Shown here piece after piece: positions 1 to 64,000 of a DNA stretch of 64,000 nt; the first letter of the stretch is position 1, and each line of letters begins with the position of its first letter. Origin of the DNA: an uncultured Acidimicrobiales bacterium (GTDB lineage Bacteria > Actinomycetota > Acidimicrobiia > Acidimicrobiales > SZUA-35). The stretch covers positions 1-64,000 of the forward strand of contig CALKZY010000043.1 in assembly GCA_938002965.1 (NCBI GenBank), read 5' to 3'. The notes below the pieces were generated by a model. The model had not been told where the DNA came from. It did no database searches and was given only the letters and a program-made list of their open reading frames with translations. The position numbers and the translations under genes were made by a program.

Positions 1-149
1 ATCCGTCCACTCCCTACGACACCATCCCACCGGTAGACACCACCGAACCGGGCGACGACACCACGTCGACCACGGGGCCCGATTCCACCGACACCACCAT
101 CCTGACCGGTCCGGTTTCGGTCGAACCCTCCACCACAACCACCGGCTGA
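1..149 (+). CDS. C-terminal tail of a truncated Thr/Pro-rich protein
   Basis: An open frame runs from the window edge (codons start at base 3) to a TGA at 147-149. The 48 visible residues are almost all Thr, Pro, Ser, Asp and Gly and end in a short Thr run before a final Gly. Such low-complexity tails are common at the C-terminus of actinobacterial exported proteins and penicillin-binding proteins, but no domain is visible. The start lies outside the window, so the function cannot be named. The gene at 31440 has a similar Thr-rich tail. Confidence 0.5.
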   Translation, partial: PSTPYDTIPPVDTTEPGDDTTSTTGPDSTDTTILTGPVSVEPSTTTTG

Positions 150-271
150 CGCCACCGCCGAAGTTGTCGGCGAACGCGCCGCCTCAGCGCCATGAGCGAG
201 TCGTCGTCAGTGGGTCGTGGCGTTTCGTGCGGACGAGTCTGGCCAAACCAGCGCAAGATCTGAAGCTGTTC

Positions 272-342
272 TTCCTGATGGCAGCTACATCGGGGGCGTT
301 CTACCCCTCGCAAGTACCGTGGGATGTAGTGCCCATCAGGAA
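272..342. terminator. Long imperfect inverted repeat after nrdJ, possible bidirectional terminator
   Basis: The left arm (272-291, beginning TTCCTGATGG) and right arm (323-342, ending CCATCAGGAA) pair over 10 bp, then a 3-nt mismatch, then 7 bp. The loop contains a second GGGG/CCCC hairpin. It starts 11 bases past the nrdJ stop and lies after the plus-strand stop at 149, so it sits where two convergent genes would terminate. Neither side has a clear T-run, so a small mobile palindrome is an alternative. The rest of 150-352 shows nothing else. Confidence 0.4.
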
Positions 343-352
343 TTTAGGTGGG

Positions 353-3229
353 TTAGCTGCAGCCGCTGGTGTTGCCGCAGCTGGGGCAGGCGTGACAGCT
401 GACGTTGCGGTACATCGTGATCCCGCACTGCATACACATCGGAGCGTTCGGGTCGCTCATCTGCTCGGCGGTCTGCGGGATGCCGTTGGCCTCGATCAGA
501 TCCACCAGCTCACTGGCTGATTCGATCGAGGGCGGGTCCGATGGCAGATCGATTCCGAGTGTGTTCGGCGCCTCATCGACGCCGGGCAGAGTCTGCTGGG
601 TTCGTTCACCGGTGGTGAAGATTCCCAGGCTCGCACGCTCGTCATAGGTGAGGTACAGGACTGCGAGCTTGCGGAACAGGTAGTCCATGATCGACGACGC
701 GATTCGTACGTCGGGATCGTCGGTCATTCCTGCCGGTTCGAACCGCATGCCGGTGAAGGTGTCGACGAAGTTGCGGAGCGGGACGCCGTACTGGAGTCCG
801 TGGCTCACCGAGATTGCAAAGGCGTCCATGATTCCGGCCATGGTGGAACCCTGCTTGGAGACCCGAACGAAGATCTCGCCCGGTCGACCGTCGTCGTATT
901 CACCAACGGTGACGAATCCCTTGCAGTCCGACACGCGGAACTCGAAGGTCCGGCTGCGACGGTTGCGGGGCAGACGTTCCCGGACCGGCTTGAAGACTAC
1001 CTTCTCTACAACTTCGGTCACCGGGGTGTCATCGGTCTTCTTGGTGCTCAGTGGCTGGGCAACCTTGCAGTTGTCCCGGTAGATCGCCACCGCTTTCACG
1101 CCCATCTTCCAGGCATCGATGTGGAGCTGCTCGATCTCTTCGATCGTGGCTTCTTCGGGCATGTTGACCGTCTTGGAGATGGCTCCGGAAATGAACGGCT
1201 GTACTGCTGCCATCATCTTCACGTGCCCCAAGTAGTGAATCGGGTTGTCACCCATCGAGCAGGCGAAGACCGGCACGTGACCGTCCTTGAGGCCCGGGGC
1301 CCCAAGAATCGTCTTATTCTCATCGATGTGGTCGGTAATGGCCGTCGCCTCAGCCGACGAGTAGCCAAGGCGGTTCAGGGCACGAGGTACCGATTGGTTG
1401 ACGATACTCATCGTGCCGCCACCGACTAGTTTCTTCATCTTGCAAAGACCGAGGTCAGGCTCGATGCCGGTGGTGTCGCAGTCCATCAGAAGACCGATGG
1501 TGCCGGTTGGGGCGAGAACCGTGGCCTGAGCGTTTCGAACGCCGACCGATGTTCCCAACTCACAGGCGCTGTCCCACGACTGGCGGGCTTCATCGAGAAT
1601 GGCCGCCGGGGCCAGCGATGAGTCAATGGTGTCGCAGGCCTGCCGATGCTGATCGAGCACTCGCAGTACGTGGTCACGATTGTCATCATAACCCGCATGG
1701 GGGCCCATACGGGCCGCCGTACGGGCTGATGTGTGGTAGGCGTGTCCGGTCATCAACGACGTGATGGAGGCCGCCATGGCCCGTCCGGCGTCGGAATCGT
1801 AGGGAAGGCCAAGTGTCATCAGCAGAGCGCCGATGTTGGCGTAACCAAGACCCAGCTGACGGAACTTGCGAGAGTTGTCTCCAATGGCGTTCGTCGGGTA
1901 ATCGGCCCGTCCGACCAAGATCTCCTGGGCGGTAAAGAAGTGCTCGACCGCGTTCTTGAAACCGGCGACATCAAAGGTGTCGTCGTCGCCCATGTACTTA
2001 AGTAGGTTCAGGCTGGCAAGGTTGCAGGCTGAGTTGTCGAGGTGCATGTATTCGCTGCAGGGATTCGAGCCGTTGATCTTGCCGGTATTGGCCGAGGTGT
2101 GCCAGCGATTGATGGTGGAATCGAACTGCATTCCCGGATCAGCGCATTCCCAGGATGCCTGAGCGAACTGACGCATCAGATCCCGAGCTTTTACGGTGCG
2201 GATGAGCCTGCCGTCGGTCCTGGCTACAAGGTTCCAGTCATCGCCGTCGATGACCGCTTGCATGAACTCATCAGTGACTCGAACGGAGTTGTTGGCGTTT
2301 TGATACTGGATGGAGTGGCTGTCGGAGCCGTCAAGGTCCATGTCAAAGCCAGCTTCGCGCAGGACGCGTGCCTTGCGTTCTTCTGTGGCCTTGCACCAGA
2401 TGAACTCTTCGACGTCGGGATGATCAATGTCGAGCATGACCATTTTGGCCGCTCGTCGTGTCTTGCCCCCGGACTTGATGGTGCCGGCCGAGGCGTCAGC
2501 ACCGCGCATGAAGCTGACCGGGCCCGATGCGGTTCCACCGCCACGAAGCGGCTCGGCGCTCGAACGAATGCCTGAAAGGTTGATGCCAGCGCCCGAGCCA
2601 CCCTTGAAGATGACGCCTTCTTCGACGTACCAGTTCAAGATGGCGTCCATGGTGTCATCGACGGCCAAGATGAAGCAGGCCGAGGCCTGCTGGGGTACGC
2701 CTTTGACTCCGATGTTGAACCAGACCGGCGAGTTGAACGCACCCATCTGATGGATGATCAAGTGCTTCAGCTCATCGCTGAAGATCTCGGCCTCGTCGTC
2801 AGCGAAGTAGCCATCCTCAAGACCCCAGGCGGTAATGGTGTCGACTACTCGATCGGCGACCTGCTTGAGTGACGTCTCACGCTCGGGGGTTCCAAGGGCC
2901 CCCCGGAAGTACTTCTGGGCCAAGATGTTGATGGCGTTCACCGACCACGAATCCGGAACCTCCACGTCGGTCTGTTCGAACGCAACCTCGCCTGTCTTCC
3001 AGTTGGAGATGCGGGCGTCGCGTTTAACCCACGTGACGGTGCTATACGGGTCGACTCCCGCGGTGCTGTAATGCCGCTTCAGACCTATGTGTGTTTGTCC
3101 CGGTGCGAGAGTCATAGTTGTTCGATTCGCTTTCTTACTTACGTACTGAGGTTTGTATTTGAGGTTGCAGATCGACGACTGCGCACAAGTTGCCTCTGGA
3201 TCACTTTGCTTCTTCGTTTTCTGCTTCAT
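353..3229 (-). CDS. nrdJ: Vitamin B12-dependent ribonucleotide reductase, class II
   Basis: This enzyme reduces ribonucleotides to deoxyribonucleotides using adenosylcobalamin and needs no oxygen. The 958 residues carry the family core: a GGSGAG loop, the NGSNPCSEY active-site segment, the SACNLASLNLL stretch, the ATVLAPTGTIG motif, and a C-terminal Cys-rich ribbon with three CxxC pairs ending in SGCS that is expected to re-reduce the active site. The first 38 residues are Lys/Ser-rich and unlike the rest. A start at Met39 (base 3115) before MTLAPGQTH is an alternative, and neither start has a strong ribosome binding site. The gene stands alone with a long leader. nrdR lies 1.8 kb upstream and candidate NrdR boxes overlap its promoter region. 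No class I or III reductase is seen in the window. Confidence 0.95.
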   Translation of the reverse strand: MKQKTKKQSDPEATCAQSSICNLKYKPQYVSKKANRTTMTLAPGQTHIGLKRHYSTAGVDPYSTVTWVKRDARISNWKTGEVAFEQTDVEVPDSWSVNAINILAQKYFRGALGTPERETSLKQVADRVVDTITAWGLEDGYFADDEAEIFSDELKHLIIHQMGAFNSPVWFNIGVKGVPQQASACFILAVDDTMDAILNWYVEEGVIFKGGSGAGINLSGIRSSAEPLRGGGTASGPVSFMRGADASAGTIKSGGKTRRAAKMVMLDIDHPDVEEFIWCKATEERKARVLREAGFDMDLDGSDSHSIQYQNANNSVRVTDEFMQAVIDGDDWNLVARTDGRLIRTVKARDLMRQFAQASWECADPGMQFDSTINRWHTSANTGKINGSNPCSEYMHLDNSACNLASLNLLKYMGDDDTFDVAGFKNAVEHFFTAQEILVGRADYPTNAIGDNSRKFRQLGLGYANIGALLMTLGLPYDSDAGRAMAASITSLMTGHAYHTSARTAARMGPHAGYDDNRDHVLRVLDQHRQACDTIDSSLAPAAILDEARQSWDSACELGTSVGVRNAQATVLAPTGTIGLLMDCDTTGIEPDLGLCKMKKLVGGGTMSIVNQSVPRALNRLGYSSAEATAITDHIDENKTILGAPGLKDGHVPVFACSMGDNPIHYLGHVKMMAAVQPFISGAISKTVNMPEEATIEEIEQLHIDAWKMGVKAVAIYRDNCKVAQPLSTKKTDDTPVTEVVEKVVFKPVRERLPRNRRSRTFEFRVSDCKGFVTVGEYDDGRPGEIFVRVSKQGSTMAGIMDAFAISVSHGLQYGVPLRNFVDTFTGMRFEPAGMTDDPDVRIASSIMDYLFRKLAVLYLTYDERASLGIFTTGERTQQTLPGVDEAPNTLGIDLPSDPPSIESASELVDLIEANGIPQTAEQMSDPNAPMCMQCGITMYRNVSCHACPSCGNTSGCS

Positions 3230-3597
3230 TCACTTGCCTCACTCGCTGCGGTGTCAGTGCAGCCTTCAGGCAAGTTTCAAGTGGAGATCCCCTGAGTGGT
3301 GGTTCGTCCACCGGCAGGGGCGATCAGTTCCGGTTACATCACCGTGAGTCTCGTTTTGCGACTCTTGGCGATCTCCATGATCTGACTTGTTCGTGAAGAG
3401 GTTCCCTGGCTCGTCTTTCTAGTCATGTCGAGTGACAGTTTGCGGCGGTGTTGCCTCGCTGTCCCTCCGTTGTTGTGCACGCGCTGTCCGATTCCACCGA
3501 CAGCGTGCACCTGCATTACATGGCTCGTAGCCCGTTTGCTGTTCTTACCGGAGTCTCCCGCGGGATACTCCGCCGCACTCAGCGCACAAACTGCCTG

Positions 3598-3613
3598 CCA
3601 CTAGATCTTGTGC
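3598..3613. promoter_or_regulatory. Candidate NrdR box 1 upstream of nrdJ
   Basis: The 16-mer CCACTAGATCTTGTGC matches the NrdR consensus ACACTATATATTGTGT at 12 of its 14 inner positions, including both CAC/GTG half-sites. It lies 45-60 bases downstream of the predicted -10 of nrdJ. NrdR represses ribonucleotide reductase genes when dATP is high, and the nrdR gene is at 5002-5472. Confidence 0.55.
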
Positions 3614-3638
3614 TGACCGCCAGCTCAAAATGAGCGAC

Positions 3639-3654
3639 GCACAAGATGTGGGTA
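3639..3654. promoter_or_regulatory. Candidate NrdR box 2, weaker, at the nrdJ transcription start
   Basis: GCACAAGATGTGGG shares the CACAAGAT core with the reverse complement of box 1, 41 bases from it (about four helix turns; three turns is usual for NrdR boxes). It overlaps the expected transcription start, a sensible repressor position. The right half-site is poor. Confidence 0.35.
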
Positions 3655-3657
3655 GTT

Positions 3658-3687
3658 ATTACATCACTGTAATTACGATGATGTCAA
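3658..3687 (-). promoter_or_regulatory. Sigma-70-type promoter of nrdJ
   Basis: Read on the minus strand, a perfect -35 TTGACA (3682-3687) is followed by an 18-base spacer and a -10 TGTAAT (3658-3663, 5 of 6 to TATAAT). The start would fall near 3651, inside the second NrdR-box-like site. Confidence 0.6.
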
Positions 3688-4234
3688 CACAGTTCCAAGG
3701 TTTTTCTTTTGCTGTAATCCTTCCGGGCCGCCAGATGGCCGCTCCGCAGGAGCATGTCGGGGCGAAACTATGCACGTAACGGAGGTCGGACCTAGAGGAC
3801 CACGGGTCAAGGTTTGTTTCCAGGCGGCACGCGTGCCGCTAAACGGTTGCCGGACAGGTCAAGGTCTCCTGCGACCAGCCCAACTTCCAAGGCATTGCCC
3901 AAACCCAGGGGCCCTGAATCTCCTCCAAGACCCTGCCATACCGATGTCTAAGCCCGACCTCCGTCACCATTGCTCAGCCCCACGACGGGCGTATCGGCCA
4001 CCATAATCAATCCCGGCTGTGGATCGGAAGAGGTGGAACCTGTGGATTACTGTGGACAGACCCTCAATTTCCTGTGAGGTTCATGTGGGTGACCGTTTTG
4101 AGGCCCCAAGACGGCCACAACCGACCTACAGCGCCAACCAACCAACGGCCGTTGAAACTATCGACAGCGCCACCGGGTTACAGCGCCACCGGGTCACAGA
4201 GAGTCCGCGCCCGTACGACACATAAACTGAATCG
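3688..4234. other. Intergenic region between nrdJ and the RibD-like gene, with short repeats
   Basis: No gene is supported here. Between 4018 and 4056 there are three TGTGGA copies, one of them (TGTGGATTA) one base from a DnaA box. Three copies of ACAGCGCCA(A/C)C lie at 4128, 4164 and 4180; the last two are identical 15-mers (4164-4178 and 4180-4194) directly upstream of the next gene. The role is unknown. Confidence 0.5.
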
Positions 4235-5005
4235 ATGCGCGAGTTATTCCCCGACGAGTCGACCGTTGCCCCCGATACGCCGGATGATGTCATCCGCGCC
4301 GTAGTGGCCGAAGACCGTGAGCCCGCTGGTGACCGGCCCTGGTTGTTCGTCAACATGGTCGCCAGCATTGACGGGGCTACCGCCACCGATGGAACCTCGG
4401 GAGGATTGGGGGCCGAGGGCGATCGCCTGATCTTTCGCGGTCTCCGGTCAAGCGCCGATTTCATCCTCGTTGGCGGCCAGACTGTTCGCGATGAGCGTTA
4501 CCGCCCCCCGCTCGCCTATGAAACGGCCCAAGACATCCGGGCTGGGCGCGGCCAGACCGAGCGGCCGCGGTTGGCGGTTGTCAGCGGATCGCTGCGCCTC
4601 GACCGCGACCTGCCATTCTTCGACGATGATCCCCCACCGCTCGTCTTCCATCCGCCAGATGCGGAAACTGAGCGCGTCGACGAGTTGTCTGACAAGGCCG
4701 AATTGGTTGCTATCTCAAGCGTGGACCAAAACGGCAGGCTGTCGATGGCCGCCGTGGTGGATGAACTGGGCCGAAGAGGGGCTCGTCGCGTCCTCAGCGA
4801 AGGAGGGCCGTCGATCAATGGGCAACTAGTGACAGATGCCGCAGTGGATGAGTGGAATCTCACCCTGGCCCCGCTCGTAGTCGGAGGAACGTCTCCCCGG
4901 GCGGCCGTGGGTCCACTAACCGAGGGCCCACCCTCAGGGATGCAATTGCGGCGGGTATGGACCGACGAGGGCTACTTGTTCTGCCGCTGGACCCGCTCCA
5001 CTTAG
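4235..5005 (+). CDS. RibD C-terminal/dihydrofolate-reductase-fold pyrimidine reductase family protein
   Basis: A 256-residue protein of the RibD reductase (DHFR-like) fold. Family motifs in order are VNMVASIDG (residues about 39-47), ILVGGQTVRDERY (about 77-89), a Gly-rich VLSEGGPSINGQL NADPH-binding segment (about 186-198), and LTLAPLVVGG near the end. In riboflavin synthesis such domains reduce the ribosyl group of the pyrimidine intermediate, but stand-alone actinobacterial members are often of unproven function and no other rib gene is adjacent. It converges on nrdR, and the two stop codons overlap by 4 bases. Confidence 0.8.
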   Translation: MRELFPDESTVAPDTPDDVIRAVVAEDREPAGDRPWLFVNMVASIDGATATDGTSGGLGAEGDRLIFRGLRSSADFILVGGQTVRDERYRPPLAYETAQDIRAGRGQTERPRLAVVSGSLRLDRDLPFFDDDPPPLVFHPPDAETERVDELSDKAELVAISSVDQNGRLSMAAVVDELGRRGARRVLSEGGPSINGQLVTDAAVDEWNLTLAPLVVGGTSPRAAVGPLTEGPPSGMQLRRVWTDEGYLFCRWTRST

Positions 5006-5472
5006 ACTTCGGCTATCTCCGGATCCACCTTGATGAGGCGGGCTTCGCGCTCGAAGTCCGCCACATTGTCAAAGCCCTTATACACGCTGGCGAAGCGTAG
5101 GTACGCCACCGGATCCATCTCCCGGAGCTGCTCCAACACGGCCAGCCCGACCCACTCGGACGAAACCTCGCCGCCCTCCGAACGCGCACTCTCTACCACG
5201 CCGGCAGCGATGTCCTCGAAGTCCGACCTGGTCAAGGGTCGACCCTTACATGCCGCCACGAGGCCGGAAACAATCTTCTCTTCGTCGAAGGCAACCGCTA
5301 CGCCCGACCGCTTCATTACCCGAAGCGGCAGCTCCTCCACTCGCTCGAAAGTAGTGAAGCGATAGTCGCAACCGAGGCAGCTGCGACGCCGACGAACCGA
5401 AGTCTCCTCGTCCGCAGAGCGCGAGTCAATGACTTTCGTCTCGCTCTCTCCGCAACCTGGGCATCGCACCAT
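5002..5472 (-). CDS. nrdR: Transcriptional repressor NrdR
   Basis: The 156 residues match the usual NrdR length. An N-terminal zinc ribbon (CPGCG at residues 3-7, CLGCDYRF further on) precedes an ATP-cone domain that senses ATP/dATP. The start MVRCPGCGES is chosen because the frame stays open 51 codons further upstream but the extra residues look non-coding and NrdR proteins begin at this motif. It should control nrdJ through the boxes at 3598-3654. The order nrdR, LysM gene, lexA is the classic actinobacterial arrangement. Confidence 0.93.
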   Translation of the reverse strand: MVRCPGCGESETKVIDSRSADEETSVRRRRSCLGCDYRFTTFERVEELPLRVMKRSGVAVAFDEEKIVSGLVAACKGRPLTRSDFEDIAAGVVESARSEGGEVSSEWVGLAVLEQLREMDPVAYLRFASVYKGFDNVADFEREARLIKVDPEIAEV

Positions 5473-5492
5473 GCCAACACTAGCGGTGTCGG

Positions 5493-6026
5493 TCACGCCA
5501 GAAGTTGGCTGGGTATTACAATTGCCTGACCAACGACTATGGCTGCACCGCCATTGGCCTCCACCAGGGTGGCTACCGCTGTTCGCCTGTCCTGTCCAAC
5601 CGCGTACTCGCCGGCAAGCGACCATAGAGAGTCCCCCGGCCCAGCAACAACAACCAGATCGCCGGGCGATCCAACCCCGGAGGAGCTCACGGCTCCGCTG
5701 TCAGGGGCATTATCGAAGGTGTAGTCCGCAGGTGGGACTCCCTGGGACAGTCGAACACCAACCAAGAGCATGACGGCCGCCAGCGCCACCACAGCGGCGG
5801 TACCGGTGAGACCACCGGGCAGGCCCGACCGGGCTAGGACGGCATCAGGCGACGGGTGGATCGACCGACGGATCGTTTCTTCGGCCCGCTGCACATCGAG
5901 GTGCCTGAAACCGGCCTCAGGCGGATCGGCAAATGGGCCGTCATTGTCGACCACCAGGCGAAGATGACCTTTGACGACATTAGGCCTACTCGCCACTGGG
6001 CGACGCAACGTCGCCGTGCTACTCAT
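5493..6026 (-). CDS. LysM-domain membrane protein divergent from lexA (ChiZ/YneA-like SOS division inhibitor candidate)
   Basis: A 177-residue protein with a cytoplasmic N-terminal region, one membrane segment (about residues 70-92), a Gly/Ser linker, and a C-terminal LysM fold (about 125-175) containing GPGDSLWSLA and ending GQAIVIPSQ, which would bind peptidoglycan outside the cell. I start it at MSSTATLRRP because the upstream codons look non-coding. In mycobacteria the equivalent gene between lexA and nrdR (Rv2719c/ChiZ) is DNA-damage induced and slows division. The same position and the LexA boxes upstream suggest the same job here, by inference. Confidence 0.75.
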   Translation of the reverse strand: MSSTATLRRPVASRPNVVKGHLRLVVDNDGPFADPPEAGFRHLDVQRAEETIRRSIHPSPDAVLARSGLPGGLTGTAAVVALAAVMLLVGVRLSQGVPPADYTFDNAPDSGAVSSSGVGSPGDLVVVAGPGDSLWSLAGEYAVGQDRRTAVATLVEANGGAAIVVGQAIVIPSQLLA

Positions 6027-6215
6027 CGTCCAAGCCCGGCCGCTGCACGGCGACCGTCTGAACGATCCGGAGAATTCGGATACATGTGCAACCATGGTGT
6101 GAGTATCTCCAAGTGGTGTGACAGTGAACTGCTGGAAGCTACGAACAGGACTCGGGTGACGAACAATCACGAGACCAACCATCGGGTGTCGGTATCCACC
6201 GCTTCGACAAGAAGC

Positions 6216-6229
6216 CGAACTATTGTTCG
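6216..6229. promoter_or_regulatory. LexA (SOS) box 1
   Basis: CGAACTATTGTTCG is a perfect GAAC-N4-GTTC palindrome of the Gram-positive/actinobacterial LexA type, 187 bases upstream of the LysM start and 129 upstream of lexA. Confidence 0.85.
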
Positions 6230-6253
6230 TCGCACGGATGTTCGATATAGTAC

Positions 6254-6267
6254 CGAACAACTGTACG
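6254..6267. promoter_or_regulatory. LexA box 2, one mismatch
   Basis: CGAACAACTGTACG differs from the GAAC-N4-GTTC palindrome at one base. It lies 25 bases from box 1. Confidence 0.65.
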
Positions 6268-6294
6268 CATGCAACACTCGGCGGGGCTGTTTTT

Positions 6295-6308
6295 CGAACA
6301 ACTGTTCA
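6295..6308. promoter_or_regulatory. LexA box 3, proximal to lexA
   Basis: CGAACAACTGTTCA keeps the perfect GAAC-N4-GTTC core, 50 bases before the lexA start, and has the same core as the recA box at 31337. It fits lexA autorepression. Confidence 0.85.
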
Positions 6309-6357
6309 TAGCCACCGCCAACTCACAACATTGGCCCGACGACTCTTGGAGGCAGCC

Positions 6358-6993
6358 ATGGGAGAACACAAACTGACGAAACGCCAGTTGGCGATTCTCG
6401 AATTCATCGATCGTCAAATGAGGGAAAACGGATTTCCTCCGTCGGTTCGCGAGATCGGTGCCGAGGTCGGATTGGCCTCGCCATCTTCGGTTCACTCTCA
6501 ACTGGCCACTCTGCAACAGAACGGCTATCTGGTTCGAGACGAAACCAAGCCGCGGGCAATCCAAGTCCGATGGGACTCTCTCACCGGCGCTGCCGACGTG
6601 GAACGGCGGCCCGTCAGGCACGTACCGCTAGTAGGCCAAGTGGCCGCAGGCACTGATGTGTTGGCGGAGGAGCATATCGAAGAGACCATGCCGGTTCCCG
6701 CCGACCTGACAGGCGAGGGCGACCTGTTCATGCTTACCGTGCGGGGCGAATCGATGATCGAAGCAGGAATCCTCGACGGCGACTTCGTCGTCGCCAGAGT
6801 TCAGAACACGGCCGACAACGGCGACACCATCGTTGCCGGAATTCCGGGCGAGGAAGCCACGGTCAAGACCTACCGACGCCGAGGCAACCAGGTGATCCTG
6901 GAGCCGGCCAACTCGACCATGGAGCCAATGGAATTCAACGGTGACGACGTAGCCATCTACGGCAAGGTCGTTACCGTCATGCGTCGGCTGTAA
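6358..6993 (+). CDS. lexA: SOS repressor LexA
   Basis: A 211-residue LexA. The N-terminal winged helix (residues 1-70, with the FPPSVREIG recognition region) binds SOS boxes. The C-terminal S24 peptidase domain cleaves itself when RecA is activated: the scissile Ala97-Gly98 lies in VAAG, the nucleophile is Ser132 in RGESM, and the general base is Lys170 in ATVKTY. The start ATG at 6358 follows a GGAGG at the right distance; the open frame continues upstream through the LexA boxes and is not used. The gene is autoregulated by the three boxes. Confidence 0.95.
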   Translation: MGEHKLTKRQLAILEFIDRQMRENGFPPSVREIGAEVGLASPSSVHSQLATLQQNGYLVRDETKPRAIQVRWDSLTGAADVERRPVRHVPLVGQVAAGTDVLAEEHIEETMPVPADLTGEGDLFMLTVRGESMIEAGILDGDFVVARVQNTADNGDTIVAGIPGEEATVKTYRRRGNQVILEPANSTMEPMEFNGDDVAIYGKVVTVMRRL

Positions 6994-7020
6994 GCCGCCG
7001 CGTAATCAGCACAAAAATGG

Positions 7021-7065
7021 CAATGGGTTGGCTCAATGGTCAAAGACCGTTGTACCAACCCATTG
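7021..7065. terminator. Strong hairpin between lexA and the ferritin-like gene
   Basis: An 11-bp perfect stem (CAATGGGTTGG with CCAACCCATTG) continues into an imperfect inner stem around an AAA loop, about 20 pairs in all, placed exactly between two convergent genes. It probably serves both strands. Confidence 0.7.
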
Positions 7066-7082
7066 CGGTGTTCCCCCTCAAG

Positions 7083-7907
7083 CTAGACCTCAGCGGCGGC
7101 TGTTCCCTCTCGTGCCTTCAGTGACATTTCTACGATGTCATCCACTTCTTCGTCAGTGAAACCGGCCATCTTCCGAAACTGACGAGCCAAGCGGATCGGC
7201 GCTTCTCGTTCCTCGCCCCGAAGGCCCCGGAAGTTAAACAGACCATCCACGACGCGCTGAAACTCGATGGCCCCCTTCCGTCGCTCGTTGTCATTCTTGG
7301 TGATCTCGCGAAGCCATCGCGAACCCATGTTCACGTGGGTGACCTCATCGGCCAGCATGTAGTCCTCACAGAAGGTGAGCACAGGGTCAGCGGTTTCCCT
7401 GCCGAATTCCCGCATCTGGGTGAACACATCGATCGCCAGCCCCTCCAAGCCCCTATTGACTCCGGCCAATCGAAAGGCTGGATCCTCGTGGCAGGCGGCT
7501 TCAAACAACGTCGTCGATTCGACGTATTCGCCCAGCTGCCCGCCCATGTGTTCAGCCAATTTGACCGAGATCTCGCAGTGCCGGGCTTCGTCCCAGCACT
7601 GGCGGGCCATGTCGAGCTTCAATTCAAAGGGAACCTGATCGGTGTCAAAGTCGAAGGCCGTTCGACCCGCACCTTCGAGTGCCTGAATCTCGCCGACGAA
7701 GATACCGTGCATTCGCCGCCGAGCCCGCTCCCCCACATCCAGGGCGTCAACGTCAACTCGGGCGACGGGCGTGCCGTTGCGGGTGTCTACGAAGCGTTGC
7801 TCGGTCGTCTGTCGGCGAAATCGGGCGTCGCGTGCAAGCTGGGAAGGATGAAGGTTCTTACGCATTGCTCTGGTTCGCTGCTGGCTAGTGGCTTTCCTCA
7901 CCGCCAA
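7083..7907 (-). CDS. Ferritin-like di-iron domain protein (DUF455-like)
   Basis: A 274-residue protein with a four-helix di-iron signature: a Glu in VGEIQALEG (about residue 73), the first ExxH in WDEARHCE (about 105-112), and a second ExxH in ADEVTHVNMG (about 190-200), which together would hold two irons. The family includes proteins of unknown oxidase or hydroxylase activity. The N-terminal 40 residues are basic, and Met15 could be an alternative start. It is transcribed alone, divergently from the small membrane gene at 8078. The substrate is unknown. Confidence 0.65.
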   Translation of the reverse strand: MAVRKATSQQRTRAMRKNLHPSQLARDARFRRQTTEQRFVDTRNGTPVARVDVDALDVGERARRRMHGIFVGEIQALEGAGRTAFDFDTDQVPFELKLDMARQCWDEARHCEISVKLAEHMGGQLGEYVESTTLFEAACHEDPAFRLAGVNRGLEGLAIDVFTQMREFGRETADPVLTFCEDYMLADEVTHVNMGSRWLREITKNDNERRKGAIEFQRVVDGLFNFRGLRGEEREAPIRLARQFRKMAGFTDEEVDDIVEMSLKAREGTAAAEV

Positions 7908-8077
7908 CCGGTCTCGGTTCGGCAGATGAGCAGTAGATAGTTGAACGGTAGGAAGATGCTAACAGACTGCTAATGACTTCAACTAGTTGCATACCGTGTC
8001 CAATTCCCTGGTTGTTGTGCCATCAGTCAAACGGTTGATCTTCTAAGCCTGCGTCCCACCCGGTAGCCTGGAACGCA

Positions 8078-8428
8078 ATGACCATGGCCAACACGCCTGC
8101 TGATTCAAGCATCACTGCTGATCGGGTGAACGCCCAGGCGGAACCCGAACGGGTCTTCAGCAGTTCGATCGTCATTTCCGGAATCAGGTGTGTCCTCACC
8201 TACCTGATCTTCCCGTTCGTCGCCCCGCTGGTTGGTCTGGCCCCCGGCATTGGGGCCGGCTTCGGGCTTGTAATCGGGTTATTCGCCATTGGAGCGAACG
8301 TCTTCAGTATTCGTCGCTTTTGGCGGGCCGATCATCGCCTGAAGATGCCGGTAACCGCACTGCACGTGGCCGTGATTGTCCTCTTGGTCTTCTTGGCCGT
8401 AAGAGACATCTTGGAGCTCACCTCCTAG
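8078..8428 (+). CDS. Small membrane protein of unknown function
   Basis: A 116-residue protein with a polar N-terminal 28 residues and three hydrophobic segments (about 29-50, 56-76 and 90-110) joined by a short basic loop FWRADHRLK. I do not recognise the family. Its stop is 2 bases before the start of the next gene, so the two are probably co-translated. Confidence 0.65.
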   Translation: MTMANTPADSSITADRVNAQAEPERVFSSSIVISGIRCVLTYLIFPFVAPLVGLAPGIGAGFGLVIGLFAIGANVFSIRRFWRADHRLKMPVTALHVAVIVLLVFLAVRDILELTS

Positions 8429-8430
8429 CT

Positions 8431-8832
8431 ATGCGCCCCATCTACCTGGTCGTCGGCTTCTTTTGTGTAGGAATGGGATGGCTCGGCTTGATCACCCCGG
8501 GACTACCCGGCACGGTGTTCTTCGTTGGTGCGGCATGGTGTTTCTCGCGTTCAAATCCGCGACTTGAACAATGGGTGCTGGACATCCCCGCCGTCGGGCC
8601 CATGGTCCGGGATTACCGGAGCGGCCTGGGCATGCCCAGAAAGGCAAAGATCATAGCGGTGTCCTGTATCACCGTTGCCTGCTTTTACAGCGTGGGCTTC
8701 GTTCTCGGGCCGATGTGGCTCCGCCTTCTGGTGGCCTCGGTTGGAGCGTTCGGCATTTGGTTCGTCGGCATCAGGACCCCGACGCGAGAAACAGTAGAAG
8801 CCGAGCAACGAGACTTGGCTGACCAAAGCTAA
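8431..8832 (+). CDS. DUF454 (YbaN-like) inner membrane protein
   Basis: A 133-residue protein with three or four membrane segments and the DUF454 pattern: LITPGLPGTVFFVGAAWCFS near the start, then NPRLEQWVLDIPAVGPMVRDY, then MPRKAKIIA. I begin it at ATG 8431, two bases after the preceding stop; the frame is open further upstream over the preceding gene but that part is a shadow. The function of the family is not established. Confidence 0.75.
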   Translation: MRPIYLVVGFFCVGMGWLGLITPGLPGTVFFVGAAWCFSRSNPRLEQWVLDIPAVGPMVRDYRSGLGMPRKAKIIAVSCITVACFYSVGFVLGPMWLRLLVASVGAFGIWFVGIRTPTRETVEAEQRDLADQS

Positions 8833-8853
8833 GTTGTGGATGTCTCCCGGGAC

Positions 8854-9762
8854 TTACTGCCCGGAGTGCAGCGCTTCGTTGATTCCGCCCCAACGATCGG
8901 GATCTGATTCCCGGGCCTCCAAAACGCCGGTAACCGAATTCTGCAGATAGAGGAGCCCCGGTCGACCTGACAACTCCTTGGCTTTGACCTGTTCGCCCCC
9001 GGGAAGGGTGACGACCGTTCCGGCCGTCACGTACACACCAGCGGCAACCGTGCAACCGTCGCCCAGCGAGATGCCGATTCCGGCGTTGGCTCCAATGAGA
9101 CAGTTCTCTCCGACCGTGATTCGCTCGGTGCCGCCGCCGGACAGCGTGCCCATGATCGAAGCTCCTCCCCCGACGTCACTGTGAGCACCCACGACCACAC
9201 CTTGACTGATCCGACCCTCAACCATTGCCGAACCAAGCGTGCCGGCGTTGAAGTTAACGAAACCCTCGTGCATGACAGTGGTTCCTTCGGCGAGGTGAGC
9301 GCCCAGCCGTACTCTGGTGGCGTCGGCGATTCGGACCCCGGTGGGCATCACGTAGTCAGCCATATGTGGGAACTTGTCGACACCGCGCACCACAAGGGTG
9401 TGGCCTTGTACTCCAGCCAGCGCTCGAAGCCGATCGAGATTATCCGGAGTAACCGGCCCGGCAGAAGTCCAGGCGACGTTGGTCAGCTGTCCGAAAATGC
9501 CATCGACACTGATCGAGTTTGGCGCCGCTTGTCGGCTAGACAGCAAGTGCAAACGGAGATAGGCGTCAGCGGCATCGGCCGGGGGTGCGGCAAGATCGTT
9601 GATTGTCGTGGTGATGACCTCACCTTTGATGAGGCCCAGCTTTTCGGCGAGACATGTTCGGGTGGGTTCGACACCGTCGGCCGGGTACCAGGCGTCAAGT
9701 CTGGCACCGGTCTCTGCGTCGACGTAGCTATGTCCTGTCGCTGAAGCAGTCATGGGGGCCAT
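8854..9762 (-). CDS. dapD: 2,3,4,5-tetrahydropyridine-2,6-dicarboxylate N-succinyltransferase
   Basis: This enzyme succinylates tetrahydrodipicolinate with succinyl-CoA in the succinylase branch of DAP/lysine synthesis. The C-terminal half is a left-handed beta-helix of hexapeptide repeats (from [19 protein letters not shown] through [22 protein letters not shown]), typical of the actinobacterial DapD type. The start MAPMTAS at 9762 is my choice; a second Met is 3 codons on, and the longer open frame upstream looks non-coding. Separated from dapC by an opposite-strand flavodoxin-like gene. Confidence 0.9.
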
Positions 9763-9878
9763 ACTAGAGGCGTAGCCGACGACACTGGTCGGTGTGAACA
9801 GCGTTCGACCGGTCGAGGCTATGTTGGGTCCATGACTGCACCGCCCGGCCCAGGTTCGCAGAGCTGTATCGGAGCAGT

Positions 9879-10328
9879 ATGGCTCGACTCCTAGTGGTGC
9901 ACCACACCCCGTCGCCGGCCGTACACGCCATGCATCTGCGAGTCCTGGAAGGTGCCCGACACCCTGAGATTTCGGGCGTGGAGGTTGTCTCGGCCGCAGC
10001 GCTGACTGCTTCTCCAGTCGCCGCACTTGAAGCAGACGGGTACTTGTTGGGATCGCCAGCCAACCTCGGCTACCTGAGCGGAGCGCTCAAACACTTCTTC
10101 GACACCATCTACTATCCGTGCCTGGAAGAGACCAAAGGTCGACCGTACGGCGTCTACCTTCATGGCAACGATGACTGCACCGGCGCTCTTCAGGCGGTCG
10201 AGACAATAACCACAGGTCTGGGTTGGAAACCGACCCAGGCTCCGGTGGTCGTGACCGGTCGACCTAGCACCAAGGACCTCGACCAGTGTTGGGAGCTCGG
10301 CGCCGCCTCGGCTGCTGCGCTAAGTTGA
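9879..10328 (+). CDS. Flavodoxin-fold NAD(P)H-dependent reductase family protein
   Basis: A 149-residue single-domain protein. The N-terminal [15 protein letters not shown] strand-loop fits the FMN phosphate-binding loop. [22 protein letters not shown] (two adjoining segments) matches the flavin-binding loop and dimer region of flavodoxin-like reductases. A GGAG ribosome site lies before the ATG. It is the only plus-strand gene between dapD and dapC. The partner and substrate are unknown. Confidence 0.75.
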
Positions 10329-10336
10329 TCGGCTAT

Positions 10337-11506
10337 CTAGCCTTCGAGGCGGTCAACGAGGAGCTGTAGCCGTTCGTCGGGTTGCACCACCGCCACTCTG
10401 ATGTGGCTCGCCCCTTGAGGCCCGTAGAACTCCCCCGGGCTGACCACGGCACCAACCTCGGTTGCCAGTCGCTCAGCCAACGCCCAAGCGTCGCCGTCGG
10501 GTGCCTCTGCCCAGAGGTAGAAGCCACCAGCGGGTAGCGGTGCGACAACACCAAGTTTGGACAACACCGCTTGCATGGTCTCGAGCCGTTTCAGGTAGCG
10601 ACCCTGTTGTTGAACGACATGCGATTCATCACCCAGGGCAACCACTCCGGCTGCCTGTGATGGACCGGGTGCCATGAAGCCTGCATGTTTACGCACCTCT
10701 CCCAGATAATGAATCAACTCCCCGTCACCGGCGTAGAAGCCCGAGCGCGCCCCGGCCAGGTTTGATCGCTTGGACAACGAGTGGACGGCCAATACGCCAT
10801 GATGCCCGAACTCAAGAATGGTACGGGGACGTCCGTTCCAGGTGAAGGCGATGTAGCACTCGTCGGACACGACAGGCACGGAATGCGCCCGCCCCCAGCG
10901 AGCGACCGCCTCTAGGTCGTCAAGACCACCTGCCGGATTGCCCGGAGTATTGACCCACAGGCACAACGCTCGGGCGGCATCGGCCGGATCGATGGCGTCG
11001 ATGCGCAGCAGCCAGTTCTCATCCACTGGCACGGGGACGGCTCGACAACCGGCAAGCGTCGCTCCCATCGCATAGCTCGGATAGCTGATAGCCGGGTAGA
11101 GAACCGTGTCACGGCTCGGAGTTCGAAGCTTCAACCAATGCGGCAGCCCGGCCACGAACTCTTTGGAGCCGATCGTGGCCCGAACCCCGTCGGGGGACAA
11201 CGCCGTCGGTCCGGCTAGACCGGCAAAGTCGTTCAGCCAGTCAGCTGCTGCCTGACGGAACTCTATGGTTCCGATTGACGGCGGATACGAACGTTCAGCC
11301 TTCGATGACGCAAATACTTCGACTACGGAAGGCGGCGGCTGGTCAAAGGGAGTTCCAATGGACAGATCCACCGCTCCACCAGGGTGGGATGCGGCGGTCG
11401 CCTTGATGTTATTGAGGCGATCGTAGGGGTAAGGCGGAGGCACAAAGCCCTCGCCCGGGCTGGAACCTGACGAGCTGTTCTCGGTTTCGGTCACCGTCTC
11501 AGTCAC
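10337..11506 (-). CDS. dapC: Succinyldiaminopimelate aminotransferase (class I/II, PLP)
   Basis: A 389-residue fold-type I aminotransferase. Visible landmarks are NTPGNPAGG (about 186-194), the PLP ring-binding Asp215 and Tyr218 in SDECYIAF, the Schiff-base Lys246 in HSLSKRSNLAG, and a GARSGF Arg. The nearby dapD, and dapF 1.5 kb upstream, support a role in N-succinyl-2-amino-6-oxopimelate transamination. General aspartate-type aminotransferases look similar, so the exact substrate is inferred. It follows hflX on the same strand with a 68-base gap. Confidence 0.8.
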   Translation of the reverse strand: MTETVTETENSSSGSSPGEGFVPPPYPYDRLNNIKATAASHPGGAVDLSIGTPFDQPPPSVVEVFASSKAERSYPPSIGTIEFRQAAADWLNDFAGLAGPTALSPDGVRATIGSKEFVAGLPHWLKLRTPSRDTVLYPAISYPSYAMGATLAGCRAVPVPVDENWLLRIDAIDPADAARALCLWVNTPGNPAGGLDDLEAVARWGRAHSVPVVSDECYIAFTWNGRPRTILEFGHHGVLAVHSLSKRSNLAGARSGFYAGDGELIHYLGEVRKHAGFMAPGPSQAAGVVALGDESHVVQQQGRYLKRLETMQAVLSKLGVVAPLPAGGFYLWAEAPDGDAWALAERLATEVGAVVSPGEFYGPQGASHIRVAVVQPDERLQLLVDRLEG

Positions 11507-11574
11507 AGAATCAGACTCACTCGTCTCGTAGGGCCAACGGTTTGTCCGTCAGCCTAGGGGCGAAGACAGCCCGC

Positions 11575-13023
11575 TCAGGCCGCATTCGAGTCGTCGGACA
11601 ACTTGGTGATAATGACGTCGGACAGCCGCAGTGCCGAGGCAGGTTCAAGACGGGCCACGACCCGCATCCCTTTCTCCTCAGACTCTTCACTGAGCACTTG
11701 GCCTTCTCGGTGGGTGGCGGCCAATAGGTCGCCTCGAGCCCAGGGAATGAAGAGCTCGTAGAGCTCAGTCATAGCTCGGAGCGCCTGTCCCAACGCTTCC
11801 AAGAAGTCCTCGATCCCATCGCCAGTCTTGGCCGAAACGGCCACCGAACCCGGGTGGCGCCGGACGAGAGCCTCGGCATCGTCTGCCAAGTCCAGCTTGT
11901 TGAACACGAGAAGCTGCGGCAGCTCCTCGGCATCAATCTCAGCCAGAACATCTCGCACGGCGTCAATGTGGGAGTCGGTGTCTACGGCCGAGGCGTCGAC
12001 AACATGCACGAGAAGGTCGGCCGACGCCGCCACCTCCAGCGTCGACTTGAACGCTTCGACAAGTTGATGGGGAAGTTTGCGTACGAATCCCACCGTGTCG
12101 GTCAGCAATATCTGCTCTCCCCCGGGGAGCTGAAGCTTGCGGGTTGTGGGATCGAGGGTGGCGAAGAGGCGATCCTCAATTCGAACATCGGCTCCCGTCA
12201 ACCGTTGCAGCAACGACGACTTGCCGGCGTTGGTGTAGCCGACGATAGACACGGTGCGATACGGAGATCTGTGGCGGGCCTTACGTTGATTGTCTCGACG
12301 AGCCGAGATCGAGGCCAGATCTCGTTCCAACTTGTGCATCCGGCGCACCAGTCGGCGACGATCGACCTCAAGCTGGGTTTCGCCCGGCCCTCTGGTGCCG
12401 ATGCCGCCTCCCTGCTGACTGAAGTTCTTCTTGTTCCTCAGCCGGGGAAGCCGGTAGCGGAGTTGTGCCAGCTCAACCTGTGCCTTGCCTTCGGCTGATG
12501 TTGCGTGCTGGGCAAAGATGTCGAGAATGACCGCCGTTCGATCGAGGGCCGTCCTCTTAAGCATCTTTTCCAGATTGACCTGTTGGCCAGGACTCAACTC
12601 ATCGTCAAACACCACCGTGTCGGCATCGATGGCCTTCGAAGATTCAAGGATCTCCTGTACCTTTCCTCGACCAACGAAGGTTGCAGGATCAGGTCGGTCC
12701 CGCTTTTGGACGATCCGCTCCAGGGCGTCGGCCCCGGCGGTGTCAATCAGAAGAGCGAGTTCGTCGAGCGATGCATCGGTCTCGGCTTCGGTCCGATCGG
12801 TCGTGGTCACTCCAACCAGGACGATTCGCTCCCGAAAAGCTCGGTCGAGGAATCCAGTCTCAGCGCCACCGAACTCGCCAAAGGCACCACGGTGATCGCT
12901 TTCGAGCGACCCGTCGTCCCATGTCAGCGACGTCTGTTCGGCAAACTCATCGAAGTCGATCTCGGCCCCGCCCTCCGTCTTCAGCTCTGAAGTTTCGGTC
13001 GACAGTCGATCGTCAGCCAACAA
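11575..13023 (-). CDS. hflX: Ribosome-associated GTPase HflX
   Basis: HflX splits stalled ribosomes under stress. The N-terminal domain has the family GRGKVQEI and VVFDDELSPGQQ motifs and the GGGIGTRGPGETQLE signature. The G domain has P-loop GYTNAGKSSL, switch DTVGFVRKLPH and NKLD. The likely start is a TTG at 13020-13023 overlapping the dapF stop and preceded by GGAAAGG. The open frame extends to an ATG at 13083, but that would give a 71-base overlap. An acidic stretch of about 45 residues precedes the domain. Confidence 0.9.
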   Translation of the reverse strand: MLADDRLSTETSELKTEGGAEIDFDEFAEQTSLTWDDGSLESDHRGAFGEFGGAETGFLDRAFRERIVLVGVTTTDRTEAETDASLDELALLIDTAGADALERIVQKRDRPDPATFVGRGKVQEILESSKAIDADTVVFDDELSPGQQVNLEKMLKRTALDRTAVILDIFAQHATSAEGKAQVELAQLRYRLPRLRNKKNFSQQGGGIGTRGPGETQLEVDRRRLVRRMHKLERDLASISARRDNQRKARHRSPYRTVSIVGYTNAGKSSLLQRLTGADVRIEDRLFATLDPTTRKLQLPGGEQILLTDTVGFVRKLPHQLVEAFKSTLEVAASADLLVHVVDASAVDTDSHIDAVRDVLAEIDAEELPQLLVFNKLDLADDAEALVRRHPGSVAVSAKTGDGIEDFLEALGQALRAMTELYELFIPWARGDLLAATHREGQVLSEESEEKGMRVVARLEPASALRLSDVIITKLSDDSNAA

Positions 13024-13855
13024 GCACCTTTCCGATACAGGTCGAAGGTCCGGTGAGGTAAATATCGTCACCTGAGAGATCAACAGTAGCTGAACCCCCG
13101 GGCATGGTCACGGCGATTTCGTTTCCGACCAGATCCAGGCGGTGTCCGGCCCACGCCGCGGCACACGCTCCGGATCCGCAGGCTTGGGTTACCCCGACCC
13201 CGCGCTCCCAAACAACCAGGTCCATACTGCCAGGCCCGGTTACCCGAACGCAGTGGACATTCATCCCGGTCGAAAATTCGGCCTCGATGATCGGGCCGAT
13301 CTCGGCTATGTCGATGCCATCGAGGTCGGAAAAGAAGGCCACAAGGTGAGGATTGCCAAGATCGACAGCCAACTGGTGATCGGGAGCGAGGCCGACCTCA
13401 CTCCACCCTGTGGCGATAGCTGGGCCGCTGCCGCCAGGACCCATCGAAGCCTTGACTTGCCAAGTTAGTCCTTCAACCGGCCAGACCGCTAGAGACCTGA
13501 TCCCAGCATCTGTATTGACAACAATGTCGAACACCTCGGCCTTGTTCTCACTACCCATCCGGTGCATCGAGATGGCCTGCCCGAGGCACCTCAGACCGTT
13601 TCCGCTGATCTCCGCTCGGCCGCCGTCTGCGTTCCACAACACCATCGACCAGTGGTCGGCACCGGCATTGCCGCCTATGGGGTCGGTGACGCGATGGGCA
13701 ACCAGTAGCCCATCGGCCCCGAAGCCGGTGTGACGATCGCACCAGGCTTGGGCGGACTCGGCGCCCAACTCAACCTCGGGATCGAGAGCGATCAGAAAGT
13801 CGTTGCCCAAGCCATGGTGTTTTACAAGCTCAACGTTCACTGCGGCGATAGCCAT
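13013..13855 (-). CDS. dapF: Diaminopimelate epimerase with Ser in place of the first catalytic Cys
   Basis: A 280-residue enzyme expected to interconvert LL- and meso-diaminopimelate, the last step before peptidoglycan or lysine. It has HGLGNDF near the start (residues 14-20), the substrate loop NADGGRAEISGNG, and the second catalytic cysteine Cys226 in QACGSGAC. The first catalytic position, normally Cys in the motif xxCGNG, is Ser84; a Cys sits six residues later (Cys90). The surroundings are otherwise intact and the gene sits in the usual miaA-dapF-hflX neighbourhood. The overlap with hflX suggests coupling. Confidence 0.88.
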   Translation of the reverse strand: MAIAAVNVELVKHHGLGNDFLIALDPEVELGAESAQAWCDRHTGFGADGLLVAHRVTDPIGGNAGADHWSMVLWNADGGRAEISGNGLRCLGQAISMHRMGSENKAEVFDIVVNTDAGIRSLAVWPVEGLTWQVKASMGPGGSGPAIATGWSEVGLAPDHQLAVDLGNPHLVAFFSDLDGIDIAEIGPIIEAEFSTGMNVHCVRVTGPGSMDLVVWERGVGVTQACGSGACAAAWAGHRLDLVGNEIAVTMPGGSATVDLSGDDIYLTGPSTCIGKVLVG

Positions 13856-13927
13856 TGTTCCACTGTACGTCGCCGTGATGCATGCTTTTGCCGACAGGTC
13901 CCTGACCTGGACGAAACCGAGTGACGT

Positions 13928-14074
13928 TCAGAATCCAAGCAGATCGGCGAAGCCGATGGCAACCACGACGGCGTAGATAAGAATCGCCAATTTCACCAGC
14001 ATCAGGAGTGCCGAGACAACCCGACGGCCCCGACGCGGGTCATCGATCCACCTGACAGCCCGATGCATCGACAT
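13928..14074 (-). CDS. Possible small membrane protein (48 aa)
   Basis: A short frame from ATG 14074 encodes MSMHRAVRWIDDPRRGRR followed by one strongly hydrophobic segment (about residues 20-42) and ends at a TGA. A basic N-terminus plus a single helix looks like a real small membrane protein, and it fills much of an otherwise empty 358-base gap between miaA and dapF on the same strand. No clear ribosome site is visible and I know no homologue, so this is tentative. Confidence 0.4.
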   Translation of the reverse strand: MSMHRAVRWIDDPRRGRRVVSALLMLVKLAILIYAVVVAIGFADLLGF

Positions 14075-14213
14075 CGGTTTCACCGCTCGCCTGGTTCGGA
14101 GTGTATGGATCGCCTTATTATCTAGCCAGGCTCAGGGGGCAACAGGGTCGGCAAAGGTGCCAACGCATCACGAGACCTACAGACAACCGCTTAGCGGCGA
14201 TGGTCCCTTTGGC

Positions 14214-15152
14214 CTAGGATGCTGCCTGGTCCACACCGCTGTCGCCTTCGGACGAATCCTGCTGCCACCAAGTGGCGATCCGGTCAACCAGCTGGGGGTC
14301 TAGGGCTGGAAACCAGGTGATTCTGGGGTCTCGGCGAAACCAACGCTGCTGCCTCCTGGCAAAACGTCGTGTCCGGCGCTTCGCCTCTTCCAGCGCGTCG
14401 TCCAACGACAAATCACCGTCGAGGTGCTGAAGCAGTTCTTTGTATCCAAGGGCTTGAGCGGCCGTTTTGGACATCCCGGCCTCGGCCACAGCCGCCACTT
14501 CGCTTAGCATGCCTTCGGCCATTTGCCGGTCGTAGCGAGCGTCGATTCGACGGTCCATCTCGTCACGATCTATCTCAAGGCCGGCCAATCGAAACCGACT
14601 CGGAGGATAGCTGTCCACCCCCGGACCAAAGCTGGAGAACGGTCGACCGGAGCCGACGGACACCTCAAGCGCCCGAATGACCCGGCGGCGATTGCCCGGC
14701 AACATCTTGTCCGCCGCTTCAGGGTCAAGTAGGCGAAGGCGATTCCACAGTGACCCGGTGTCGGCTTCGGCTTCTAGTTGGGCTCTAACATCCGGATACT
14801 GCGGAGGTACGTTGAAATTGTCGACCACGGCACGGACGTAGAGGCCGGTGCCGCCGACGATGACCACTGGATTACCTGCCTCTTCGACCGAGGTGAGAGC
14901 GTCTGAAGCCAGCTGTTGAAAGTCGGTGACGGCGAACTCTTGGTGAGGCTCAACGACGTCGACGCCATGATGAGGTACCAGCGAACGATCGTCCTCCGAC
15001 GGTTTGGCCGTTCCGATGTCCATCGTCCGGTAGACAGCCATGGCGTCGGCTGAAATCACTTCGGTTCCGGGGAATCGGCGAGCCACAGCCAAGGCGGCTG
15101 TCGACTTGCCACAGGCCGTCGGACCGACGACAACTAGTGGTTGAGTGGTCAT
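14214..15152 (-). CDS. miaA: tRNA dimethylallyltransferase
   Basis: MiaA adds a dimethylallyl group to A37 of tRNAs reading U-starting codons. The 312 residues start with the P-loop GPTACGKST (10-18) and continue with SADAMAVYRTMDIGTAKP, HHGVDVVEP, GGTGLYVRA, and the C-terminal QALGYKELLQHLDG and RRTRRFARRQQRWFRRD segments. Its start codon overlaps the stop of the upstream phosphotransferase-like gene by one base (TAATG). Its product is the substrate of MiaB, encoded upstream in the same run. Confidence 0.96.
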   Translation of the reverse strand: MTTQPLVVVGPTACGKSTAALAVARRFPGTEVISADAMAVYRTMDIGTAKPSEDDRSLVPHHGVDVVEPHQEFAVTDFQQLASDALTSVEEAGNPVVIVGGTGLYVRAVVDNFNVPPQYPDVRAQLEAEADTGSLWNRLRLLDPEAADKMLPGNRRRVIRALEVSVGSGRPFSSFGPGVDSYPPSRFRLAGLEIDRDEMDRRIDARYDRQMAEGMLSEVAAVAEAGMSKTAAQALGYKELLQHLDGDLSLDDALEEAKRRTRRFARRQQRWFRRDPRITWFPALDPQLVDRIATWWQQDSSEGDSGVDQAAS

Positions 15153-15793
15153 TACACCGCGATCTCAGACAACCCCAGTTGCTCCACGAGAATCGTCATC
15201 AGCACGTAGGCATCCAGCCGAATGAGGTCGGGTTCGGTGTCGTATGCCTCGTAGAAAGCGAAAAGAGCCTCGGCCCCGGCGACCGTCGGCAGGTACCGGT
15301 GGAGCACCGCTAGGTCTCGGTGGCGATCGCCGACGCCGAGATGATCCAGACCGTCGAGAACGACAACAGGAGCACCGACTCGATCTTGCACTATCCAATT
15401 CTGTGGTTGAAGGTCGCCGTGCACGATCACCGGAGGCAACTCGGGACCAGATGAGAGTCCAAGCTGAGTCTCGACCATCTCGACCAGCTCACCGGCCGAG
15501 TAGCGATCGTATGGAGCAGGCAGGCGCACTGCTTCGGCTCCGCCGGACGAAATCGTCTGGTTTAGTTCGTTAAGCACCGCTTCGGCCGAAGCGTCGAAGG
15601 GGCATGTTGACGCCGGCAACGAATGCAACTGCGACATGGCCAAACCCAGGAGTTGGCCTAAATCCCTGGCCCCGAGCGCGCCGACATTGGATTCATCTGC
15701 AGAGTCCGATGTCACCGCACGGCCCACCGTGAACGTTGCTGTCAGCAGTTCCGATTCGACTGCAGCAACCAGCCAGTTGCGCCGCTCACCCAT
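15152..15793 (-). CDS. Aminoglycoside/choline phosphotransferase-like protein
   Basis: A 213-residue protein with the phosphotransferase-type kinase core: VIVHGDLQPQNWIV holds the catalytic Asp and Asn, and LDGLDHLGVGDRHRDLA is the metal-binding segment. The N-lobe is short compared with full-length APH enzymes and no clear nucleotide Lys is visible, so activity is uncertain. It overlaps the hydrolase gene upstream by 8 bases and miaA downstream by 1, implying co-translation between miaB and miaA. The substrate is unknown. Confidence 0.65.
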   Translation of the reverse strand: MGERRNWLVAAVESELLTATFTVGRAVTSDSADESNVGALGARDLGQLLGLAMSQLHSLPASTCPFDASAEAVLNELNQTISSGGAEAVRLPAPYDRYSAGELVEMVETQLGLSSGPELPPVIVHGDLQPQNWIVQDRVGAPVVVLDGLDHLGVGDRHRDLAVLHRYLPTVAGAEALFAFYEAYDTEPDLIRLDAYVLMTILVEQLGLSEIAV

Positions 15794-16574
15794 CGGTGAA
15801 GGCGGAGCTGGGGTTTTCTCCGGCCAGCCGCAGAACCATGGCCGTCAAGGTTCCGGCAACCGCCTCCGGTGCTACCACCTGATGAAGGTGATCACCGGTC
15901 AGTTGCAGCGTGAACCAACCCTCGGACTTGGCTTGCTGTCGCGCCACCTCATAGCTTCCGCCGAAGGCGAGGTAACCTCGACCGACTTCGGGTGGCAACT
16001 CGGGAACCGGGCAGATTTGATCGAACCAACTGCGAGGAATCGACGGAGCCTGATCGAACACCACAGCACGAGCCTCGGGGTCGACCACCAGACCTGAAAC
16101 GAACGAACCCCACCAGCGCGGCCAAGGGGGAAGATAGTCGTTTGGTCGCATCAAACCGTCGAGCAGTTCAGCGAACTTCGGTTCGTCCCGGGCCAGGGAT
16201 CTGCCATCTGGAAACCTACCGTCCACCAAAATCATGGCCTCGACCGGTCGACCCCATCGGATCAAACAGTCGACCAGCATCGGCGCCCTACCGCATGCCG
16301 CTGAGTGAGTGACTACCACCGCGGGGTTCGGATTACCGAGCCCGTCAGCTTCCTTGATGACCTCTTCCAACCACGGGCTCACATGATCCTCGCAGCCAGG
16401 AGTGGTCATTGACGGCTGCGGCACGACGACGTTGTGCCCTGAGCTCCTCAGTGTGTCGGCGACATCCTGCCAGCTTGCCGATCCCAGCAAAGGGCTGGGA
16501 ACCAACAACCAGTTACGCGATGTCGATGCCAAAGTTCCCTCCTGGGATGAGGCCCGATCAACCCACACTGTCAT
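15786..16574 (-). CDS. Alpha/beta-hydrolase-like protein
   Basis: A 262-residue protein with an alpha/beta-hydrolase outline: the LLVPSPLLGSASWQDVADTL oxyanion region, an elbow VVVTHSAACGRAP whose Ser replaces the usual G-x-S-x-G context with H-S-A-A-C, an Asp in LVDGRFP, and a late His in TGDHLHQVV. Whether it is catalytically active is unclear. It sits 40 bases after miaB and overlaps the phosphotransferase-like gene, so it belongs to the miaB-miaA run. The substrate is unknown. Confidence 0.6.
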   Translation of the reverse strand: MTVWVDRASSQEGTLASTSRNWLLVPSPLLGSASWQDVADTLRSSGHNVVVPQPSMTTPGCEDHVSPWLEEVIKEADGLGNPNPAVVVTHSAACGRAPMLVDCLIRWGRPVEAMILVDGRFPDGRSLARDEPKFAELLDGLMRPNDYLPPWPRWWGSFVSGLVVDPEARAVVFDQAPSIPRSWFDQICPVPELPPEVGRGYLAFGGSYEVARQQAKSEGWFTLQLTGDHLHQVVAPEAVAGTLTAMVLRLAGENPSSAFTDG

Positions 16575-16614
16575 CGGCCGGTAGCCGATGCAAATCGCCT
16601 CGTCAGCACCGACA

Positions 16615-18048
16615 CTAAACCGCTACGACGTCAAGACGTGTTCGGTGAGTCGGACGAGCAGTTATCTCAACGAACTCACCGAGCAAATACTGGTGAGCGG
16701 CGTCGGTGATCTCAACGTTGGCAAACGTCCCGGCCTTGATCGGCTGGGAGGCAAAGTGCACCAGTTTGTTCTGGGCCGTACGTCCAGTAAGTACCGTCGG
16801 GTCTTTCTTGGACGGACCTTCGACCACGACATCCTCGGTACGCCCTATTCGGTCGCTGTATCGGGCCAAGGCCGAGCGCTCAATCACTGTACGCAGCCGG
16901 GCGTACCGGTCACGAACAACCTGCGGATCACAGAAACGTTCGGTCATGTCCGCTGCCTCCGTCCCGGCACGAGGCGAGAACACGAAGGTGTAGGCCGAAT
17001 CAAACTCGGCGGCAGCAGCAACTTCCAAGGTGGCGGCGAAATCGTCGTCGGTCTCCCCCGGGAAGCCGACGATGATGTCCGTCGACACGGCCAGGTCATC
17101 AATGGTCGAACGAGCCTGCGCCAACTTGGACAGGTACCGCTCGGCGGTGTACCCGCGGTGCATCGCCGAGAGAATCGTGTCCGAGCCGGACTGGAGAGGG
17201 AAATGCAGGTGCGGTACGACCGCTTCGACATCGGACATGGCCTTAAAGACGTCCGGCGTCATGTCTTTGGGGTGGGGGCTGGTGAAACGCACCCGGCGGA
17301 TGCCTTCAACCTCGCCCACCTTGGTCAGCAGTTCACCGAACATCGGCCGTATCCGGATGTCCTCCCCTTCACGGCGAGCGGCCAATGCCAGGTCTCGCCC
17401 GTACGAGTTGACATTTTGCCCCAGCAGGGTGATCTCGGTAACCCCGTCAGCGGCAAGACGCTGCGCCTCTTCGACGATGGCGTCCACTGGGCGGCTGATC
17501 TCGGCCCCGCGAACCGACGGAACAATGCAAAAGGCACACGAGTTGTCACAGCCGATCTGAATGGTGAGCCAAGCTGCGTAGTCGGTCTTGCGTCGGGCTG
17601 GGAGCGCTGAAGGAAAGGCGTCGGCATCTGCAGCCATCGCCTCCTCCCAAATCTCCATGACCGGACCGCCAACTTTCGAACTCTCCAGAAGCTCCAGCGC
17701 TCGGTGCACGTTGTGGGTTCCAAAGACCACGTCGACGTGACCGGCGCGCTGCTGTATAAGGTCGCGATCCTTTTGGGCCAGACACCCTCCAACCATGATT
17801 TGCAGGTCGGGGTTGGATTCTTTCAGCGTCTTCAGGTTTCCTAAAGCGCCGTACAGCTTGTTGTCGGCGTTCTCACGGATGCAGCAGGTGTTCAGGAGCA
17901 CGACGTCGGCGTCGTCGGCCGAGTCGGTTGGCTGATAGCCATCACTCTCTAACAGTCCGGCCAGGCGTTCCGAGTCGTGCTCGTTCATCTGGCAGCCGTA
18001 GGTGCGCAGGTGATAGCGCTTTGGCTCGTTGGAAGCGGATTCCTTCAC
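16615..18048 (-). CDS. miaB: tRNA-2-methylthio-N6-dimethylallyladenosine synthase
   Basis: A radical-SAM methylthiotransferase that converts i6A37 to ms2i6A37 in tRNA. The 477 residues contain the UPF0004 domain with cluster ligands Cys19 (TYGCQMN), Cys55 (LNTCCIRE) and Cys89 (GGCLAQ). The radical-SAM cluster is C167-x3-C171-x2-C174, followed by TLLGQNVNSYG, and a C-terminal TRAM domain ends the protein. It heads a minus-strand run that ends with miaA, its pathway predecessor, and then dapF and hflX. Confidence 0.96.
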   Translation of the reverse strand: MKESASNEPKRYHLRTYGCQMNEHDSERLAGLLESDGYQPTDSADDADVVLLNTCCIRENADNKLYGALGNLKTLKESNPDLQIMVGGCLAQKDRDLIQQRAGHVDVVFGTHNVHRALELLESSKVGGPVMEIWEEAMAADADAFPSALPARRKTDYAAWLTIQIGCDNSCAFCIVPSVRGAEISRPVDAIVEEAQRLAADGVTEITLLGQNVNSYGRDLALAARREGEDIRIRPMFGELLTKVGEVEGIRRVRFTSPHPKDMTPDVFKAMSDVEAVVPHLHFPLQSGSDTILSAMHRGYTAERYLSKLAQARSTIDDLAVSTDIIVGFPGETDDDFAATLEVAAAAEFDSAYTFVFSPRAGTEAADMTERFCDPQVVRDRYARLRTVIERSALARYSDRIGRTEDVVVEGPSKKDPTVLTGRTAQNKLVHFASQPIKAGTFANVEITDAAHQYLLGEFVEITARPTHRTRLDVVAV

Positions 18049-18088
18049 GTTCCCAAGGCTAGGCCGTCAATGCCCTCGGGCCGACCGG

Positions 18089-18934
18089 TTACAGCTGGGC
18101 GTACCAGTCGTATCCCCGCTCGAACCAGTAGTCGGTCGGTTGTTCGTTGGTGAAGGCCACCGTAGCGATGCGCTTGAGGCATTTGATGCCGTACTTGTTT
18201 GGGGTGGCAAGCCTCAACGGTGCCCCGTGCTCCAGGTCAAGGGGTTCACCCTGCAGCTCGTAGGCCAACAGCATCTGGGGGTTCAACATGGACTCGATGT
18301 CAAGACCCACGTAGTATTCGCGATCTGGGGTTTCCAGCGACACGAAGTCACTCGGCCTCCCGCCGAGCTGCTCGGTGTACAAGGCGACAAGGTCGGAAAA
18401 CCGGGCGCCACCCCAGGTGACGATGTGGCTCCATCCCTCAACACATTTGTGTTCGACCGTGAGCTCGACCTTGGGCAGGGCCTTAATGTCATCCAAGGTG
18501 TGGGTGCCCACGACCTCACCGCCGGGCCCGGTGACCGCTAGTTGCCAGCTGTCGAGATCAATCGGTGTCTCCAGCCCGATGCGACCGTTGACCCGCATTA
18601 TCGACGACTTCGACTGATCAAAGGTCGGCGCAGTGCGATCGGCTGAGACGGGACGCCACAACGCTTCGTTGAATTCATGACCACGCCGAAGGACGTCGGG
18701 AATGCGATTTTCTTCGGGACGTCCTTGGAGCCAGCGCCACCCAAAGTACGAACCAGCCATGCCTGCCGCTCCGGTCAAGAAGGAGCGGCGACTTCGGCGT
18801 TGGTACTCGTCAACAGACACCCGGGCTTGCTGGGCCTCAACCGCCTTGTAGCGGGCGAAGCGCTCGGCGTCGGCGTCCGACCAACGGGGGTCGGGCTGGG
18901 CCAGTTCTGGGTCGACAAACGGTTTTTTGCTCAC
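18089..18934 (-). CDS. Tat-exported molybdopterin-dependent oxidoreductase (sulfite oxidase/MsrP family)
   Basis: A 281-residue protein with a twin-arginine signal unusually far from the start (RRSFLTGAAG at about 49-58) and an oxidoreductase molybdopterin domain. Cys164 in EHKCVEGW is the expected molybdenum ligand, and GAPLRLATPNKYGIKCLK is the family's cofactor-binding region. Its start overlaps the stop of the cytochrome b gene by 4 bases, so the two form one enzyme: an extracytoplasmic Mo subunit passing electrons through a membrane haem b partner. The substrate (sulfite, methionine sulfoxide or other) cannot be told from sequence. Confidence 0.85.
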   Translation of the reverse strand: MSKKPFVDPELAQPDPRWSDADAERFARYKAVEAQQARVSVDEYQRRSRRSFLTGAAGMAGSYFGWRWLQGRPEENRIPDVLRRGHEFNEALWRPVSADRTAPTFDQSKSSIMRVNGRIGLETPIDLDSWQLAVTGPGGEVVGTHTLDDIKALPKVELTVEHKCVEGWSHIVTWGGARFSDLVALYTEQLGGRPSDFVSLETPDREYYVGLDIESMLNPQMLLAYELQGEPLDLEHGAPLRLATPNKYGIKCLKRIATVAFTNEQPTDYWFERGYDWYAQL

Positions 18935-19683
18935 AGTCGTACTCCCTCTTCGTCGGCCGCTTCGGTGCCGGCCACACGTTCATAACCGGTCACCATTGAG
19001 AGAAAGTTCCGCCACCCGGCCCGTGCAACCTGCAGAAGATGGAGAGCAAAGAAGGCCAGAAAGCCGACGGTCACAAAAAAGTGGATTGTCCGGGCGGTCT
19101 CATACCCCCCGAACAGCGTCGTCACGATGGCCAACCCGCTCGGCTTGTAGATGGCGAGTCCGGTCAATACGGCCAGAGCGCCCATGGCCACCACCATCGA
19201 GTAAGTGAGGCGTTGGGCTGCGTTGTATTGGCCTTGAGGCGGCAGAGGCAGTTTCAACAGCCGGCCGAGATACAGATCGTGGGCGACAACGCTGAGCGAG
19301 TCCTTCAGTGAAAACCGATCCGGCAACAGCCGCCGCCACAAGCCGGTCCGCCACGTGTAGATTCCGTAGGCAACCCCGTTGACGGCGAAGAGCCACCCAA
19401 AGGTGAAGTGGAATGCCATGCCCCTAGCCAGACGGCGCTCAAGACCGAGACGTTCGTTGACGACATCGGGGAAGAAATCGAACCAGTGCCAGCCGACAAG
19501 ACCTACGCCGAAACCATATGGATCCCGGAGATCCGCCCAGTAGATTCTCAGGCCACTCCAGATCATGATTGTCAGCAGCGGAAAATTGATCCAGTGCATC
19601 CAACGAGTACCCCGACGATGGCGTTCAACAGCCAGGGCATCAGTTGTAGATTCATCCGGGCGAGAGGCATCGACAACAGCCAT
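18931..19683 (-). CDS. Cytochrome b561/b6-type membrane subunit
   Basis: A 250-residue protein with four to five membrane segments carrying histidines suited to haem b: RWMHWINFPLL (about 28-38), MAFHFTFGWLF, VVAHDLYLG and IHFFVTVGFLAFFALHLLQV. It is the first gene of a two-gene unit with the molybdopterin oxidoreductase and likely links it to the quinone pool or respiratory chain. The 218 bases upstream of it separate it from a divergent gene. Confidence 0.85.
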   Translation of the reverse strand: MAVVDASRPDESTTDALAVERHRRGTRWMHWINFPLLTIMIWSGLRIYWADLRDPYGFGVGLVGWHWFDFFPDVVNERLGLERRLARGMAFHFTFGWLFAVNGVAYGIYTWRTGLWRRLLPDRFSLKDSLSVVAHDLYLGRLLKLPLPPQGQYNAAQRLTYSMVVAMGALAVLTGLAIYKPSGLAIVTTLFGGYETARTIHFFVTVGFLAFFALHLLQVARAGWRNFLSMVTGYERVAGTEAADEEGVRL

Positions 19684-19901
19684 GAGCTGGACCCTACCAG
19701 ACCGCTCTCAAAGCCATCGAAACTCCTGGACAACTCAGCAGATCGCCAACGGGCGGCCGACATGATGACTACTGTGCATCATCTCAAATTGGGGATGGCC
19801 CACTGACCATCTCGCCGTCTCCTGAAGACCGGGCGGAGGGCGAACGCCCCTCGACCGATCGATCACGGGCCCCTAAGCGCGGCCGTCACATCGCCACCAC
19901 C

Positions 19902-20837
19902 GTGTTGGCCTGGCCGCTGCTGGTAGGCGTGGCTGCTGTTTTGTACCTGCGGACCCAGCCGGTAGCGGACCCTCTTACCATCGCCGTAGTCGGAATGACG
20001 CCCCTGCTGGCCATTCCCTTGCTTGTGGTGGTGCTGGCCGCCGTCTTCAGTCGCAGCCTCACCCTGCGGGCCACCACCGCCGCCGTCGTGGCTGTTTTCA
20101 TGATCATCGTCGCTCCCTTCGACGCCGTCGTCGGCTGCCGGGGAAGTGTGGCTGATGCCGCTGGCTCCGAACCAACGGCCACGCTGCTTACGGCCAACGT
20201 CCTGGTCGGTGGAGCGTCGCCGGAGGAGTTCATCGCCACGGTGACGAACGTCGATCCCGACATCATCGTGATGCAGGAACTGCGAGGGGACTTCCTTGAT
20301 CCGCTGAGAGCAGACACTCGGATGAACGCCTACCAGTGGCGAACTGAAGACTGGCCGGGAACCGAGCGGGGAACTGTTGTTTGGAGCCGCTGGCCGATAA
20401 CGGCAGTCCAACCCAAACCCAACGGCATCTCCTCGACGGTCGAGGCGACCGTGGCAACACCATTCGGCGATCTGAGTGTGACCGGCGTCCATCTCACTGC
20501 ACCGGCCATCGCCGCCAACATCGAACCATGGAAAGAGGACTTCGCAGGCCTTATGGCGCGGCCAACGGACAGGCCGGCCATCATGGCCGGAGACTTCAAC
20601 GCCACCGAAGACCACTTGCCGTTCCGCCAACTGTTGGCGCAAGGCTGGACCGACGCCCATGACAACAAGGGTTGCGGACTCGATGCCACCTGGCCCAGCG
20701 GCGGGCTTCCCAATGCGGTGATGCGGCTGGATCACATTCTGACCACCGATGGGCTGACCACCAAGGCACTGGAGGTGCTGCCGTCGGGGGGAAGCGATCA
20801 CCATCCGGTTGTGGCCGTACTCGCACCGGCGGACTAG
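19902..20837 (+). CDS. Membrane-anchored endonuclease/exonuclease/phosphatase family protein
   Basis: About 311 residues: an N-terminal membrane region with three helices, then an EEP catalytic domain. Visible motifs are LTANVLVGG, the metal Glu in VMQELRGD, VTGVHLTAP, AGDFNATEDH, LDHILT and the terminal SDHHPVVA His-Asp-His. GTG 19902 is the first usable start codon seen. The frame stays open about 30 polar codons upstream with no standard start codon, so the N-terminus is uncertain. The active site would face outward. The substrate is unknown. Confidence 0.75.
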   Translation: MLAWPLLVGVAAVLYLRTQPVADPLTIAVVGMTPLLAIPLLVVVLAAVFSRSLTLRATTAAVVAVFMIIVAPFDAVVGCRGSVADAAGSEPTATLLTANVLVGGASPEEFIATVTNVDPDIIVMQELRGDFLDPLRADTRMNAYQWRTEDWPGTERGTVVWSRWPITAVQPKPNGISSTVEATVATPFGDLSVTGVHLTAPAIAANIEPWKEDFAGLMARPTDRPAIMAGDFNATEDHLPFRQLLAQGWTDAHDNKGCGLDATWPSGGLPNAVMRLDHILTTDGLTTKALEVLPSGGSDHHPVVAVLAPAD

Positions 20838-21169
20838 TGCCTTGGCCAGTTACGTTCGCACTGGGTGTTCATAGAGCTATCGAACGCGGCCTCGTCCGAG
20901 GGGAGCAAGTGCTTCGAGCCCCACCGCTGGACCGGTCGGCTGTAGGCACCAAGGCGAGTTGATGGTGACTCCTGGGACGGCGGAGACCGCGAATCCGATG
21001 GTCGTCGGCTGGGGTGTCACCGAAAGAGCTTCGCAACGTTTCATGGTTTCCTCTTGGTCGTACCAAGTGCCTTACTTGCACTGTTGGCTTGTGCAGAACT
21101 AGTGAAAGGCTGGCATTGAAACGCGCACGCTACGTGAGAACTTTCTTGTCTTCTTCTTGGCGTCGAGAC
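20838..21169. other. Intergenic region between convergent genes, nothing recognised
   Basis: These 332 bases separate two convergent genes. I see only a weak GTGC/GCAC hairpin near 21068-21082, no convincing terminator with a T-run, and no frame with coding character. Confidence 0.5.
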
Positions 21170-23560
21170 TTAGTCATCGAGCTGGTCGATTGCCAATTCG
21201 ACGATCGTGCCGTTTTGCCCGCAAGATCCAAAATCGGTGTTGAACCACGCCTTGGTGAAATCGCGGCTGACCACGCCCGTGGGGACCGTAAACGAGTCTT
21301 CGGCGCAACTTTCGGTTTGGGCCAGGTTGACTATCGTCCCGTCATCAACGTTCAGAGCCATGATCCGATCGCAACTCCACGATTCCTGGCTTGCACAATC
21401 GTGGGTCGACACCAGGACCCACCCAGGCTTCTCCGTTGCCAAACCCGAGATCTGCACATCGGAGTCAGAGCCGTCGTAGAGATTCAATAGTTCCTTGGAG
21501 TCGCCGGTGTCGAGGTTGTGGAGCACGATCCACCCGGCTCCGAACGTCCCGGTTTCGAAATTGGCAACAACAACTATGTCCTGGGCCTCACCCGATAGCG
21601 CCAGCTCATAGCTGAACGGCCGTTGTTCGATGCGTCGTTCGTTGGTGAAGTCGCTGTCGTAGATCACATAGGCCTGCTCGAAGGCTACGACGACGTTGTT
21701 ACCACTCTTGGACATGGCGATGGAATCGAACCGGCCGACGTCACCGTCGGGTAACTCGACTTTCACACCAAGCACAGTGTCGACGGAGAGATCGTAGCTG
21801 ACAAAGCCGATGATCCTGCCAGCATCATCCGACACCGCCCAGGCGAAACGCGACCCGTCAGCCGACGGCTCGCCATGACCAGGTGCCACCAGATACGACG
21901 CTCCTGGAAGTTCAGCGGCGATGCGGTCACTCAAGTCGGCGGCGACGGTAGTTTTGCCGTCGAGCGGGGTTGCAAGAAGAGCGAGTGCCCCGACATCCAG
22001 ATGAAGAATCGTCGCCGGTTCGGCTGGATGCCACGTCGGTTGACTATCCGACCCGACATCCGCGAAACGGAAATTGCCGGTTGATCGATCGACCACGGTC
22101 CAGCCATCTTCGCGTCGCGCGAGAATCCAGCGCTCATCACCACTGATCACTGGTCTACTTGTGGCCTCTATGTTGTGATAGCGCGCTCGATTCGGCTGGG
22201 CAGCCTGATCTCCACCGGCATAGACAGCGGTCAGGTGGCGACGTGGCGTTCCCCATCTGGGATCCGGTGACAGGTCAGCCAGCGCGGGAGCAGGTGGGAT
22301 TAACTCGGAGGAGACGTCTTCGCTGTCATCAGCCGGTTGAGAAGTGGTTGCGGGCGATGCGGGGTCTGTATCGGGCGCAACATCATTGCTTATCGCCGCG
22401 GTTTGAGAAGTCAGCGACGGTGCCGATCGGCTTTGGACCACGACCGAATAGACGCCGAACGCGAAGGCGATAAGGGCCACCGCCATGGCGGCGCTTTTCC
22501 CAACCGGACGAACCTGGTCGTCTTTGGAATGCAGTCTGGCTCTTTTCGTACCATCGGCCGGTCGGGACGTGTCGCCCAGACGATGCGAGACCCGAGCCAC
22601 GGGATCTACTGATATGTCTTGTCGGGGCTGGGAGTCGGTCGTTAGCGGTTCGACCGCTTGGGCCGTAGCTAGGATCGCGTCGAACCACGTTGAGATCGCC
22701 TCGTGTCGAAACTGCGAGTCAAACCTCAGACCTTTGCGAAGCACCTGCTCCAGCGGCCCCGTGGACCGCATAACCGACTCATCGAAAGCTGACTCCGACG
22801 GTCCTCTGACCTGTCTTGGGGTTACGCCGGTGATGCACTCGACCAACGTGGCCGATGCGGCATAGATGTCGACCCTGGGGTCGTGATCGACGATCGTCGT
22901 CAGAAGCTCGGGGGCAGCGTAACCCAACGTCCCTTCACCGAATTGGGCTGCTCCGTCGGCCGATCGAATCGTGCCGAAGTCGGTCAGGACTAGCCGCTCG
23001 TCGTCGCGTAGTAGCGAATGCTGGGACTGATTCGATGACGCGGGCAAGGACTCGATGAGGACGTTGTCTGGTTTGAAATCGGCGTGGGTGTAGCCGTGCC
23101 GGTGCAGTTCGCCAAGCACGTCGGTGATCGCTCCAGCGATGCGGACCGTCTCGCTGAGGGGTTGGGGGAACGGCAGCCTTCGAAGCCGAAAACGCAAGGA
23201 GCGCCGCTCATAGTAGGGCATGACGAAGTAGGTTCGATCGTCCTTGGTTCCGCTGCCGAGAATCGGCGGTAGACCGTTGACAGTCTTTGAAAGCTGGACG
23301 AGAGCGCCCAGCTCCGAATCACTCTGTCGCGTTCTCAGCCACTTGACCGCTACCCGAAGCCCGTGAACATCTGTGGCCTTGAATACAGTTCCGTGGGTAC
23401 CCCGAGCGATGAGCCGATCGACCTCGTAGTCACCGAACCGGTCCGGTATCTCGTCGAAAGGGTTCAACCACGGAAGCTCTGGCAACACGTCGGAGCTATC
23501 CGACTCTTCGGCGACGCTGGGATCCGCGAATGCCTGGCTTTGATCACCGTCCATAGCCAC
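21170..23560 (-). CDS. Transmembrane Ser/Thr protein kinase with large extracytoplasmic domain
   Basis: A 796-residue protein. The kinase domain spans about residues 43-300: Gly loop IARGTHGTVF, ATP-binding Lys73 in VAVKW, catalytic loop HADFKPDN with Asp161 and Asn166 (HAD instead of HRD), Asp194 in the DFG motif, and GTLGYAAPE. A membrane helix lies at about 356-376, followed by a Ser/Thr/Asp-rich linker and some 350 residues of repeated short beta-strand blocks with Trp and Asp, resembling a beta-propeller, and several paired Cys near the end. Its start overlaps the sigma-factor gene by 17 bases. It likely senses an external signal and phosphorylates the sigma factor, by analogy with known sigma/kinase pairs. 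Confidence 0.88.
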   Translation of the reverse strand: MAMDGDQSQAFADPSVAEESDSSDVLPELPWLNPFDEIPDRFGDYEVDRLIARGTHGTVFKATDVHGLRVAVKWLRTRQSDSELGALVQLSKTVNGLPPILGSGTKDDRTYFVMPYYERRSLRFRLRRLPFPQPLSETVRIAGAITDVLGELHRHGYTHADFKPDNVLIESLPASSNQSQHSLLRDDERLVLTDFGTIRSADGAAQFGEGTLGYAAPELLTTIVDHDPRVDIYAASATLVECITGVTPRQVRGPSESAFDESVMRSTGPLEQVLRKGLRFDSQFRHEAISTWFDAILATAQAVEPLTTDSQPRQDISVDPVARVSHRLGDTSRPADGTKRARLHSKDDQVRPVGKSAAMAVALIAFAFGVYSVVVQSRSAPSLTSQTAAISNDVAPDTDPASPATTSQPADDSEDVSSELIPPAPALADLSPDPRWGTPRRHLTAVYAGGDQAAQPNRARYHNIEATSRPVISGDERWILARREDGWTVVDRSTGNFRFADVGSDSQPTWHPAEPATILHLDVGALALLATPLDGKTTVAADLSDRIAAELPGASYLVAPGHGEPSADGSRFAWAVSDDAGRIIGFVSYDLSVDTVLGVKVELPDGDVGRFDSIAMSKSGNNVVVAFEQAYVIYDSDFTNERRIEQRPFSYELALSGEAQDIVVVANFETGTFGAGWIVLHNLDTGDSKELLNLYDGSDSDVQISGLATEKPGWVLVSTHDCASQESWSCDRIMALNVDDGTIVNLAQTESCAEDSFTVPTGVVSRDFTKAWFNTDFGSCGQNGTIVELAIDQLDD

Positions 23561-24275
23561 GCTCTTCGAGCAGCTCTCCCATTTCCTTGAGTGCCTGGCG
23601 ACGCCGGTTGCGGTATTGGCCTTCGGTAAGATCTAGCTTCGCTCGGATCTCGGCGGCCGACAAGCCCTCGAAGAACGTGAGGTTGATGATCTCCCGGTGT
23701 TTTGCAGCGAGATCGGCCATCACCTCGCCTACTTCAAGCTTGTTAAGAAGCAGCGAACTGCGCAACACCGCCCCGGCGAGGACGTCGTCGTCGGGAAGGT
23801 CGCTCATGGCGTTGTTCTTCGCCGTCTCTCGCACCCAGCTTTGGTACTGATTGGCGACAATCCCAAGCACATAAGACTTAATGCCGCCGTCGCGGCGAAA
23901 TCCCTTGAGCGCATCGGGGATAGCGGCATAGGTCCGCTGAGCAATCTCTTCGCGAGCCACGGTGTTCTGCGGCCCGCGCAACCGACAGCGCTCGCTGTGG
24001 AGATAGTGTTCGATCAATTGTTCTGCTTCCAGAGCTTCGATGAAGATCTGGACGATCTCGGGAAAGATCTCGGCCTTGTCGGTCTTTCCCTCCCGGTTCA
24101 AAACCGGTCGACGGTCCTGGGCGAGCTCAGCCAGAGAATCGAACAGTCGTGTTTGCTCCTGTTTGGGCGCAATAGAAATAAGCTCCGCCAGCCGCCTGGC
24201 CTCGATCACCCGATCAATTGGGTGGAGACTCGACGTCGTCTCAGAATGAGTCCTGTTTGCCAAAACGGCCACCAT
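23544..24275 (-). CDS. Sigma-70 family (ECF-like) RNA polymerase sigma factor
   Basis: A 243-residue protein with an extra N-terminal part of about 95 residues, then region 2 (about 100-155; RRDGGIKSYVLGIVANQYQSW) and region 4 (about 185-235; KHREIINLTFFEGLSAAEI and a basic recognition helix). Where typical ECF sigmas have an acidic DAED in region 2.2, this one aligns as AREE, which lowers the negative charge. The overlap with the kinase gene and the absence of an anti-sigma gene suggest control by phosphorylation. The 121 bases upstream probably hold the promoter; a clear match was not found. Confidence 0.8.
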   Translation of the reverse strand: MVAVLANRTHSETTSSLHPIDRVIEARRLAELISIAPKQEQTRLFDSLAELAQDRRPVLNREGKTDKAEIFPEIVQIFIEALEAEQLIEHYLHSERCRLRGPQNTVAREEIAQRTYAAIPDALKGFRRDGGIKSYVLGIVANQYQSWVRETAKNNAMSDLPDDDVLAGAVLRSSLLLNKLEVGEVMADLAAKHREIINLTFFEGLSAAEIRAKLDLTEGQYRNRRRQALKEMGELLEERGYGR

Positions 24276-24396
24276 GTCAGACGTTTCCCTTCCAAGGAAG
24301 ACTACTCGCTTTCTCTAGTGTCTGTAGGGCCGTCAAACGCGCAGAGCTTCTCAAGAAAAGTCGATAGACACCTGTACCTGGGGTCGCTATGCCCGC

Positions 24397-25158
24397 TCAG
24401 GTTTCGTGATCGTCATCGTCGGTTCGGTCATGAACGGCTCGGGCCGCCGAGTGGTCGGCGACGACAACCGAATGGGGCGGATGAATGAGACCGGCCGGAA
24501 TCGACATGTCTCCATCAAGCAGGCGCTTCAGCATCGGGCCTTTGGAAGCCCCGCTGATCAACCACAGGATCATTCGCGATCGGTCCAGAACTGGACGGGT
24601 GAGCGTTAGCCGTCGGTTCATGGACTCACCAGACCCATAGAGTTCGGTCAACGCCACGTAACGGCGAAGTTCGCCAACCGCCGGGTCTCCCGGGAGAAGC
24701 GAGGCCGTGTGCCCGTCCGATCCGAGACCGAGATGTACCAGATCGAAGACCGGAGGATCTCCAGCGGTGTCGGTGAGCTGTTGCAAAAACTCGGCAGCCA
24801 CCTCATTTAGGTCCGATTCATCGGGAAAATCTTCAGCCAACAGCGCATCGACCGGAAGAGGAAGCCAGCGCGCCCCCACGTCACCAAGGCGTTCAAACTG
24901 GGCGGCTAGGTTTCTGGCAGGACTGTCCGGTGGCACCACTCGCTCATCGACCTGGACGATGGTGACGTCGGCCCAAGGGACGTCCAGTCCAGCCAACCGG
25001 TCAAAGACATCAAGCGGTGACGAGCCGCCGCTAATCGCCATGAGACAGCGACCCCGACGTTCAACGGCTGCGGTAATTGCAGCGGCCATAACGTCGGCGG
25101 CCCGTCGGGACCACAGATCATCGTCCACCACATCAAGGACATGCCTCTGAGCGCTCAT
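24397..25158 (-). CDS. pgl: 6-phosphogluconolactonase
   Basis: This enzyme hydrolyses 6-phosphogluconolactone, the product of Zwf, in the oxidative pentose phosphate pathway. The 253 residues carry LMAISGGSSPLDVF for phosphate binding, VDERVVPPDSPARN, and the family signature HLGLGSDGHTASLLPG. I start it at MSAQRHVLDV (25158) rather than at the longer open frame whose first 37 residues look non-coding. It is third in the zwf, ROK kinase, pgl unit. Confidence 0.92.
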   Translation of the reverse strand: MSAQRHVLDVVDDDLWSRRAADVMAAAITAAVERRGRCLMAISGGSSPLDVFDRLAGLDVPWADVTIVQVDERVVPPDSPARNLAAQFERLGDVGARWLPLPVDALLAEDFPDESDLNEVAAEFLQQLTDTAGDPPVFDLVHLGLGSDGHTASLLPGDPAVGELRRYVALTELYGSGESMNRRLTLTRPVLDRSRMILWLISGASKGPMLKRLLDGDMSIPAGLIHPPHSVVVADHSAARAVHDRTDDDDHET

Positions 25159-25210
25159 TCCTCGTCGTCTCCAGTGTTTGTCACCAGGTCCGGTCCACCG
25201 AGGTGATCGT

Positions 25211-26125
25211 TCATTTCCGGCCGACCGCCGACCACCATGCTGCGGCACCGGCCAACGCAGCGTCGTCACCTAATGCCGCAACCGCCAGGTTGATCGGTCC
25301 CCCGGTGTCAGGACCGTGCATCTCAAGTTGCGACCGTAGTACTGGTTCCACCAGGTCAAAGTTTCGACCCACTCCCCCGCCGACCACCACAATCTGTGGG
25401 GCGACCAGCCAGGCCAGGTTGGCGATACCAATGCCAACCGCGGTCAACGCCCGGTTCCACACTGAGGTGGCTCGCTCATCGCCGCCACGAACCAAATTAG
25501 CCAACTCGGCCCCCCGCTCCGACAGACCGGCACTGGAGGCTTGACGGTCGAGAGCTGTGCCCGACCCTAGTTCTTCAACAGTGGCACGCCCCCCGGCGGC
25601 GGCAGCCGACCAGTCGATTACTGTGTGGCCGATCTCGCCACCCGACAGCCGACCACGGACCAGCGTGCCGTCGACCACAACACCAGCTCCGACGCCGGTG
25701 GAGATCGTCACGTAGACGACGTCGTGGTACTCGGCGCCGGCTCCAAACTTCGCCTCTCCGACGGCCGCCAGGTCGGCGTCGTTGGCCAGGGAAACCGGCA
25801 GGCCCACCTGGGAGGCGATCCAATCCTCATTCAAGAAACCCACCCACTGTGGGGGCAGATTGGGGGCGGTCTTCAACTGTTCGCCACGATGATCCACGAC
25901 GCCCGGTAGCCCGACAACCGCCCGATCGACCGCCCATTCGCTGTGTGAGTCTCGCATTTCACCGACTGCTCTGAGAATCATCTCGGGTACAACGGTGGGA
26001 TGAGCGTCAGTGGTGGGCGTCGCCTGACGATGCCGGGCCACGATGGTACCGTCGCCAGCCACTGCGGCTGAACGGATGTGCGTACCCCCCAAGTCAATGG
26101 CCACCGTCAGGGGCTCAGCGGTCAT
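25211..26125 (-). CDS. ROK-family sugar kinase, probable glucokinase
   Basis: A 304-residue ASKHA-fold kinase with [12 protein letters not shown] (phosphate 1), [23 protein letters not shown] with the catalytic Asp, [12 protein letters not shown] and [10 protein letters not shown]. The Cys triplet that binds zinc after GH in most ROK proteins is missing, replaced by an Ala/Gly-rich stretch. Position between zwf and pgl argues that it phosphorylates glucose for the pentose phosphate pathway. It overlaps the end of zwf by 11 bases. Confidence 0.82.
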
Positions 26126-27551
26126 GTGCGCCCTCGCCAGGTTCGGACTTGAGCTGTTCCAGCTTGTCGTAGTCGGCGCCTAGGGGATAGGCCTCAGCGG
26201 GCCGAGGGTGATCGAGAACAGGCTGGACGATCTGCCACGCGGCATCGACCTGGTCACCTCGGGCAAACAGCCGTCGATCGCCTTCCATGGCGTCGCCCAG
26301 CAATCGGTGGTAGGGGCTGGGGCCGAACTCTATACCGTCGTGATCGACACAAAGCTCCAGTGATTCGCTAACTAGATCGGAGCCGGGCGCCTTGGCCTGC
26401 ATTTCCAACCCGATAACGTCATTTGGCTTCATCTGGAATCGAAGTCGGTTGGGTGGAGGAGCGGCGGCTTGGCCACTAAACAATGGTCTGGGAGGTGCGA
26501 CGAACTCGACGACCGCCTCAGTTACGGTGCGGTCGAGGCCTTTGCCGGTCCTGATCCGCCACGGGATGCCAGCCCACCGCCATGAATCAATCTCGAACGA
26601 CAGGTCAATGTAGGTTTCTGTGTCCGAACCGGCGGCCACGCCGTCCTCGTCCAGATAGCCCTCGTACTGGCCACGCCAAACCTGGCTTGGATTGAGCGGC
26701 TTGATTGACCTCAGAACTTTGACCACCTCATCGGACATAGCGTCGGCGTGGTCAGAGACCGGCGGTTCCATGGCCAGCAGTGCCACAATTTGCAGCAGGT
26801 GGTTCTGAGCGACGTCGCGCAGAGCACCTACTTCGTCGTAGAACTTGCCTCGACCTTCAACCCCGAAATCTTCGGCCATGTTGATGGTGACCGAACGGAC
26901 GTAGTGGCGGTTCCACAGAGGTTCGAGAATGGAGTTGGCGAACCGAAAGATCAAAATGTTGAGCACCGGTTCTTTACCCAAGAAATGATCGATCCGGTAG
27001 ATGCGATCCTCGGGATAGTGCCGCTTGACCGACTGATCGAGCGCCCGGGAAGATGTCAGATCCCGCCCGAACGGCTTCTCCAGCACTACGCGACCCCGGT
27101 TGAGACCAGTTGCTCCGAGACCATCGATCACGGTGGTGAAAAGGAACGGTGGGATGGCCAGATAGCAAACGGGCATTTCGACACTGGTCAGCTTCTCGGC
27201 CACTCGGTTGAATGTCTCCAGCTCGCGATAGTCCCCGGCCACATAGCCCAGGCGGTCGCTGAGGCGCCGCCAAACTTCCTGGTGTTCCGCTGCTTCGGTG
27301 TCCACACCGGCTTCGGCTAGACCAGAGCGCATTTCGGATTTGAGTCGGTCAACATCCCACGGCGATGAGGCGACACCCACAACCGGGCCAGACAACATCT
27401 TCTCCGACTCCAGCCGAAACAACGCGGCGAACAGCTTCTTGCGAGCCAGATCACCGGTGATACCGAACAGTACCAGCCCGTCAGATGAGACTTCGCTGCT
27501 GGTGTGACCCACTACGCTTTCGAGCTGGTCGTGAGAAGAGTTTGTCGTCAT
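26115..27551 (-). CDS. zwf: Glucose-6-phosphate 1-dehydrogenase
   Basis: Oxidises glucose 6-phosphate with NADP+ as the first pentose phosphate step. The 478 residues show the coenzyme loop [13 protein letters not shown], the active-site peptide [11 protein letters not shown] (substrate Lys and His), and [13 protein letters not shown] choose MTTNSSHD at 27551 because GGAGG lies just upstream; a Met 7 codons earlier overlaps that ribosome site. It leads the operon zwf, ROK kinase, pgl. Confidence 0.94.
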
Positions 27552-27686
27552 GGCTTTGCTCGGCCTCCACATAAGCTACGAACGGCAACAGTGATCGGCG
27601 GTGTTGCCTACAACCTACCCGAACCGCCACCGCCGCGGTCTGATTCCGGCAACGGTCAACCGTCTGTCGAACTAGACTCTCGGCTG

Positions 27687-28610
27687 ATGTCCAACCGTCA
27701 GGTTGTCGTTCTCGGCACCGCCAGTCAGGCCCCCACCCGTCACCGGGCTCACAATGGCTTCGTTGTCCGCTGGGATGACCAGCTCATCATGTTTGACCCT
27801 GGTGAAGGAACCCAGCGTCAAGCCATTCTGGCTGGCATCGCCATTGCGCGGCTGACCGCCGTATGTCTTACCCATTTCCACGGCGATCACTGTCTCGGCC
27901 TCCCCGGTGTCATTCAACGCAGAGCCTTAGATGCCCGTTCTTCGACAAATGGCCTGCCCGAGCTCCCCGTGTACTTTCCTGGCGACGGACGCCACTACTT
28001 CGACCGACTTCGAACGGCGAGCGAGTTCCACGACACAAGCAGGGTGCGCCCCGAGCCGATCGAGACCGACGGGCCGATCGGCACGCTTGGCGATCTGACG
28101 TTGACGGCCAGAGCCCTGACCCATCGCACGACGACCTATGGCTACCGGCTCGAGGAAGCACCCCGACGACGGTTCGACAGAGCCGAGCTGCAGCGATTGG
28201 GTATCGCTGGGCGCGCCGTCGGGCTTTTGGCACAAGAGGGATCAATTCAGACGACCTCAGGACGCGTCGACTTGGAGGCCGTATCTGAGGTCCTACCTGG
28301 GCAATCGCTAGCCTTCGTGATGGACACCGCTCCGTGCCAGGCGGCGGTGGAGCTAGCTCGCGACGTCGATCTGCTTGTCTGTGAGTCGACCTATCTCGAG
28401 TCCGAAGCGGAACTGGCTCGCGATTACTTTCATATGACTGCCGGCCAAGCGGCCACCATCGCATCGAAAGCCGGAGCTCGCCGACTTGTCCTTGGCCATT
28501 TCTCGGCTCGGTATCCCGACTCCGACGTCTTCGCCGCAGAGGCGGCGCCAATTCATTCCGATGTCGTCGTGGCCTCAGATTTGGCTGTCGTCGACGTGCC
28601 ATCTCGATGA
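27687..28610 (+). CDS. rnz: Ribonuclease Z
   Basis: Trims the 3' ends of tRNA precursors. A 307-residue metallo-beta-lactamase fold: LGTASQAPT at the start, the zinc motif THFHGDHCLGLPG, MDTAPCQAA with the bridging Asp, the HMTAGQAATIA motif and LGHFSARY His. The start MSNRQVVVLG is chosen; the frame is open further upstream, but that part overlaps zwf. The 3' end overlaps the convergent MFS gene by 58 bases. Confidence 0.93.
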   Translation: MSNRQVVVLGTASQAPTRHRAHNGFVVRWDDQLIMFDPGEGTQRQAILAGIAIARLTAVCLTHFHGDHCLGLPGVIQRRALDARSSTNGLPELPVYFPGDGRHYFDRLRTASEFHDTSRVRPEPIETDGPIGTLGDLTLTARALTHRTTTYGYRLEEAPRRRFDRAELQRLGIAGRAVGLLAQEGSIQTTSGRVDLEAVSEVLPGQSLAFVMDTAPCQAAVELARDVDLLVCESTYLESEAELARDYFHMTAGQAATIASKAGARRLVLGHFSARYPDSDVFAAEAAPIHSDVVVASDLAVVDVPSR

Positions 28611-29872
28611 TTCACCCGACCTCGCCCGACAAACGCGCAGCCGACAATCAAGGCGACCGAGCCCAGAACTCCGATCCACGACAGAACGCCGAATCCGCTG
28701 GTGATGAAGACAAATCCGGAAGACAACGCCGCGGCGCCGCTGACGAAGGCCTTCACCAGGTCACCTGCGCCCTGAGCCGCCACCCTGTCGCCGTTGCTTA
28801 CCGACTCGGTTAGCAGAGCGCTGGACCCGACTTCGCCGAAGCTCCAACCAAGCCCTAACAGGTACAGACCAGGGAACATCAACATCGACGACGCCTCACT
28901 GGCAAAGGCCGTGATTACCGTGGCGACAGAGAGGATGACGCCCCCAACAGCGATCGATTGAACCCGGCCGTACCTATCGGAGAACCATCCGGCCAATGGG
29001 GCGAACGCGAACATTCCCGCGGTGTGAACCGACAACACCCATCCGATCAGACCTATCGGCTTGTCGTGGTGATCCATGTGAACCGGTGTCATGGTCATCA
29101 CCATGACCATGACAGCCTGAGAGACGACCAGGCCGGCCAGTCCCAAGGCGGCCATTCTCGATGATGTCGCCGCTCGTAGACCAACCGCCAACCCGGTGGA
29201 TCGTTTGCTCGGTTTGGGTTGCCCTTTGGTGCTCACCAACAGCGGGTCGGGGCGAAGGAAGATGAATAGTACGCCGGCGGCCAAGGCAAAGAAGCCGGTG
29301 GCGAAGACGAACGCTCCTACAAGCTCATCCCAACCCAGTGAGGTTCCGACGTCGGAGGCAATGTCGGACAGCATCGGCCCACCGACCGCGCCGGCCGTCG
29401 AGGCGAAAACGACATAGCTAATGGCCCGCCCGGTCTTGGCCGGCGGTGATAGGTCGGCGGCGGCGTATCGAGCCAGGCTGGTTGACCCCTGACCGATTCC
29501 AAACAGCACCAGGCCGACCAAATAGACGACGAAGAACTCGACCTGCCCACCAAAACCGGCGATCACCGCGCCAACAATGGCAGCCATGTAACCGAGCACC
29601 AGACCGGGTCGCCGGCCTCGAATTGCCATTCGGGCACTCAACCATGACGAACTCAGGGCGGTGCCCACCGTTATGGCGGCGCTGGCAGCCCCAGCCCACG
29701 CTGGGCCACCGAGGAGACGCTGGGCCAATAGTGTCACAACCACAAAGGCGATGGACATAGCCGCCCGTCCGGCTGCAGACGCGGCTGACAAAACCAGCAG
29801 CGTCCTTCGCTGGAGCGCAGCCCGCTCTGGTTCACTCAGGCCAGCGGGGCCTGAGTGGAGGTCTTGAGTCAT
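28553..29872 (-). CDS. MFS transporter
   Basis: A 439-residue membrane protein with 12 predicted helices in two halves joined by a basic loop (QPKPSKRST). The cytoplasmic loop between helices 8 and 9, GWFSDRYGRVQSI, matches the major facilitator signature. The substrate is unknown; drug or metabolite export is the usual guess. It lies 114 bases after recA on the same strand, where many bacteria have recX. Confidence 0.8.
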   Translation of the reverse strand: MTQDLHSGPAGLSEPERAALQRRTLLVLSAASAAGRAAMSIAFVVVTLLAQRLLGGPAWAGAASAAITVGTALSSSWLSARMAIRGRRPGLVLGYMAAIVGAVIAGFGGQVEFFVVYLVGLVLFGIGQGSTSLARYAAADLSPPAKTGRAISYVVFASTAGAVGGPMLSDIASDVGTSLGWDELVGAFVFATGFFALAAGVLFIFLRPDPLLVSTKGQPKPSKRSTGLAVGLRAATSSRMAALGLAGLVVSQAVMVMVMTMTPVHMDHHDKPIGLIGWVLSVHTAGMFAFAPLAGWFSDRYGRVQSIAVGGVILSVATVITAFASEASSMLMFPGLYLLGLGWSFGEVGSSALLTESVSNGDRVAAQGAGDLVKAFVSGAAALSSGFVFITSGFGVLSWIGVLGSVALIVGCAFVGRGRVNHRDGTSTTAKSEATTTSE

Positions 29873-29986
29873 CGACAGATTGTGTCTGAAAGGCGCCCCC
29901 GGACCAGCATCGGAGTTAGAAGAGGCCGGAGCCGACCGCCGCAGGCCGGACCCCGGTCCCCCTCTCCCATACCGTTAGCTCAACCT

Positions 29987-31099
29987 CTAGTCGAGCGTGA
30001 TCGGCTCATCGTCGGCGCTTTTGGCCTTCGACTTTCCTTTGCCTTTGGCCGGAGCCTCGGCCAATGTCTCGTCGGCGATTGCGACATCATCAGCCATTGC
30101 CTCTTCAGACTCGTCCACGATGAGACCGACCTCGCGAAGCACACGGTCCTGGATCTCCATGACCAGATCGGGATTCTCGATCAGGTAGTTCTTGACGTTC
30201 TCACGACCTTGGCCGATCTGCTCGCCTTCGTAGGTGTACCAGGCACCGGATTTCTTGACGATGTCCTTATCGACGGCGATATCAAGCAACGAACCCTCAC
30301 GGCTAATGCCCTTGCCGTACATGATGTCGAACTCGGCTTGACGGAATGGTGGAGCGACCTTGTTCTTCACCACCTTCACACGAGTTCGGTTACCTACGAC
30401 CTCAGCACCGTCCTTGAGCGATTCGATGCGACGGATGTCAAGACGAACCGAGCTGTAAAACTTCAGGGCCCGACCACCAGGAGTTGTCTCCGGCGAGCCA
30501 AACATAACCCCGATCTTTTCTCGCAACTGGTTGATGAACACACAGATGGTGTCGGTCTTGTTCAGGTTGCCGGTGATCTTTCGCAGTGCCTGCGACATCA
30601 GTCGGGCTTGAAGACCGACGTGGGTGTCGCCCATCTCGCCTTCGATCTCAGCCCTCGGTGTCAGGGCGGCCACTGAGTCGACCACGATGACGTCAATAGA
30701 GCCGGAGCGAACCAGGATGTCAGCGATCTCCAGAGCCTGTTCCCCGGTGTCAGGCTGGGAGATAAGCAGTTCATCTACATCGACACCGATGGCGGAGGCG
30801 TAGACCGGATCCATGGCGTGCTCAGCATCGATATAGGCACAAACACCGCCATTGCGCTGAGCCTCAGCTACAACGTGCATAGCCAACGTCGACTTACCGG
30901 AAGACTCAGGACCGTAGATTTCCACCACACGTCCTCGTGGAAGCCCGCCAACTCCAAGAGCCAGGTCAAGCGCCAGCGCCCCAGTGGGGATACTGGCTAT
31001 CTCCATGTCGTTCTTGTCGCCCATCTTCATGACGGCGCCCTTGCCGAACTGCTTCTCGATGTTGCCCAGAGCGACGTCGAGTGCCTTATTTTTCTCCAC
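29987..31099 (-). CDS. recA: Recombinase RecA
   Basis: RecA forms filaments on single-stranded DNA, drives strand exchange, and triggers LexA self-cleavage. The 370 residues have the Walker [10 protein letters not shown] at 63-71, [15 protein letters not shown] (Walker B and following) and [21 protein letters not shown] (two adjoining parts of the L2 region), with an acidic and Lys-rich tail. The start is GTG 31099 with AGGAGAAA seven bases upstream; an open frame extends 48 codons further but looks non-coding. A LexA box overlaps its promoter. Confidence 0.97.
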
Positions 31100-31314
31100 G
31101 AGATTTCTCCTGTTGCCTCTGGTGTTCCCTACCTGAGGCCTTGTCTCACCTGGCCTATACGGGCCGTTGGTTGTGGTTATGGTCTGGGTCACGCTGTTAC
31201 GCGACGCCCGGGGAAGTTGTTCGGCATCACCGTAAGCGGCCACTGTGACACTGAAGATGAACGACAGTGCTTACGACGCTCTGGCTTGTCCTGGCAAACG
31301 AATTACAACAGTGA

Positions 31315-31343
31315 AATATAGTCGAGCCCAGATTGGCGAACAA
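31315..31343 (-). promoter_or_regulatory. recA promoter
   Basis: Read on the minus strand, TTGTTC (-35, 31338-31343) is followed by a 17-base spacer and TATATT (-10, 31315-31320). The -35 lies inside the LexA box. The leader to the GTG start would be about 210 bases. Confidence 0.55.
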
Positions 31344-31350
31344 CTGTTCG
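31337..31350. promoter_or_regulatory. LexA box between recA and the divergent lipoprotein gene
   Basis: CGAACAACTGTTCG is a perfect 14-bp LexA palindrome. It covers the recA -35 and lies 89 bases before the divergent lipoprotein gene at 31440, which it may also control. The rest of 31100-31439 contains no gene I can support. Confidence 0.88.
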
Positions 31351-31439
31351 GCCAAACTATTTTGCCGGCGCCAACGAGGAACTTGCCTCGACGGCGGTGA
31401 CAAGGCAATGCCGCACCAGCCAATTATCCTGGGGCCCGA

Positions 31440-31958
31440 ATGGCTTCACCAGGCACAGAACCAAGCGGGCGACCGGAGCTGTCAGCACTACTGCTTTCGG
31501 TTTTCCTCGGTATAGCTGCGATCCTCATCGCATCCTGTGGCGATGCGCCCGAGCTCGAACTGTCAGTCGAGACTCAGCTGGAGGCCCTCGCAGGCGAGGA
31601 TTTGACTCCGGCCGAAATCGCCCGGCAGATCGAAATCGCTGGCGCGTTGTGCGGCATGAGTGACGAGGTTCTGGTCGCTATATGGGACCAGCTCGACGAC
31701 GCGCAGCTGGCCTTTCAAGACTTCGTATTCGGTAGTCACTGCCCCGAACGAAGCGTTACCTACGGCCTTACAACCGGACGAACGCTGACCCCCGAGGCAC
31801 GCGTGGCGGCGGCTGAGCAACAGGCTGAGGAGCCCAGTGGGCCGTCTTCAACCGTTGTTCTCCCGGACAACACCACGTCTACCACCGCGACAACCGGCGC
31901 CACGGAGACGACGACCGGACGGACCAGTCCATCGATTTCTATCGCCACCAACGGCTAG
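31440..31958 (+). CDS. Small exported lipoprotein with Thr-rich tail
   Basis: A 172-residue protein with a signal peptide (about residues 14-32) and a lipobox ending IASC, so it should be lipid-anchored outside the membrane. A middle region of about 80 residues has two Cys (ALCGMSD and GSHCPER) and is mostly acidic and helical. The last 50 residues are Thr/Ser-rich, a likely wall-spanning tail. I do not recognise the family. Divergence from recA across one LexA box raises the possibility of SOS induction. A weak CCCGAC/GTCGGG hairpin follows at 31964-31988. Confidence 0.65.
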   Translation: MASPGTEPSGRPELSALLLSVFLGIAAILIASCGDAPELELSVETQLEALAGEDLTPAEIARQIEIAGALCGMSDEVLVAIWDQLDDAQLAFQDFVFGSHCPERSVTYGLTTGRTLTPEARVAAAEQQAEEPSGPSSTVVLPDNTTSTTATTGATETTTGRTSPSISIATNG

Positions 31959-32073
31959 CGAACCCCGACGGCTGTCAAAGAGGTCGGGCCAAACCCGAAT
32001 AAAACTGAGTGAGCGGCGACATTTCAGAGTACAACTGTGTCAAGTTCGACCACGGAGAGGACACTGACCGGAC

Positions 32074-33105
32074 ATGGGTACCTCAGAGACAAACCTCGAT
32101 CCCTTCTCGGCACCATTTGGTTCGCTTTTCGGCGACTCGATGACAATGGCCGTATGGGCTGACGGTGCCTACAACTACCCTGGCCAAGCCGTCGATCTCC
32201 AGCCGATACCGCTACATCCCGGCGCCCATGCCCTGCACTATGCCAGCACCTGCTTCGAGGGCTTGAAGGCACACCGCCAGGCCGACGGCTCATTGGCCAT
32301 TTTCCGCCTAGACGATCATGTGAAACGCATGCTGCAAAGCATCTCGCGGCTCCACATGACGCCACCGGACGCCGAACTACTACGGGTCATGATCATCGAC
32401 GCCGTTGAGGCAAATTCTTCGTTCACTCCGGACCCTCCAGGGTCGCTCTACATTCGACCGACATTCATCGGCACACTTGAAAACATCGGCGCCGCCGCCG
32501 CGCCCAGTGATTCCGGTTTGCTCTATGTCATCAACTCACCGGTCGGGGACTATTTCGCTGGCGGTATTCGACCACTCAAGATCTACATCGAAACCGAGAT
32601 ACCCAGGACGACACCACAGTTCGGCATGATCAAGTCCGGCGCCAACTACGCCATGGCGCTCGGCCCGACACTTGATGCCAAGCGAGACCATGTCGCCGAT
32701 CAAGTCCTGTTCGCCACAGGGGGCGACATCACTGAGACCGGCGCCTCGAACTTCTTCTTGGTGGACGGAGATCGTCTCATTACCCGCCACCTCGACACTT
32801 CTTTCCTGCATGGCGTGACCCGGGCTTCGGTGCTGACCATGGCCGCTGACCTTGGCTACCAGATTGAAGAACGATCAGTACCGCTCGATGAGCTCAGGGC
32901 CTGGGCCGAGCACGGCGAAGCGTTCCTGTCGGGAACAGCGGCAGTGATCGCCCCCGTCGGCACCATCATGATCGCCGGCGAGAACCTTACATTGGGGGTC
33001 GGCCAGCCCGGACCAAATACGTTGCGACTCCGCCAAGCCCTGGTCGACGTGCAGTTGGGCAACTCGGCCGACACCTACGACTGGCGCACAACCGTCAAAG
33101 GCTGA
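32074..33105 (+). CDS. ilvE: Branched-chain amino acid aminotransferase
   Basis: A 343-residue fold-type IV PLP aminotransferase that interconverts Leu/Ile/Val with their keto acids. Landmarks are HYASTCFEGLKAHR, RLDDHVKRM, YIRPTFIG, the Schiff-base Lys187 in MIKSGANYA, and TETGASNFFLVDG with the PLP-contacting Glu. GGAGAGG lies before the ATG. It converges on cinA with only 22 bases between. Confidence 0.93.
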   Translation: MGTSETNLDPFSAPFGSLFGDSMTMAVWADGAYNYPGQAVDLQPIPLHPGAHALHYASTCFEGLKAHRQADGSLAIFRLDDHVKRMLQSISRLHMTPPDAELLRVMIIDAVEANSSFTPDPPGSLYIRPTFIGTLENIGAAAAPSDSGLLYVINSPVGDYFAGGIRPLKIYIETEIPRTTPQFGMIKSGANYAMALGPTLDAKRDHVADQVLFATGGDITETGASNFFLVDGDRLITRHLDTSFLHGVTRASVLTMAADLGYQIEERSVPLDELRAWAEHGEAFLSGTAAVIAPVGTIMIAGENLTLGVGQPGPNTLRLRQALVDVQLGNSADTYDWRTTVKG

Positions 33106-33127
33106 GCCGCAGCGACAAGTTCCCCGG

Positions 33128-34426
33128 CTATCCCAGACGCCGTCGCAGCAGGTCCAGAATCGAGATGGTGCTGAACTGGCGAATGCGTTCGCGATCGCCC
33201 GGTAGCTGAAATGTCCCAACGGCGTCACTGGAGATACCAGCGTCGGCCAAGCCGCTGATGGCGTAACACACGGTTCCGACCGGTTTGCCTTCGGCCTCAT
33301 CCGGGCCAGCCACACCGGTCGTTGCTAAACCAATGTCGGCACCCAGCCGTCGCCTGACACCTTCGGCCATGGCCAATGCCGTCCCCTCAGTCACGACCGG
33401 CCCGTCAGGAACCTCAAGAACGGAGGCCTTCACTTCTGTGTGGTAGGCCACCACTGCGCCCCGAAACACTTTGCTGGCACCGGGAACGGCACACAATCGA
33501 CCGGCGATGTAACCCCCGGTCACAGACTCGGCCACAGCAAGAGATAAGCCTTGTTCGCCTAGAGCCCTGATAACGACGGTCTCCATGTTGTCATCGTCCA
33601 CCGCGAATACGATCGGCCCCATCAACTGGCGAAGCAGTTCCTCCTCCTCAGCCAACATGGCAGCAGCCGATTCCTCGTCAGACGAGCTGACGGTAATCCG
33701 GACCTTCAATCCCTCAACACCGCTGGCGAGAAAGGCAATAGTGGGGTTGCCAAGTTGATCTAGCTCTTCGATGCGGCCGGCCAAGGACTCGGCCAGACCC
33801 GATTCCGACGCTCCCCAGGTTCGAAGAACACGCGATCGGATGACCGACGGACGACCGGAGCGAGCGACGAGGTCGGGGACGACGGTGCCGTCGACCATTT
33901 CCTTCATTTCGTATGGCACCCCGGGAACGGCGTAGATGACTCGGTCCGTGCCCGCTATTGCGCCCCCATCGCCAGACCCGCCGGACACGAGCGCACCATC
34001 GGGTACGGGGCACACGAGGCCCGGCGCTGTGCCCGGCTGTTGGCTCATGGTTCGAGACCCGGCCGGCACCATGGCCTGTCGAAGATTGTTCTCCGGCATT
34101 GTTCGTCCACGACTGGTGAACATCCGTCGGATTCGGTCGGCGATGGCTTCGTCCAGCTCTAGCTCGACGCCAAGCAGATCGGCGATGACATCTCGGGTCA
34201 GGTCATCTTGAGTAGGTCCCAAACCGCCGCAACAGATGATGGCATCGCTGCGATCAAGCGCTTGGGCCAACACGGCTTTGATTCGGGCCGGGTTATCACC
34301 AACTTTGGTCTGGAAGTGCGAGTTCAGTCCGGCAGCTGCCAGCTGCTGGCCGATCCACGAAGAGTTGGTGTCAACAATCTGACCGAGCAACAGCTCGGTA
34401 CCAACAGCCACTACCTCTACCCTCAT
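33128..34426 (-). CDS. cinA: CinA family competence/damage-inducible protein (NMN deamidase domain)
   Basis: A 432-residue two-domain protein. The N-terminal molybdopterin-binding-like domain has VGTELLLGQIVDTNS, CGGLGPTQDD and AVPGVPYEM. The C-terminal PncC-type domain has AESVTGGYIAGRL with the nucleophilic Ser, VVAYHTEVKASVL with the Lys, and ATTGVAGP. In other bacteria this pair hydrolyses ADP-ribose and deamidates NMN in pyridine nucleotide salvage. It lies downstream of pgsA, separated from it by an exported hydrolase gene. Confidence 0.93.
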   Translation of the reverse strand: MRVEVVAVGTELLLGQIVDTNSSWIGQQLAAAGLNSHFQTKVGDNPARIKAVLAQALDRSDAIICCGGLGPTQDDLTRDVIADLLGVELELDEAIADRIRRMFTSRGRTMPENNLRQAMVPAGSRTMSQQPGTAPGLVCPVPDGALVSGGSGDGGAIAGTDRVIYAVPGVPYEMKEMVDGTVVPDLVARSGRPSVIRSRVLRTWGASESGLAESLAGRIEELDQLGNPTIAFLASGVEGLKVRITVSSSDEESAAAMLAEEEELLRQLMGPIVFAVDDDNMETVVIRALGEQGLSLAVAESVTGGYIAGRLCAVPGASKVFRGAVVAYHTEVKASVLEVPDGPVVTEGTALAMAEGVRRRLGADIGLATTGVAGPDEAEGKPVGTVCYAISGLADAGISSDAVGTFQLPGDRERIRQFSTISILDLLRRRLG

Positions 34427-34491
34427 CGCACTACCCTCATCGCACTCAGCTCCTTCAGAATCTCGCCGACGTCAAGTGGGCGATAGCTCGA

Positions 34492-36762
34492 TCAACCGGC
34501 CTGTTCGATCTCAATCGATGACAGCGCCGGTACCAGAACAGACTCAATCAACGGCTCCCTCTCAGCCGGCGTCGAGACCAGGATTACATAGATCAACACC
34601 TGTCCCATGGGCCGCTCAAACCAGTCGACGGTGACATCCGGGGCCGCAGCCGATCGGACAACCCAGTCAGCTCCGATACCCGACAGGTCAACCGACGTCA
34701 ACGAGTCGGTCACAGCCTGAGACGGTCCAAGCTGAACATCGTGGGATTCCTCGATGAACTGCTGCAGGGCTTCACCCAATCGCTCGTCCCCGGCAAGTTG
34801 GTGTAGTTGGACAGGGTCAAGAAACGATTGACGACGGTATTGGTCGCCGTCCAGCACCCCCACCGTCCACGACTCAGGACGGGTTGTAGCTATCTGAAGG
34901 CCTTGGCTGACGAACGATGCCTCGACCAGAGCGACGGGTGCGGCCGGAGCGTCAATGAAACCCCATCGACGCTCGGAAACACAACCGGTCTCCAGCGCCT
35001 GCTCTGGATCATCGCCGAGTGACCCCTCAGGGTCGGCCAGGAAGGCGCTGATGATGGACATGCCGCACTGACTTCCGGAGACGCCGTGCGAGTCGTGTGG
35101 GGCCACCACCAACAGAGCGTTTGTCAGGTCCTCTTCCGCTTCAGCCGCCCATTGCACCGGAGTCACGGGGTCGAACCCACCAGCCAGCAGGAGAGTCGGA
35201 ACGTCGCTCTGTACTGCTTCGTTGGCCGATGCCGGAGCCAGCCCGTTTTCGAAGGCCTGGCATGTGGCGAAGGCGTTAGACCCGACGTTGGACGCCAAGT
35301 TGAACTCAGTCCGCAGACCGAAAGGATCGGGCGGGTCGATCACCGTAGCCGGGTTGGAAAAGCCCACTTCTTCCCGACAGGTGATGGCATAGAACATGCC
35401 ATCGGTGAAAAATCGCTCGGTGGTCCGCTGTTGGCTCAGGTACTCCTCGACGACAGCAAGTCCTCCCGCTTCGAGGTCGGCCACGAGTTCCGGAATGTCA
35501 GTGAAAGATTGCGGTGAGTAGAGCGCCTGTGTGACCAGCCCGACCAGTACATCGCCGGTCAAGTAGACCTCGTCGCTTGATCCGTCTAGCCAGTCCTCAA
35601 CGGTCACTAGGATCGGCTCAACCTGCAAACGCGACGCCATGTCCGCCAACCGTTCGCCCAGATCGCCGGTGGCGCGGCACCCGGCTTCAGCCGAGCAGGC
35701 CTCGATAACTTGCTGGTACGAGTCGACGAACGTCTGAGGATTCTCACTCACTGAGTCGACTTCCGGCGGAAAGACGGAGTCAAGCACCGCTGAACGAACG
35801 ACGTCCGGCTTCTGTCGAAGTACCTCTAGCCCAAGTTTGGTGCCGTAGGAGACGCCCAACAGCGATACTTGGTCGTAGCCAAGCGCCTGACGGATGGCGT
35901 CGACGTCGCGAGCACTGAATCTTGTGTTGAACGACGAGAGCGTCACCCCTTCGGATTCCAGCCGCTGTCGACAGCGGGCAAGCGCGTCATGAAAACGTTC
36001 ATCGGCTGCGTCGTCGGTGATGACCGGAATGTCCTCCAGGTCCCTGGTGGCGGCCGTTACTTCGGAACACGCCAGCCTCGGCTCGGACAGTCCGGCGCCC
36101 CGCTGGTCAAAGACCACGACATCCCGATCTTCCAGCAGGGGGTCAAGGAAGTCCGGTGCAGTGAATTGAAGAGCCTCTAGAGCATGGCCGCCAGGTCCCC
36201 CCTCGAGATACATCACCGGTGTTGAGTCGCTGGGCGTGGCGCCCTCGGCTTGATCGACAGCTGCAGGAAACACGGCCACCGCTAGCGATACCGTGCCGTC
36301 GCCAGTCTCCCAGTCCATGGGAACCTCAACCGTGCCACAGCGGGCATCGTAGGACGATGGAATGGCTTGGTCGCAGGTACCGGACGTGAAGACGGCGTCG
36401 AAATCGATCAGTGGGAGTTCTTCAGACTGGGCCTCCGACTCCACCGCTGCATCGGCGTTGTCGGCGGCCTGGTTGTCTCCCCCGACGCCGGGTGCGGCGG
36501 TCGTTTCGCTACCCGAGCCTTCGGCGTCTTCACTTCCGCCGACCAGACCACACGCTGCGGTCAACAGTGCGATTCCGATCACAAACACGAGGCTGGCGAC
36601 ACGGCCTCGACGACGAGACGCCGGTTGGTGCGGTGAAGCACCGAACTCGATGGAAGATGTAGCGCTGAACAAGAGCGACTCCGTGGGCCTAGAACGGTGC
36701 GGCAACACACCACCGCACCGGAGTACGAGACTAGCCGGGGGTCCAGGTAACTCCCCCGACAA
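34492..36762 (-). CDS. Exported lipoprotein alpha/beta hydrolase, TAP-type (peptidase S33-like)
   Basis: A large 756-residue protein. A basic N-terminus and helix end in a lipobox LLTAAC (Cys about 71), followed by a Ser/Asp/Ala-rich linker. The hydrolase has EGGPGGHAL (oxyanion), DQRGAGLSEP, nucleophile elbow GVSYGT, catalytic Asp in GGFDPVTP and His in HDSHGVSGS, the pattern of tripeptidyl aminopeptidase-like enzymes. The last 150 residues form an extra beta-rich domain. The true start may lie downstream of the first Met, since the first 45 residues look weak. It follows pgsA by 20 bases. The natural substrate is unknown. Confidence 0.82.
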   Translation of the reverse strand: MSGELPGPPASLVLRCGGVLPHRSRPTESLLFSATSSIEFGASPHQPASRRRGRVASLVFVIGIALLTAACGLVGGSEDAEGSGSETTAAPGVGGDNQAADNADAAVESEAQSEELPLIDFDAVFTSGTCDQAIPSSYDARCGTVEVPMDWETGDGTVSLAVAVFPAAVDQAEGATPSDSTPVMYLEGGPGGHALEALQFTAPDFLDPLLEDRDVVVFDQRGAGLSEPRLACSEVTAATRDLEDIPVITDDAADERFHDALARCRQRLESEGVTLSSFNTRFSARDVDAIRQALGYDQVSLLGVSYGTKLGLEVLRQKPDVVRSAVLDSVFPPEVDSVSENPQTFVDSYQQVIEACSAEAGCRATGDLGERLADMASRLQVEPILVTVEDWLDGSSDEVYLTGDVLVGLVTQALYSPQSFTDIPELVADLEAGGLAVVEEYLSQQRTTERFFTDGMFYAITCREEVGFSNPATVIDPPDPFGLRTEFNLASNVGSNAFATCQAFENGLAPASANEAVQSDVPTLLLAGGFDPVTPVQWAAEAEEDLTNALLVVAPHDSHGVSGSQCGMSIISAFLADPEGSLGDDPEQALETGCVSERRWGFIDAPAAPVALVEASFVSQGLQIATTRPESWTVGVLDGDQYRRQSFLDPVQLHQLAGDERLGEALQQFIEESHDVQLGPSQAVTDSLTSVDLSGIGADWVVRSAAAPDVTVDWFERPMGQVLIYVILVSTPAEREPLIESVLVPALSSIEIEQAG

Positions 36763-36782
36763 CGGTGACCGGGCCTAGGGCC

Positions 36783-37346
36783 CTAGAGGTTCCGGCCGTC
36801 GATGGCGTATTGAGCGGCTGTGAAATAGGTGAAGGCCACTGCGAACCAGAGGAGAACATCCGCCAGCCACAAGAATCCGTCGAAAAGGGGACAGATGGCT
36901 GCCAGCAGCGCCAAGCCTTGAAACATCGTCTTGTACTTCGCCGACGTTCGGGCCGGAACTGAAACACTTCGTCTGGCCAGCCCGCTGCGATAGACGGTCA
37001 TTCCCACCTCTCGCAACGTGATGAGCACGATCGGAAGCCAACCGAAGCGGCCGACCGCTACCAAAGCGAATCCGCCGACAATCACGACGGCTTTATCAGC
37101 CAAGGGATCCAGGAATGCTCCGAGCGTGGTCGGAGCCGACCGGCGGGCAAAGCGGCCGTCAAGAAAGTCTGTCAAGGCGGCCACCGCTCCAACCCAGAAC
37201 GTTACCCACCACGGGTTCCGCTCAAGAACCAGCAGGGCCAGCGCCGGAGCGAGGAAGACTCGTAGCACCGTCAAGGCGTTGGCAGCGAACGCCCACCCGG
37301 ACCGCCCCAGGAAGCTAGTTGGGGCCGGGGTCGACGTGCCCGTCAC
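36783..37346 (-). CDS. pgsA: CDP-diacylglycerol-glycerol-3-phosphate 3-phosphatidyltransferase
   Basis: Makes phosphatidylglycerophosphate, the first committed step to phosphatidylglycerol and cardiolipin. The 187 residues are mostly membrane helices with the full CDP-alcohol phosphotransferase motif: D60-x2-D63-G-x2-A-R ... G76 ... D80-x3-D84. The start overlaps the rimO stop by 4 bases (ATGA). A related phosphatidylinositol-type synthase cannot be excluded, but the gene order supports PgsA. Confidence 0.88.
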   Translation of the reverse strand: MTGTSTPAPTSFLGRSGWAFAANALTVLRVFLAPALALLVLERNPWWVTFWVGAVAALTDFLDGRFARRSAPTTLGAFLDPLADKAVVIVGGFALVAVGRFGWLPIVLITLREVGMTVYRSGLARRSVSVPARTSAKYKTMFQGLALLAAICPLFDGFLWLADVLLWFAVAFTYFTAAQYAIDGRNL

Positions 37347-38644
37347 CTGGCCACCTCGACTGTAGACATTGCGCCTTGCGCCACCGAGGCAATCAGATCG
37401 GGGCCTTCGGCGTCAACCACATCAACGTCGACAAAGGCGCCGACCAGCGACTTCTCGACCGGGGTGGTCAGAGTCACGACACCGTCAATCTCAGGAGCCT
37501 CGGAAGCTGACCGAGCGGTCTCGGCACCTTCGATGAGGACCCGTCGACGAGTTCCAACGAGATCGAGGCGGCGAGCCCGGGTAATGCCATCTTGTAGTTC
37601 ACCTAGTTCAGCGAGGCGTTCTTGAATGAGCGTGGCCGGGACGGCACCGTCGAGACCGGCACCGTAGGTTCCTTCCTCTTTGGAGTATGCGAAGAACCCG
37701 CACCAATCCAGATTCGCTTCTTCTACGAATCGAAGGAGGGCGTCGTGGTCGTCCTCGGTCTCCCCTGGGTAGCCGACAATAAAGTTCGAGCGGAAAGCGG
37801 CGTCCGGCTGGCGGAGCCGTATCGAGTTGATTCGCTCAGCGAAGACATCCCCATTCCCCCAGCGCCTCATCCGCCTCATCAGTGGTGGTGACACATGCTG
37901 AAGCGACAGATCGAAATACGGCACCTCGGTGTCGCAAATGACCTCTACCAACTCGTCGGTCAGATCCGAGGGATACAAGTACAACAGACGCACCCACGGA
38001 ACTCGCGTGGCCACCTCTCGAACGAGTGGCACAATGCTGCGCTCGCCAACCCCCTGGTCTCGGCCATATGACGCAAGATCCTGAGCGACAAGAACTACTT
38101 CGGAAACGCCCAAACCGTCAACTTCGGTCAGGATCGACTCAACGCTGCGAGACCGCTGCTTGCCTCTGAAACTCGGGATGGCGCAGAACCCGCAGTTCCG
38201 GTCGCAGCCTTCGGCCACTTTGACGTAGGCCCACGGGGCCGATGACGCCGGACGAGGAAGCTCAAGCAAATCAAATTGTGAAGACGTTGTCGTCTGAGAA
38301 CCGGCCAGGCGAGTAGGTCCAAGGCTGACTGGCACACCGAAGGGGGCGATGCGATCAACTTCAGGCAACGCAGCGGCCAACTCGTCTCCGTAGCGCTCAG
38401 CCATGCAACCGGTGACGACGAGCTTTGACGATTCGCCCCGGTTCCGGTCGAGCGTCAAGATGGTGTCGATCGACTCCTGTCGAGCCTCTTCGATGAAGGC
38501 GCAGGTGTTGACGACAACCACGTCAGCGGTCGAGGCATCAGATGCCGGAGTAAGTCCGTCAGCGGTCAGGGTGCCGACCAGTTTGTCCGAGTCAACTTGG
38601 TTCTTCGGACATCCAAGTGTCTCGATCCAATAGCTAGCGCTCAT
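37343..38644 (-). CDS. rimO: Ribosomal protein S12 methylthiotransferase
   Basis: RimO methylthiolates an aspartate of ribosomal protein S12. The 433 residues contain Cys12 (TLGCPKNQVDSD, diagnostic of RimO rather than MiaB), Cys48, Cys80, the radical-SAM cluster C147-x3-C151-x2-C154 in AEGCDRNCGFCAIPSFRGK, VGYPGETEDD and a C-terminal TRAM domain. It is the first gene of the rimO-pgsA-hydrolase-cinA run. Confidence 0.95.
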   Translation of the reverse strand: MSASYWIETLGCPKNQVDSDKLVGTLTADGLTPASDASTADVVVVNTCAFIEEARQESIDTILTLDRNRGESSKLVVTGCMAERYGDELAAALPEVDRIAPFGVPVSLGPTRLAGSQTTTSSQFDLLELPRPASSAPWAYVKVAEGCDRNCGFCAIPSFRGKQRSRSVESILTEVDGLGVSEVVLVAQDLASYGRDQGVGERSIVPLVREVATRVPWVRLLYLYPSDLTDELVEVICDTEVPYFDLSLQHVSPPLMRRMRRWGNGDVFAERINSIRLRQPDAAFRSNFIVGYPGETEDDHDALLRFVEEANLDWCGFFAYSKEEGTYGAGLDGAVPATLIQERLAELGELQDGITRARRLDLVGTRRRVLIEGAETARSASEAPEIDGVVTLTTPVEKSLVGAFVDVDVVDAEGPDLIASVAQGAMSTVEVAR

Positions 38645-38700
38645 GATCGTTCCAGGCTAGCGGTGCCCCGCTGTCACGCTGGTCTTGGCCGTGGCCCGCT

Positions 38701-39618
38701 CTAGGCCGAGAACGCCAACGGCAAGCCCGGGACCTCCCACTGACAACACACCAGACGGCCGGTGCCCGACAGCGTGATAAACGCTGATCGACGGTCCGAG
38801 CCTCCGAAACAGATATTGGTGGTCAAAGGATCATCGGTGGCAACAAAGCGATGCGCGCCCTCGGGAGTCACCACAGTGATTCCTCCGCGGCCGATGGTAG
38901 CGACGCAGATGTTACCAAGTTCGTCAACCGCCAAGGAGTCGAAACGGGGACCCCCTTCGGGGTCACAGACCAACTTGCCACGGTGCTCGGGTCCAAAGTA
39001 TCCCGCGATCCGACCCGGTTCGACCAGCGGCCACTCATACAGGCGACCTTCACCTGTCGAGGCCACGTAGAGGACGTCCTGTTGAGGGGACAAACCGATT
39101 CCGTTCGGCGTCTCGACCGGGAAGACGACCTCGGTGATCGATGAGCCATCAGCCGCGGCGTAGTAAATTCCGCCACGGTCGCGTTGACGAGGCCGAGTCT
39201 TACCAAGATCGGTGAACCAGAAACCCCCAGAGCTGTCGAAGACAAGATCGTTCGGTCCCCGGAGCATGATGCCGTTCACCTCGTCGTACAAGGTTTCGAC
39301 TCCTCCAGTTGACAGGTCAACCCGCTGGATTTTGCCCCCGGTGTAGTCCTGCGGCTGATTTCCCGGCACCATCATGCCGTTAATCTCAGACCAGACAAAG
39401 CCGCCGTTGTTGCACACGTACATCTTGCCGTCGGGACCGACCGCCGCCCCATTAGGCCCACCGCCTAGCTCGGCGACAACGTCGACGTCGCCCTCAGGAG
39501 AGACCCGGGTCAGCGTGCCCCTAGCTATCTCGACCAGCACTACGGAGCCGTCGGCCATGACCACCGGGCCTTCGGGAAACATGAGGTTGCTGGCCAAGGT
39601 TGTTGTGTCCATCAGCAT
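38701..39618 (-). CDS. SMP-30/gluconolactonase/LRE family protein
   Basis: A 305-residue six-bladed propeller. The metal-site Glu is in MFPEGPVV, and further motifs are GPNGAAVGPDGKMYVCNNGG, GPNDLVFDSSGGFWFTD, ETPNGIGLSPQQDVLYVA and the late FDSLAVDELGNICVA. These match lactonases of this family, which use calcium or zinc. The lactone acted on is unknown. It stands alone between rimO and the exchanger gene. Confidence 0.85.
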   Translation of the reverse strand: MLMDTTTLASNLMFPEGPVVMADGSVVLVEIARGTLTRVSPEGDVDVVAELGGGPNGAAVGPDGKMYVCNNGGFVWSEINGMMVPGNQPQDYTGGKIQRVDLSTGGVETLYDEVNGIMLRGPNDLVFDSSGGFWFTDLGKTRPRQRDRGGIYYAAADGSSITEVVFPVETPNGIGLSPQQDVLYVASTGEGRLYEWPLVEPGRIAGYFGPEHRGKLVCDPEGGPRFDSLAVDELGNICVATIGRGGITVVTPEGAHRFVATDDPLTTNICFGGSDRRSAFITLSGTGRLVCCQWEVPGLPLAFSA

Positions 39619-39715
39619 TCACACTAACAACAAGTGGCCGGGCAACCAGCACGTCCAACGTCGCAGACTCCCAGCAACCGCCCCGGAGGATCGGTTTCGG
39701 ATTGTAGGGCGTAGC

Positions 39716-40759
39716 TCAGGCGGCCGATTCGGAACCGGCGAGATCACTGGTCGCCTCGGTCGAGTCTGAATTGGTGCGAGCGTCGCCTGCCATCAAGGCC
39801 AGCGAGACCAGCCAGATGGACAGCAAAGCGACAGCCTCGATCCGGTGGACACGCCTGCGGGTGACCAAGAACACCCAGGCAGTCAGGGCTACTACCACCA
39901 TGCACACCACTCCGATAGTGGCCACCGAACGATCGGTAATCGGACCCGGACCCACCAACGCAATGATTCCACCGACGGCCAAGCTGTTGAAGATGTTGCT
40001 ACCAAGCAGATTGCCGAGAATCAGCTCAGTCTCACCCAACCGGGCAGCGGCTACCGCGGTGACCAACTCCGGCAACGACGTCCCAATGGCCACCAGGGTG
40101 AAGCCAACGAAGCCTCCGGTCAGACCCACCTCGTCCGCCAGTGCGGTAGCGCCCCAAACCATCAGCTGAGCTCCTGCAATCGTGCCGACTAGCCCGACCA
40201 CCGTCCTGGCTAGTTCAGCCCCGGGCGAACGCTCGCCTTCGTCTCCGTCACCAGACTCGGGGCCGTCAGATGGAAAGCCTCCTTCAGGTGCCGTTCGGGC
40301 ACCACTGATGATCCAACCCAGCATCAGCGTCAACGTCACCAACATGATCACGCCCTCAAGCCGGGTCAGGCCGCCAGTAGTGAAGAAAGCAAAGAGCAGC
40401 ACACCAAGAAGCGAGAGCGGAGCTTCACGAGCCAAAACGGCCGAGGACACCCGCAACATGACGATGAGTGCGGCGGCGCCCAGCACCAAGGTGAGATTGG
40501 CGACGTTGCTGCCCACGACGTTTCCCACGCCGAGGTCGAGGTTTCCGTTGTAGGCGGCGATGCCCGACACTAAAAGCTCGGGAGCACTCGTTCCGAATCC
40601 GACGATTACCGCGCCGATGACAACTGGCGAGATCCGCATTTCGTGGGCGAAGCCCGAGGCGCCCTCCACGAACTCATCGGCGGCCCGAGTCAACAGGAAC
40701 AGCCCTATGGCAACCTCGACAAGCGCCACCACCAAAGTCGGTTCAGTAAGAAATTCCAC
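39716..40759 (-). CDS. Calcium/sodium antiporter (CaCA family, YrbG-like)
   Basis: A 347-residue membrane protein with two homologous halves, each carrying an alpha-repeat: GFGTSAPELLVS with GVGNVVGSNVANL, and AIGTSLPELVTAV with LGNLLGSNIFN. The acidic loop between the halves (EGGFPSDGPESGDGDEGE) is cytoplasmic in relatives. The conserved Glu in each repeat binds the cation. The gene sits downstream of ftsK on the same strand with a 52-base gap. Confidence 0.88.
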   Translation of the reverse strand: MEFLTEPTLVVALVEVAIGLFLLTRAADEFVEGASGFAHEMRISPVVIGAVIVGFGTSAPELLVSGIAAYNGNLDLGVGNVVGSNVANLTLVLGAAALIVMLRVSSAVLAREAPLSLLGVLLFAFFTTGGLTRLEGVIMLVTLTLMLGWIISGARTAPEGGFPSDGPESGDGDEGERSPGAELARTVVGLVGTIAGAQLMVWGATALADEVGLTGGFVGFTLVAIGTSLPELVTAVAAARLGETELILGNLLGSNIFNSLAVGGIIALVGPGPITDRSVATIGVVCMVVVALTAWVFLVTRRRVHRIEAVALLSIWLVSLALMAGDARTNSDSTEATSDLAGSESAA

Positions 40760-40811
40760 CAGTGGAGGTTACCGAGTCGAAGGACCCGGCCACCCCTCGC
40801 CGACGCTGACC

Positions 40812-43800
40812 TCAGTCCGATCGGTAGCCGGGGGGCGGGTCGAAGGCCGAAGCCACGTCGCCGTCAAAATTCTCGTCATCGGCATCGTCATCGGCATCGG
40901 GTTCCTCGTCGAACTCGGCCACCCAGTCATCAGCATCGAACTCGTCACCGTCTGGATCAAAGACGTCATCGTCAGGATCAAACGTGTCGACTGTTGCGGT
41001 GTTCTGCTCATGGGTCGTCGGCTTCGCAGCATCCGATGCCGGTGCCCTCCGCGTCGTCTGCGCATCGGCCACGTCATCGATGTCGAATGGTTCGGGCTCA
41101 GGTTCCACCAGCCCAGGGTCCAGGTCCTTCACCACTCGAAGGTGTGGGCCACCCGGCCGAGCAGTCTCCTCGTCCGGCGACGCTGCGGTGTCGGTTGCAG
41201 CCAAGTCTTCTGCGGTTGCCAGGTCATCCGATGTCTGGACCTTCGACCGCGGCTCGAGTTCGAGCGACGGGTCCGGTTCCAGTCGATCCTTGGTGAGCGT
41301 TGAAGTCGAATTGTGGGAATCCGCCACCATCTTTGCTGCCGTCGCCTGCGTGCCGGACCGGGCAGCTGCTCTTACTGCCGGATGGTTTTGGCTTCGAGTC
41401 GGAGTGCGAACTGGTTCGGGGTTGGGAATATCGGCCAGTGTCTTGCGCCGAGGCTTCTTGGTGGTGACCTCGGGTTGGGACATGGAGGCCCGGGGCGTTC
41501 CGGGACCGGGGCTACTGGGCTCCGAATTGTCTACCGGAGCTCGTTCCGTCACCACCTGTGCTGGTTCAGTCGCTCGGGATGGCTGCTCTTTCCTGGTGGG
41601 AAGAGCAGCCGATTCCAGAGCGCGCGACGGTTCCGAAGTTGTGGACGATCGGGGCTGCGGAGCCTCGGGCGCTTGTTGCTGCAGAGCAGGGGCATTGCCC
41701 TTCGGCCAACGACCCGCATCCAAGTCTTCCGAGGTCATCAGCACTTCGCGGGCTTTGGAGCCGACCGATGGACCGACAACCCCCCGCTCTTCCAGCAGGT
41801 CCATCAATCGCCCGGCGCGAGCGAAGCCGACCCGCAACTTCCGCTGCAGCATCGAAGTCGAGCCCAACTGAGAACGAACCACTAGCTCCATTGCTTGAAG
41901 CAGCAGATCGTCGTCGCCTTCGTCTCCGGTCGATCCTCCTGGCAGGAACGACGCCGATTGTGCGCTAGCGGCGTCCTCCCCCACCACGCGACTGTCGTAG
42001 GTAACGTCAGGTGCCTGCTGGGACCAGTGGGCGACGATCGCTTCCACCTCGGCCTCGGTCACCCAGGCACCCTGGAATCGGGTTGGCGTACTGGTCGTAC
42101 CGTCGTTTAAGAGTCCGTCGCCCCGACCCACTAGCCGCTCAGCACCCTGCTGATCAAGAATGACTCGGCTGTCGGTCAAGCTCGAAACGGCGAAGGCCAA
42201 ACGGGCAGGAACGTTGGCCTTGATCAAACCAGTGATGACATTGGTAGACGGACGCTGAGTGGCGATAACGAGGTGAATACCGACTGCTCGGGCCTTTTGG
42301 GCGATCCGGCAAATCGATTCTTCGACGTCGCGAGCCGCCACCATCATGAGATCGGCCAGCTCGTCCAAGACCACGAGAATGTAGCTGAGCTTCTGGCACT
42401 CGACTTGTTCGCCGTCGGGACCGGCGATAGGAGCAAGACGGCCCTCTTCGACGGCCGAGTTGTAGCCGTCGAGATCTCGAACGCCGACCTCGCTCAACAG
42501 GTCGTAGCGTCGCTCCATCTCCCGTACGGCCCAGGCAAGAGCGTTGGCCGCCTTCTTCGGGTCGGTAACCACGTCGGTAAGCAGATGGGGCAGGCGCTCG
42601 TATTGAGTCAGCTCTACCCGCTTCGGGTCAACGAGAATCAGACGAACCTCATCGGGTGTGGCCCGCATCAGGATCGAGGTGAGCATCGAGTTGATACTGG
42701 ATGACTTACCGGAACCGGTTTGACCAGCCACCAAAAGGTGAGGCATACCGGCCAGATTGGCCATGATCGTGCGACCGGTAATGTCCCGCCCGAGGGTGAC
42801 CTCAAGAGGATGGACCGCTTTGGTCGCCTCTTCGGAGACCAACAGATCACCAACGGTGATGATTTGTCGGCGCACGTTCGGAACCTCAACGCCAATAGCC
42901 TGCTTGCCCGGTATGGGAGCGAGGATACGGACGTCCGGGGTGGCCATGGCGTAGGCGATGTCTTTGTGAAGCGAGGTAACCTTCGAGACCTTGACACCCG
43001 GTCCGAGCTCAAGCTCGAAGCGACTTACGGTCGGTCCGACAACGACTCCGATGAGCCGGGTCTCAACTCCATGCTCGGCCAGCGCATGCTCAAGTTGCCT
43101 GCCGGTCTTCTCGACCACAGTCCGGTCAATGTCTTGAGCCTCGGTCCGGTCCAACAGATCAATCGACGGCAGCTGCCACGAACCCATCGTCGGCCTTAGA
43201 GCCGACGCCGTCATGGGGTCGACTACCGCCGGAATGGGAACATCGATGAAAGGCTCGGGGCCGTCCTGCCTCCACGCATCGGGCGCATCATCGACCGGCG
43301 CCGTGGCCACCGTGTCACCTTCTAGCGCGCCGACAACCACGGTCTGATCATCGTCGCCGGACGGCTCGGGAGCGCCGGCTGCAGCCTTGCCCTTCCGCAA
43401 ATCGATGTAGACCTCTGCATCCGGCTCGTCGTCTGATTTGTCGGACCCACCATCATCGAAGGGGTCGTCGCTAAACACCTTGGAGACATCGCGACGACGC
43501 CGGGAGGAAAGATCGCCAATGGCATCGGTGCCGTCTCGACGCATCCAATCCCGCTCAGTCCAACGCTCGCTCGACCGGGTTCGGGTTTGACGCCACAGAA
43601 TGCTAAATCGCTCGGCCATCGTGTCGGCTGCCGGGCCGAGCGATAGTGAGGTCAACAAGACGGCCGCACTGGCGATGAAGAACAGGGTCACCACCACTTC
43701 GCCCCAAGGTCCGACAAAACGTTCGATCGTGCCGCCTATAGCGATCCCGACCCAACCGCCGGCACCGCTCAAGCCCTGCACCGAGGACCCGTACCACGGG

Positions 43801-44204
43801 CGGCCACCCATGATGTCCAGAATGCAAAAGACAGCGGCGGCCAGAAGCGCCCAAGCCACCACTTGGGTGTAGTCCGTCTTGCGCTTCCGTTTCCGTTTGC
43901 GTTTCGTGCTGGTTCGCAGGAGCTGAAAGCCACCGGCGATGACCAGTGGTGGTACGACGAAACGGGCCAGCCCGACGAGAACGCCGGTGGAGACCACCAG
44001 CCATTCGCCGAGAAGTCCGGTCGCCCCGGTGTAGAGGCCGAGACCAAGCAAGATGCCCAGGGCGATAAGCAACAGCCCTTGCACATCTCGACGGTCTTCT
44101 TGGGCGCGACGACTAGCGCTTTTCTTGCGTGCCGGTTTCCGTCCGCCCGTAGCCCCTCGACCGGAACGTGATGAGTTCCGAGTTGATGTTGCCACAGTGT
44201 CCAC
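40812..44204 (-). CDS. ftsK: DNA translocase FtsK/SpoIIIE with a long C-terminal extension
   Basis: A 1,130-residue protein. A basic N-terminus precedes four membrane helices (about 40-200). After a linker comes the RecA-like motor with Walker A AGQTGSGKSSS (about 493-503), ILVDPKRVEL, and VVLDELADLMM (Walker B). The winged-helix gamma domain that reads KOPS-like sites is at about 760-825 (DLLLQAMELVVRSQLGSTS and following). Unusually, some 300 residues follow the gamma domain, Pro/Ser/Thr-rich and then strongly acidic. FtsK pumps chromosome dimers and termini through the septum. It is preceded by RNase J and dapA. Confidence 0.93.
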   Translation of the reverse strand: MDTVATSTRNSSRSGRGATGGRKPARKKSASRRAQEDRRDVQGLLLIALGILLGLGLYTGATGLLGEWLVVSTGVLVGLARFVVPPLVIAGGFQLLRTSTKRKRKRKRKTDYTQVVAWALLAAAVFCILDIMGGRPWYGSSVQGLSGAGGWVGIAIGGTIERFVGPWGEVVVTLFFIASAAVLLTSLSLGPAADTMAERFSILWRQTRTRSSERWTERDWMRRDGTDAIGDLSSRRRRDVSKVFSDDPFDDGGSDKSDDEPDAEVYIDLRKGKAAAGAPEPSGDDDQTVVVGALEGDTVATAPVDDAPDAWRQDGPEPFIDVPIPAVVDPMTASALRPTMGSWQLPSIDLLDRTEAQDIDRTVVEKTGRQLEHALAEHGVETRLIGVVVGPTVSRFELELGPGVKVSKVTSLHKDIAYAMATPDVRILAPIPGKQAIGVEVPNVRRQIITVGDLLVSEEATKAVHPLEVTLGRDITGRTIMANLAGMPHLLVAGQTGSGKSSSINSMLTSILMRATPDEVRLILVDPKRVELTQYERLPHLLTDVVTDPKKAANALAWAVREMERRYDLLSEVGVRDLDGYNSAVEEGRLAPIAGPDGEQVECQKLSYILVVLDELADLMMVAARDVEESICRIAQKARAVGIHLVIATQRPSTNVITGLIKANVPARLAFAVSSLTDSRVILDQQGAERLVGRGDGLLNDGTTSTPTRFQGAWVTEAEVEAIVAHWSQQAPDVTYDSRVVGEDAASAQSASFLPGGSTGDEGDDDLLLQAMELVVRSQLGSTSMLQRKLRVGFARAGRLMDLLEERGVVGPSVGSKAREVLMTSEDLDAGRWPKGNAPALQQQAPEAPQPRSSTTSEPSRALESAALPTRKEQPSRATEPAQVVTERAPVDNSEPSSPGPGTPRASMSQPEVTTKKPRRKTLADIPNPEPVRTPTRSQNHPAVRAAARSGTQATAAKMVADSHNSTSTLTKDRLEPDPSLELEPRSKVQTSDDLATAEDLAATDTAASPDEETARPGGPHLRVVKDLDPGLVEPEPEPFDIDDVADAQTTRRAPASDAAKPTTHEQNTATVDTFDPDDDVFDPDGDEFDADDWVAEFDEEPDADDDADDENFDGDVASAFDPPPGYRSD

Positions 44205-44286
44205 AACTGTAGTCCAAGGCCAGATTCAAGTGGCGGAGGGTTTCGATCCCAACGCCTCGATAAGGCCGACGCCGGTCGGCGCCAGG

Positions 44287-45975
44287 TTAGGTCGACTCGT
44301 CGCCCTCGTGAGCTCCCAGCACGATCGGCACCACCATCGGGCGCAGGCGAGTGCGTTTGTTGATAAAGCGACCCAAAGCTCGCCGGGTCACGCGCTCGAA
44401 ATGGGTGCGAGTTCGCTTGCCTTCCGACAACGCTTCTTCGACCGCTTCGCGGATAGCGATCGTCGCTTCCTTCCGCAACAGGTCACCCTCATCGCCGTCG
44501 ACCCAGCCTCGACTGAGCACCTCCGGATCACGAAGCAGTTCCGCTCGTGGCCCAACGATCGACAGGCTCACTACCGCGCTGACGAAACCTTCGCGACCGA
44601 GTACCTGGCGCTCAGAAAGCACGGTGGGGTCCAACGCCCCGACGGAGCCGGCGATGTACACAAACTCTGATGGAATGCTGTCAGTCCGCTCGACACCGTT
44701 GTCGGTCAGCAGTACCGAATCGCCATCGGAACACACCAAAATGTGGTCAGGATCCTGCCCCATACTGGCCGACAGTCGGGCATGCTCGGCCATGTGCCGG
44801 TACTCACCGTGGACGGGGATAAACCATTCGGGCTGCACAATTGAGTGCATAACCCGTAGCTCTTCCGCCTTGGCGTGCCCGGTCGTATGAACGTGAGCTA
44901 TACCGGAGTGGACCACCTCGGCACCCTTGCGAATAAGTCCGTCGATGACTCGAGAAACACTCGACTCGTTGCCCGGAATCGGGTGCGAGGACAAAATGAC
45001 ACAGTCCCCCTCATGGATGGTAAGCCAACGGTTGTCGCCAGTAGCCATTCGGGCCAGCGCCGACAATGGTTCTCCCTGCGAGCCGGTGGAGATGATACAA
45101 AGCTCCCCATCGGGGACGCCGTCGATGTTCTCGATGTCTATCAGTTTGTTGTCGGGGATGTGCAGCAAGCCCATCTGGCGGGCCAGGGCCACATTGTTGT
45201 TCATTGAGCGCCCAAGCGTTGCCACCGTTCGCCCGGTGGCGATGGCGGCATCGGCTATCTGCTGAACCCGGTGAATGTGACTGGCGAAACAGGCGATAAC
45301 GATTCGACGACCGTCTCGGGCCCGGAAAAGACTCTGGACCGACTTCCCAATCGACGTCTCCGACTCTGAATAGCCAGGTTCCTCGGCGTTGGTCGAATCG
45401 CACAGGAACAGCCGTACTCCGTCGTCCTTGGCCAGGTGCCCTATACCTCCAAGGTCAGTGAGCCTGTTGTCCACCGGAGTGTTGTCCAGCTTGAAGTCCC
45501 CGCTGTGCAGGATCACACCTTGAGGGGTGTGGAACGCTGTGGCAAAGCCGTGAGGTACCGAGTGGGTGACCGGGAAAAACTCCATGTCGAACGGGCCGAC
45601 CTGAATCCGATCGTTATCGCTCACCTCAACGAATTTGGCCTGATCGAGAACACCGCGCTCGGCGATTCGACTCTTGGTCATGCCTACCGTAAGCGGCGAT
45701 CCGATAACGGTCAGTGGAACTTTCTCTAGCAGGAAGCCCAACGCGCCAATGTGGTCCTCGTGGCCATGGGTAGCGACAACCCCCTCCACCCGATCGGCAT
45801 TCTCAACTAGATACGTGAAATCAGGAAGGATGAGATCAACACCGGCGGCCTCAGCGTCGGGAAACATGAGTCCACAGTCGATGAGCATGATTCGCCCCTC
45901 GACTTCGACCGCAGCACAGTTTCGACCGATCTCCCCGAGACCGCCTAGGAATGAAATCTTGACCGGTGACGGCAT
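44287..45975 (-). CDS. rnj: Ribonuclease J
   Basis: A 562-residue metallo-beta-lactamase/beta-CASP RNase with 5'-3' exo- and endonuclease activity in mRNA decay and rRNA maturation. It has GGLGEIGRN, the zinc motif THGHEDHIGAL (His70, His72, Asp74, His75), VTHSVPHG, LHSGDFKLD, LLCDSTNAE-like residues, and the C-terminal domain. The start overlaps the dapA stop by one base. The pairing dapA-rnj is typical of actinobacteria. Confidence 0.94.
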   Translation of the reverse strand: MPSPVKISFLGGLGEIGRNCAAVEVEGRIMLIDCGLMFPDAEAAGVDLILPDFTYLVENADRVEGVVATHGHEDHIGALGFLLEKVPLTVIGSPLTVGMTKSRIAERGVLDQAKFVEVSDNDRIQVGPFDMEFFPVTHSVPHGFATAFHTPQGVILHSGDFKLDNTPVDNRLTDLGGIGHLAKDDGVRLFLCDSTNAEEPGYSESETSIGKSVQSLFRARDGRRIVIACFASHIHRVQQIADAAIATGRTVATLGRSMNNNVALARQMGLLHIPDNKLIDIENIDGVPDGELCIISTGSQGEPLSALARMATGDNRWLTIHEGDCVILSSHPIPGNESSVSRVIDGLIRKGAEVVHSGIAHVHTTGHAKAEELRVMHSIVQPEWFIPVHGEYRHMAEHARLSASMGQDPDHILVCSDGDSVLLTDNGVERTDSIPSEFVYIAGSVGALDPTVLSERQVLGREGFVSAVVSLSIVGPRAELLRDPEVLSRGWVDGDEGDLLRKEATIAIREAVEEALSEGKRTRTHFERVTRRALGRFINKRTRLRPMVVPIVLGAHEGDEST

Positions 45976-46865
45976 CAGGAATCAGCCCGGCCGAGGGCGG
46001 CCATAACCTGGCGACAACGGTCGTCCATCCCCGGCGGGGTTGGCCCCATCGGCAGTCGACACTCTCCTACTGGCACACCCAAATGGTTCATCATGGCTTT
46101 CGTTGGCACGGGGCTGGGGGCATCGTCGTAGGCGAAGTGGCCGTACGCCGGCATCATTCGGCGGTGCCACTGCGTCGCCTCGGCAACCTTTCCTTCACTA
46201 AAGGCGGAAATCATGGCGGCCATTTCTCGACCGGCATAGTGGGTGATGACGCCGACCACTCCAACGGCGCCAACCGATAGGAGCGGCAGTGTCAGTCCGT
46301 CATCGCCGGAGTAGACCTCAAAGGCCGGGTCTACCTGAGCCAGGAACGACGCAGTTTCGGATGGATCGCCGGAAGCATCCTTCAGGGCCACGACGTTGTC
46401 GATCTCAGCCAGACGCAGCAAGGTCGACGTCTCAATCTTGCGGCCGGTCCGACCGGGGACGTCATAGACCATGACCGGCAGGTCGGTGGCTTCAGCCGAT
46501 GCTAAGAAGTGCTGATACATCCCTTCCTGGGACGGCCGGTTGTAATACGGGGCCACTGCCAAGATGCCGTCAACACCCACGTCGGTGGCCGTCTTCGTGT
46601 TCTTGACCGCCACGGCCGTGTCGTTGCTGCCTGCGCCGGCCACCAGCGAATGACCTGGGATTGCTTCGCGCACCGCAGTAAAGAGGTCTCGCTGCTCCTC
46701 ATAGGAGATCGTCGCCGATTCGCCGGTCGTCCCGGCAACGACGACGCCGTCGTTGCCGTTGTCCACCAAGTACTTGGCCAACTTCTGGGCCGCGGGCAAA
46801 TCAAGCTTGCCCTCGGCGGTGAATGGCGTGACCATTGCGGTGAGTACTGGGCCGAACCTGGCCAT
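45975..46865 (-). CDS. dapA: 4-hydroxy-tetrahydrodipicolinate synthase
   Basis: Condenses pyruvate with aspartate semialdehyde, the first committed step of DAP/lysine synthesis. The 296 residues have GTTGES (45-50), Tyr134 in MVYDVPGRTG and the Schiff-base Lys162 in VALKDASGD. A strong AGGAGG lies 8 bases before the ATG. It begins the dapA-rnj-ftsK run. The leader upstream (46866-46986) holds a short CCGCC/GGCGG hairpin. Confidence 0.95.
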   Translation of the reverse strand: MARFGPVLTAMVTPFTAEGKLDLPAAQKLAKYLVDNGNDGVVVAGTTGESATISYEEQRDLFTAVREAIPGHSLVAGAGSNDTAVAVKNTKTATDVGVDGILAVAPYYNRPSQEGMYQHFLASAEATDLPVMVYDVPGRTGRKIETSTLLRLAEIDNVVALKDASGDPSETASFLAQVDPAFEVYSGDDGLTLPLLSVGAVGVVGVITHYAGREMAAMISAFSEGKVAEATQWHRRMMPAYGHFAYDDAPSPVPTKAMMNHLGVPVGECRLPMGPTPPGMDDRCRQVMAALGRADS

Positions 46866-46986
46866 GGGATTGTCCTCCTGTATGGATCCGCCGCTCGGCG
46901 GTCTGCTTTGGGATACGTTCCGATCGGTTCCGATGGTGGTTTCCGGTAGCAGTCCTCGTGGTTGTGTTACGTCACTTATGGTTCAC

Positions 46987-47757
46987 TTAGTTTTCACGGC
47001 CTTGAGGCGAGCCAACCTCGGCTCGTAGTCGAGCATGCTCCCTGGCACGGTCAAGACCCAATGTGGCCAGGAAATCGTCATGCAGCTCGAACCAAATCGT
47101 ATGATATGAGTCCACCGTGGGCTTGGTCAGCCAGTCAACTCGACCTTCGATGACGTTGGAGAGCGCAGATTCAAGTCGGCGTTCGTAGCGTGCAAACCTT
47201 GGATGCGCCTGGCTGAGCATACGGCAAACAGGCTTCACCCGCTCGTGAATACCTGCTAGGTCATGAATAATTGCCTGGTCGTAATCCGGATCGCTGTGAT
47301 CGTTTAAGACCAGCGGATCGCGTCCAACCACTTGCCACCTCGTGCAAAGATCCAACACTGAGCCGTTGAGCGGGACGAAGCGCTCGTACGCCTTCAACAC
47401 CTCAACGCGTGGACTTCGGCCCGTCGCTGCAGTGCCCGAAACAGCGCAATCCAGCTGGTGTTGTAGGAGCTTCTCCCCCACCCGGCGCCCTTCGGCTGTG
47501 AGCACCCAACCGGCTCTGTCACCCAGACGCTCCACCACAAGGTCTTGGTCGACTGCTTCGGCCAGCATCTGCGCCACGACGGTGAGATCCAGTTCCTCGG
47601 CCAACGCCACCGACTCTATGGAAGCCATGCCGCTGAGGCGCAGACGCAGCAAGATACATGCCATTCGGTCCGCTTCAACACAGGCACTCCCGCAACCGGT
47701 TGCCATGAAGGCCCGGGACCTGTCATCAGATCCGCTGGGTGGGTTCGGCGTGGTCAC
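46987..47757 (-). CDS. Conserved protein with a predicted N-terminal winged-helix region
   Basis: A 256-residue protein. Residues about 33-110 look like a winged helix (LRLSGMASIESVALAEELDL, then a wing before GWVLTAEGRRVGEKLL). The rest is helical with conserved-looking YHTIWFELHDDFLATLG near the end. I recall similar proteins in actinobacteria annotated as transcriptional regulators, but no ligand or target is visible. It overlaps the SURF1 gene by 4 bases (ATGA), so the two are co-translated, which may hint at a link with respiration. Confidence 0.6.
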   Translation of the reverse strand: MTTPNPPSGSDDRSRAFMATGCGSACVEADRMACILLRLRLSGMASIESVALAEELDLTVVAQMLAEAVDQDLVVERLGDRAGWVLTAEGRRVGEKLLQHQLDCAVSGTAATGRSPRVEVLKAYERFVPLNGSVLDLCTRWQVVGRDPLVLNDHSDPDYDQAIIHDLAGIHERVKPVCRMLSQAHPRFARYERRLESALSNVIEGRVDWLTKPTVDSYHTIWFELHDDFLATLGLDRAREHARLRAEVGSPQGREN

Positions 47758-48608
47758 GCTATGACCCGATCAGATTCGGCCCGGTGTGCCCGCCGACGAA
47801 CGACGGCCAGATAGAAGACAGTGCCAAGGATCGCGAAGATGAACCACTGAACGGCGTAGGAAAGATGTGGGCCTTCGCTCAGCTCTGGAAGTGGAACCGG
47901 ATCGGGAAAGTCGGCTGTGGCGTCGCCGTCGGGTGCCAGCTGAAGAAAGAACGGTGGAAGCGGTTGACCCACTCGAGAGCTAAGGGCCGCGGTATCGAAC
48001 CGAGGCAGCAAGCGACCCTCGCCGGTGTCAGCTACGGCAAACCAACCTTCAGGCTCGACCGTATCTCGAAGCCAGCCGGACACTTCGGTGCGCGCTGTCG
48101 GTGGATCGGTCAACTCGACAGCGGCGTTGATCGGTACGAAGCCCCTGTTGACCGCCAGGAACGTCCCATCGTCGAACTCCAGCAAGGCCACAACATACTC
48201 ACCGGCTACGCCCCCTTGGGAGCGGTTGGTGATCCGGGCAACGTCGGCGTCGACAAGTACGCCTGTGGCCACGGCCCGACGGAAATCGACACTGCCACTG
48301 CCGCCAAAACTGTCTTCAGCCTCACTACTGCCGTCAGGACCTATGCCGGGCTCGACACTATCGATGACAAGCGGAACCTCCCCGGTTCTCGCGGCTATCA
48401 GGACATTCTCCGCTTGACGCTGCTCCAGGCGATCCAGCTGCCAGAGCCCGAGAAAGACAAATAACGAAACCACGCTCAAGGCGAAGACATGCGACATTAC
48501 CCACCAAGGCCGGGCGGCGAACGCCCATTCAGGGCCGCTGGGAGTCTTGGTACCGGCGTCCGGGCGATCGGACTCATCCGGGGCTAGGGAGATCTGTTCG
48601 GTCGACAT
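47754..48608 (-). CDS. SURF1 family cytochrome c oxidase assembly protein
   Basis: A 284-residue protein with one N-terminal and one C-terminal membrane helix flanking an outer domain. Family marks are FLGLWQLDRLEQRQAEN after the first helix, the ITNRSQGGVAGEYVV and LAVNRGFVPI segments, and SYAVQWFIFAILGTVFY at the end. SURF1 helps insert haem into cytochrome oxidase. I start at MSTEQISLAP (48608); the frame is open 76 codons upstream but that part has no family similarity. No oxidase genes are in the window. Confidence 0.85.
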   Translation of the reverse strand: MSTEQISLAPDESDRPDAGTKTPSGPEWAFAARPWWVMSHVFALSVVSLFVFLGLWQLDRLEQRQAENVLIAARTGEVPLVIDSVEPGIGPDGSSEAEDSFGGSGSVDFRRAVATGVLVDADVARITNRSQGGVAGEYVVALLEFDDGTFLAVNRGFVPINAAVELTDPPTARTEVSGWLRDTVEPEGWFAVADTGEGRLLPRFDTAALSSRVGQPLPPFFLQLAPDGDATADFPDPVPLPELSEGPHLSYAVQWFIFAILGTVFYLAVVRRRAHRAESDRVIA

Positions 48609-48812
48609 GACAATTGGTATCCCGTTGCCCGCCGAATCGTGACACGTTACACCGCTGGGTGGTGCCGGGCGAGCCTCTAGAACTAGCTTCCACGCTACCG
48701 AGATATCCAGCGTGAACATGTGAGATAAACACAGTCGACCACCGGCTTCGTTGAGGGCAGGTGAACAACCAGCATCCGGCGAGTATTCGCCCGACGATTC
48801 TGTAAGACTGCT

Positions 48813-49544
48813 TTGGTGGCTTTCAGACGAGGTCAACCACCATCCAAGCCCATCGTTCGAATCATCATCGGGCTGGTCATGCTGTCGCAGGGAGCAGCCA
48901 TATTCGGCGATCTGGTGCTGGCTGAGTTCGTCGACAGCCGTCCCGGTTTACTTATCGCTCTCAATCCCCGGAACCGCAATCTCACCCTGGCGACCAATCA
49001 GCTCGACGCGGTCACCTTCTACGTCGTTGGTTTCTGCCGCTTGGTGGCCTCCGACCCGCTCTACTTCCTGCTCGGCTACTGGTACGGCGAGAAAGCCATC
49101 GCCTGGACCGAGCGACGGAGTCGCACCTACGGACCGCTGATACGCGAAGGCGAGCAAATGTTTAGGCGGGCTTCTTATCCGCTGATCTTCATGATGCCCA
49201 ACAACATCATCTGTGCCATGTCGGCGGCTACCGGCGTCAGCCTGCCGATCTTCATCGCTCTCAATGTCAGTGGGACAGTGACCAGACTGATCATAATCCG
49301 TCAGGTGGGCGAGGTATTCGCCTCCCCGCTACAACGGGTCGTGGACTTCATCGCCGAGTACCGGGTTCCGATTCTCATCCTGTCGGCGGTTCTTGTCGCC
49401 TGGACCGTCTACAACGAGTTCTTTGCCGCCGACTCCGAGGCCCGAAGCCTTGTCGAACTGGGTAACGAAGCAGACGCCGCAGGTGAAGCAGAAGGCTCGA
49501 CCGAGTCGAGCAAAGGTTCTGGGCAGGCCGACTTCGAGAACTAG
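48813..49544 (+). CDS. DedA/VTT-like membrane protein
   Basis: A 243-residue membrane protein with four to five helices. A DedA-like core runs through SDPLYFLLGYWYGEKA, a basic/acidic loop, then MMPNNIICAMSAATGVSLPIFIALNVSGT, where DedA proteins carry Gly/Pro re-entrant loops. The usual FxGRFxPxxR Arg motif is not clear (the stretch reads SYPLIFMMPNN), so it is a distant relative. The start is TTG 48813 or GTG 48816. The C-terminal 40 residues are acidic. It is divergent from SURF1, with 204 bases between. Confidence 0.6.
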   Translation: MVAFRRGQPPSKPIVRIIIGLVMLSQGAAIFGDLVLAEFVDSRPGLLIALNPRNRNLTLATNQLDAVTFYVVGFCRLVASDPLYFLLGYWYGEKAIAWTERRSRTYGPLIREGEQMFRRASYPLIFMMPNNIICAMSAATGVSLPIFIALNVSGTVTRLIIIRQVGEVFASPLQRVVDFIAEYRVPILILSAVLVAWTVYNEFFAADSEARSLVELGNEADAAGEAEGSTESSKGSGQADFEN

Positions 49545-49557
49545 GCCGGCGGGCCGG

Positions 49558-50361
49558 CTACAGGTCCAGAACCTGATCGAGCCCGATGGTCACACCCGGT
49601 ATCGCTGCCACCCGGCGGACGGCCAATACCACGCCAGGCATGAACGAGGAACGGTCATAGGAGTCGTGGCGGAGCGTCAGGGTTTGGCCCATCGCACCCA
49701 AAACCACTTCCTGGTGCGCAACCATCCCTCTCATCCGAACAGAGTGAATGCGTATACCTGACGGGCCTTCGGCACCTCGGGCGTTGGCCACCGTCTCCGA
49801 CTCGGTCGGATCGTCAGCCCAGTCCGGGGATGCCTTTGCCATGCGCTCGGCGGTAGACACTGCTGTCCCGCTCGGAGCATCGACCTTCTGGTCGTGATGA
49901 AGCTCAATGATCTCACCGGTGTCGAAATACGGTGACGCCAGTTCGGCGAAGCGCATCATGAGTACTGCGCCGATGGCGAAGTTGGGAGCGATGATGCAAT
50001 TCGATCGGTCAAAAGCCGAGCGAAGACCGTCGTAGTCAGCCTCGCTGAAGCCCGACGTGCCGACAACGGCGTGAATGCCGTTCTCGGCACAGAATCGGAC
50101 GTTCTGGCGTGCCGCCTCAGGGTGAGTGAAGTCGACCATTACGTCGACAACCGGCCGGCCCGCCCCATCGATGAGGGGCGCACCGGTTGAAGAAACAGGA
50201 AAGTCATGGCCGGAAAACCCGGTGACTTCCCCAACGTTTATCCCCTCGAATGAGGGATCAACCGCCGCGGTGAAGGCCAGACCATCAGTCTCACTGATAG
50301 CACTGGCGACCAGGGTGCCCATACGGCCCCCTACGCCAAAAACTCCGACTCGAATGGTCAT
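49558..50361 (-). CDS. dapB: 4-hydroxy-tetrahydrodipicolinate reductase
   Basis: Reduces the DapA product with NAD(P)H. The 267 residues show GVGGRMG (9-15) for the nucleotide, VDFTHPEAARQN, VVGTSGFSE, and the active-site ELHHDQKVDAPSGTA (His155/156, Lys159). It lies 25 bases after pnp on the same strand, as in many actinobacteria. Confidence 0.95.
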   Translation of the reverse strand: MTIRVGVFGVGGRMGTLVASAISETDGLAFTAAVDPSFEGINVGEVTGFSGHDFPVSSTGAPLIDGAGRPVVDVMVDFTHPEAARQNVRFCAENGIHAVVGTSGFSEADYDGLRSAFDRSNCIIAPNFAIGAVLMMRFAELASPYFDTGEIIELHHDQKVDAPSGTAVSTAERMAKASPDWADDPTESETVANARGAEGPSGIRIHSVRMRGMVAHQEVVLGAMGQTLTLRHDSYDRSSFMPGVVLAVRRVAAIPGVTIGLDQVLDL

Positions 50362-50386
50362 GGCCTTACACCCGGCGATTCACTTG

Positions 50387-52810
50387 TTAGCTGCGACGAC
50401 CGCGGCCACGGCCTCCGCCACCGCCGCCGCCACTGCGGCTGCGATTGCGAGGTCGACGATCGTTTTCCGGCACCACTGCGGAGCCCTCGGGCCCGAGTTC
50501 ACCGAAGCCCGACGGTTCGAAGTCCTCTTCAAACGACATCGTCATGGCCGAAGAAGACTCGGCCCCGTCGTCGTTATTGGAGCGAGACCGCGAGCGGCCT
50601 CCGCCGGAGCCTCCTCCGTCGGAGCTGCGAGTGTCGGCAGCCATTCGAAGCGAGATCTTTCCGTTGGGATCGATGTCCTCAACCGATACCTCGACCTCTT
50701 GGCCCAATTCGAGCACGTCTTCGACCTTGTCGATCCGCTTGCCCATCCCGATCTTGGAGATGTGAAGCAAGCCATCGCGACCAGGAAGAATGTTGACGAA
50801 AGCGCCGAACTTGGTGATGTTGACGACCCGTCCGCTGTAGACCTCGCCCACGTCAGCCGTCGGCGGATCAAGAATCAAACGAATCTGACGCTCTGCCTCA
50901 TCGACCACAGCCTTGTCGGTTGCGGCCACGGACACGATTCCGACCTGTCCATCGTCGTCGACGGAAATGTCGGCGCCGGTCTCGGTCTGAATGGCGTTGA
51001 TGACCTTGCCCTTCGGGCCGATGACCTCACCGATCTTGTCGACCGGGATCTCGAAGCTGACAATCTTCGGAGCACCTTCGCGGACATCCGCCCGGTGCTC
51101 GCCAATCGCCTTGTTCATGACGTCCAGGATCTGCAGACGGGCGTCCTTGGCCTGCTCCAGCGCTTGGGCCAGAACGTCGGCGGGAATGCCGTCGATCTTG
51201 GTGTCGAGCTGAAGTGCGGTAACGAAGTCAGATGTACCGGCCACCTTGAAGTCCATGTCACCGAAGGCGTCTTCCGCCCCCAAGATGTCGGTCAAGGTCG
51301 TGTACTTGCCTTCGGCGAAGACCAGACCCATGGCGATACCGGCAACCGGAGCCTTGATGGGAACACCGGCGTCCATGAGCGACAGCGACGAACCACAGAC
51401 CGAAGCCATTGAGGTCGACCCGTTGGAGGAAAGAACCTCGGACACCAAACGCAGCGTGTAGGGCCACTCCGACTCGTCGGGAACCACCGGAATAAGGGCC
51501 CGCTCGGCCAGTAGGCCGTGGCCGATCTCGCGACGCTTGGGGCCTCGCATAAAGCCGGTTTCACCAGTCGAGAACGGCGGGAAGTTGTAGTGATGGAGGT
51601 AACGCTTACGTTCCGTCGGATCAATACCGTCAATCAGCTGATCCATGCGGGTCATGCCCAGCGTCGAGATGTTCAGAACCTGAGTCTCGCCTCGCTGGAA
51701 CAGACCGGAACCGTGAACTCGAGGTACCACTCCGACCTCGGCCGAAACTGGCCGTAGATCAGCCGGACCGCGACCGTCAATGCGGTTGCCGTCTTCGACG
51801 ATGCGACGGCGGACAACGGCCTTCGACAGTGAACGGAAGGCAGACTTGATCTGCTTGTTGGCCAGCGCCTCGTCGTCACCGGCAAACTTCGGTACCAGGG
51901 CGGCGATCGTCTCGTCCTTGAGCGCACCCTCGGCGGCGCCACGCTCGGCCTTGTCGCCGATGCTCATGACCTCGACCATTTTGGCTTCAGCAGCGGCAGA
52001 AACGGCACTGTATTGCTCGTCGGTGTAGTCGACCTGAACTTCGTAGTCCATGGGCTCGCGACGTCCGCCCGAATCCTCCATGAGCTGCATCTGGAGGGCA
52101 ATTGCCTCCTTGATGTACTGCTTGGATGCTTCGAGGCCGGAAGCCAGGGCTGACTCGTCAACCTTGGGGGCACCGTTTTGATAGTTGGCCCACGAAGTCT
52201 TCGTGCCGCCTGCCTCGACCATCATGACGGCAACATCGCCGTTGTCGAGTTGACGACCAGCGACCACGATCTCAAACGAGGACTCGTCACCCTCTTGGAA
52301 GGTCGGATGTGGCAGCCACTCGCCTTCGGTGGTGTACGCCAAGCGCACTGCGCCGATGGCGTCCTCGAACGGAACGTTCGAGACCATAAGGGCGGCGGAG
52401 GCGGCATTGATGGCCATCACATCGTGGGGATGAGCCATGTCGGCCGACAGAACCGTAACCACTACGTGGGTTTCGTTGCGGTACCCGTCAGGGAACGACG
52501 GGCGTAGTGGCCGGTCGATCAAACGAGCGGTGAGGGTTGCCGTGTCGGGGGCTCGCCCCTCACGACGGAAAAACGAACCGGGGATCTTGCCTGCGGCGTA
52601 GGACCGCTCTTCAACGTCCACGGTTAGCGGAAAGAAATCGATACCTTCACGTACCGATCGGGCGCCGGTGGCAGCCACCAGCACACTGGTGTCGCCCATT
52701 CGGGCAACAACCGAACCACTGGCCAAACCGGCAAGTTTGCCGGTCTCCAGGTACAGCTCAGGGCCGTCACCACCGGTGACGGTCCCCGATACGGAAACAA
52801 CGTCCGTCAT
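50387..52810 (-). CDS. pnp: Polyribonucleotide nucleotidyltransferase (PNPase)
   Basis: A phosphorolytic 3'-5' exoribonuclease of RNA decay, which also adds tails. The 807 residues hold two RNase PH-like domains (FFPLTVDVEERSYAAGKIPG in the first, GSSLSLMDAGVPIKAPVAGIAMG across the second active site), a KH domain (IGEVIGPKGKVINAIQ) and an S1 domain (GEVYSGRVVNITKFGAFVNI). An Arg/Gly/Ser-rich tail follows. The start at MTDVVSVSG has AGGAGAA six bases upstream; 16 more upstream codons are open but not used. It follows rpsO as usual. Confidence 0.96.
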   Translation of the reverse strand: MTDVVSVSGTVTGGDGPELYLETGKLAGLASGSVVARMGDTSVLVAATGARSVREGIDFFPLTVDVEERSYAAGKIPGSFFRREGRAPDTATLTARLIDRPLRPSFPDGYRNETHVVVTVLSADMAHPHDVMAINAASAALMVSNVPFEDAIGAVRLAYTTEGEWLPHPTFQEGDESSFEIVVAGRQLDNGDVAVMMVEAGGTKTSWANYQNGAPKVDESALASGLEASKQYIKEAIALQMQLMEDSGGRREPMDYEVQVDYTDEQYSAVSAAAEAKMVEVMSIGDKAERGAAEGALKDETIAALVPKFAGDDEALANKQIKSAFRSLSKAVVRRRIVEDGNRIDGRGPADLRPVSAEVGVVPRVHGSGLFQRGETQVLNISTLGMTRMDQLIDGIDPTERKRYLHHYNFPPFSTGETGFMRGPKRREIGHGLLAERALIPVVPDESEWPYTLRLVSEVLSSNGSTSMASVCGSSLSLMDAGVPIKAPVAGIAMGLVFAEGKYTTLTDILGAEDAFGDMDFKVAGTSDFVTALQLDTKIDGIPADVLAQALEQAKDARLQILDVMNKAIGEHRADVREGAPKIVSFEIPVDKIGEVIGPKGKVINAIQTETGADISVDDDGQVGIVSVAATDKAVVDEAERQIRLILDPPTADVGEVYSGRVVNITKFGAFVNILPGRDGLLHISKIGMGKRIDKVEDVLELGQEVEVSVEDIDPNGKISLRMAADTRSSDGGGSGGGRSRSRSNNDDGAESSSAMTMSFEEDFEPSGFGELGPEGSAVVPENDRRPRNRSRSGGGGGGGRGRGRRS

Positions 52811-53170
52811 TGGGATTCTCCTATTGGTCTTAGCGCGACGAGAACCTTTTCTCGCCACTTCAGGCCAGATCCCAGATTTCGATCACCCGGTTCGGTGCCG
52901 CTATGGTAAACATCCGCCACACAGTGGCGAGTGTGTCCAGTCGGTGGGCGGATCGACGGTGTGTCGCAATAGGACACGGGGAACCGAAAACTGGCAGCTG
53001 ACCTGCTTCAGTATTAGTGCGTAGCAACGCAAGTGCGCCGCAACACTGCTGGTCATACTATCGCCAAATAACGCCAACCTGTGAGATACCTCTCAGTGGC
53101 GATCAACGGCGCAACGATGACAGGCTGGACTCGCCCAAGCCGATCCGGCTGTATGGACCGGATCCAGTGA
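52811..53170 (-). other. rpsO-pnp intergenic region with a hairpin after rpsO
   Basis: These 360 bases hold no gene I can support. A perfect GATCCGG/CCGGATC stem with a 9-base loop lies at 53142-53164, just after the rpsO stop, without a T-run. In other bacteria this interval contains a pnp promoter and RNase processing signals; I could not place them. Confidence 0.45.
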
Positions 53171-53449
53171 TTATCGACGCAGACCCAGTTCGGCGATGAG
53201 GGTTCGGTACCGCTCAACGTCGATGGAGGCCAGATAGTCGAGCATCCGACGTCGCCGACCAACGAGGGCCAGCAGACCACGCTGAGTGTGATAGTCCTTC
53301 TTGTGGACCTTCAGGTGTTCGGTCAGATGGTTGATGCGATCGGTGGCCAGAGCAATCTGGACCTCGGGTGAACCGGTGTCTCCCTCGGCACGGGCGAACT
53401 TGGCCATGGTGTCGGCCTTGGCTGGCAAATTGGAAGCTGGCTTGGACAT
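53171..53449 (-). CDS. rpsO: 30S ribosomal protein S15
   Basis: A 92-residue S15, slightly longer than the usual 88-89. It shows the family helices [36 protein letters not shown] and [18 protein letters not shown], and binds 16S rRNA early in assembly. The start [10 protein letters not shown] is preceded by AAGAGGT; a longer open frame upstream is not coding. A hairpin in its leader may serve autoregulation. Confidence 0.96.
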
Positions 53450-53481
53450 GATTCGTACCTCTTGGGGGTGAACAACGGTGA

Positions 53482-53500
53482 CTCCGAGTCGGTCTCGGAG
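53482..53500 (-). promoter_or_regulatory. Hairpin in the rpsO leader
   Basis: A perfect 7-bp stem CTCCGAG/CTCGGAG around a 5-base loop lies about 33 bases upstream of the rpsO start. A TATGAT -10-like hexamer on the minus strand (53575-53580) would give a leader of about 120 bases. S15 often represses its own translation through leader structures, so this is a candidate by position only. Confidence 0.3.
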
Positions 53501-53636
53501 CTCGGGACCCTTGGCCCTGCCACCTGACCCGCTCCCCCAACTTCTGCTGAGGGCGGCATCGGTAGCGACCAACAATCATAACGGCGCGGGTCGGCCGAGC
53601 CACCGCTCAAACTGGCCAGATGTGCTGGGGCCAGGT

Positions 53637-55127
53637 TTACTGTGGCCAAACCAGGGTGTCGGGGTGGAACTGCGACCAGGCAAACCAGAACGCCTGGTGA
53701 GCTGGCACCTCGCTACCGTCGCCGTCGACGGCCCGAAGGCCTCCCCCGTCGGCCACCACTTCAATCAACCGGGCTCCTCCAACCTCACCAGGAACATCAA
53801 TGCTGACTGGTGATCCAGCAGCCAACACCGCCCTTGCCGCATCAACGTGGAAGGCAACGGCCTGGCCAGATTTGGTAATTACCCCCAACACATCGGCCTG
53901 AACCTGCAGGCGAGCATCGGTCGACCCAATCGGGAAAATCGGGCCATCGGCATCGCGAGTGGAACGAAAGTCAGGGTCCCGACCTAGCGCAAGATCCTCT
54001 GCCAGCACCGTCGTTTCGGGATAAGCGGCCCGCCATTCAGCCCAGGTGGTAGTCACAACGCCGTGTTGCTCAAGAACAATACCTTCCTCCAGCAGCGGGC
54101 CGGAGGTGGCTGCTCCGGTGAAGGCGTCGAACAACGACCACGTGGTGATGTCGAACATGACCTTGTTCGAGCGGCTCAACAAACCCGACGTTCGCAACAC
54201 CGGCCGTTCGACGTTGGCGGGCACGACATCGGTCAGGAACATCTGGGCTGAACCGCACAACGTGCAGTACGGCAAGGCGAAATGTCGTCCGCCGAGCGAG
54301 TCGTTGACCATCTCACGGACCTCCATGATTCGTCGGGGGTACGCCCGAGCTTCACCGTCAACGACCACGCCGAAAACCACGGCGTCGTCACCTAGCCATC
54401 GAGCGTCTTGTGCGCTGGTCACCGTCGGGTTGTCTACGGCGGCAATGCAGAGGCACGACTCATCGCTTCCGAACGGTCGGTCATCGATGCCCACCCCGCC
54501 CCACGACACCAACCTCCAATCGAGTTCCGTGTCGGCTTGAAAGAACGGTTCCCACTGAGGCACCAGCGCAGTGAAGATGTTGCGCTTCGCTTTCAGGTAG
54601 CCGGGCGGCGCCGGTACATCCCATGCGATCAAATGGTTGTTGATCTCGGCCCACGATGTGGTGTCGGGGAAGTCTCTGTCCAGCAGCTCCTCGGCCACGC
54701 CGTTCAACCGGATCACCAATCCGACGTCTCCAGCTAACCGCAGCACGTCACTGACGATCCAGGCCAACCTCACGTCGCCCGATGACGTTATGAGATCGAG
54801 GGCCTCGATCTCCTCCGCTCGAACGGATCCATCGAAGTCGTCCCCGGCCAATGCGGCCACTGCCGCTTCGAGTTCGGGGGTGAGTGGACCGGACGGAATC
54901 GGAGGCGGGGACCCATAGGTGGTTTCCGTCCCGCTGACTGCCAAAGCCAGAGCCTCAGCCAGCCTGGAGTCGACTTCGCTCTTTGCACCCTCCGTTGAAG
55001 GCAGCAGGCCGTCTCCCGCCCCTGGCTCGTCCGGGATCGTACAGGCGGTCACGATCAACAACGTCCCGAGGCAGGCGACAAGCCAAAGTCGAGCTGGCAA
55101 GGTTACTGGCCGTCTGGTCGGGGCCAC
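53637..55127 (-). CDS. DUF3179 domain-containing lipoprotein
   Basis: A 496-residue exported protein with a signal helix ending in lipobox VTAC (Cys29). The DUF3179 region is about residues 200-420: DARWLGDDAVVFGVVVDGEA, ARAYPRRIMEVREMVND and HFALPYCTLCGSAQMF with two Cys two residues apart. Members are exported and of unknown function; the Cys pair and His suggest metal binding, which is inference. The N-terminal 170 residues are helical. It sits between ribF and rpsO with a 25-base gap from ribF. Confidence 0.8.
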   Translation of the reverse strand: MAPTRRPVTLPARLWLVACLGTLLIVTACTIPDEPGAGDGLLPSTEGAKSEVDSRLAEALALAVSGTETTYGSPPPIPSGPLTPELEAAVAALAGDDFDGSVRAEEIEALDLITSSGDVRLAWIVSDVLRLAGDVGLVIRLNGVAEELLDRDFPDTTSWAEINNHLIAWDVPAPPGYLKAKRNIFTALVPQWEPFFQADTELDWRLVSWGGVGIDDRPFGSDESCLCIAAVDNPTVTSAQDARWLGDDAVVFGVVVDGEARAYPRRIMEVREMVNDSLGGRHFALPYCTLCGSAQMFLTDVVPANVERPVLRTSGLLSRSNKVMFDITTWSLFDAFTGAATSGPLLEEGIVLEQHGVVTTTWAEWRAAYPETTVLAEDLALGRDPDFRSTRDADGPIFPIGSTDARLQVQADVLGVITKSGQAVAFHVDAARAVLAAGSPVSIDVPGEVGGARLIEVVADGGGLRAVDGDGSEVPAHQAFWFAWSQFHPDTLVWPQ

Positions 55128-55152
55128 TTTTGGTCCATTGACCGAAAACCCG

Positions 55153-56178
55153 CTAGGCCGTCAGGTAATTCCGGGCAGCCTCGACATCTCGCTGGAGCTG
55201 TTCGGTCAGTGCGTCGAGCCCGTCGAACTTCCGCTCAGCCCTGAGGCGGGAGATGAATTGGATACCACCACGCACACCGTAGAGATCACCGTTCCAGTCG
55301 ATCAGGTGAGCCTCTATCACCGAGTGTTCAGCGTTGTCGTAGAACGTTGGGCGTTTCCCGATGTTGATCGCACAGGGCCATCGGTCGGGAACCGAACTAT
55401 CAGTCGGATTCGAAGCATCATCTGAGTTCTTTGTCTCGACCCACCACCCGGCATATACGCCGTCAGCTGGCACGGCCATGTTGGCTGGCACAGCAACGTT
55501 GGCTGTTGGAAACCCAATCGTGCGTCCACGTTGATCCCCTTGAACAACCGTTCCTCGAATCTCGTGCGGCCGCCCTAGAAGACGGGCCGCCAGCTCCACA
55601 TCGCCGTCGGTTACTGTGCGGCGCACCGCGGTGGATGAGATCGGGTCGGCGCGGCCATGGTGCACGCCGCCGGAAACCACATCTTCCTGCAGCGAAAGGG
55701 GGCGGCCTTCGACGCTAAAGTCGTGCTGCAAACCCAAGGCCTCAAGTAGAGCGACATCGCCTTTTCGGTCACGACCGAAGTGGAAGTCGTTGCCGACGAC
55801 AACATGGGCAACCCCCAACGCGCCGACCAGAACGGTGGTCACGAAATCATCAGCGGTCTCTTCGGATCGGGCTTGGTCAAACCTCACCACCACAACGGTG
55901 TCCACCCCGAGGTCGTCTAGAAGTTCAAGCTTGTGATCAAAGCTCGTCAACGTGGCCGGTGTCATCTCCGGGCGCAAGACGGCGGCCGGATGGGGGTCGA
56001 ACGTAACAACGGCCAGTGCGGCAGATGCTTCATTAGCCGACCGTCGGGCTCGCTCGATGATGCTGCGGTGCCCTCGGTGGACTCCATCGAAGACCCCGAG
56101 CGCAGCAGCATGGCGACGCCCAAACAAGGGCCACCTCGATGGGTCTGACCGGGCATCCAAGTCGACAATTACATCCAC
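55153..56178 (-). CDS. ribF: Bifunctional riboflavin kinase/FAD synthetase
   Basis: Makes FMN and then FAD from riboflavin. The 341 residues have an N-terminal adenylyltransferase domain (GVFDGVHRGHRSII, VTFDPHPAAVLRP, VVGNDFHFGRDRKGDV and SSTAVRRTV) and a C-terminal kinase domain (RGTVVQGDQRGRTIGFPTAN with the TAN motif, AINIGKRPTF, EAHLIDWNGDLYG). It follows truB as in most bacteria. Confidence 0.95.
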   Translation of the reverse strand: MDVIVDLDARSDPSRWPLFGRRHAAALGVFDGVHRGHRSIIERARRSANEASAALAVVTFDPHPAAVLRPEMTPATLTSFDHKLELLDDLGVDTVVVVRFDQARSEETADDFVTTVLVGALGVAHVVVGNDFHFGRDRKGDVALLEALGLQHDFSVEGRPLSLQEDVVSGGVHHGRADPISSTAVRRTVTDGDVELAARLLGRPHEIRGTVVQGDQRGRTIGFPTANVAVPANMAVPADGVYAGWWVETKNSDDASNPTDSSVPDRWPCAINIGKRPTFYDNAEHSVIEAHLIDWNGDLYGVRGGIQFISRLRAERKFDGLDALTEQLQRDVEAARNYLTA

Positions 56179-56213
56179 TGTTCAGGCACCGTATCCCATC
56201 GCCTGGTCAACAG

Positions 56214-57086
56214 TCATGCCGGACGCAGGACCTTCACTGCTCGCAACTCACCGTCGCGGCTCTCGTAGAGGGCAATCAGATCTCCGACCCCATCCACCAC
56301 GCCGACCAGACCTGACCCCGTCGATGGACCCAGCGATCGGCCGTGGCTTACATCGGTTGCCATCGCTGCATCGGCCGTCACAACCGCAACGCCCGGTAAC
56401 AGATCGCGAACCGGCCGCAACGTAAAGTCGTCGAGAGACTCAGCTTCGGCCTCGGTAACAGTCCCGACAGCGGAGCGGCGTAGATTCCGCAGGTGGGCTC
56501 CACCCCCGAGGGCTGTTCCCAAGTCAGCGGCCAGGGTACGGATATAGGTGCCGGACGAACAATCCACCTCGGCCCGGTAGACCAACGGATCCGAGGTCTG
56601 CTCGATGTCAAATCGGTGCACGGTCACCGGACGAGGCTTTCGTTCGATCTCAACCCCCTCCCGAGCCAGCTCATGAAGTCTGCGGCCGTCAACCTTGACG
56701 GCCGAAACCATGGGTGGAATCTGCTCGATAGGGCCGGTCAGATTGGAAACGGCACCAGCGACCTCGACAGGGTCCAACGAACCCATGTCGTAAGTTGCAG
56801 TGACCTGGCCGCCAGCATCGAGAGTGTCGGTCTCTGTACCGAAAACGATCTCAGCGGTATAGGACTTGTCGGCCCCGGTGACGAACTGGAGAAGCTTGGT
56901 TCCGGCACCGACACCAAGAATGAGTACTCCGGTGGCATCGGGATCGAGTGTTCCCGAGTGGCCGACTTTTCTGGTGCCCAGTCGGCGGCGGACCTGGTCT
57001 ACCACATCGTGGCTGGTACATCCCGTCGGCTTGTCGATGACGACGCAGCCGGATACCCCGGAGTCAGGTCGGCGACGACGACTCAT
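56214..57086 (-). CDS. truB: tRNA pseudouridine(55) synthase
   Basis: Forms pseudouridine 55 in the T-loop of tRNAs. The 290 residues begin MSRRRRPDSGVSG and show VIDKPTGCTSHDVVDQVRR, KVGHSGTLDPDATGVL with the catalytic Asp, and YTAEIVFGTETDTLDAGG. A C-terminal PUA-like region ends the protein. The start codon lies inside the end of rbfA (23-base overlap). The open frame extends much further upstream in rbfA, where it is a shadow. Confidence 0.94.
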   Translation of the reverse strand: MSRRRRPDSGVSGCVVIDKPTGCTSHDVVDQVRRRLGTRKVGHSGTLDPDATGVLILGVGAGTKLLQFVTGADKSYTAEIVFGTETDTLDAGGQVTATYDMGSLDPVEVAGAVSNLTGPIEQIPPMVSAVKVDGRRLHELAREGVEIERKPRPVTVHRFDIEQTSDPLVYRAEVDCSSGTYIRTLAADLGTALGGGAHLRNLRRSAVGTVTEAEAESLDDFTLRPVRDLLPGVAVVTADAAMATDVSHGRSLGPSTGSGLVGVVDGVGDLIALYESRDGELRAVKVLRPA

Positions 57087-57663
57087 CGTCTTCCTCATCA
57101 GCCGTGACTTCATGTTCAGCCGTGATTTCGTGTTCAGCCGAACCTTGTTCCTCAGCCGGGATTTCGTCGGATGAGTCATCGTCGGTGGTGTCCAACGTCG
57201 ACAAGATGGCGTCGATTCGGGCCCCGGTTCGGACCCCGGGGTCAACTTCGAAGACAACCTCCGGAGTCTTGCGAATCCGTGTCTCTCGACCGATCTTGGC
57301 CTGAATCGCCTTCCGATACTCACCCAGAGCATCCAGTACATACTCGTCGATACCCGCCGATTCGGTCTGATCCAGATCGCTGCCGTCCACGCCGTAGCGC
57401 TCCATCAGGTCGGGATCACTGATGAACACCCTCGCCTTGTTCAGATCGCTGTCGACCTCAACTCCGACAATGGTGATTAAGTCGAACCGTTCGTCGTCAA
57501 CCCGGCGGAAGAAGTCAGCCACGATCTCGTGCAGCAAGGAGTTCAATCGGGCGGTCCTGGGGAACTGCCTGTTCGTCGGCGGACGGCGAGCCCGGGCCTG
57601 GCCGGATCGACCCTTGGAGCCCGATCGGCCTTGATTCTTCTTTGATCTTGAGCCTCGTGCCAT
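57064..57663 (-). CDS. rbfA: 30S ribosome-binding factor RbfA with an acidic C-terminal extension
   Basis: A cold-shock and 16S maturation factor. The KH-like core (about residues 35-150) has RTARLNSLLHEIVADFF, ITIVGVEVDSDLNKARVF and TRIRKTPEVVFEVDPGV. The 199 residues exceed the usual 120-140 because of a basic N-terminal 30 residues and a strongly acidic tail containing a duplicated AEHE(I/V)TA unit encoded by an 18-bp tandem repeat. The start MARGSRSKK overlaps the DUF503 stop by one base (TGATG). Confidence 0.92.
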   Translation of the reverse strand: MARGSRSKKNQGRSGSKGRSGQARARRPPTNRQFPRTARLNSLLHEIVADFFRRVDDERFDLITIVGVEVDSDLNKARVFISDPDLMERYGVDGSDLDQTESAGIDEYVLDALGEYRKAIQAKIGRETRIRKTPEVVFEVDPGVRTGARIDAILSTLDTTDDDSSDEIPAEEQGSAEHEITAEHEVTADEEDDESSSPT

Positions 57664-57953
57664 CAGGATTCCTCCCACCAGCTTCTCTCGAAAGAGAGCA
57701 CTTCGACCTCGTGCCGAGACCAGATCAGGCGCTCGGCATCATCCATCATCTCGCCGACGTGACGAGATGATCCACTAACCGCAACAACCGCCACCAGCGT
57801 TCGCTGCGTGAGATCCTGATGATCCACCTCAGAGGCGGCTAGTCCGCTGCGTTGATCGAGCTTTGTGACCAATGACTGCACCACGGAGCGCTTCTCCTTG
57901 AGTGACTGAGAGGCCGGCAGACGCAGGTCCGCCGCGGCAACAAGAACAAACAT
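57663..57953 (-). CDS. DUF503 family protein (YlxP-like)
   Basis: A 96-residue protein: MFVLVAAADLRLPASQSLKE, then KEKRSVVQSLVTKL, and VVAVSGSSRHVGEMMDDAERL near the end. This small family regularly sits between infB and rbfA in Gram-positive bacteria and is thought to act in ribosome maturation, but its exact role is unproven. An alternative TTG start lies six codons upstream. Its presence marks this side of infB as Gram-positive. Confidence 0.88.
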   Translation of the reverse strand: MFVLVAAADLRLPASQSLKEKRSVVQSLVTKLDQRSGLAASEVDHQDLTQRTLVAVVAVSGSSRHVGEMMDDAERLIWSRHEVEVLSFERSWWEES

Positions 57954-58029
57954 GGACGTATCCAACCTCAACGAGACGGGAACCTACACGTCGCAGAACC
58001 AGGCTGGAAGCCTGTCCGAAACATGCCGA

Positions 58030-60735
58030 CTATTCGCGGGGAATCTCCCGCTCCTCGAAGGTTTCGATGATGTCACCGTCTTTGAGGTCCTGGAAGTCTG
58101 ACAAGCCGATGCCGCACTCAAATCCGGCGGCCACCTCTTGGGCGTCTTCTTTGAACCTCTTAAGCGACTGAATCGATCCCTTCCAGATGATCGTGCCTTC
58201 ACGCAGGAATCGAACCTTGGACCCGCGGGTGATGACACCGTTGGTGACCATACAACCGGCGATGGCGCCAATCCGGGGTACTCGGAAGATCTCGCGAACT
58301 TCGGCATCGCCGGTCACGACTTCCTCGTATTCGGGCTCAAGGAGACCAAGCATGGCGTTTTCGACATCTTCGAGCAGCTTGTAGATGATCTCGTAGTTAC
58401 GGATCTCCACCTGCTCCTGCTCGGCCATGTCACGAGCCTTGCGATCCGGGCGGACGTTGAATCCGAGGATCGTAGCGTTGGAAGCGCTGGCCAGTTGCAC
58501 GTCGTTCTCGGTGATTCCGCCGACGCCGCGGTGCACAAACGCCAACTTGACGTCATCGCGCTCACGACGCTTGAGGCTGTCGCAGACAGCTTCCAGCGAA
58601 CCACTTACGTCGGCTTTGACGATCAGGTTCAACGTGGCTGTCTCGCCGGCTTGAATCTGCTTGAAGATGTCCTCAAGTCGTGCGCCACCGCTGGTGGCTG
58701 AGGCGTCGCGTCCAAGCGAAGTCAAGCGTTGCCAGTGTTCGCGGGTGTCGGCGACCTTGCCTGCCACCTTTTCGTCTGGAGCAATAATGAACGTGTCACC
58801 GGCTTCGGCGACATCGCTCAAGCCCAGAACCTGAACAGGTGTGGCGGGAAGCGCAGTCTTGATCCGCTCCCCTCGATCGTTGACGAGAGCTCGGACTCGA
58901 CCCCAGGCGGCACCGGCCACCATCGGGTCACCGACGCTCAGGGTGCCGTGCTCGACCAAGACGGTGGCAACAGGGCCACGGCCGATATCGAGATTGGACT
59001 CCAGGACCGAGCCACTGGCACGGCCGTCGGGTGATGCCCTGTAGTCTTCGACCTCGGCCACCAGGCTGAGGCTTTCAAGCAGATCAGGAACACCGTCGCC
59101 GGTCATGGCCGACAACGGAATCATGATGGATTCGCCACCCCAATCCTCCGGGACCAGGTCGCGCTCTGCCAGTTGTGTCATCACCCGATTCGGGTCCGCA
59201 CCCTCGCGATCCATCTTGTTGATGGCGACGATGATGGGCACGTCGGCCGCTTTAGCGTGGTCGAGAGCCTCCAATGTCTGGGGCATCACACCATCGTCGG
59301 CGGCTACAACCAACACCACGATGTCGGTGGCGTCGGCACCACGGGCACGCATAGCGGTAAACGCCTCGTGACCGGGGGTGTCAAGGAATGTAATCGGCTT
59401 GCCGTCATGTTCGACCTGATAGGCACCGATGTGCTGGGTAATGCCCCCAGCTTCGCCAGCTGCGACCTTGGCACGACGGATGTAGTCGAGCAGCGAGGTC
59501 TTGCCGTGGTCGACGTGGCCCATGACAGTCACCACCGGAGCACGCGGCTCCAGCGGAATGTCCTTGTGCTCGGCATTTTCCTCAAGGAAGGCATCCGGAT
59601 CGTCCAGCTTGGCGGCAACCGCCTTGTGGCCCATTTCCTCGACCACGATCATGGCCGTTTCCTGATCCAGCACCTGGTTGATGGTCACCATCGAACCCAT
59701 CTTCATCATCGCCTTGATGACTTCCGTCGCCTTCACGGCCATCTTGTGGGCCAGATCGGAAACGGAGATGGTTTCGGGAATGTGCACTTCGCGGGTGATC
59801 GGCTCGGTCGGCGCCTGGAAGCTGCCCTGGCCGTCATCCGACTTGTGCGATTTCTTATGGCCGTGACGATTATCCTTCCAGCCGCCAGCACCATCGGAGC
59901 CGCGCGTCTTGATGCCGCCCTTCTTCTTGCCATCGTCGGCCGCGCGACCACCCTTATCGCCCTTCTTGGCACCGGTCTCCGGTTTCTTGTGCAGGGTTCC
60001 CTTCTCGCCTTCGCCGGCCTTGGCCTGGGCAGCAGCTTGCTGCTTGGCGAGTTCGGCAGCCTTGGCAGCCGCAGCAGCAGCTTCGGCCTGCTGACGCATC
60101 TGCGCCAGCTGGACTTCGCGAGCCTGCTTTTCGCGCAGTTCGCGCTCCTGAATTTCGCGCAGGCGGCTGGAACGGGCTGCCGCCTCCTGGCGTGCCTTCA
60201 ATTCCTTCTCGCCAATAATCGCGGCGCGGTCCAGAACCGGAGCGACAGGCTGCTCGACCACCGGCTCAGGAACCTCCTCAACCACCGGCTCCGGAATAAT
60301 TTCCGGCTCGGGCACGACTTCGACGACAGGCTCGGGCACGACTTCAACCACCGGCTCGGGAATCACTTCCACTTCCGGCACCTCAGGCTCGACCGGCAGA
60401 TGCTGCACTTCATGCTCGGCCCCCGGAAGATGCTCGCCAATGTCTCGCTTGACCAAAACGCGCTTCTTGCGGACTTCGACCTGAACCGTACGCGCACGAC
60501 CATGCGAGTCAGTCGACTTGATCTCTGACGTTTGCTTGCGTGTCAGGGTAATTTTGGTTTGCGACTCATCACCATGCGAGCGACGCAGATAATCCAGAAG
60601 CTTCGCCTTGTCCTGATCGGTCAGGGTATCGTTGGAACCGCCCTTGCTGACGCCAGCCTTGCTCAATTGCTCGAGCAAGACCGCGACCGGCATTTTGAGT
60701 TCAACGGCAAATTGTGAAACTGTTGTTGCGGACAT
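58030..60735 (-). CDS. infB: Translation initiation factor IF-2, apparent chimera of two species
   Basis: A 901-residue IF-2 that would place initiator tRNA on the 30S subunit. Residues 1 to about 400 are of betaproteobacterial type: an N-terminal IF2_N domain ([20 protein letters not shown]), a Pro-Glu-Pro repeat linker (about 115-165), an Ala/Lys/Glu-rich helix, and a second IF2_N domain with [20 protein letters not shown]. The G domain starts at GHVDHGKTS (406-414). From about residue 435 on the sequence is actinobacterial ([20 protein letters not shown], then [13 protein letters not shown]), including SAMTGDG and the C-terminal domains. The frame is unbroken across the join. nusA lies upstream, and actinobacterial DUF503 and rbfA lie downstream. 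Confidence 0.9.
59400..59560. other. Likely junction between actinobacterial and betaproteobacterial DNA
   Basis: Below this interval all genes fit an actinobacterium; above it all fit a betaproteobacterium. The interval codes for the most conserved part of IF-2 ([18 protein letters not shown] through [12 protein letters not shown]), where the two lineages are nearly identical, so the exact crossover cannot be placed. Assembly error is the simplest reading. Confidence 0.75.
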
Positions 60736-60752
60736 ACTTTGCTACCTCCCGC

Positions 60753-62225
60753 TCACTCGAACCAGTGAGCCCGTGCCTTCAGAATGAGTTCCTTGGCACG
60801 CTCGTCGTCGATGCCGGTCATTTCCGTCAGTTCATCAACCGCCAGTTCCGCGAGATCGTCGCGGGTCTTGACGTCATGTTCGGCCAATTTGGCGGCCAGT
60901 TCCTTGGTCATGCCTTCAAGACCGATCAGGTCTTCGGAGACATTTTCCAGCTTTTCCTCGGTGGCGATCGCTTCGGTCAGCAGGACATTACGGGCGCGGT
61001 TACGCAGCTCGTTGACGATTTCCTCGTCCAGACCGTCGATTTCCAACATTTCGGCCAGCGGCACATAGGCCACTTCCTCCAAGGTCGAGAAGCCCTCTTC
61101 GATCAGCAAGTCGGCGAGTTCTTCGTCGATGTCCAGCTTTTCCATGAAGGTGACGCGCGTTACCGCGTGCTCAGCCTCGGATTTCTTGGCCGATTCGTCC
61201 TGGGTCATCAGGTTGATGGTCCAGCCGGTCAGCTCGGAAGCCAGGCGGACATTCTGTCCGCTGCGGCCGATGGCGATGGCGAGGTTGTCCTCGTCGACCA
61301 CCACGTCCATGGCGTGCTTTTCCTCATCGACCACGATGGAGGACACCTCGGCCGGCGACAGGGCGCCGATGACGAATTGCGCCGGATCGGCCGACCACAG
61401 CACGATGTCGATGTTCTCGCCGCCGATCTCGTTGCGCACGGCGGTCACGCGCGAACCGCGCAGGCCGACGCAGGTGCCGATCGGATCGACACGCGGGTCG
61501 TTGGACTTGACGGCGATCTTGGCGCGCAGACCGGGGTCGCGGGCACAAGCCTTCAATTCCATCAGGCCATCGGAAATTTCCGGCACTTCGAGATCGAACA
61601 GCTTGATGACGAACTCGGGTGCGGTACGCGACAGGATGATCTGCGGGCCGCGAGCGTTGCGGTCAATGCGCAGCAAATAGGCCTTGACGCGGTCGCCGAT
61701 ACGCAGGTTTTCCTTCGGAATCATCTGGTCGCGCGGCAGCAGGGCTTCGATCTTGCCGGCCTCGATGATGGCGTTACCACGCTCCATGCGCTTGATGGTG
61801 CCGGAGACGATGTGCTCGCCGCGGCTCAGGAAGTCGGACAGGATCTGCTCGCGCTCGGCGTCGCGGATTTTCTGCAGGATGACCTGCTTGGCCGCCTGGG
61901 CACCGATACGGCCGAAGTCGATGGGTTCCAGAGGCTCTTCGAGAAAATCGCCGGCCTCGACATCCGGATCACCCTTTTGGGCTTCGGACAGCGGGACCTG
62001 CAGGTATTCGTTGACATACTCGCTGTCGGCGACGACTTGCCAGCGACGGAAGGAGTCATAGTTACCGGTATTGCGGTCGATCGAGACGCGTACTTCGGCC
62101 TCGTCGTGGATACGCTTTTTCGTCGCGGAAGCCAGCGCCAGCTCAAGGGCACCGAACACGATTTCCTTGGCGACGTTCTTTTCGCGGGCCAGTGCATCGA
62201 CCAGCAGCAACATTTCACGGCTCAT
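60753..62225 (-). CDS. nusA: Transcription termination/antitermination protein NusA (betaproteobacterial type)
   Basis: A 490-residue NusA with an N-terminal RNA-polymerase-binding domain ([18 protein letters not shown]), an S1 domain, two KH domains (DPVGxxxG-type [14 protein letters not shown], and [20 protein letters not shown]), and two C-terminal acidic repeats. The two C-terminal repeats and the short linker are proteobacterial; actinobacterial NusA proteins are about 350 residues and lack them. No ylxR gene follows, unlike in actinobacteria. It is 17 bases upstream of infB. Confidence 0.95.
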
Positions 62226-62246
62226 GGGCTAAAACCTCCTAGTCCT

Positions 62247-62693
62247 TCAGTCGAATCGGGGCACCAGACGTGCCTTCTCGATATTGGTAAATTCCAGTTC
62301 CACATCATCTTTTTCAAGACGCAAGCCAACCTTGCCGTCCTTGTGACCGAGCAGCTCGCCTTGAAAGTTGCGGCGGCCGTTGTGCGGGATACGCAGCTTG
62401 ATCTGGATATCCTGTCCGGCAAAGCGCTCGAAATCGGCCGCCTTCTTGACGACGCGATCCATGCCTGGGGAAGAAATCTCAAGCCGGTCGAAGTCGATGT
62501 TTTCAACCTCGAAAACACGCGTCAATTGATTCGAGACCTTGGCACAATCCTCGACATCGACGCCGCTCTCCTTGGCCGGCGCATCGATGAAGACACGAAT
62601 CGTGCGGCCGCGCGGCGACAGCTCGACATCGACGAGTTCATAACCCAGACCGACAACGGTCGTTTCCAGCAGCGCGTTTAAATCCATAGCCAC
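62247..62693 (-). CDS. rimP: Ribosome maturation factor RimP (betaproteobacterial type)
   Basis: A 148-residue 30S maturation factor: LGYELVDVELSPRGRTIRVF, GVDVEDCAKVSNQLTRVFEV, LEISSPGMDRVVKKAADFER and a C-terminal SH3-like domain with FQGELLGHKDGKVGL. The first Met is followed by MD, so Met3 is an alternative start. It heads the rimP-nusA-infB operon behind its own promoter and a leader hairpin. Confidence 0.95.
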   Translation of the reverse strand: MAMDLNALLETTVVGLGYELVDVELSPRGRTIRVFIDAPAKESGVDVEDCAKVSNQLTRVFEVENIDFDRLEISSPGMDRVVKKAADFERFAGQDIQIKLRIPHNGRRNFQGELLGHKDGKVGLRLEKDDVELEFTNIEKARLVPRFD

Positions 62694-62697
62694 AAAT

Positions 62698-62718
62698 AAA
62701 AAATGGGCGAAACGCCCA
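62698..62718 (-). terminator. Intrinsic-terminator-like hairpin in the rimP leader
   Basis: Read on the minus strand, TGGGCG-TTT-CGCCCA (62704-62718) is followed at once by six T residues (62698-62703), only a few bases before the rimP start. The form is that of a Rho-independent terminator inside the leader, suggesting attenuation of the rimP-nusA-infB operon. Confidence 0.6.
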
Positions 62719-62769
62719 CCTTGAAAAAAAGATGCCCACCAAAAAACGGCGGGAGAAACAAACCCGTGA

Positions 62770-62798
62770 ATTATAACGAGTTTATTCCCCCCGGTAAA
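62770..62798 (-). promoter_or_regulatory. Promoter of the rimP-nusA-infB operon
   Basis: On the minus strand TTTACC (62793-62798) is followed by a 17-base spacer and a perfect TATAAT (62770-62775). The start would be near 62763, giving a leader of about 70 bases that contains the terminator-like hairpin. Confidence 0.6.
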
Positions 62799-62803
62799 TC
62801 AAT

Positions 62804-63805
62804 TTAGGTGCTTTCCGCCCCCTTTTTCGAGGCTGCGACGGTCTTCCCGAGCTCACGCATCAGTGCTTTGACCTCATCCTCGGTCAACTCGTGCGAACGA
62901 CCGCGCTTCAATTGTGGCGGCAGGATGAACGGTCCGTAGCGCACACGGATGAGACGACTCACGGTACACCCCACCGCTTCGAACATGCGCCGCACTTCGC
63001 GATTGCGCCCCTCGAACAGCGATACGCGATACCACTTGTTCGCGCCCTCACCGCCGGCATCGACCAGACTGGCAAAATTGGCCGGACCATCCTCCAACTC
63101 GACCCCGGCAAGTAACTCCTTCTGCGCCTCCATGGTCAGTTCGCCCAGGACACGCACGGCGTACTCGCGCACCAGCTCGGAACTGGGGTGCATCAGCCTG
63201 TTGGCGAGTTCGCCCGAGGTTGTGAACAGCAGCAGGCCTGAGGTATTGAAGTCGAGGCGGCCGACATTGATCCAGCGTCCGCCCCGCATGCGCGGCAGCG
63301 CGGCAAAAACCGACGGCCGGCCGTCCGGATCGTCGCGCGAGACGATTTCACCTTCCGGCTTGTGGTACATCAGGACGCGCGGCGGCCTCGAGCTGCCGGT
63401 GAAGCGGATATTGATCAGACGACCGCCGACCTTGACCTTGTCGGTCGGCACCACGGACTGGCCGATCGTCGCGACGACGCCATTGACGCTGACCCTGCCG
63501 GCGGCGATCCACTCCTCCATCTCGCGACGGGAACCCACGCCGGCCTCGGCCAGCACCTTTTGCAGACGAACCGGCTTGGCTTCAGCCAGCGGACGTCCAT
63601 CACGGGCAACCTGGCCGCGATGGGCACGGCCGCCGGTATTGGGCGCCGGCTTGCGGCGCGGAGCCGGTTTGGCTTCGGCAGCGTCAACCGGTGCGGCACC
63701 ACGCTGCGAACGTGCAGCACCGCGGCGACCGGCCTCCGGCGGACGATCCGCCGCCGGGTCGGAATTGGGTGAGGATTGACGGAATGGTGTGCGTTTGTTT
63801 TTCAT
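62804..63805 (-). CDS. rluB: 23S rRNA pseudouridine synthase, RluB type (betaproteobacterial)
   Basis: A 333-residue RsuA-family enzyme. A long basic Pro/Arg/Ala N-terminal tail (about 75 residues) is followed by an S4 domain ([20 protein letters not shown]) and a catalytic domain with [10 protein letters not shown], the catalytic Asp in [14 protein letters not shown], and [13 protein letters not shown]. RluB acts at position 2605 of 23S rRNA. The adjacent scpB and following rimP-nusA-infB match betaproteobacterial gene order. Its start overlaps the scpB stop by one base (TAATG). Confidence 0.93.
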
Positions 63806-64000
63806 TATTCCAGCTCCAGTGTCTGGCTGATTTGTTCAAGCGGCGGCAGTTCGCTGACGCTACGTAGCCCAAGATCATCGAGAAATTGCTTGGTCGTGGC
63901 AAACAGGGCCGGCCGCCCGGGTGTTTCGCGATGGCCCACCACGTCAATCCAGCCGCGCTCTTCGAGTGTCTTGATCACGTTGGCGTTGACCGCGACCCCG
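63805..64000 (-). CDS. scpB: C-terminal part of segregation and condensation protein B
   Basis: The last 64 residues of ScpB, read from the window edge to the TAA at 63805-63807. The visible part holds the second winged helix: [16 protein letters not shown], then the family signature [20 protein letters not shown] and [14 protein letters not shown]. ScpB joins Smc and ScpA in chromosome condensation. The N-terminal two thirds lie outside the window. Confidence 0.88.

Follow-up and report, generated by a model that had tools for sequence, protein, structure and literature searches.

The window (the whole stretch of 64,000 nucleotides analysed here) corresponds to bases 1–64,000 of contig G000:C43, which is 69,516 bases long and belongs to a MAG (G000) of 57 contigs and 4.69 Mb. 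Near the right end of the window lies infB, which encodes IF-2, as a single open frame of 901 residues in which all the domains of that protein (IF2_assoc, IF2_N, GTP_EFTU and IF-2) are present. The frame differs from other IF-2 sequences in its make-up: its N-terminal part comes from an Azonexus and its C-terminal part from the lineage to which the window otherwise belongs. The genes on either side of the frame, the extent of DNA attributed to each of the two organisms, and the matches on which these assignments are based are collected in Table 1.

Table 1. Features on both sides of the join in infB, with window coordinates unless a contig is named.
Feature	Position	Strand	Basis
Window's own (actinobacterial-type) DNA	1..59419	.	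Tetranucleotide composition and identities of the infB 3' part
Azonexus DNA	59420..64000, continuing to contig end (C43:69516)	.	DNA identity and tetranucleotide composition
Join interval between the two organisms	59420..59445, right edge approximate	.	Identity to L041 and 10 same-genus loci
infB frame, almost certainly chimeric, 901 aa	58030..60735	-	Single open frame; residues 1 to ~430-438 Azonexus, remainder own genome
scpB (Azonexus)	63805..64000, cut by window end, runs to C43:64,398	-	TIGR00281 on L009:3806-4399
rluB (Azonexus)	62804..63805	-	NF007976
rimP (Azonexus)	62247..62693	-	NF000929
nusA (Azonexus), 490 aa, two C-terminal repeats	60753..62225	-	TIGR01953; TIGR01954 with 2 stretches
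DUF503 gene (own genome)	57663..57971	-	PF04456, E 1.4e-25; matched in Pfam, not in NCBIfam
rbfA (own genome)	57064..57678	-	NF010388, E 1.1e-12; TIGR00082, E 1.1e-11; both under curated cut-off
truB (own genome), true start probably later	56214..57341	-	TIGR00431
ribF (own genome)	55153..56178	-	NF004160
DUF3179 protein (own genome)	53637..55127	-	PF11376, E 1.8e-56
rpsO (own genome), true start probably later	53171..53575	-	PF00312, E 2.1e-35
pnp (own genome)	50387..52858	-	Best PDB match 8wx0, bifunctional guanosine pentaphosphate synthetase/PNPase
dapB (own genome)	49558..50361	-	TIGR00036

Family matches supported the genes that the initial annotation had placed upstream of infB, namely rimP, rluB, scpB and a 490-aa nusA whose product has two C-terminal repeats, and the Azonexus part of the contig additionally contains scpA and trpS. 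To the left of infB, the same annotation had correctly named DUF503, rbfA, truB, ribF, rpsO, pnp and dapB, but had omitted the DUF3179 gene located between ribF and rpsO. Matches to nusA, rimP, rluB, scpB, truB, ribF and dapB scored over the curated NCBIfam cut-offs, and those to scpA and rbfA scored under them. The description of the left part as ‘actinobacterial’ rests on gene order and on family form. The sole hint at an actinobacterial origin to come from our searches was provided by pnp, for which the top PDB entries are bifunctional guanosine pentaphosphate synthetase/PNPases, which we take to be the actinobacterial type. In the same-genus genome G007, a frame following ribF (L148:10115-11656) appears by eye to be similar to the DUF3179 gene of the window.

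We compared the two halves of the IF-2 frame separately, as had been proposed with the initial annotation, against two sets of sequences. The first comprises 29 infB loci obtained from the 40 relatives of the window's genome that were searched. The second comprises 80 loci from public genomes that were fetched by NusA similarity (the best 80 of at least 587 confirmed matches) and that carry titles of Betaproteobacteria, of a genus or family name, or of plain Proteobacteria. Residues 1–390 matched none of the 29 relatives' loci (at an E value of 1e-5) and all 80 of the NusA-fetched loci (best 80 of at least 587), with the top match to L041 at 100% identity; the match to L042 spans 31 residues only. 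Residues 440–901 matched all 29 relatives' loci at 70.5–96.3% identity; of the NusA-fetched loci (again the best 80 of at least 587), 75 matched. Most of the latter matches (71 of the 75) cover at least 400 residues at 47.6–53.4% identity, and the other four are shorter, at 51.1–81.5%, the value of 81.5% belonging to a match of 27 residues. The halves of the protein therefore have different nearest kin within a frame that remains open across the join, in agreement with the in-frame fusion originally described. The combination of an Azonexus N-terminal part with an own-lineage C-terminal part was absent from the 29 relatives' loci and from the best 80 of at least 587 NusA-fetched loci. A search of G000 with the IF-2 sequence returned one full match and ten partial ones at 26–37% identity.

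At the DNA level, most of the right part of the contig is identical to an Azonexus genome. Bases 59,420–64,873 match locus L041 without gaps or differences (5,454 of 5,454 bases); this locus is contig G041:C56 (CALJZP010000056.1) of uncultured Azonexus sp. isolate N1_Bin_Bin_168_sub_1. Bases 64,931–67,932 match another contig of the same MAG in the same manner (3,002 of 3,002 bases), giving a total of 8,456 compared bases with zero differences. No exact match among the compared sequences was observed for the 57 bases at 64,874–64,930 or for the 1,584 bases at 67,933–69,516, the second of which is 91–92% identical to the Azonexus-type MAGs G042 and G043 as far as both reach. For the NusA protein of the window, an identity of 100% is listed with L041, L042 and L043, which represent three uncultured Azonexus/Dechloromonas MAGs. 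A megablast search of window positions 59,570–63,805 against plasmids produced no match. The identity to L041 ends abruptly at 59,420, with agreement at 151 of 210 bases across 59,210–59,419.

The possibility that L041 is itself the hybrid was rejected: of the 79 other NusA-fetched loci (from the best 80 of at least 587), 73 are matched by the 410 bases of L041 that lie past the join. The best-scoring of these is Azonexus fungiphilus (L048), at 91.9% over 408 bases; the best-scoring match of the same bases to the window's relatives is 81.0% over 211. Judged by these matches, L041 is an ordinary Azonexus infB past the join.

Tetranucleotide composition, for which the initial annotation had suggested a plot along the window, flips at the join. 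The log-ratio between own-genome and Azonexus references was positive in all 23 of the 2.5-kb windows across C43 1–57,500, +0.016 in the one containing the join, and negative (Azonexus-like) in all four across 60,001–69,516. The Azonexus reference consisted of five G041 stretches (L143–L147) and the own reference of 11 of 12 sampled stretches of other G000 contigs (L131 having been excluded), with the result that only for C43, L131, L041 and L043 is the score independent of its references. G+C content alone displayed no clear step along the window. All 12 sampled stretches, which total 229,740 bases of 4.69 Mb, were own-like by tetranucleotides overall, and within this sample the idea that much of the MAG is Azonexus was rejected. 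A further reading, in which the entire contig derives from one organism with an unusual but vertically inherited IF-2, accounts for the open frame and for nothing else. The two halves differ in nearest kin, one of them at 100% DNA identity, and also in composition; the identity is decisive, and we consider this reading to have practically no chance of being correct.

The switch had initially been assigned to positions 59,400–59,560, at the GHVDHGKTS region. Running past the join toward the own side, the contig scores best among the relatives against L012 (82.4% over 410 bases) and, among the NusA-fetched loci (best 80 of at least 587), against L075 (73.6% over 299 bases). Ten same-genus loci, which come from 11 same-genus relatives (G003 yielded no infB locus), were used to examine the other edge: bases 59,420–59,439 are common to between 6 and 10 of the ten, base 59,440 is found in two of them, and base 59,446 in none. 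Because identity to Azonexus ends at 59,420 and sharing within the genus fades by 59,446, the crossover falls between 59,420 and approximately 59,445. Based on these alignments it is placed in the codons for ITQHIGAY, beyond GHVDHGKTS; the switch thus lies inside the interval originally given, but not at the motif that had been named.

The related proposal that the two organisms had been joined at a near-identical stretch is correct to the extent that a short exact match exists at the join, but in the nearest relative (L012) that match extends over only 17 bases. We also considered whether the join occurred where it did because this is the longest shared stretch, and rejected that explanation: the longest run of identical bases shared by L041 and a relative coincides with the join for five of the 29 relatives (L012, L017, L028, L033 and L037), is found at GHVDHGKT (59,497–59,526) for 16, and is elsewhere for eight. 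The short match at the join, together with a join located elsewhere even though GHVDHGKT is favoured in 16 of 29 cases, would argue against a chimeric contig.

The 5' part of the genome's own infB is located on a different contig. The end of G000:C25 contains rimP, nusA and then the first 221 residues of an infB, and the contig stops inside the Ala/Pro-rich part of that gene (G000:C25:66363-67027; L011:2852-3514). This infB piece matches 24 of the 29 relatives' loci, the best-scoring being L012 (91.5% over 82 residues), and matches none of the 80 NusA-fetched loci (best 80 of at least 587). In the same-genus genome G007, rimP, nusA, a 992-residue infB, rbfA, truB and ribF are arranged in a single row, and the rimP and nusA of C25 are 71.2% and 82.7% identical to their G007 counterparts. 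By the kin of the C25 tail and the gene row in G007, the two pieces of the own infB are the end of C25 and the part of C43 up to approximately 59,420–59,445, and a single gene seems to have come apart at these two places. The intervening portion (roughly residues 222–517 in G007 numbering), the first part of which is low-complexity by eye, was not found in G000. This gap, like the bases right of the join that lack an exact Azonexus match, counts against a chimeric contig.

When G000 was searched with nusA, rluB and trpS, each query hit its copy on C43 and a single diverged site elsewhere (46%, 42% and 45% identity, respectively), which speaks for a chimera, as does the single full match to IF-2. 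The diverged rluB-like and trpS-like places are separated by ∼1.6 kb near one end of contig C16 (G000:C16:368959-372322). The rluB-like match (42%) runs through one TGA, which we counted against a chimeric origin of C43.

The Azonexus identity over 8,456 bases and the presence of the own infB 5' part on C25 uphold the original suggestion that two organisms are joined inside infB. We believe, on the strength of these sequence comparisons, that C43 almost certainly combines DNA of two organisms belonging to separate phyla, as an artefact of assembly that added ∼10.1 kb of foreign Azonexus DNA, and that very probably no living cell contains a hybrid infB gene. The values listed for G000 are 91.46% completeness and 6.12% contamination, and the contamination counts in favour of a chimera.

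The rival that preserves the hybrid gene is a true and very recent recombination, in which a living actinobacterial-type cell acquired 10 kb or more of chromosomal DNA from Azonexus through a crossover in infB, and would now use the resulting cross-phylum IF-2 in translation. The frame does stay open through the join, and a single crossover would leave the 5' half of the own gene next to the distal end of the insert, an arrangement that the ends of C25 and C43 formally allow. Against this, not one of the 8,456 compared bases differs from the deposited Azonexus MAG, so that the DNA could have spent almost no time in another host, and the composition of the insert is still Azonexus-like. The reciprocal hybrid (own 5' and Azonexus 3' infB) was not found in a search of G000, which is an incomplete MAG, and no hybrid IF-2 was found in another independent genome, the Azonexus N-terminus being present in 0 of 29 loci from the 40 relatives searched. 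Taken with these observations, recombination appears highly improbable.

The artefact most likely arose as follows. The assembly of the own infB would have broken in its low-complexity 5' part, where C25 ends, leaving the 3' part as a loose end; the assembler, or a chimeric read, would then have crossed into the Azonexus infB at the brief stretch of identical bases within the codons for ITQHIGAY. A small k-mer, a merged contig or a chimeric molecule may each have produced the join. Both genes being infB and in register, the frame would remain open by homology and the product would look like a hybrid. The two organisms would presumably have shared one sample. In a variant of this artefact, a chimeric molecule was formed during library making and was then faithfully assembled. 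A short shared stretch suits template switching as well as it does small k-mers; a lone chimeric molecule, however, rarely outcompetes true reads unless coverage is low. We regard this variant as a rather unlikely route to the chimera, although one that accounts for a modest share of our confidence in an artefact.

C43 resembles interspecies chimeric contigs of metagenome assemblies in several respects: its two sides have different nearest relatives, its right side is identical to another organism's genome with that identity ending abruptly, the continuation of the own sequence is elsewhere in the assembly (at the end of C25), and there is a tetranucleotide step at the join. It differs from them in that the join leaves a conserved gene in frame and yields one intact-looking protein. 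PMC7111523 describes coverage and pair support as signs of such contigs, and PMC8201837 rates misassemblies as relatively rare.

If C43 is chimeric, the hybrid infB would be without biological importance and would be useful as a warning. The contig places nusA, rimP, rluB, scpA, scpB and trpS of Azonexus in the genome of another phylum, and the conserved gene infB is in use as a marker in phylogeny. Annotations, trees and counts of transfers that draw on C43 past 59,420 would be misled, and the contig is best regarded as ending at that position, with its right part excluded from the MAG.

The infB gene of the Azonexus MAG G041 is also split, into pieces of 575 and 352 residues on L041 (G041:C56) and L143 (G041:C8). 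With infB spanning two contigs, that assembly also broke within this gene.
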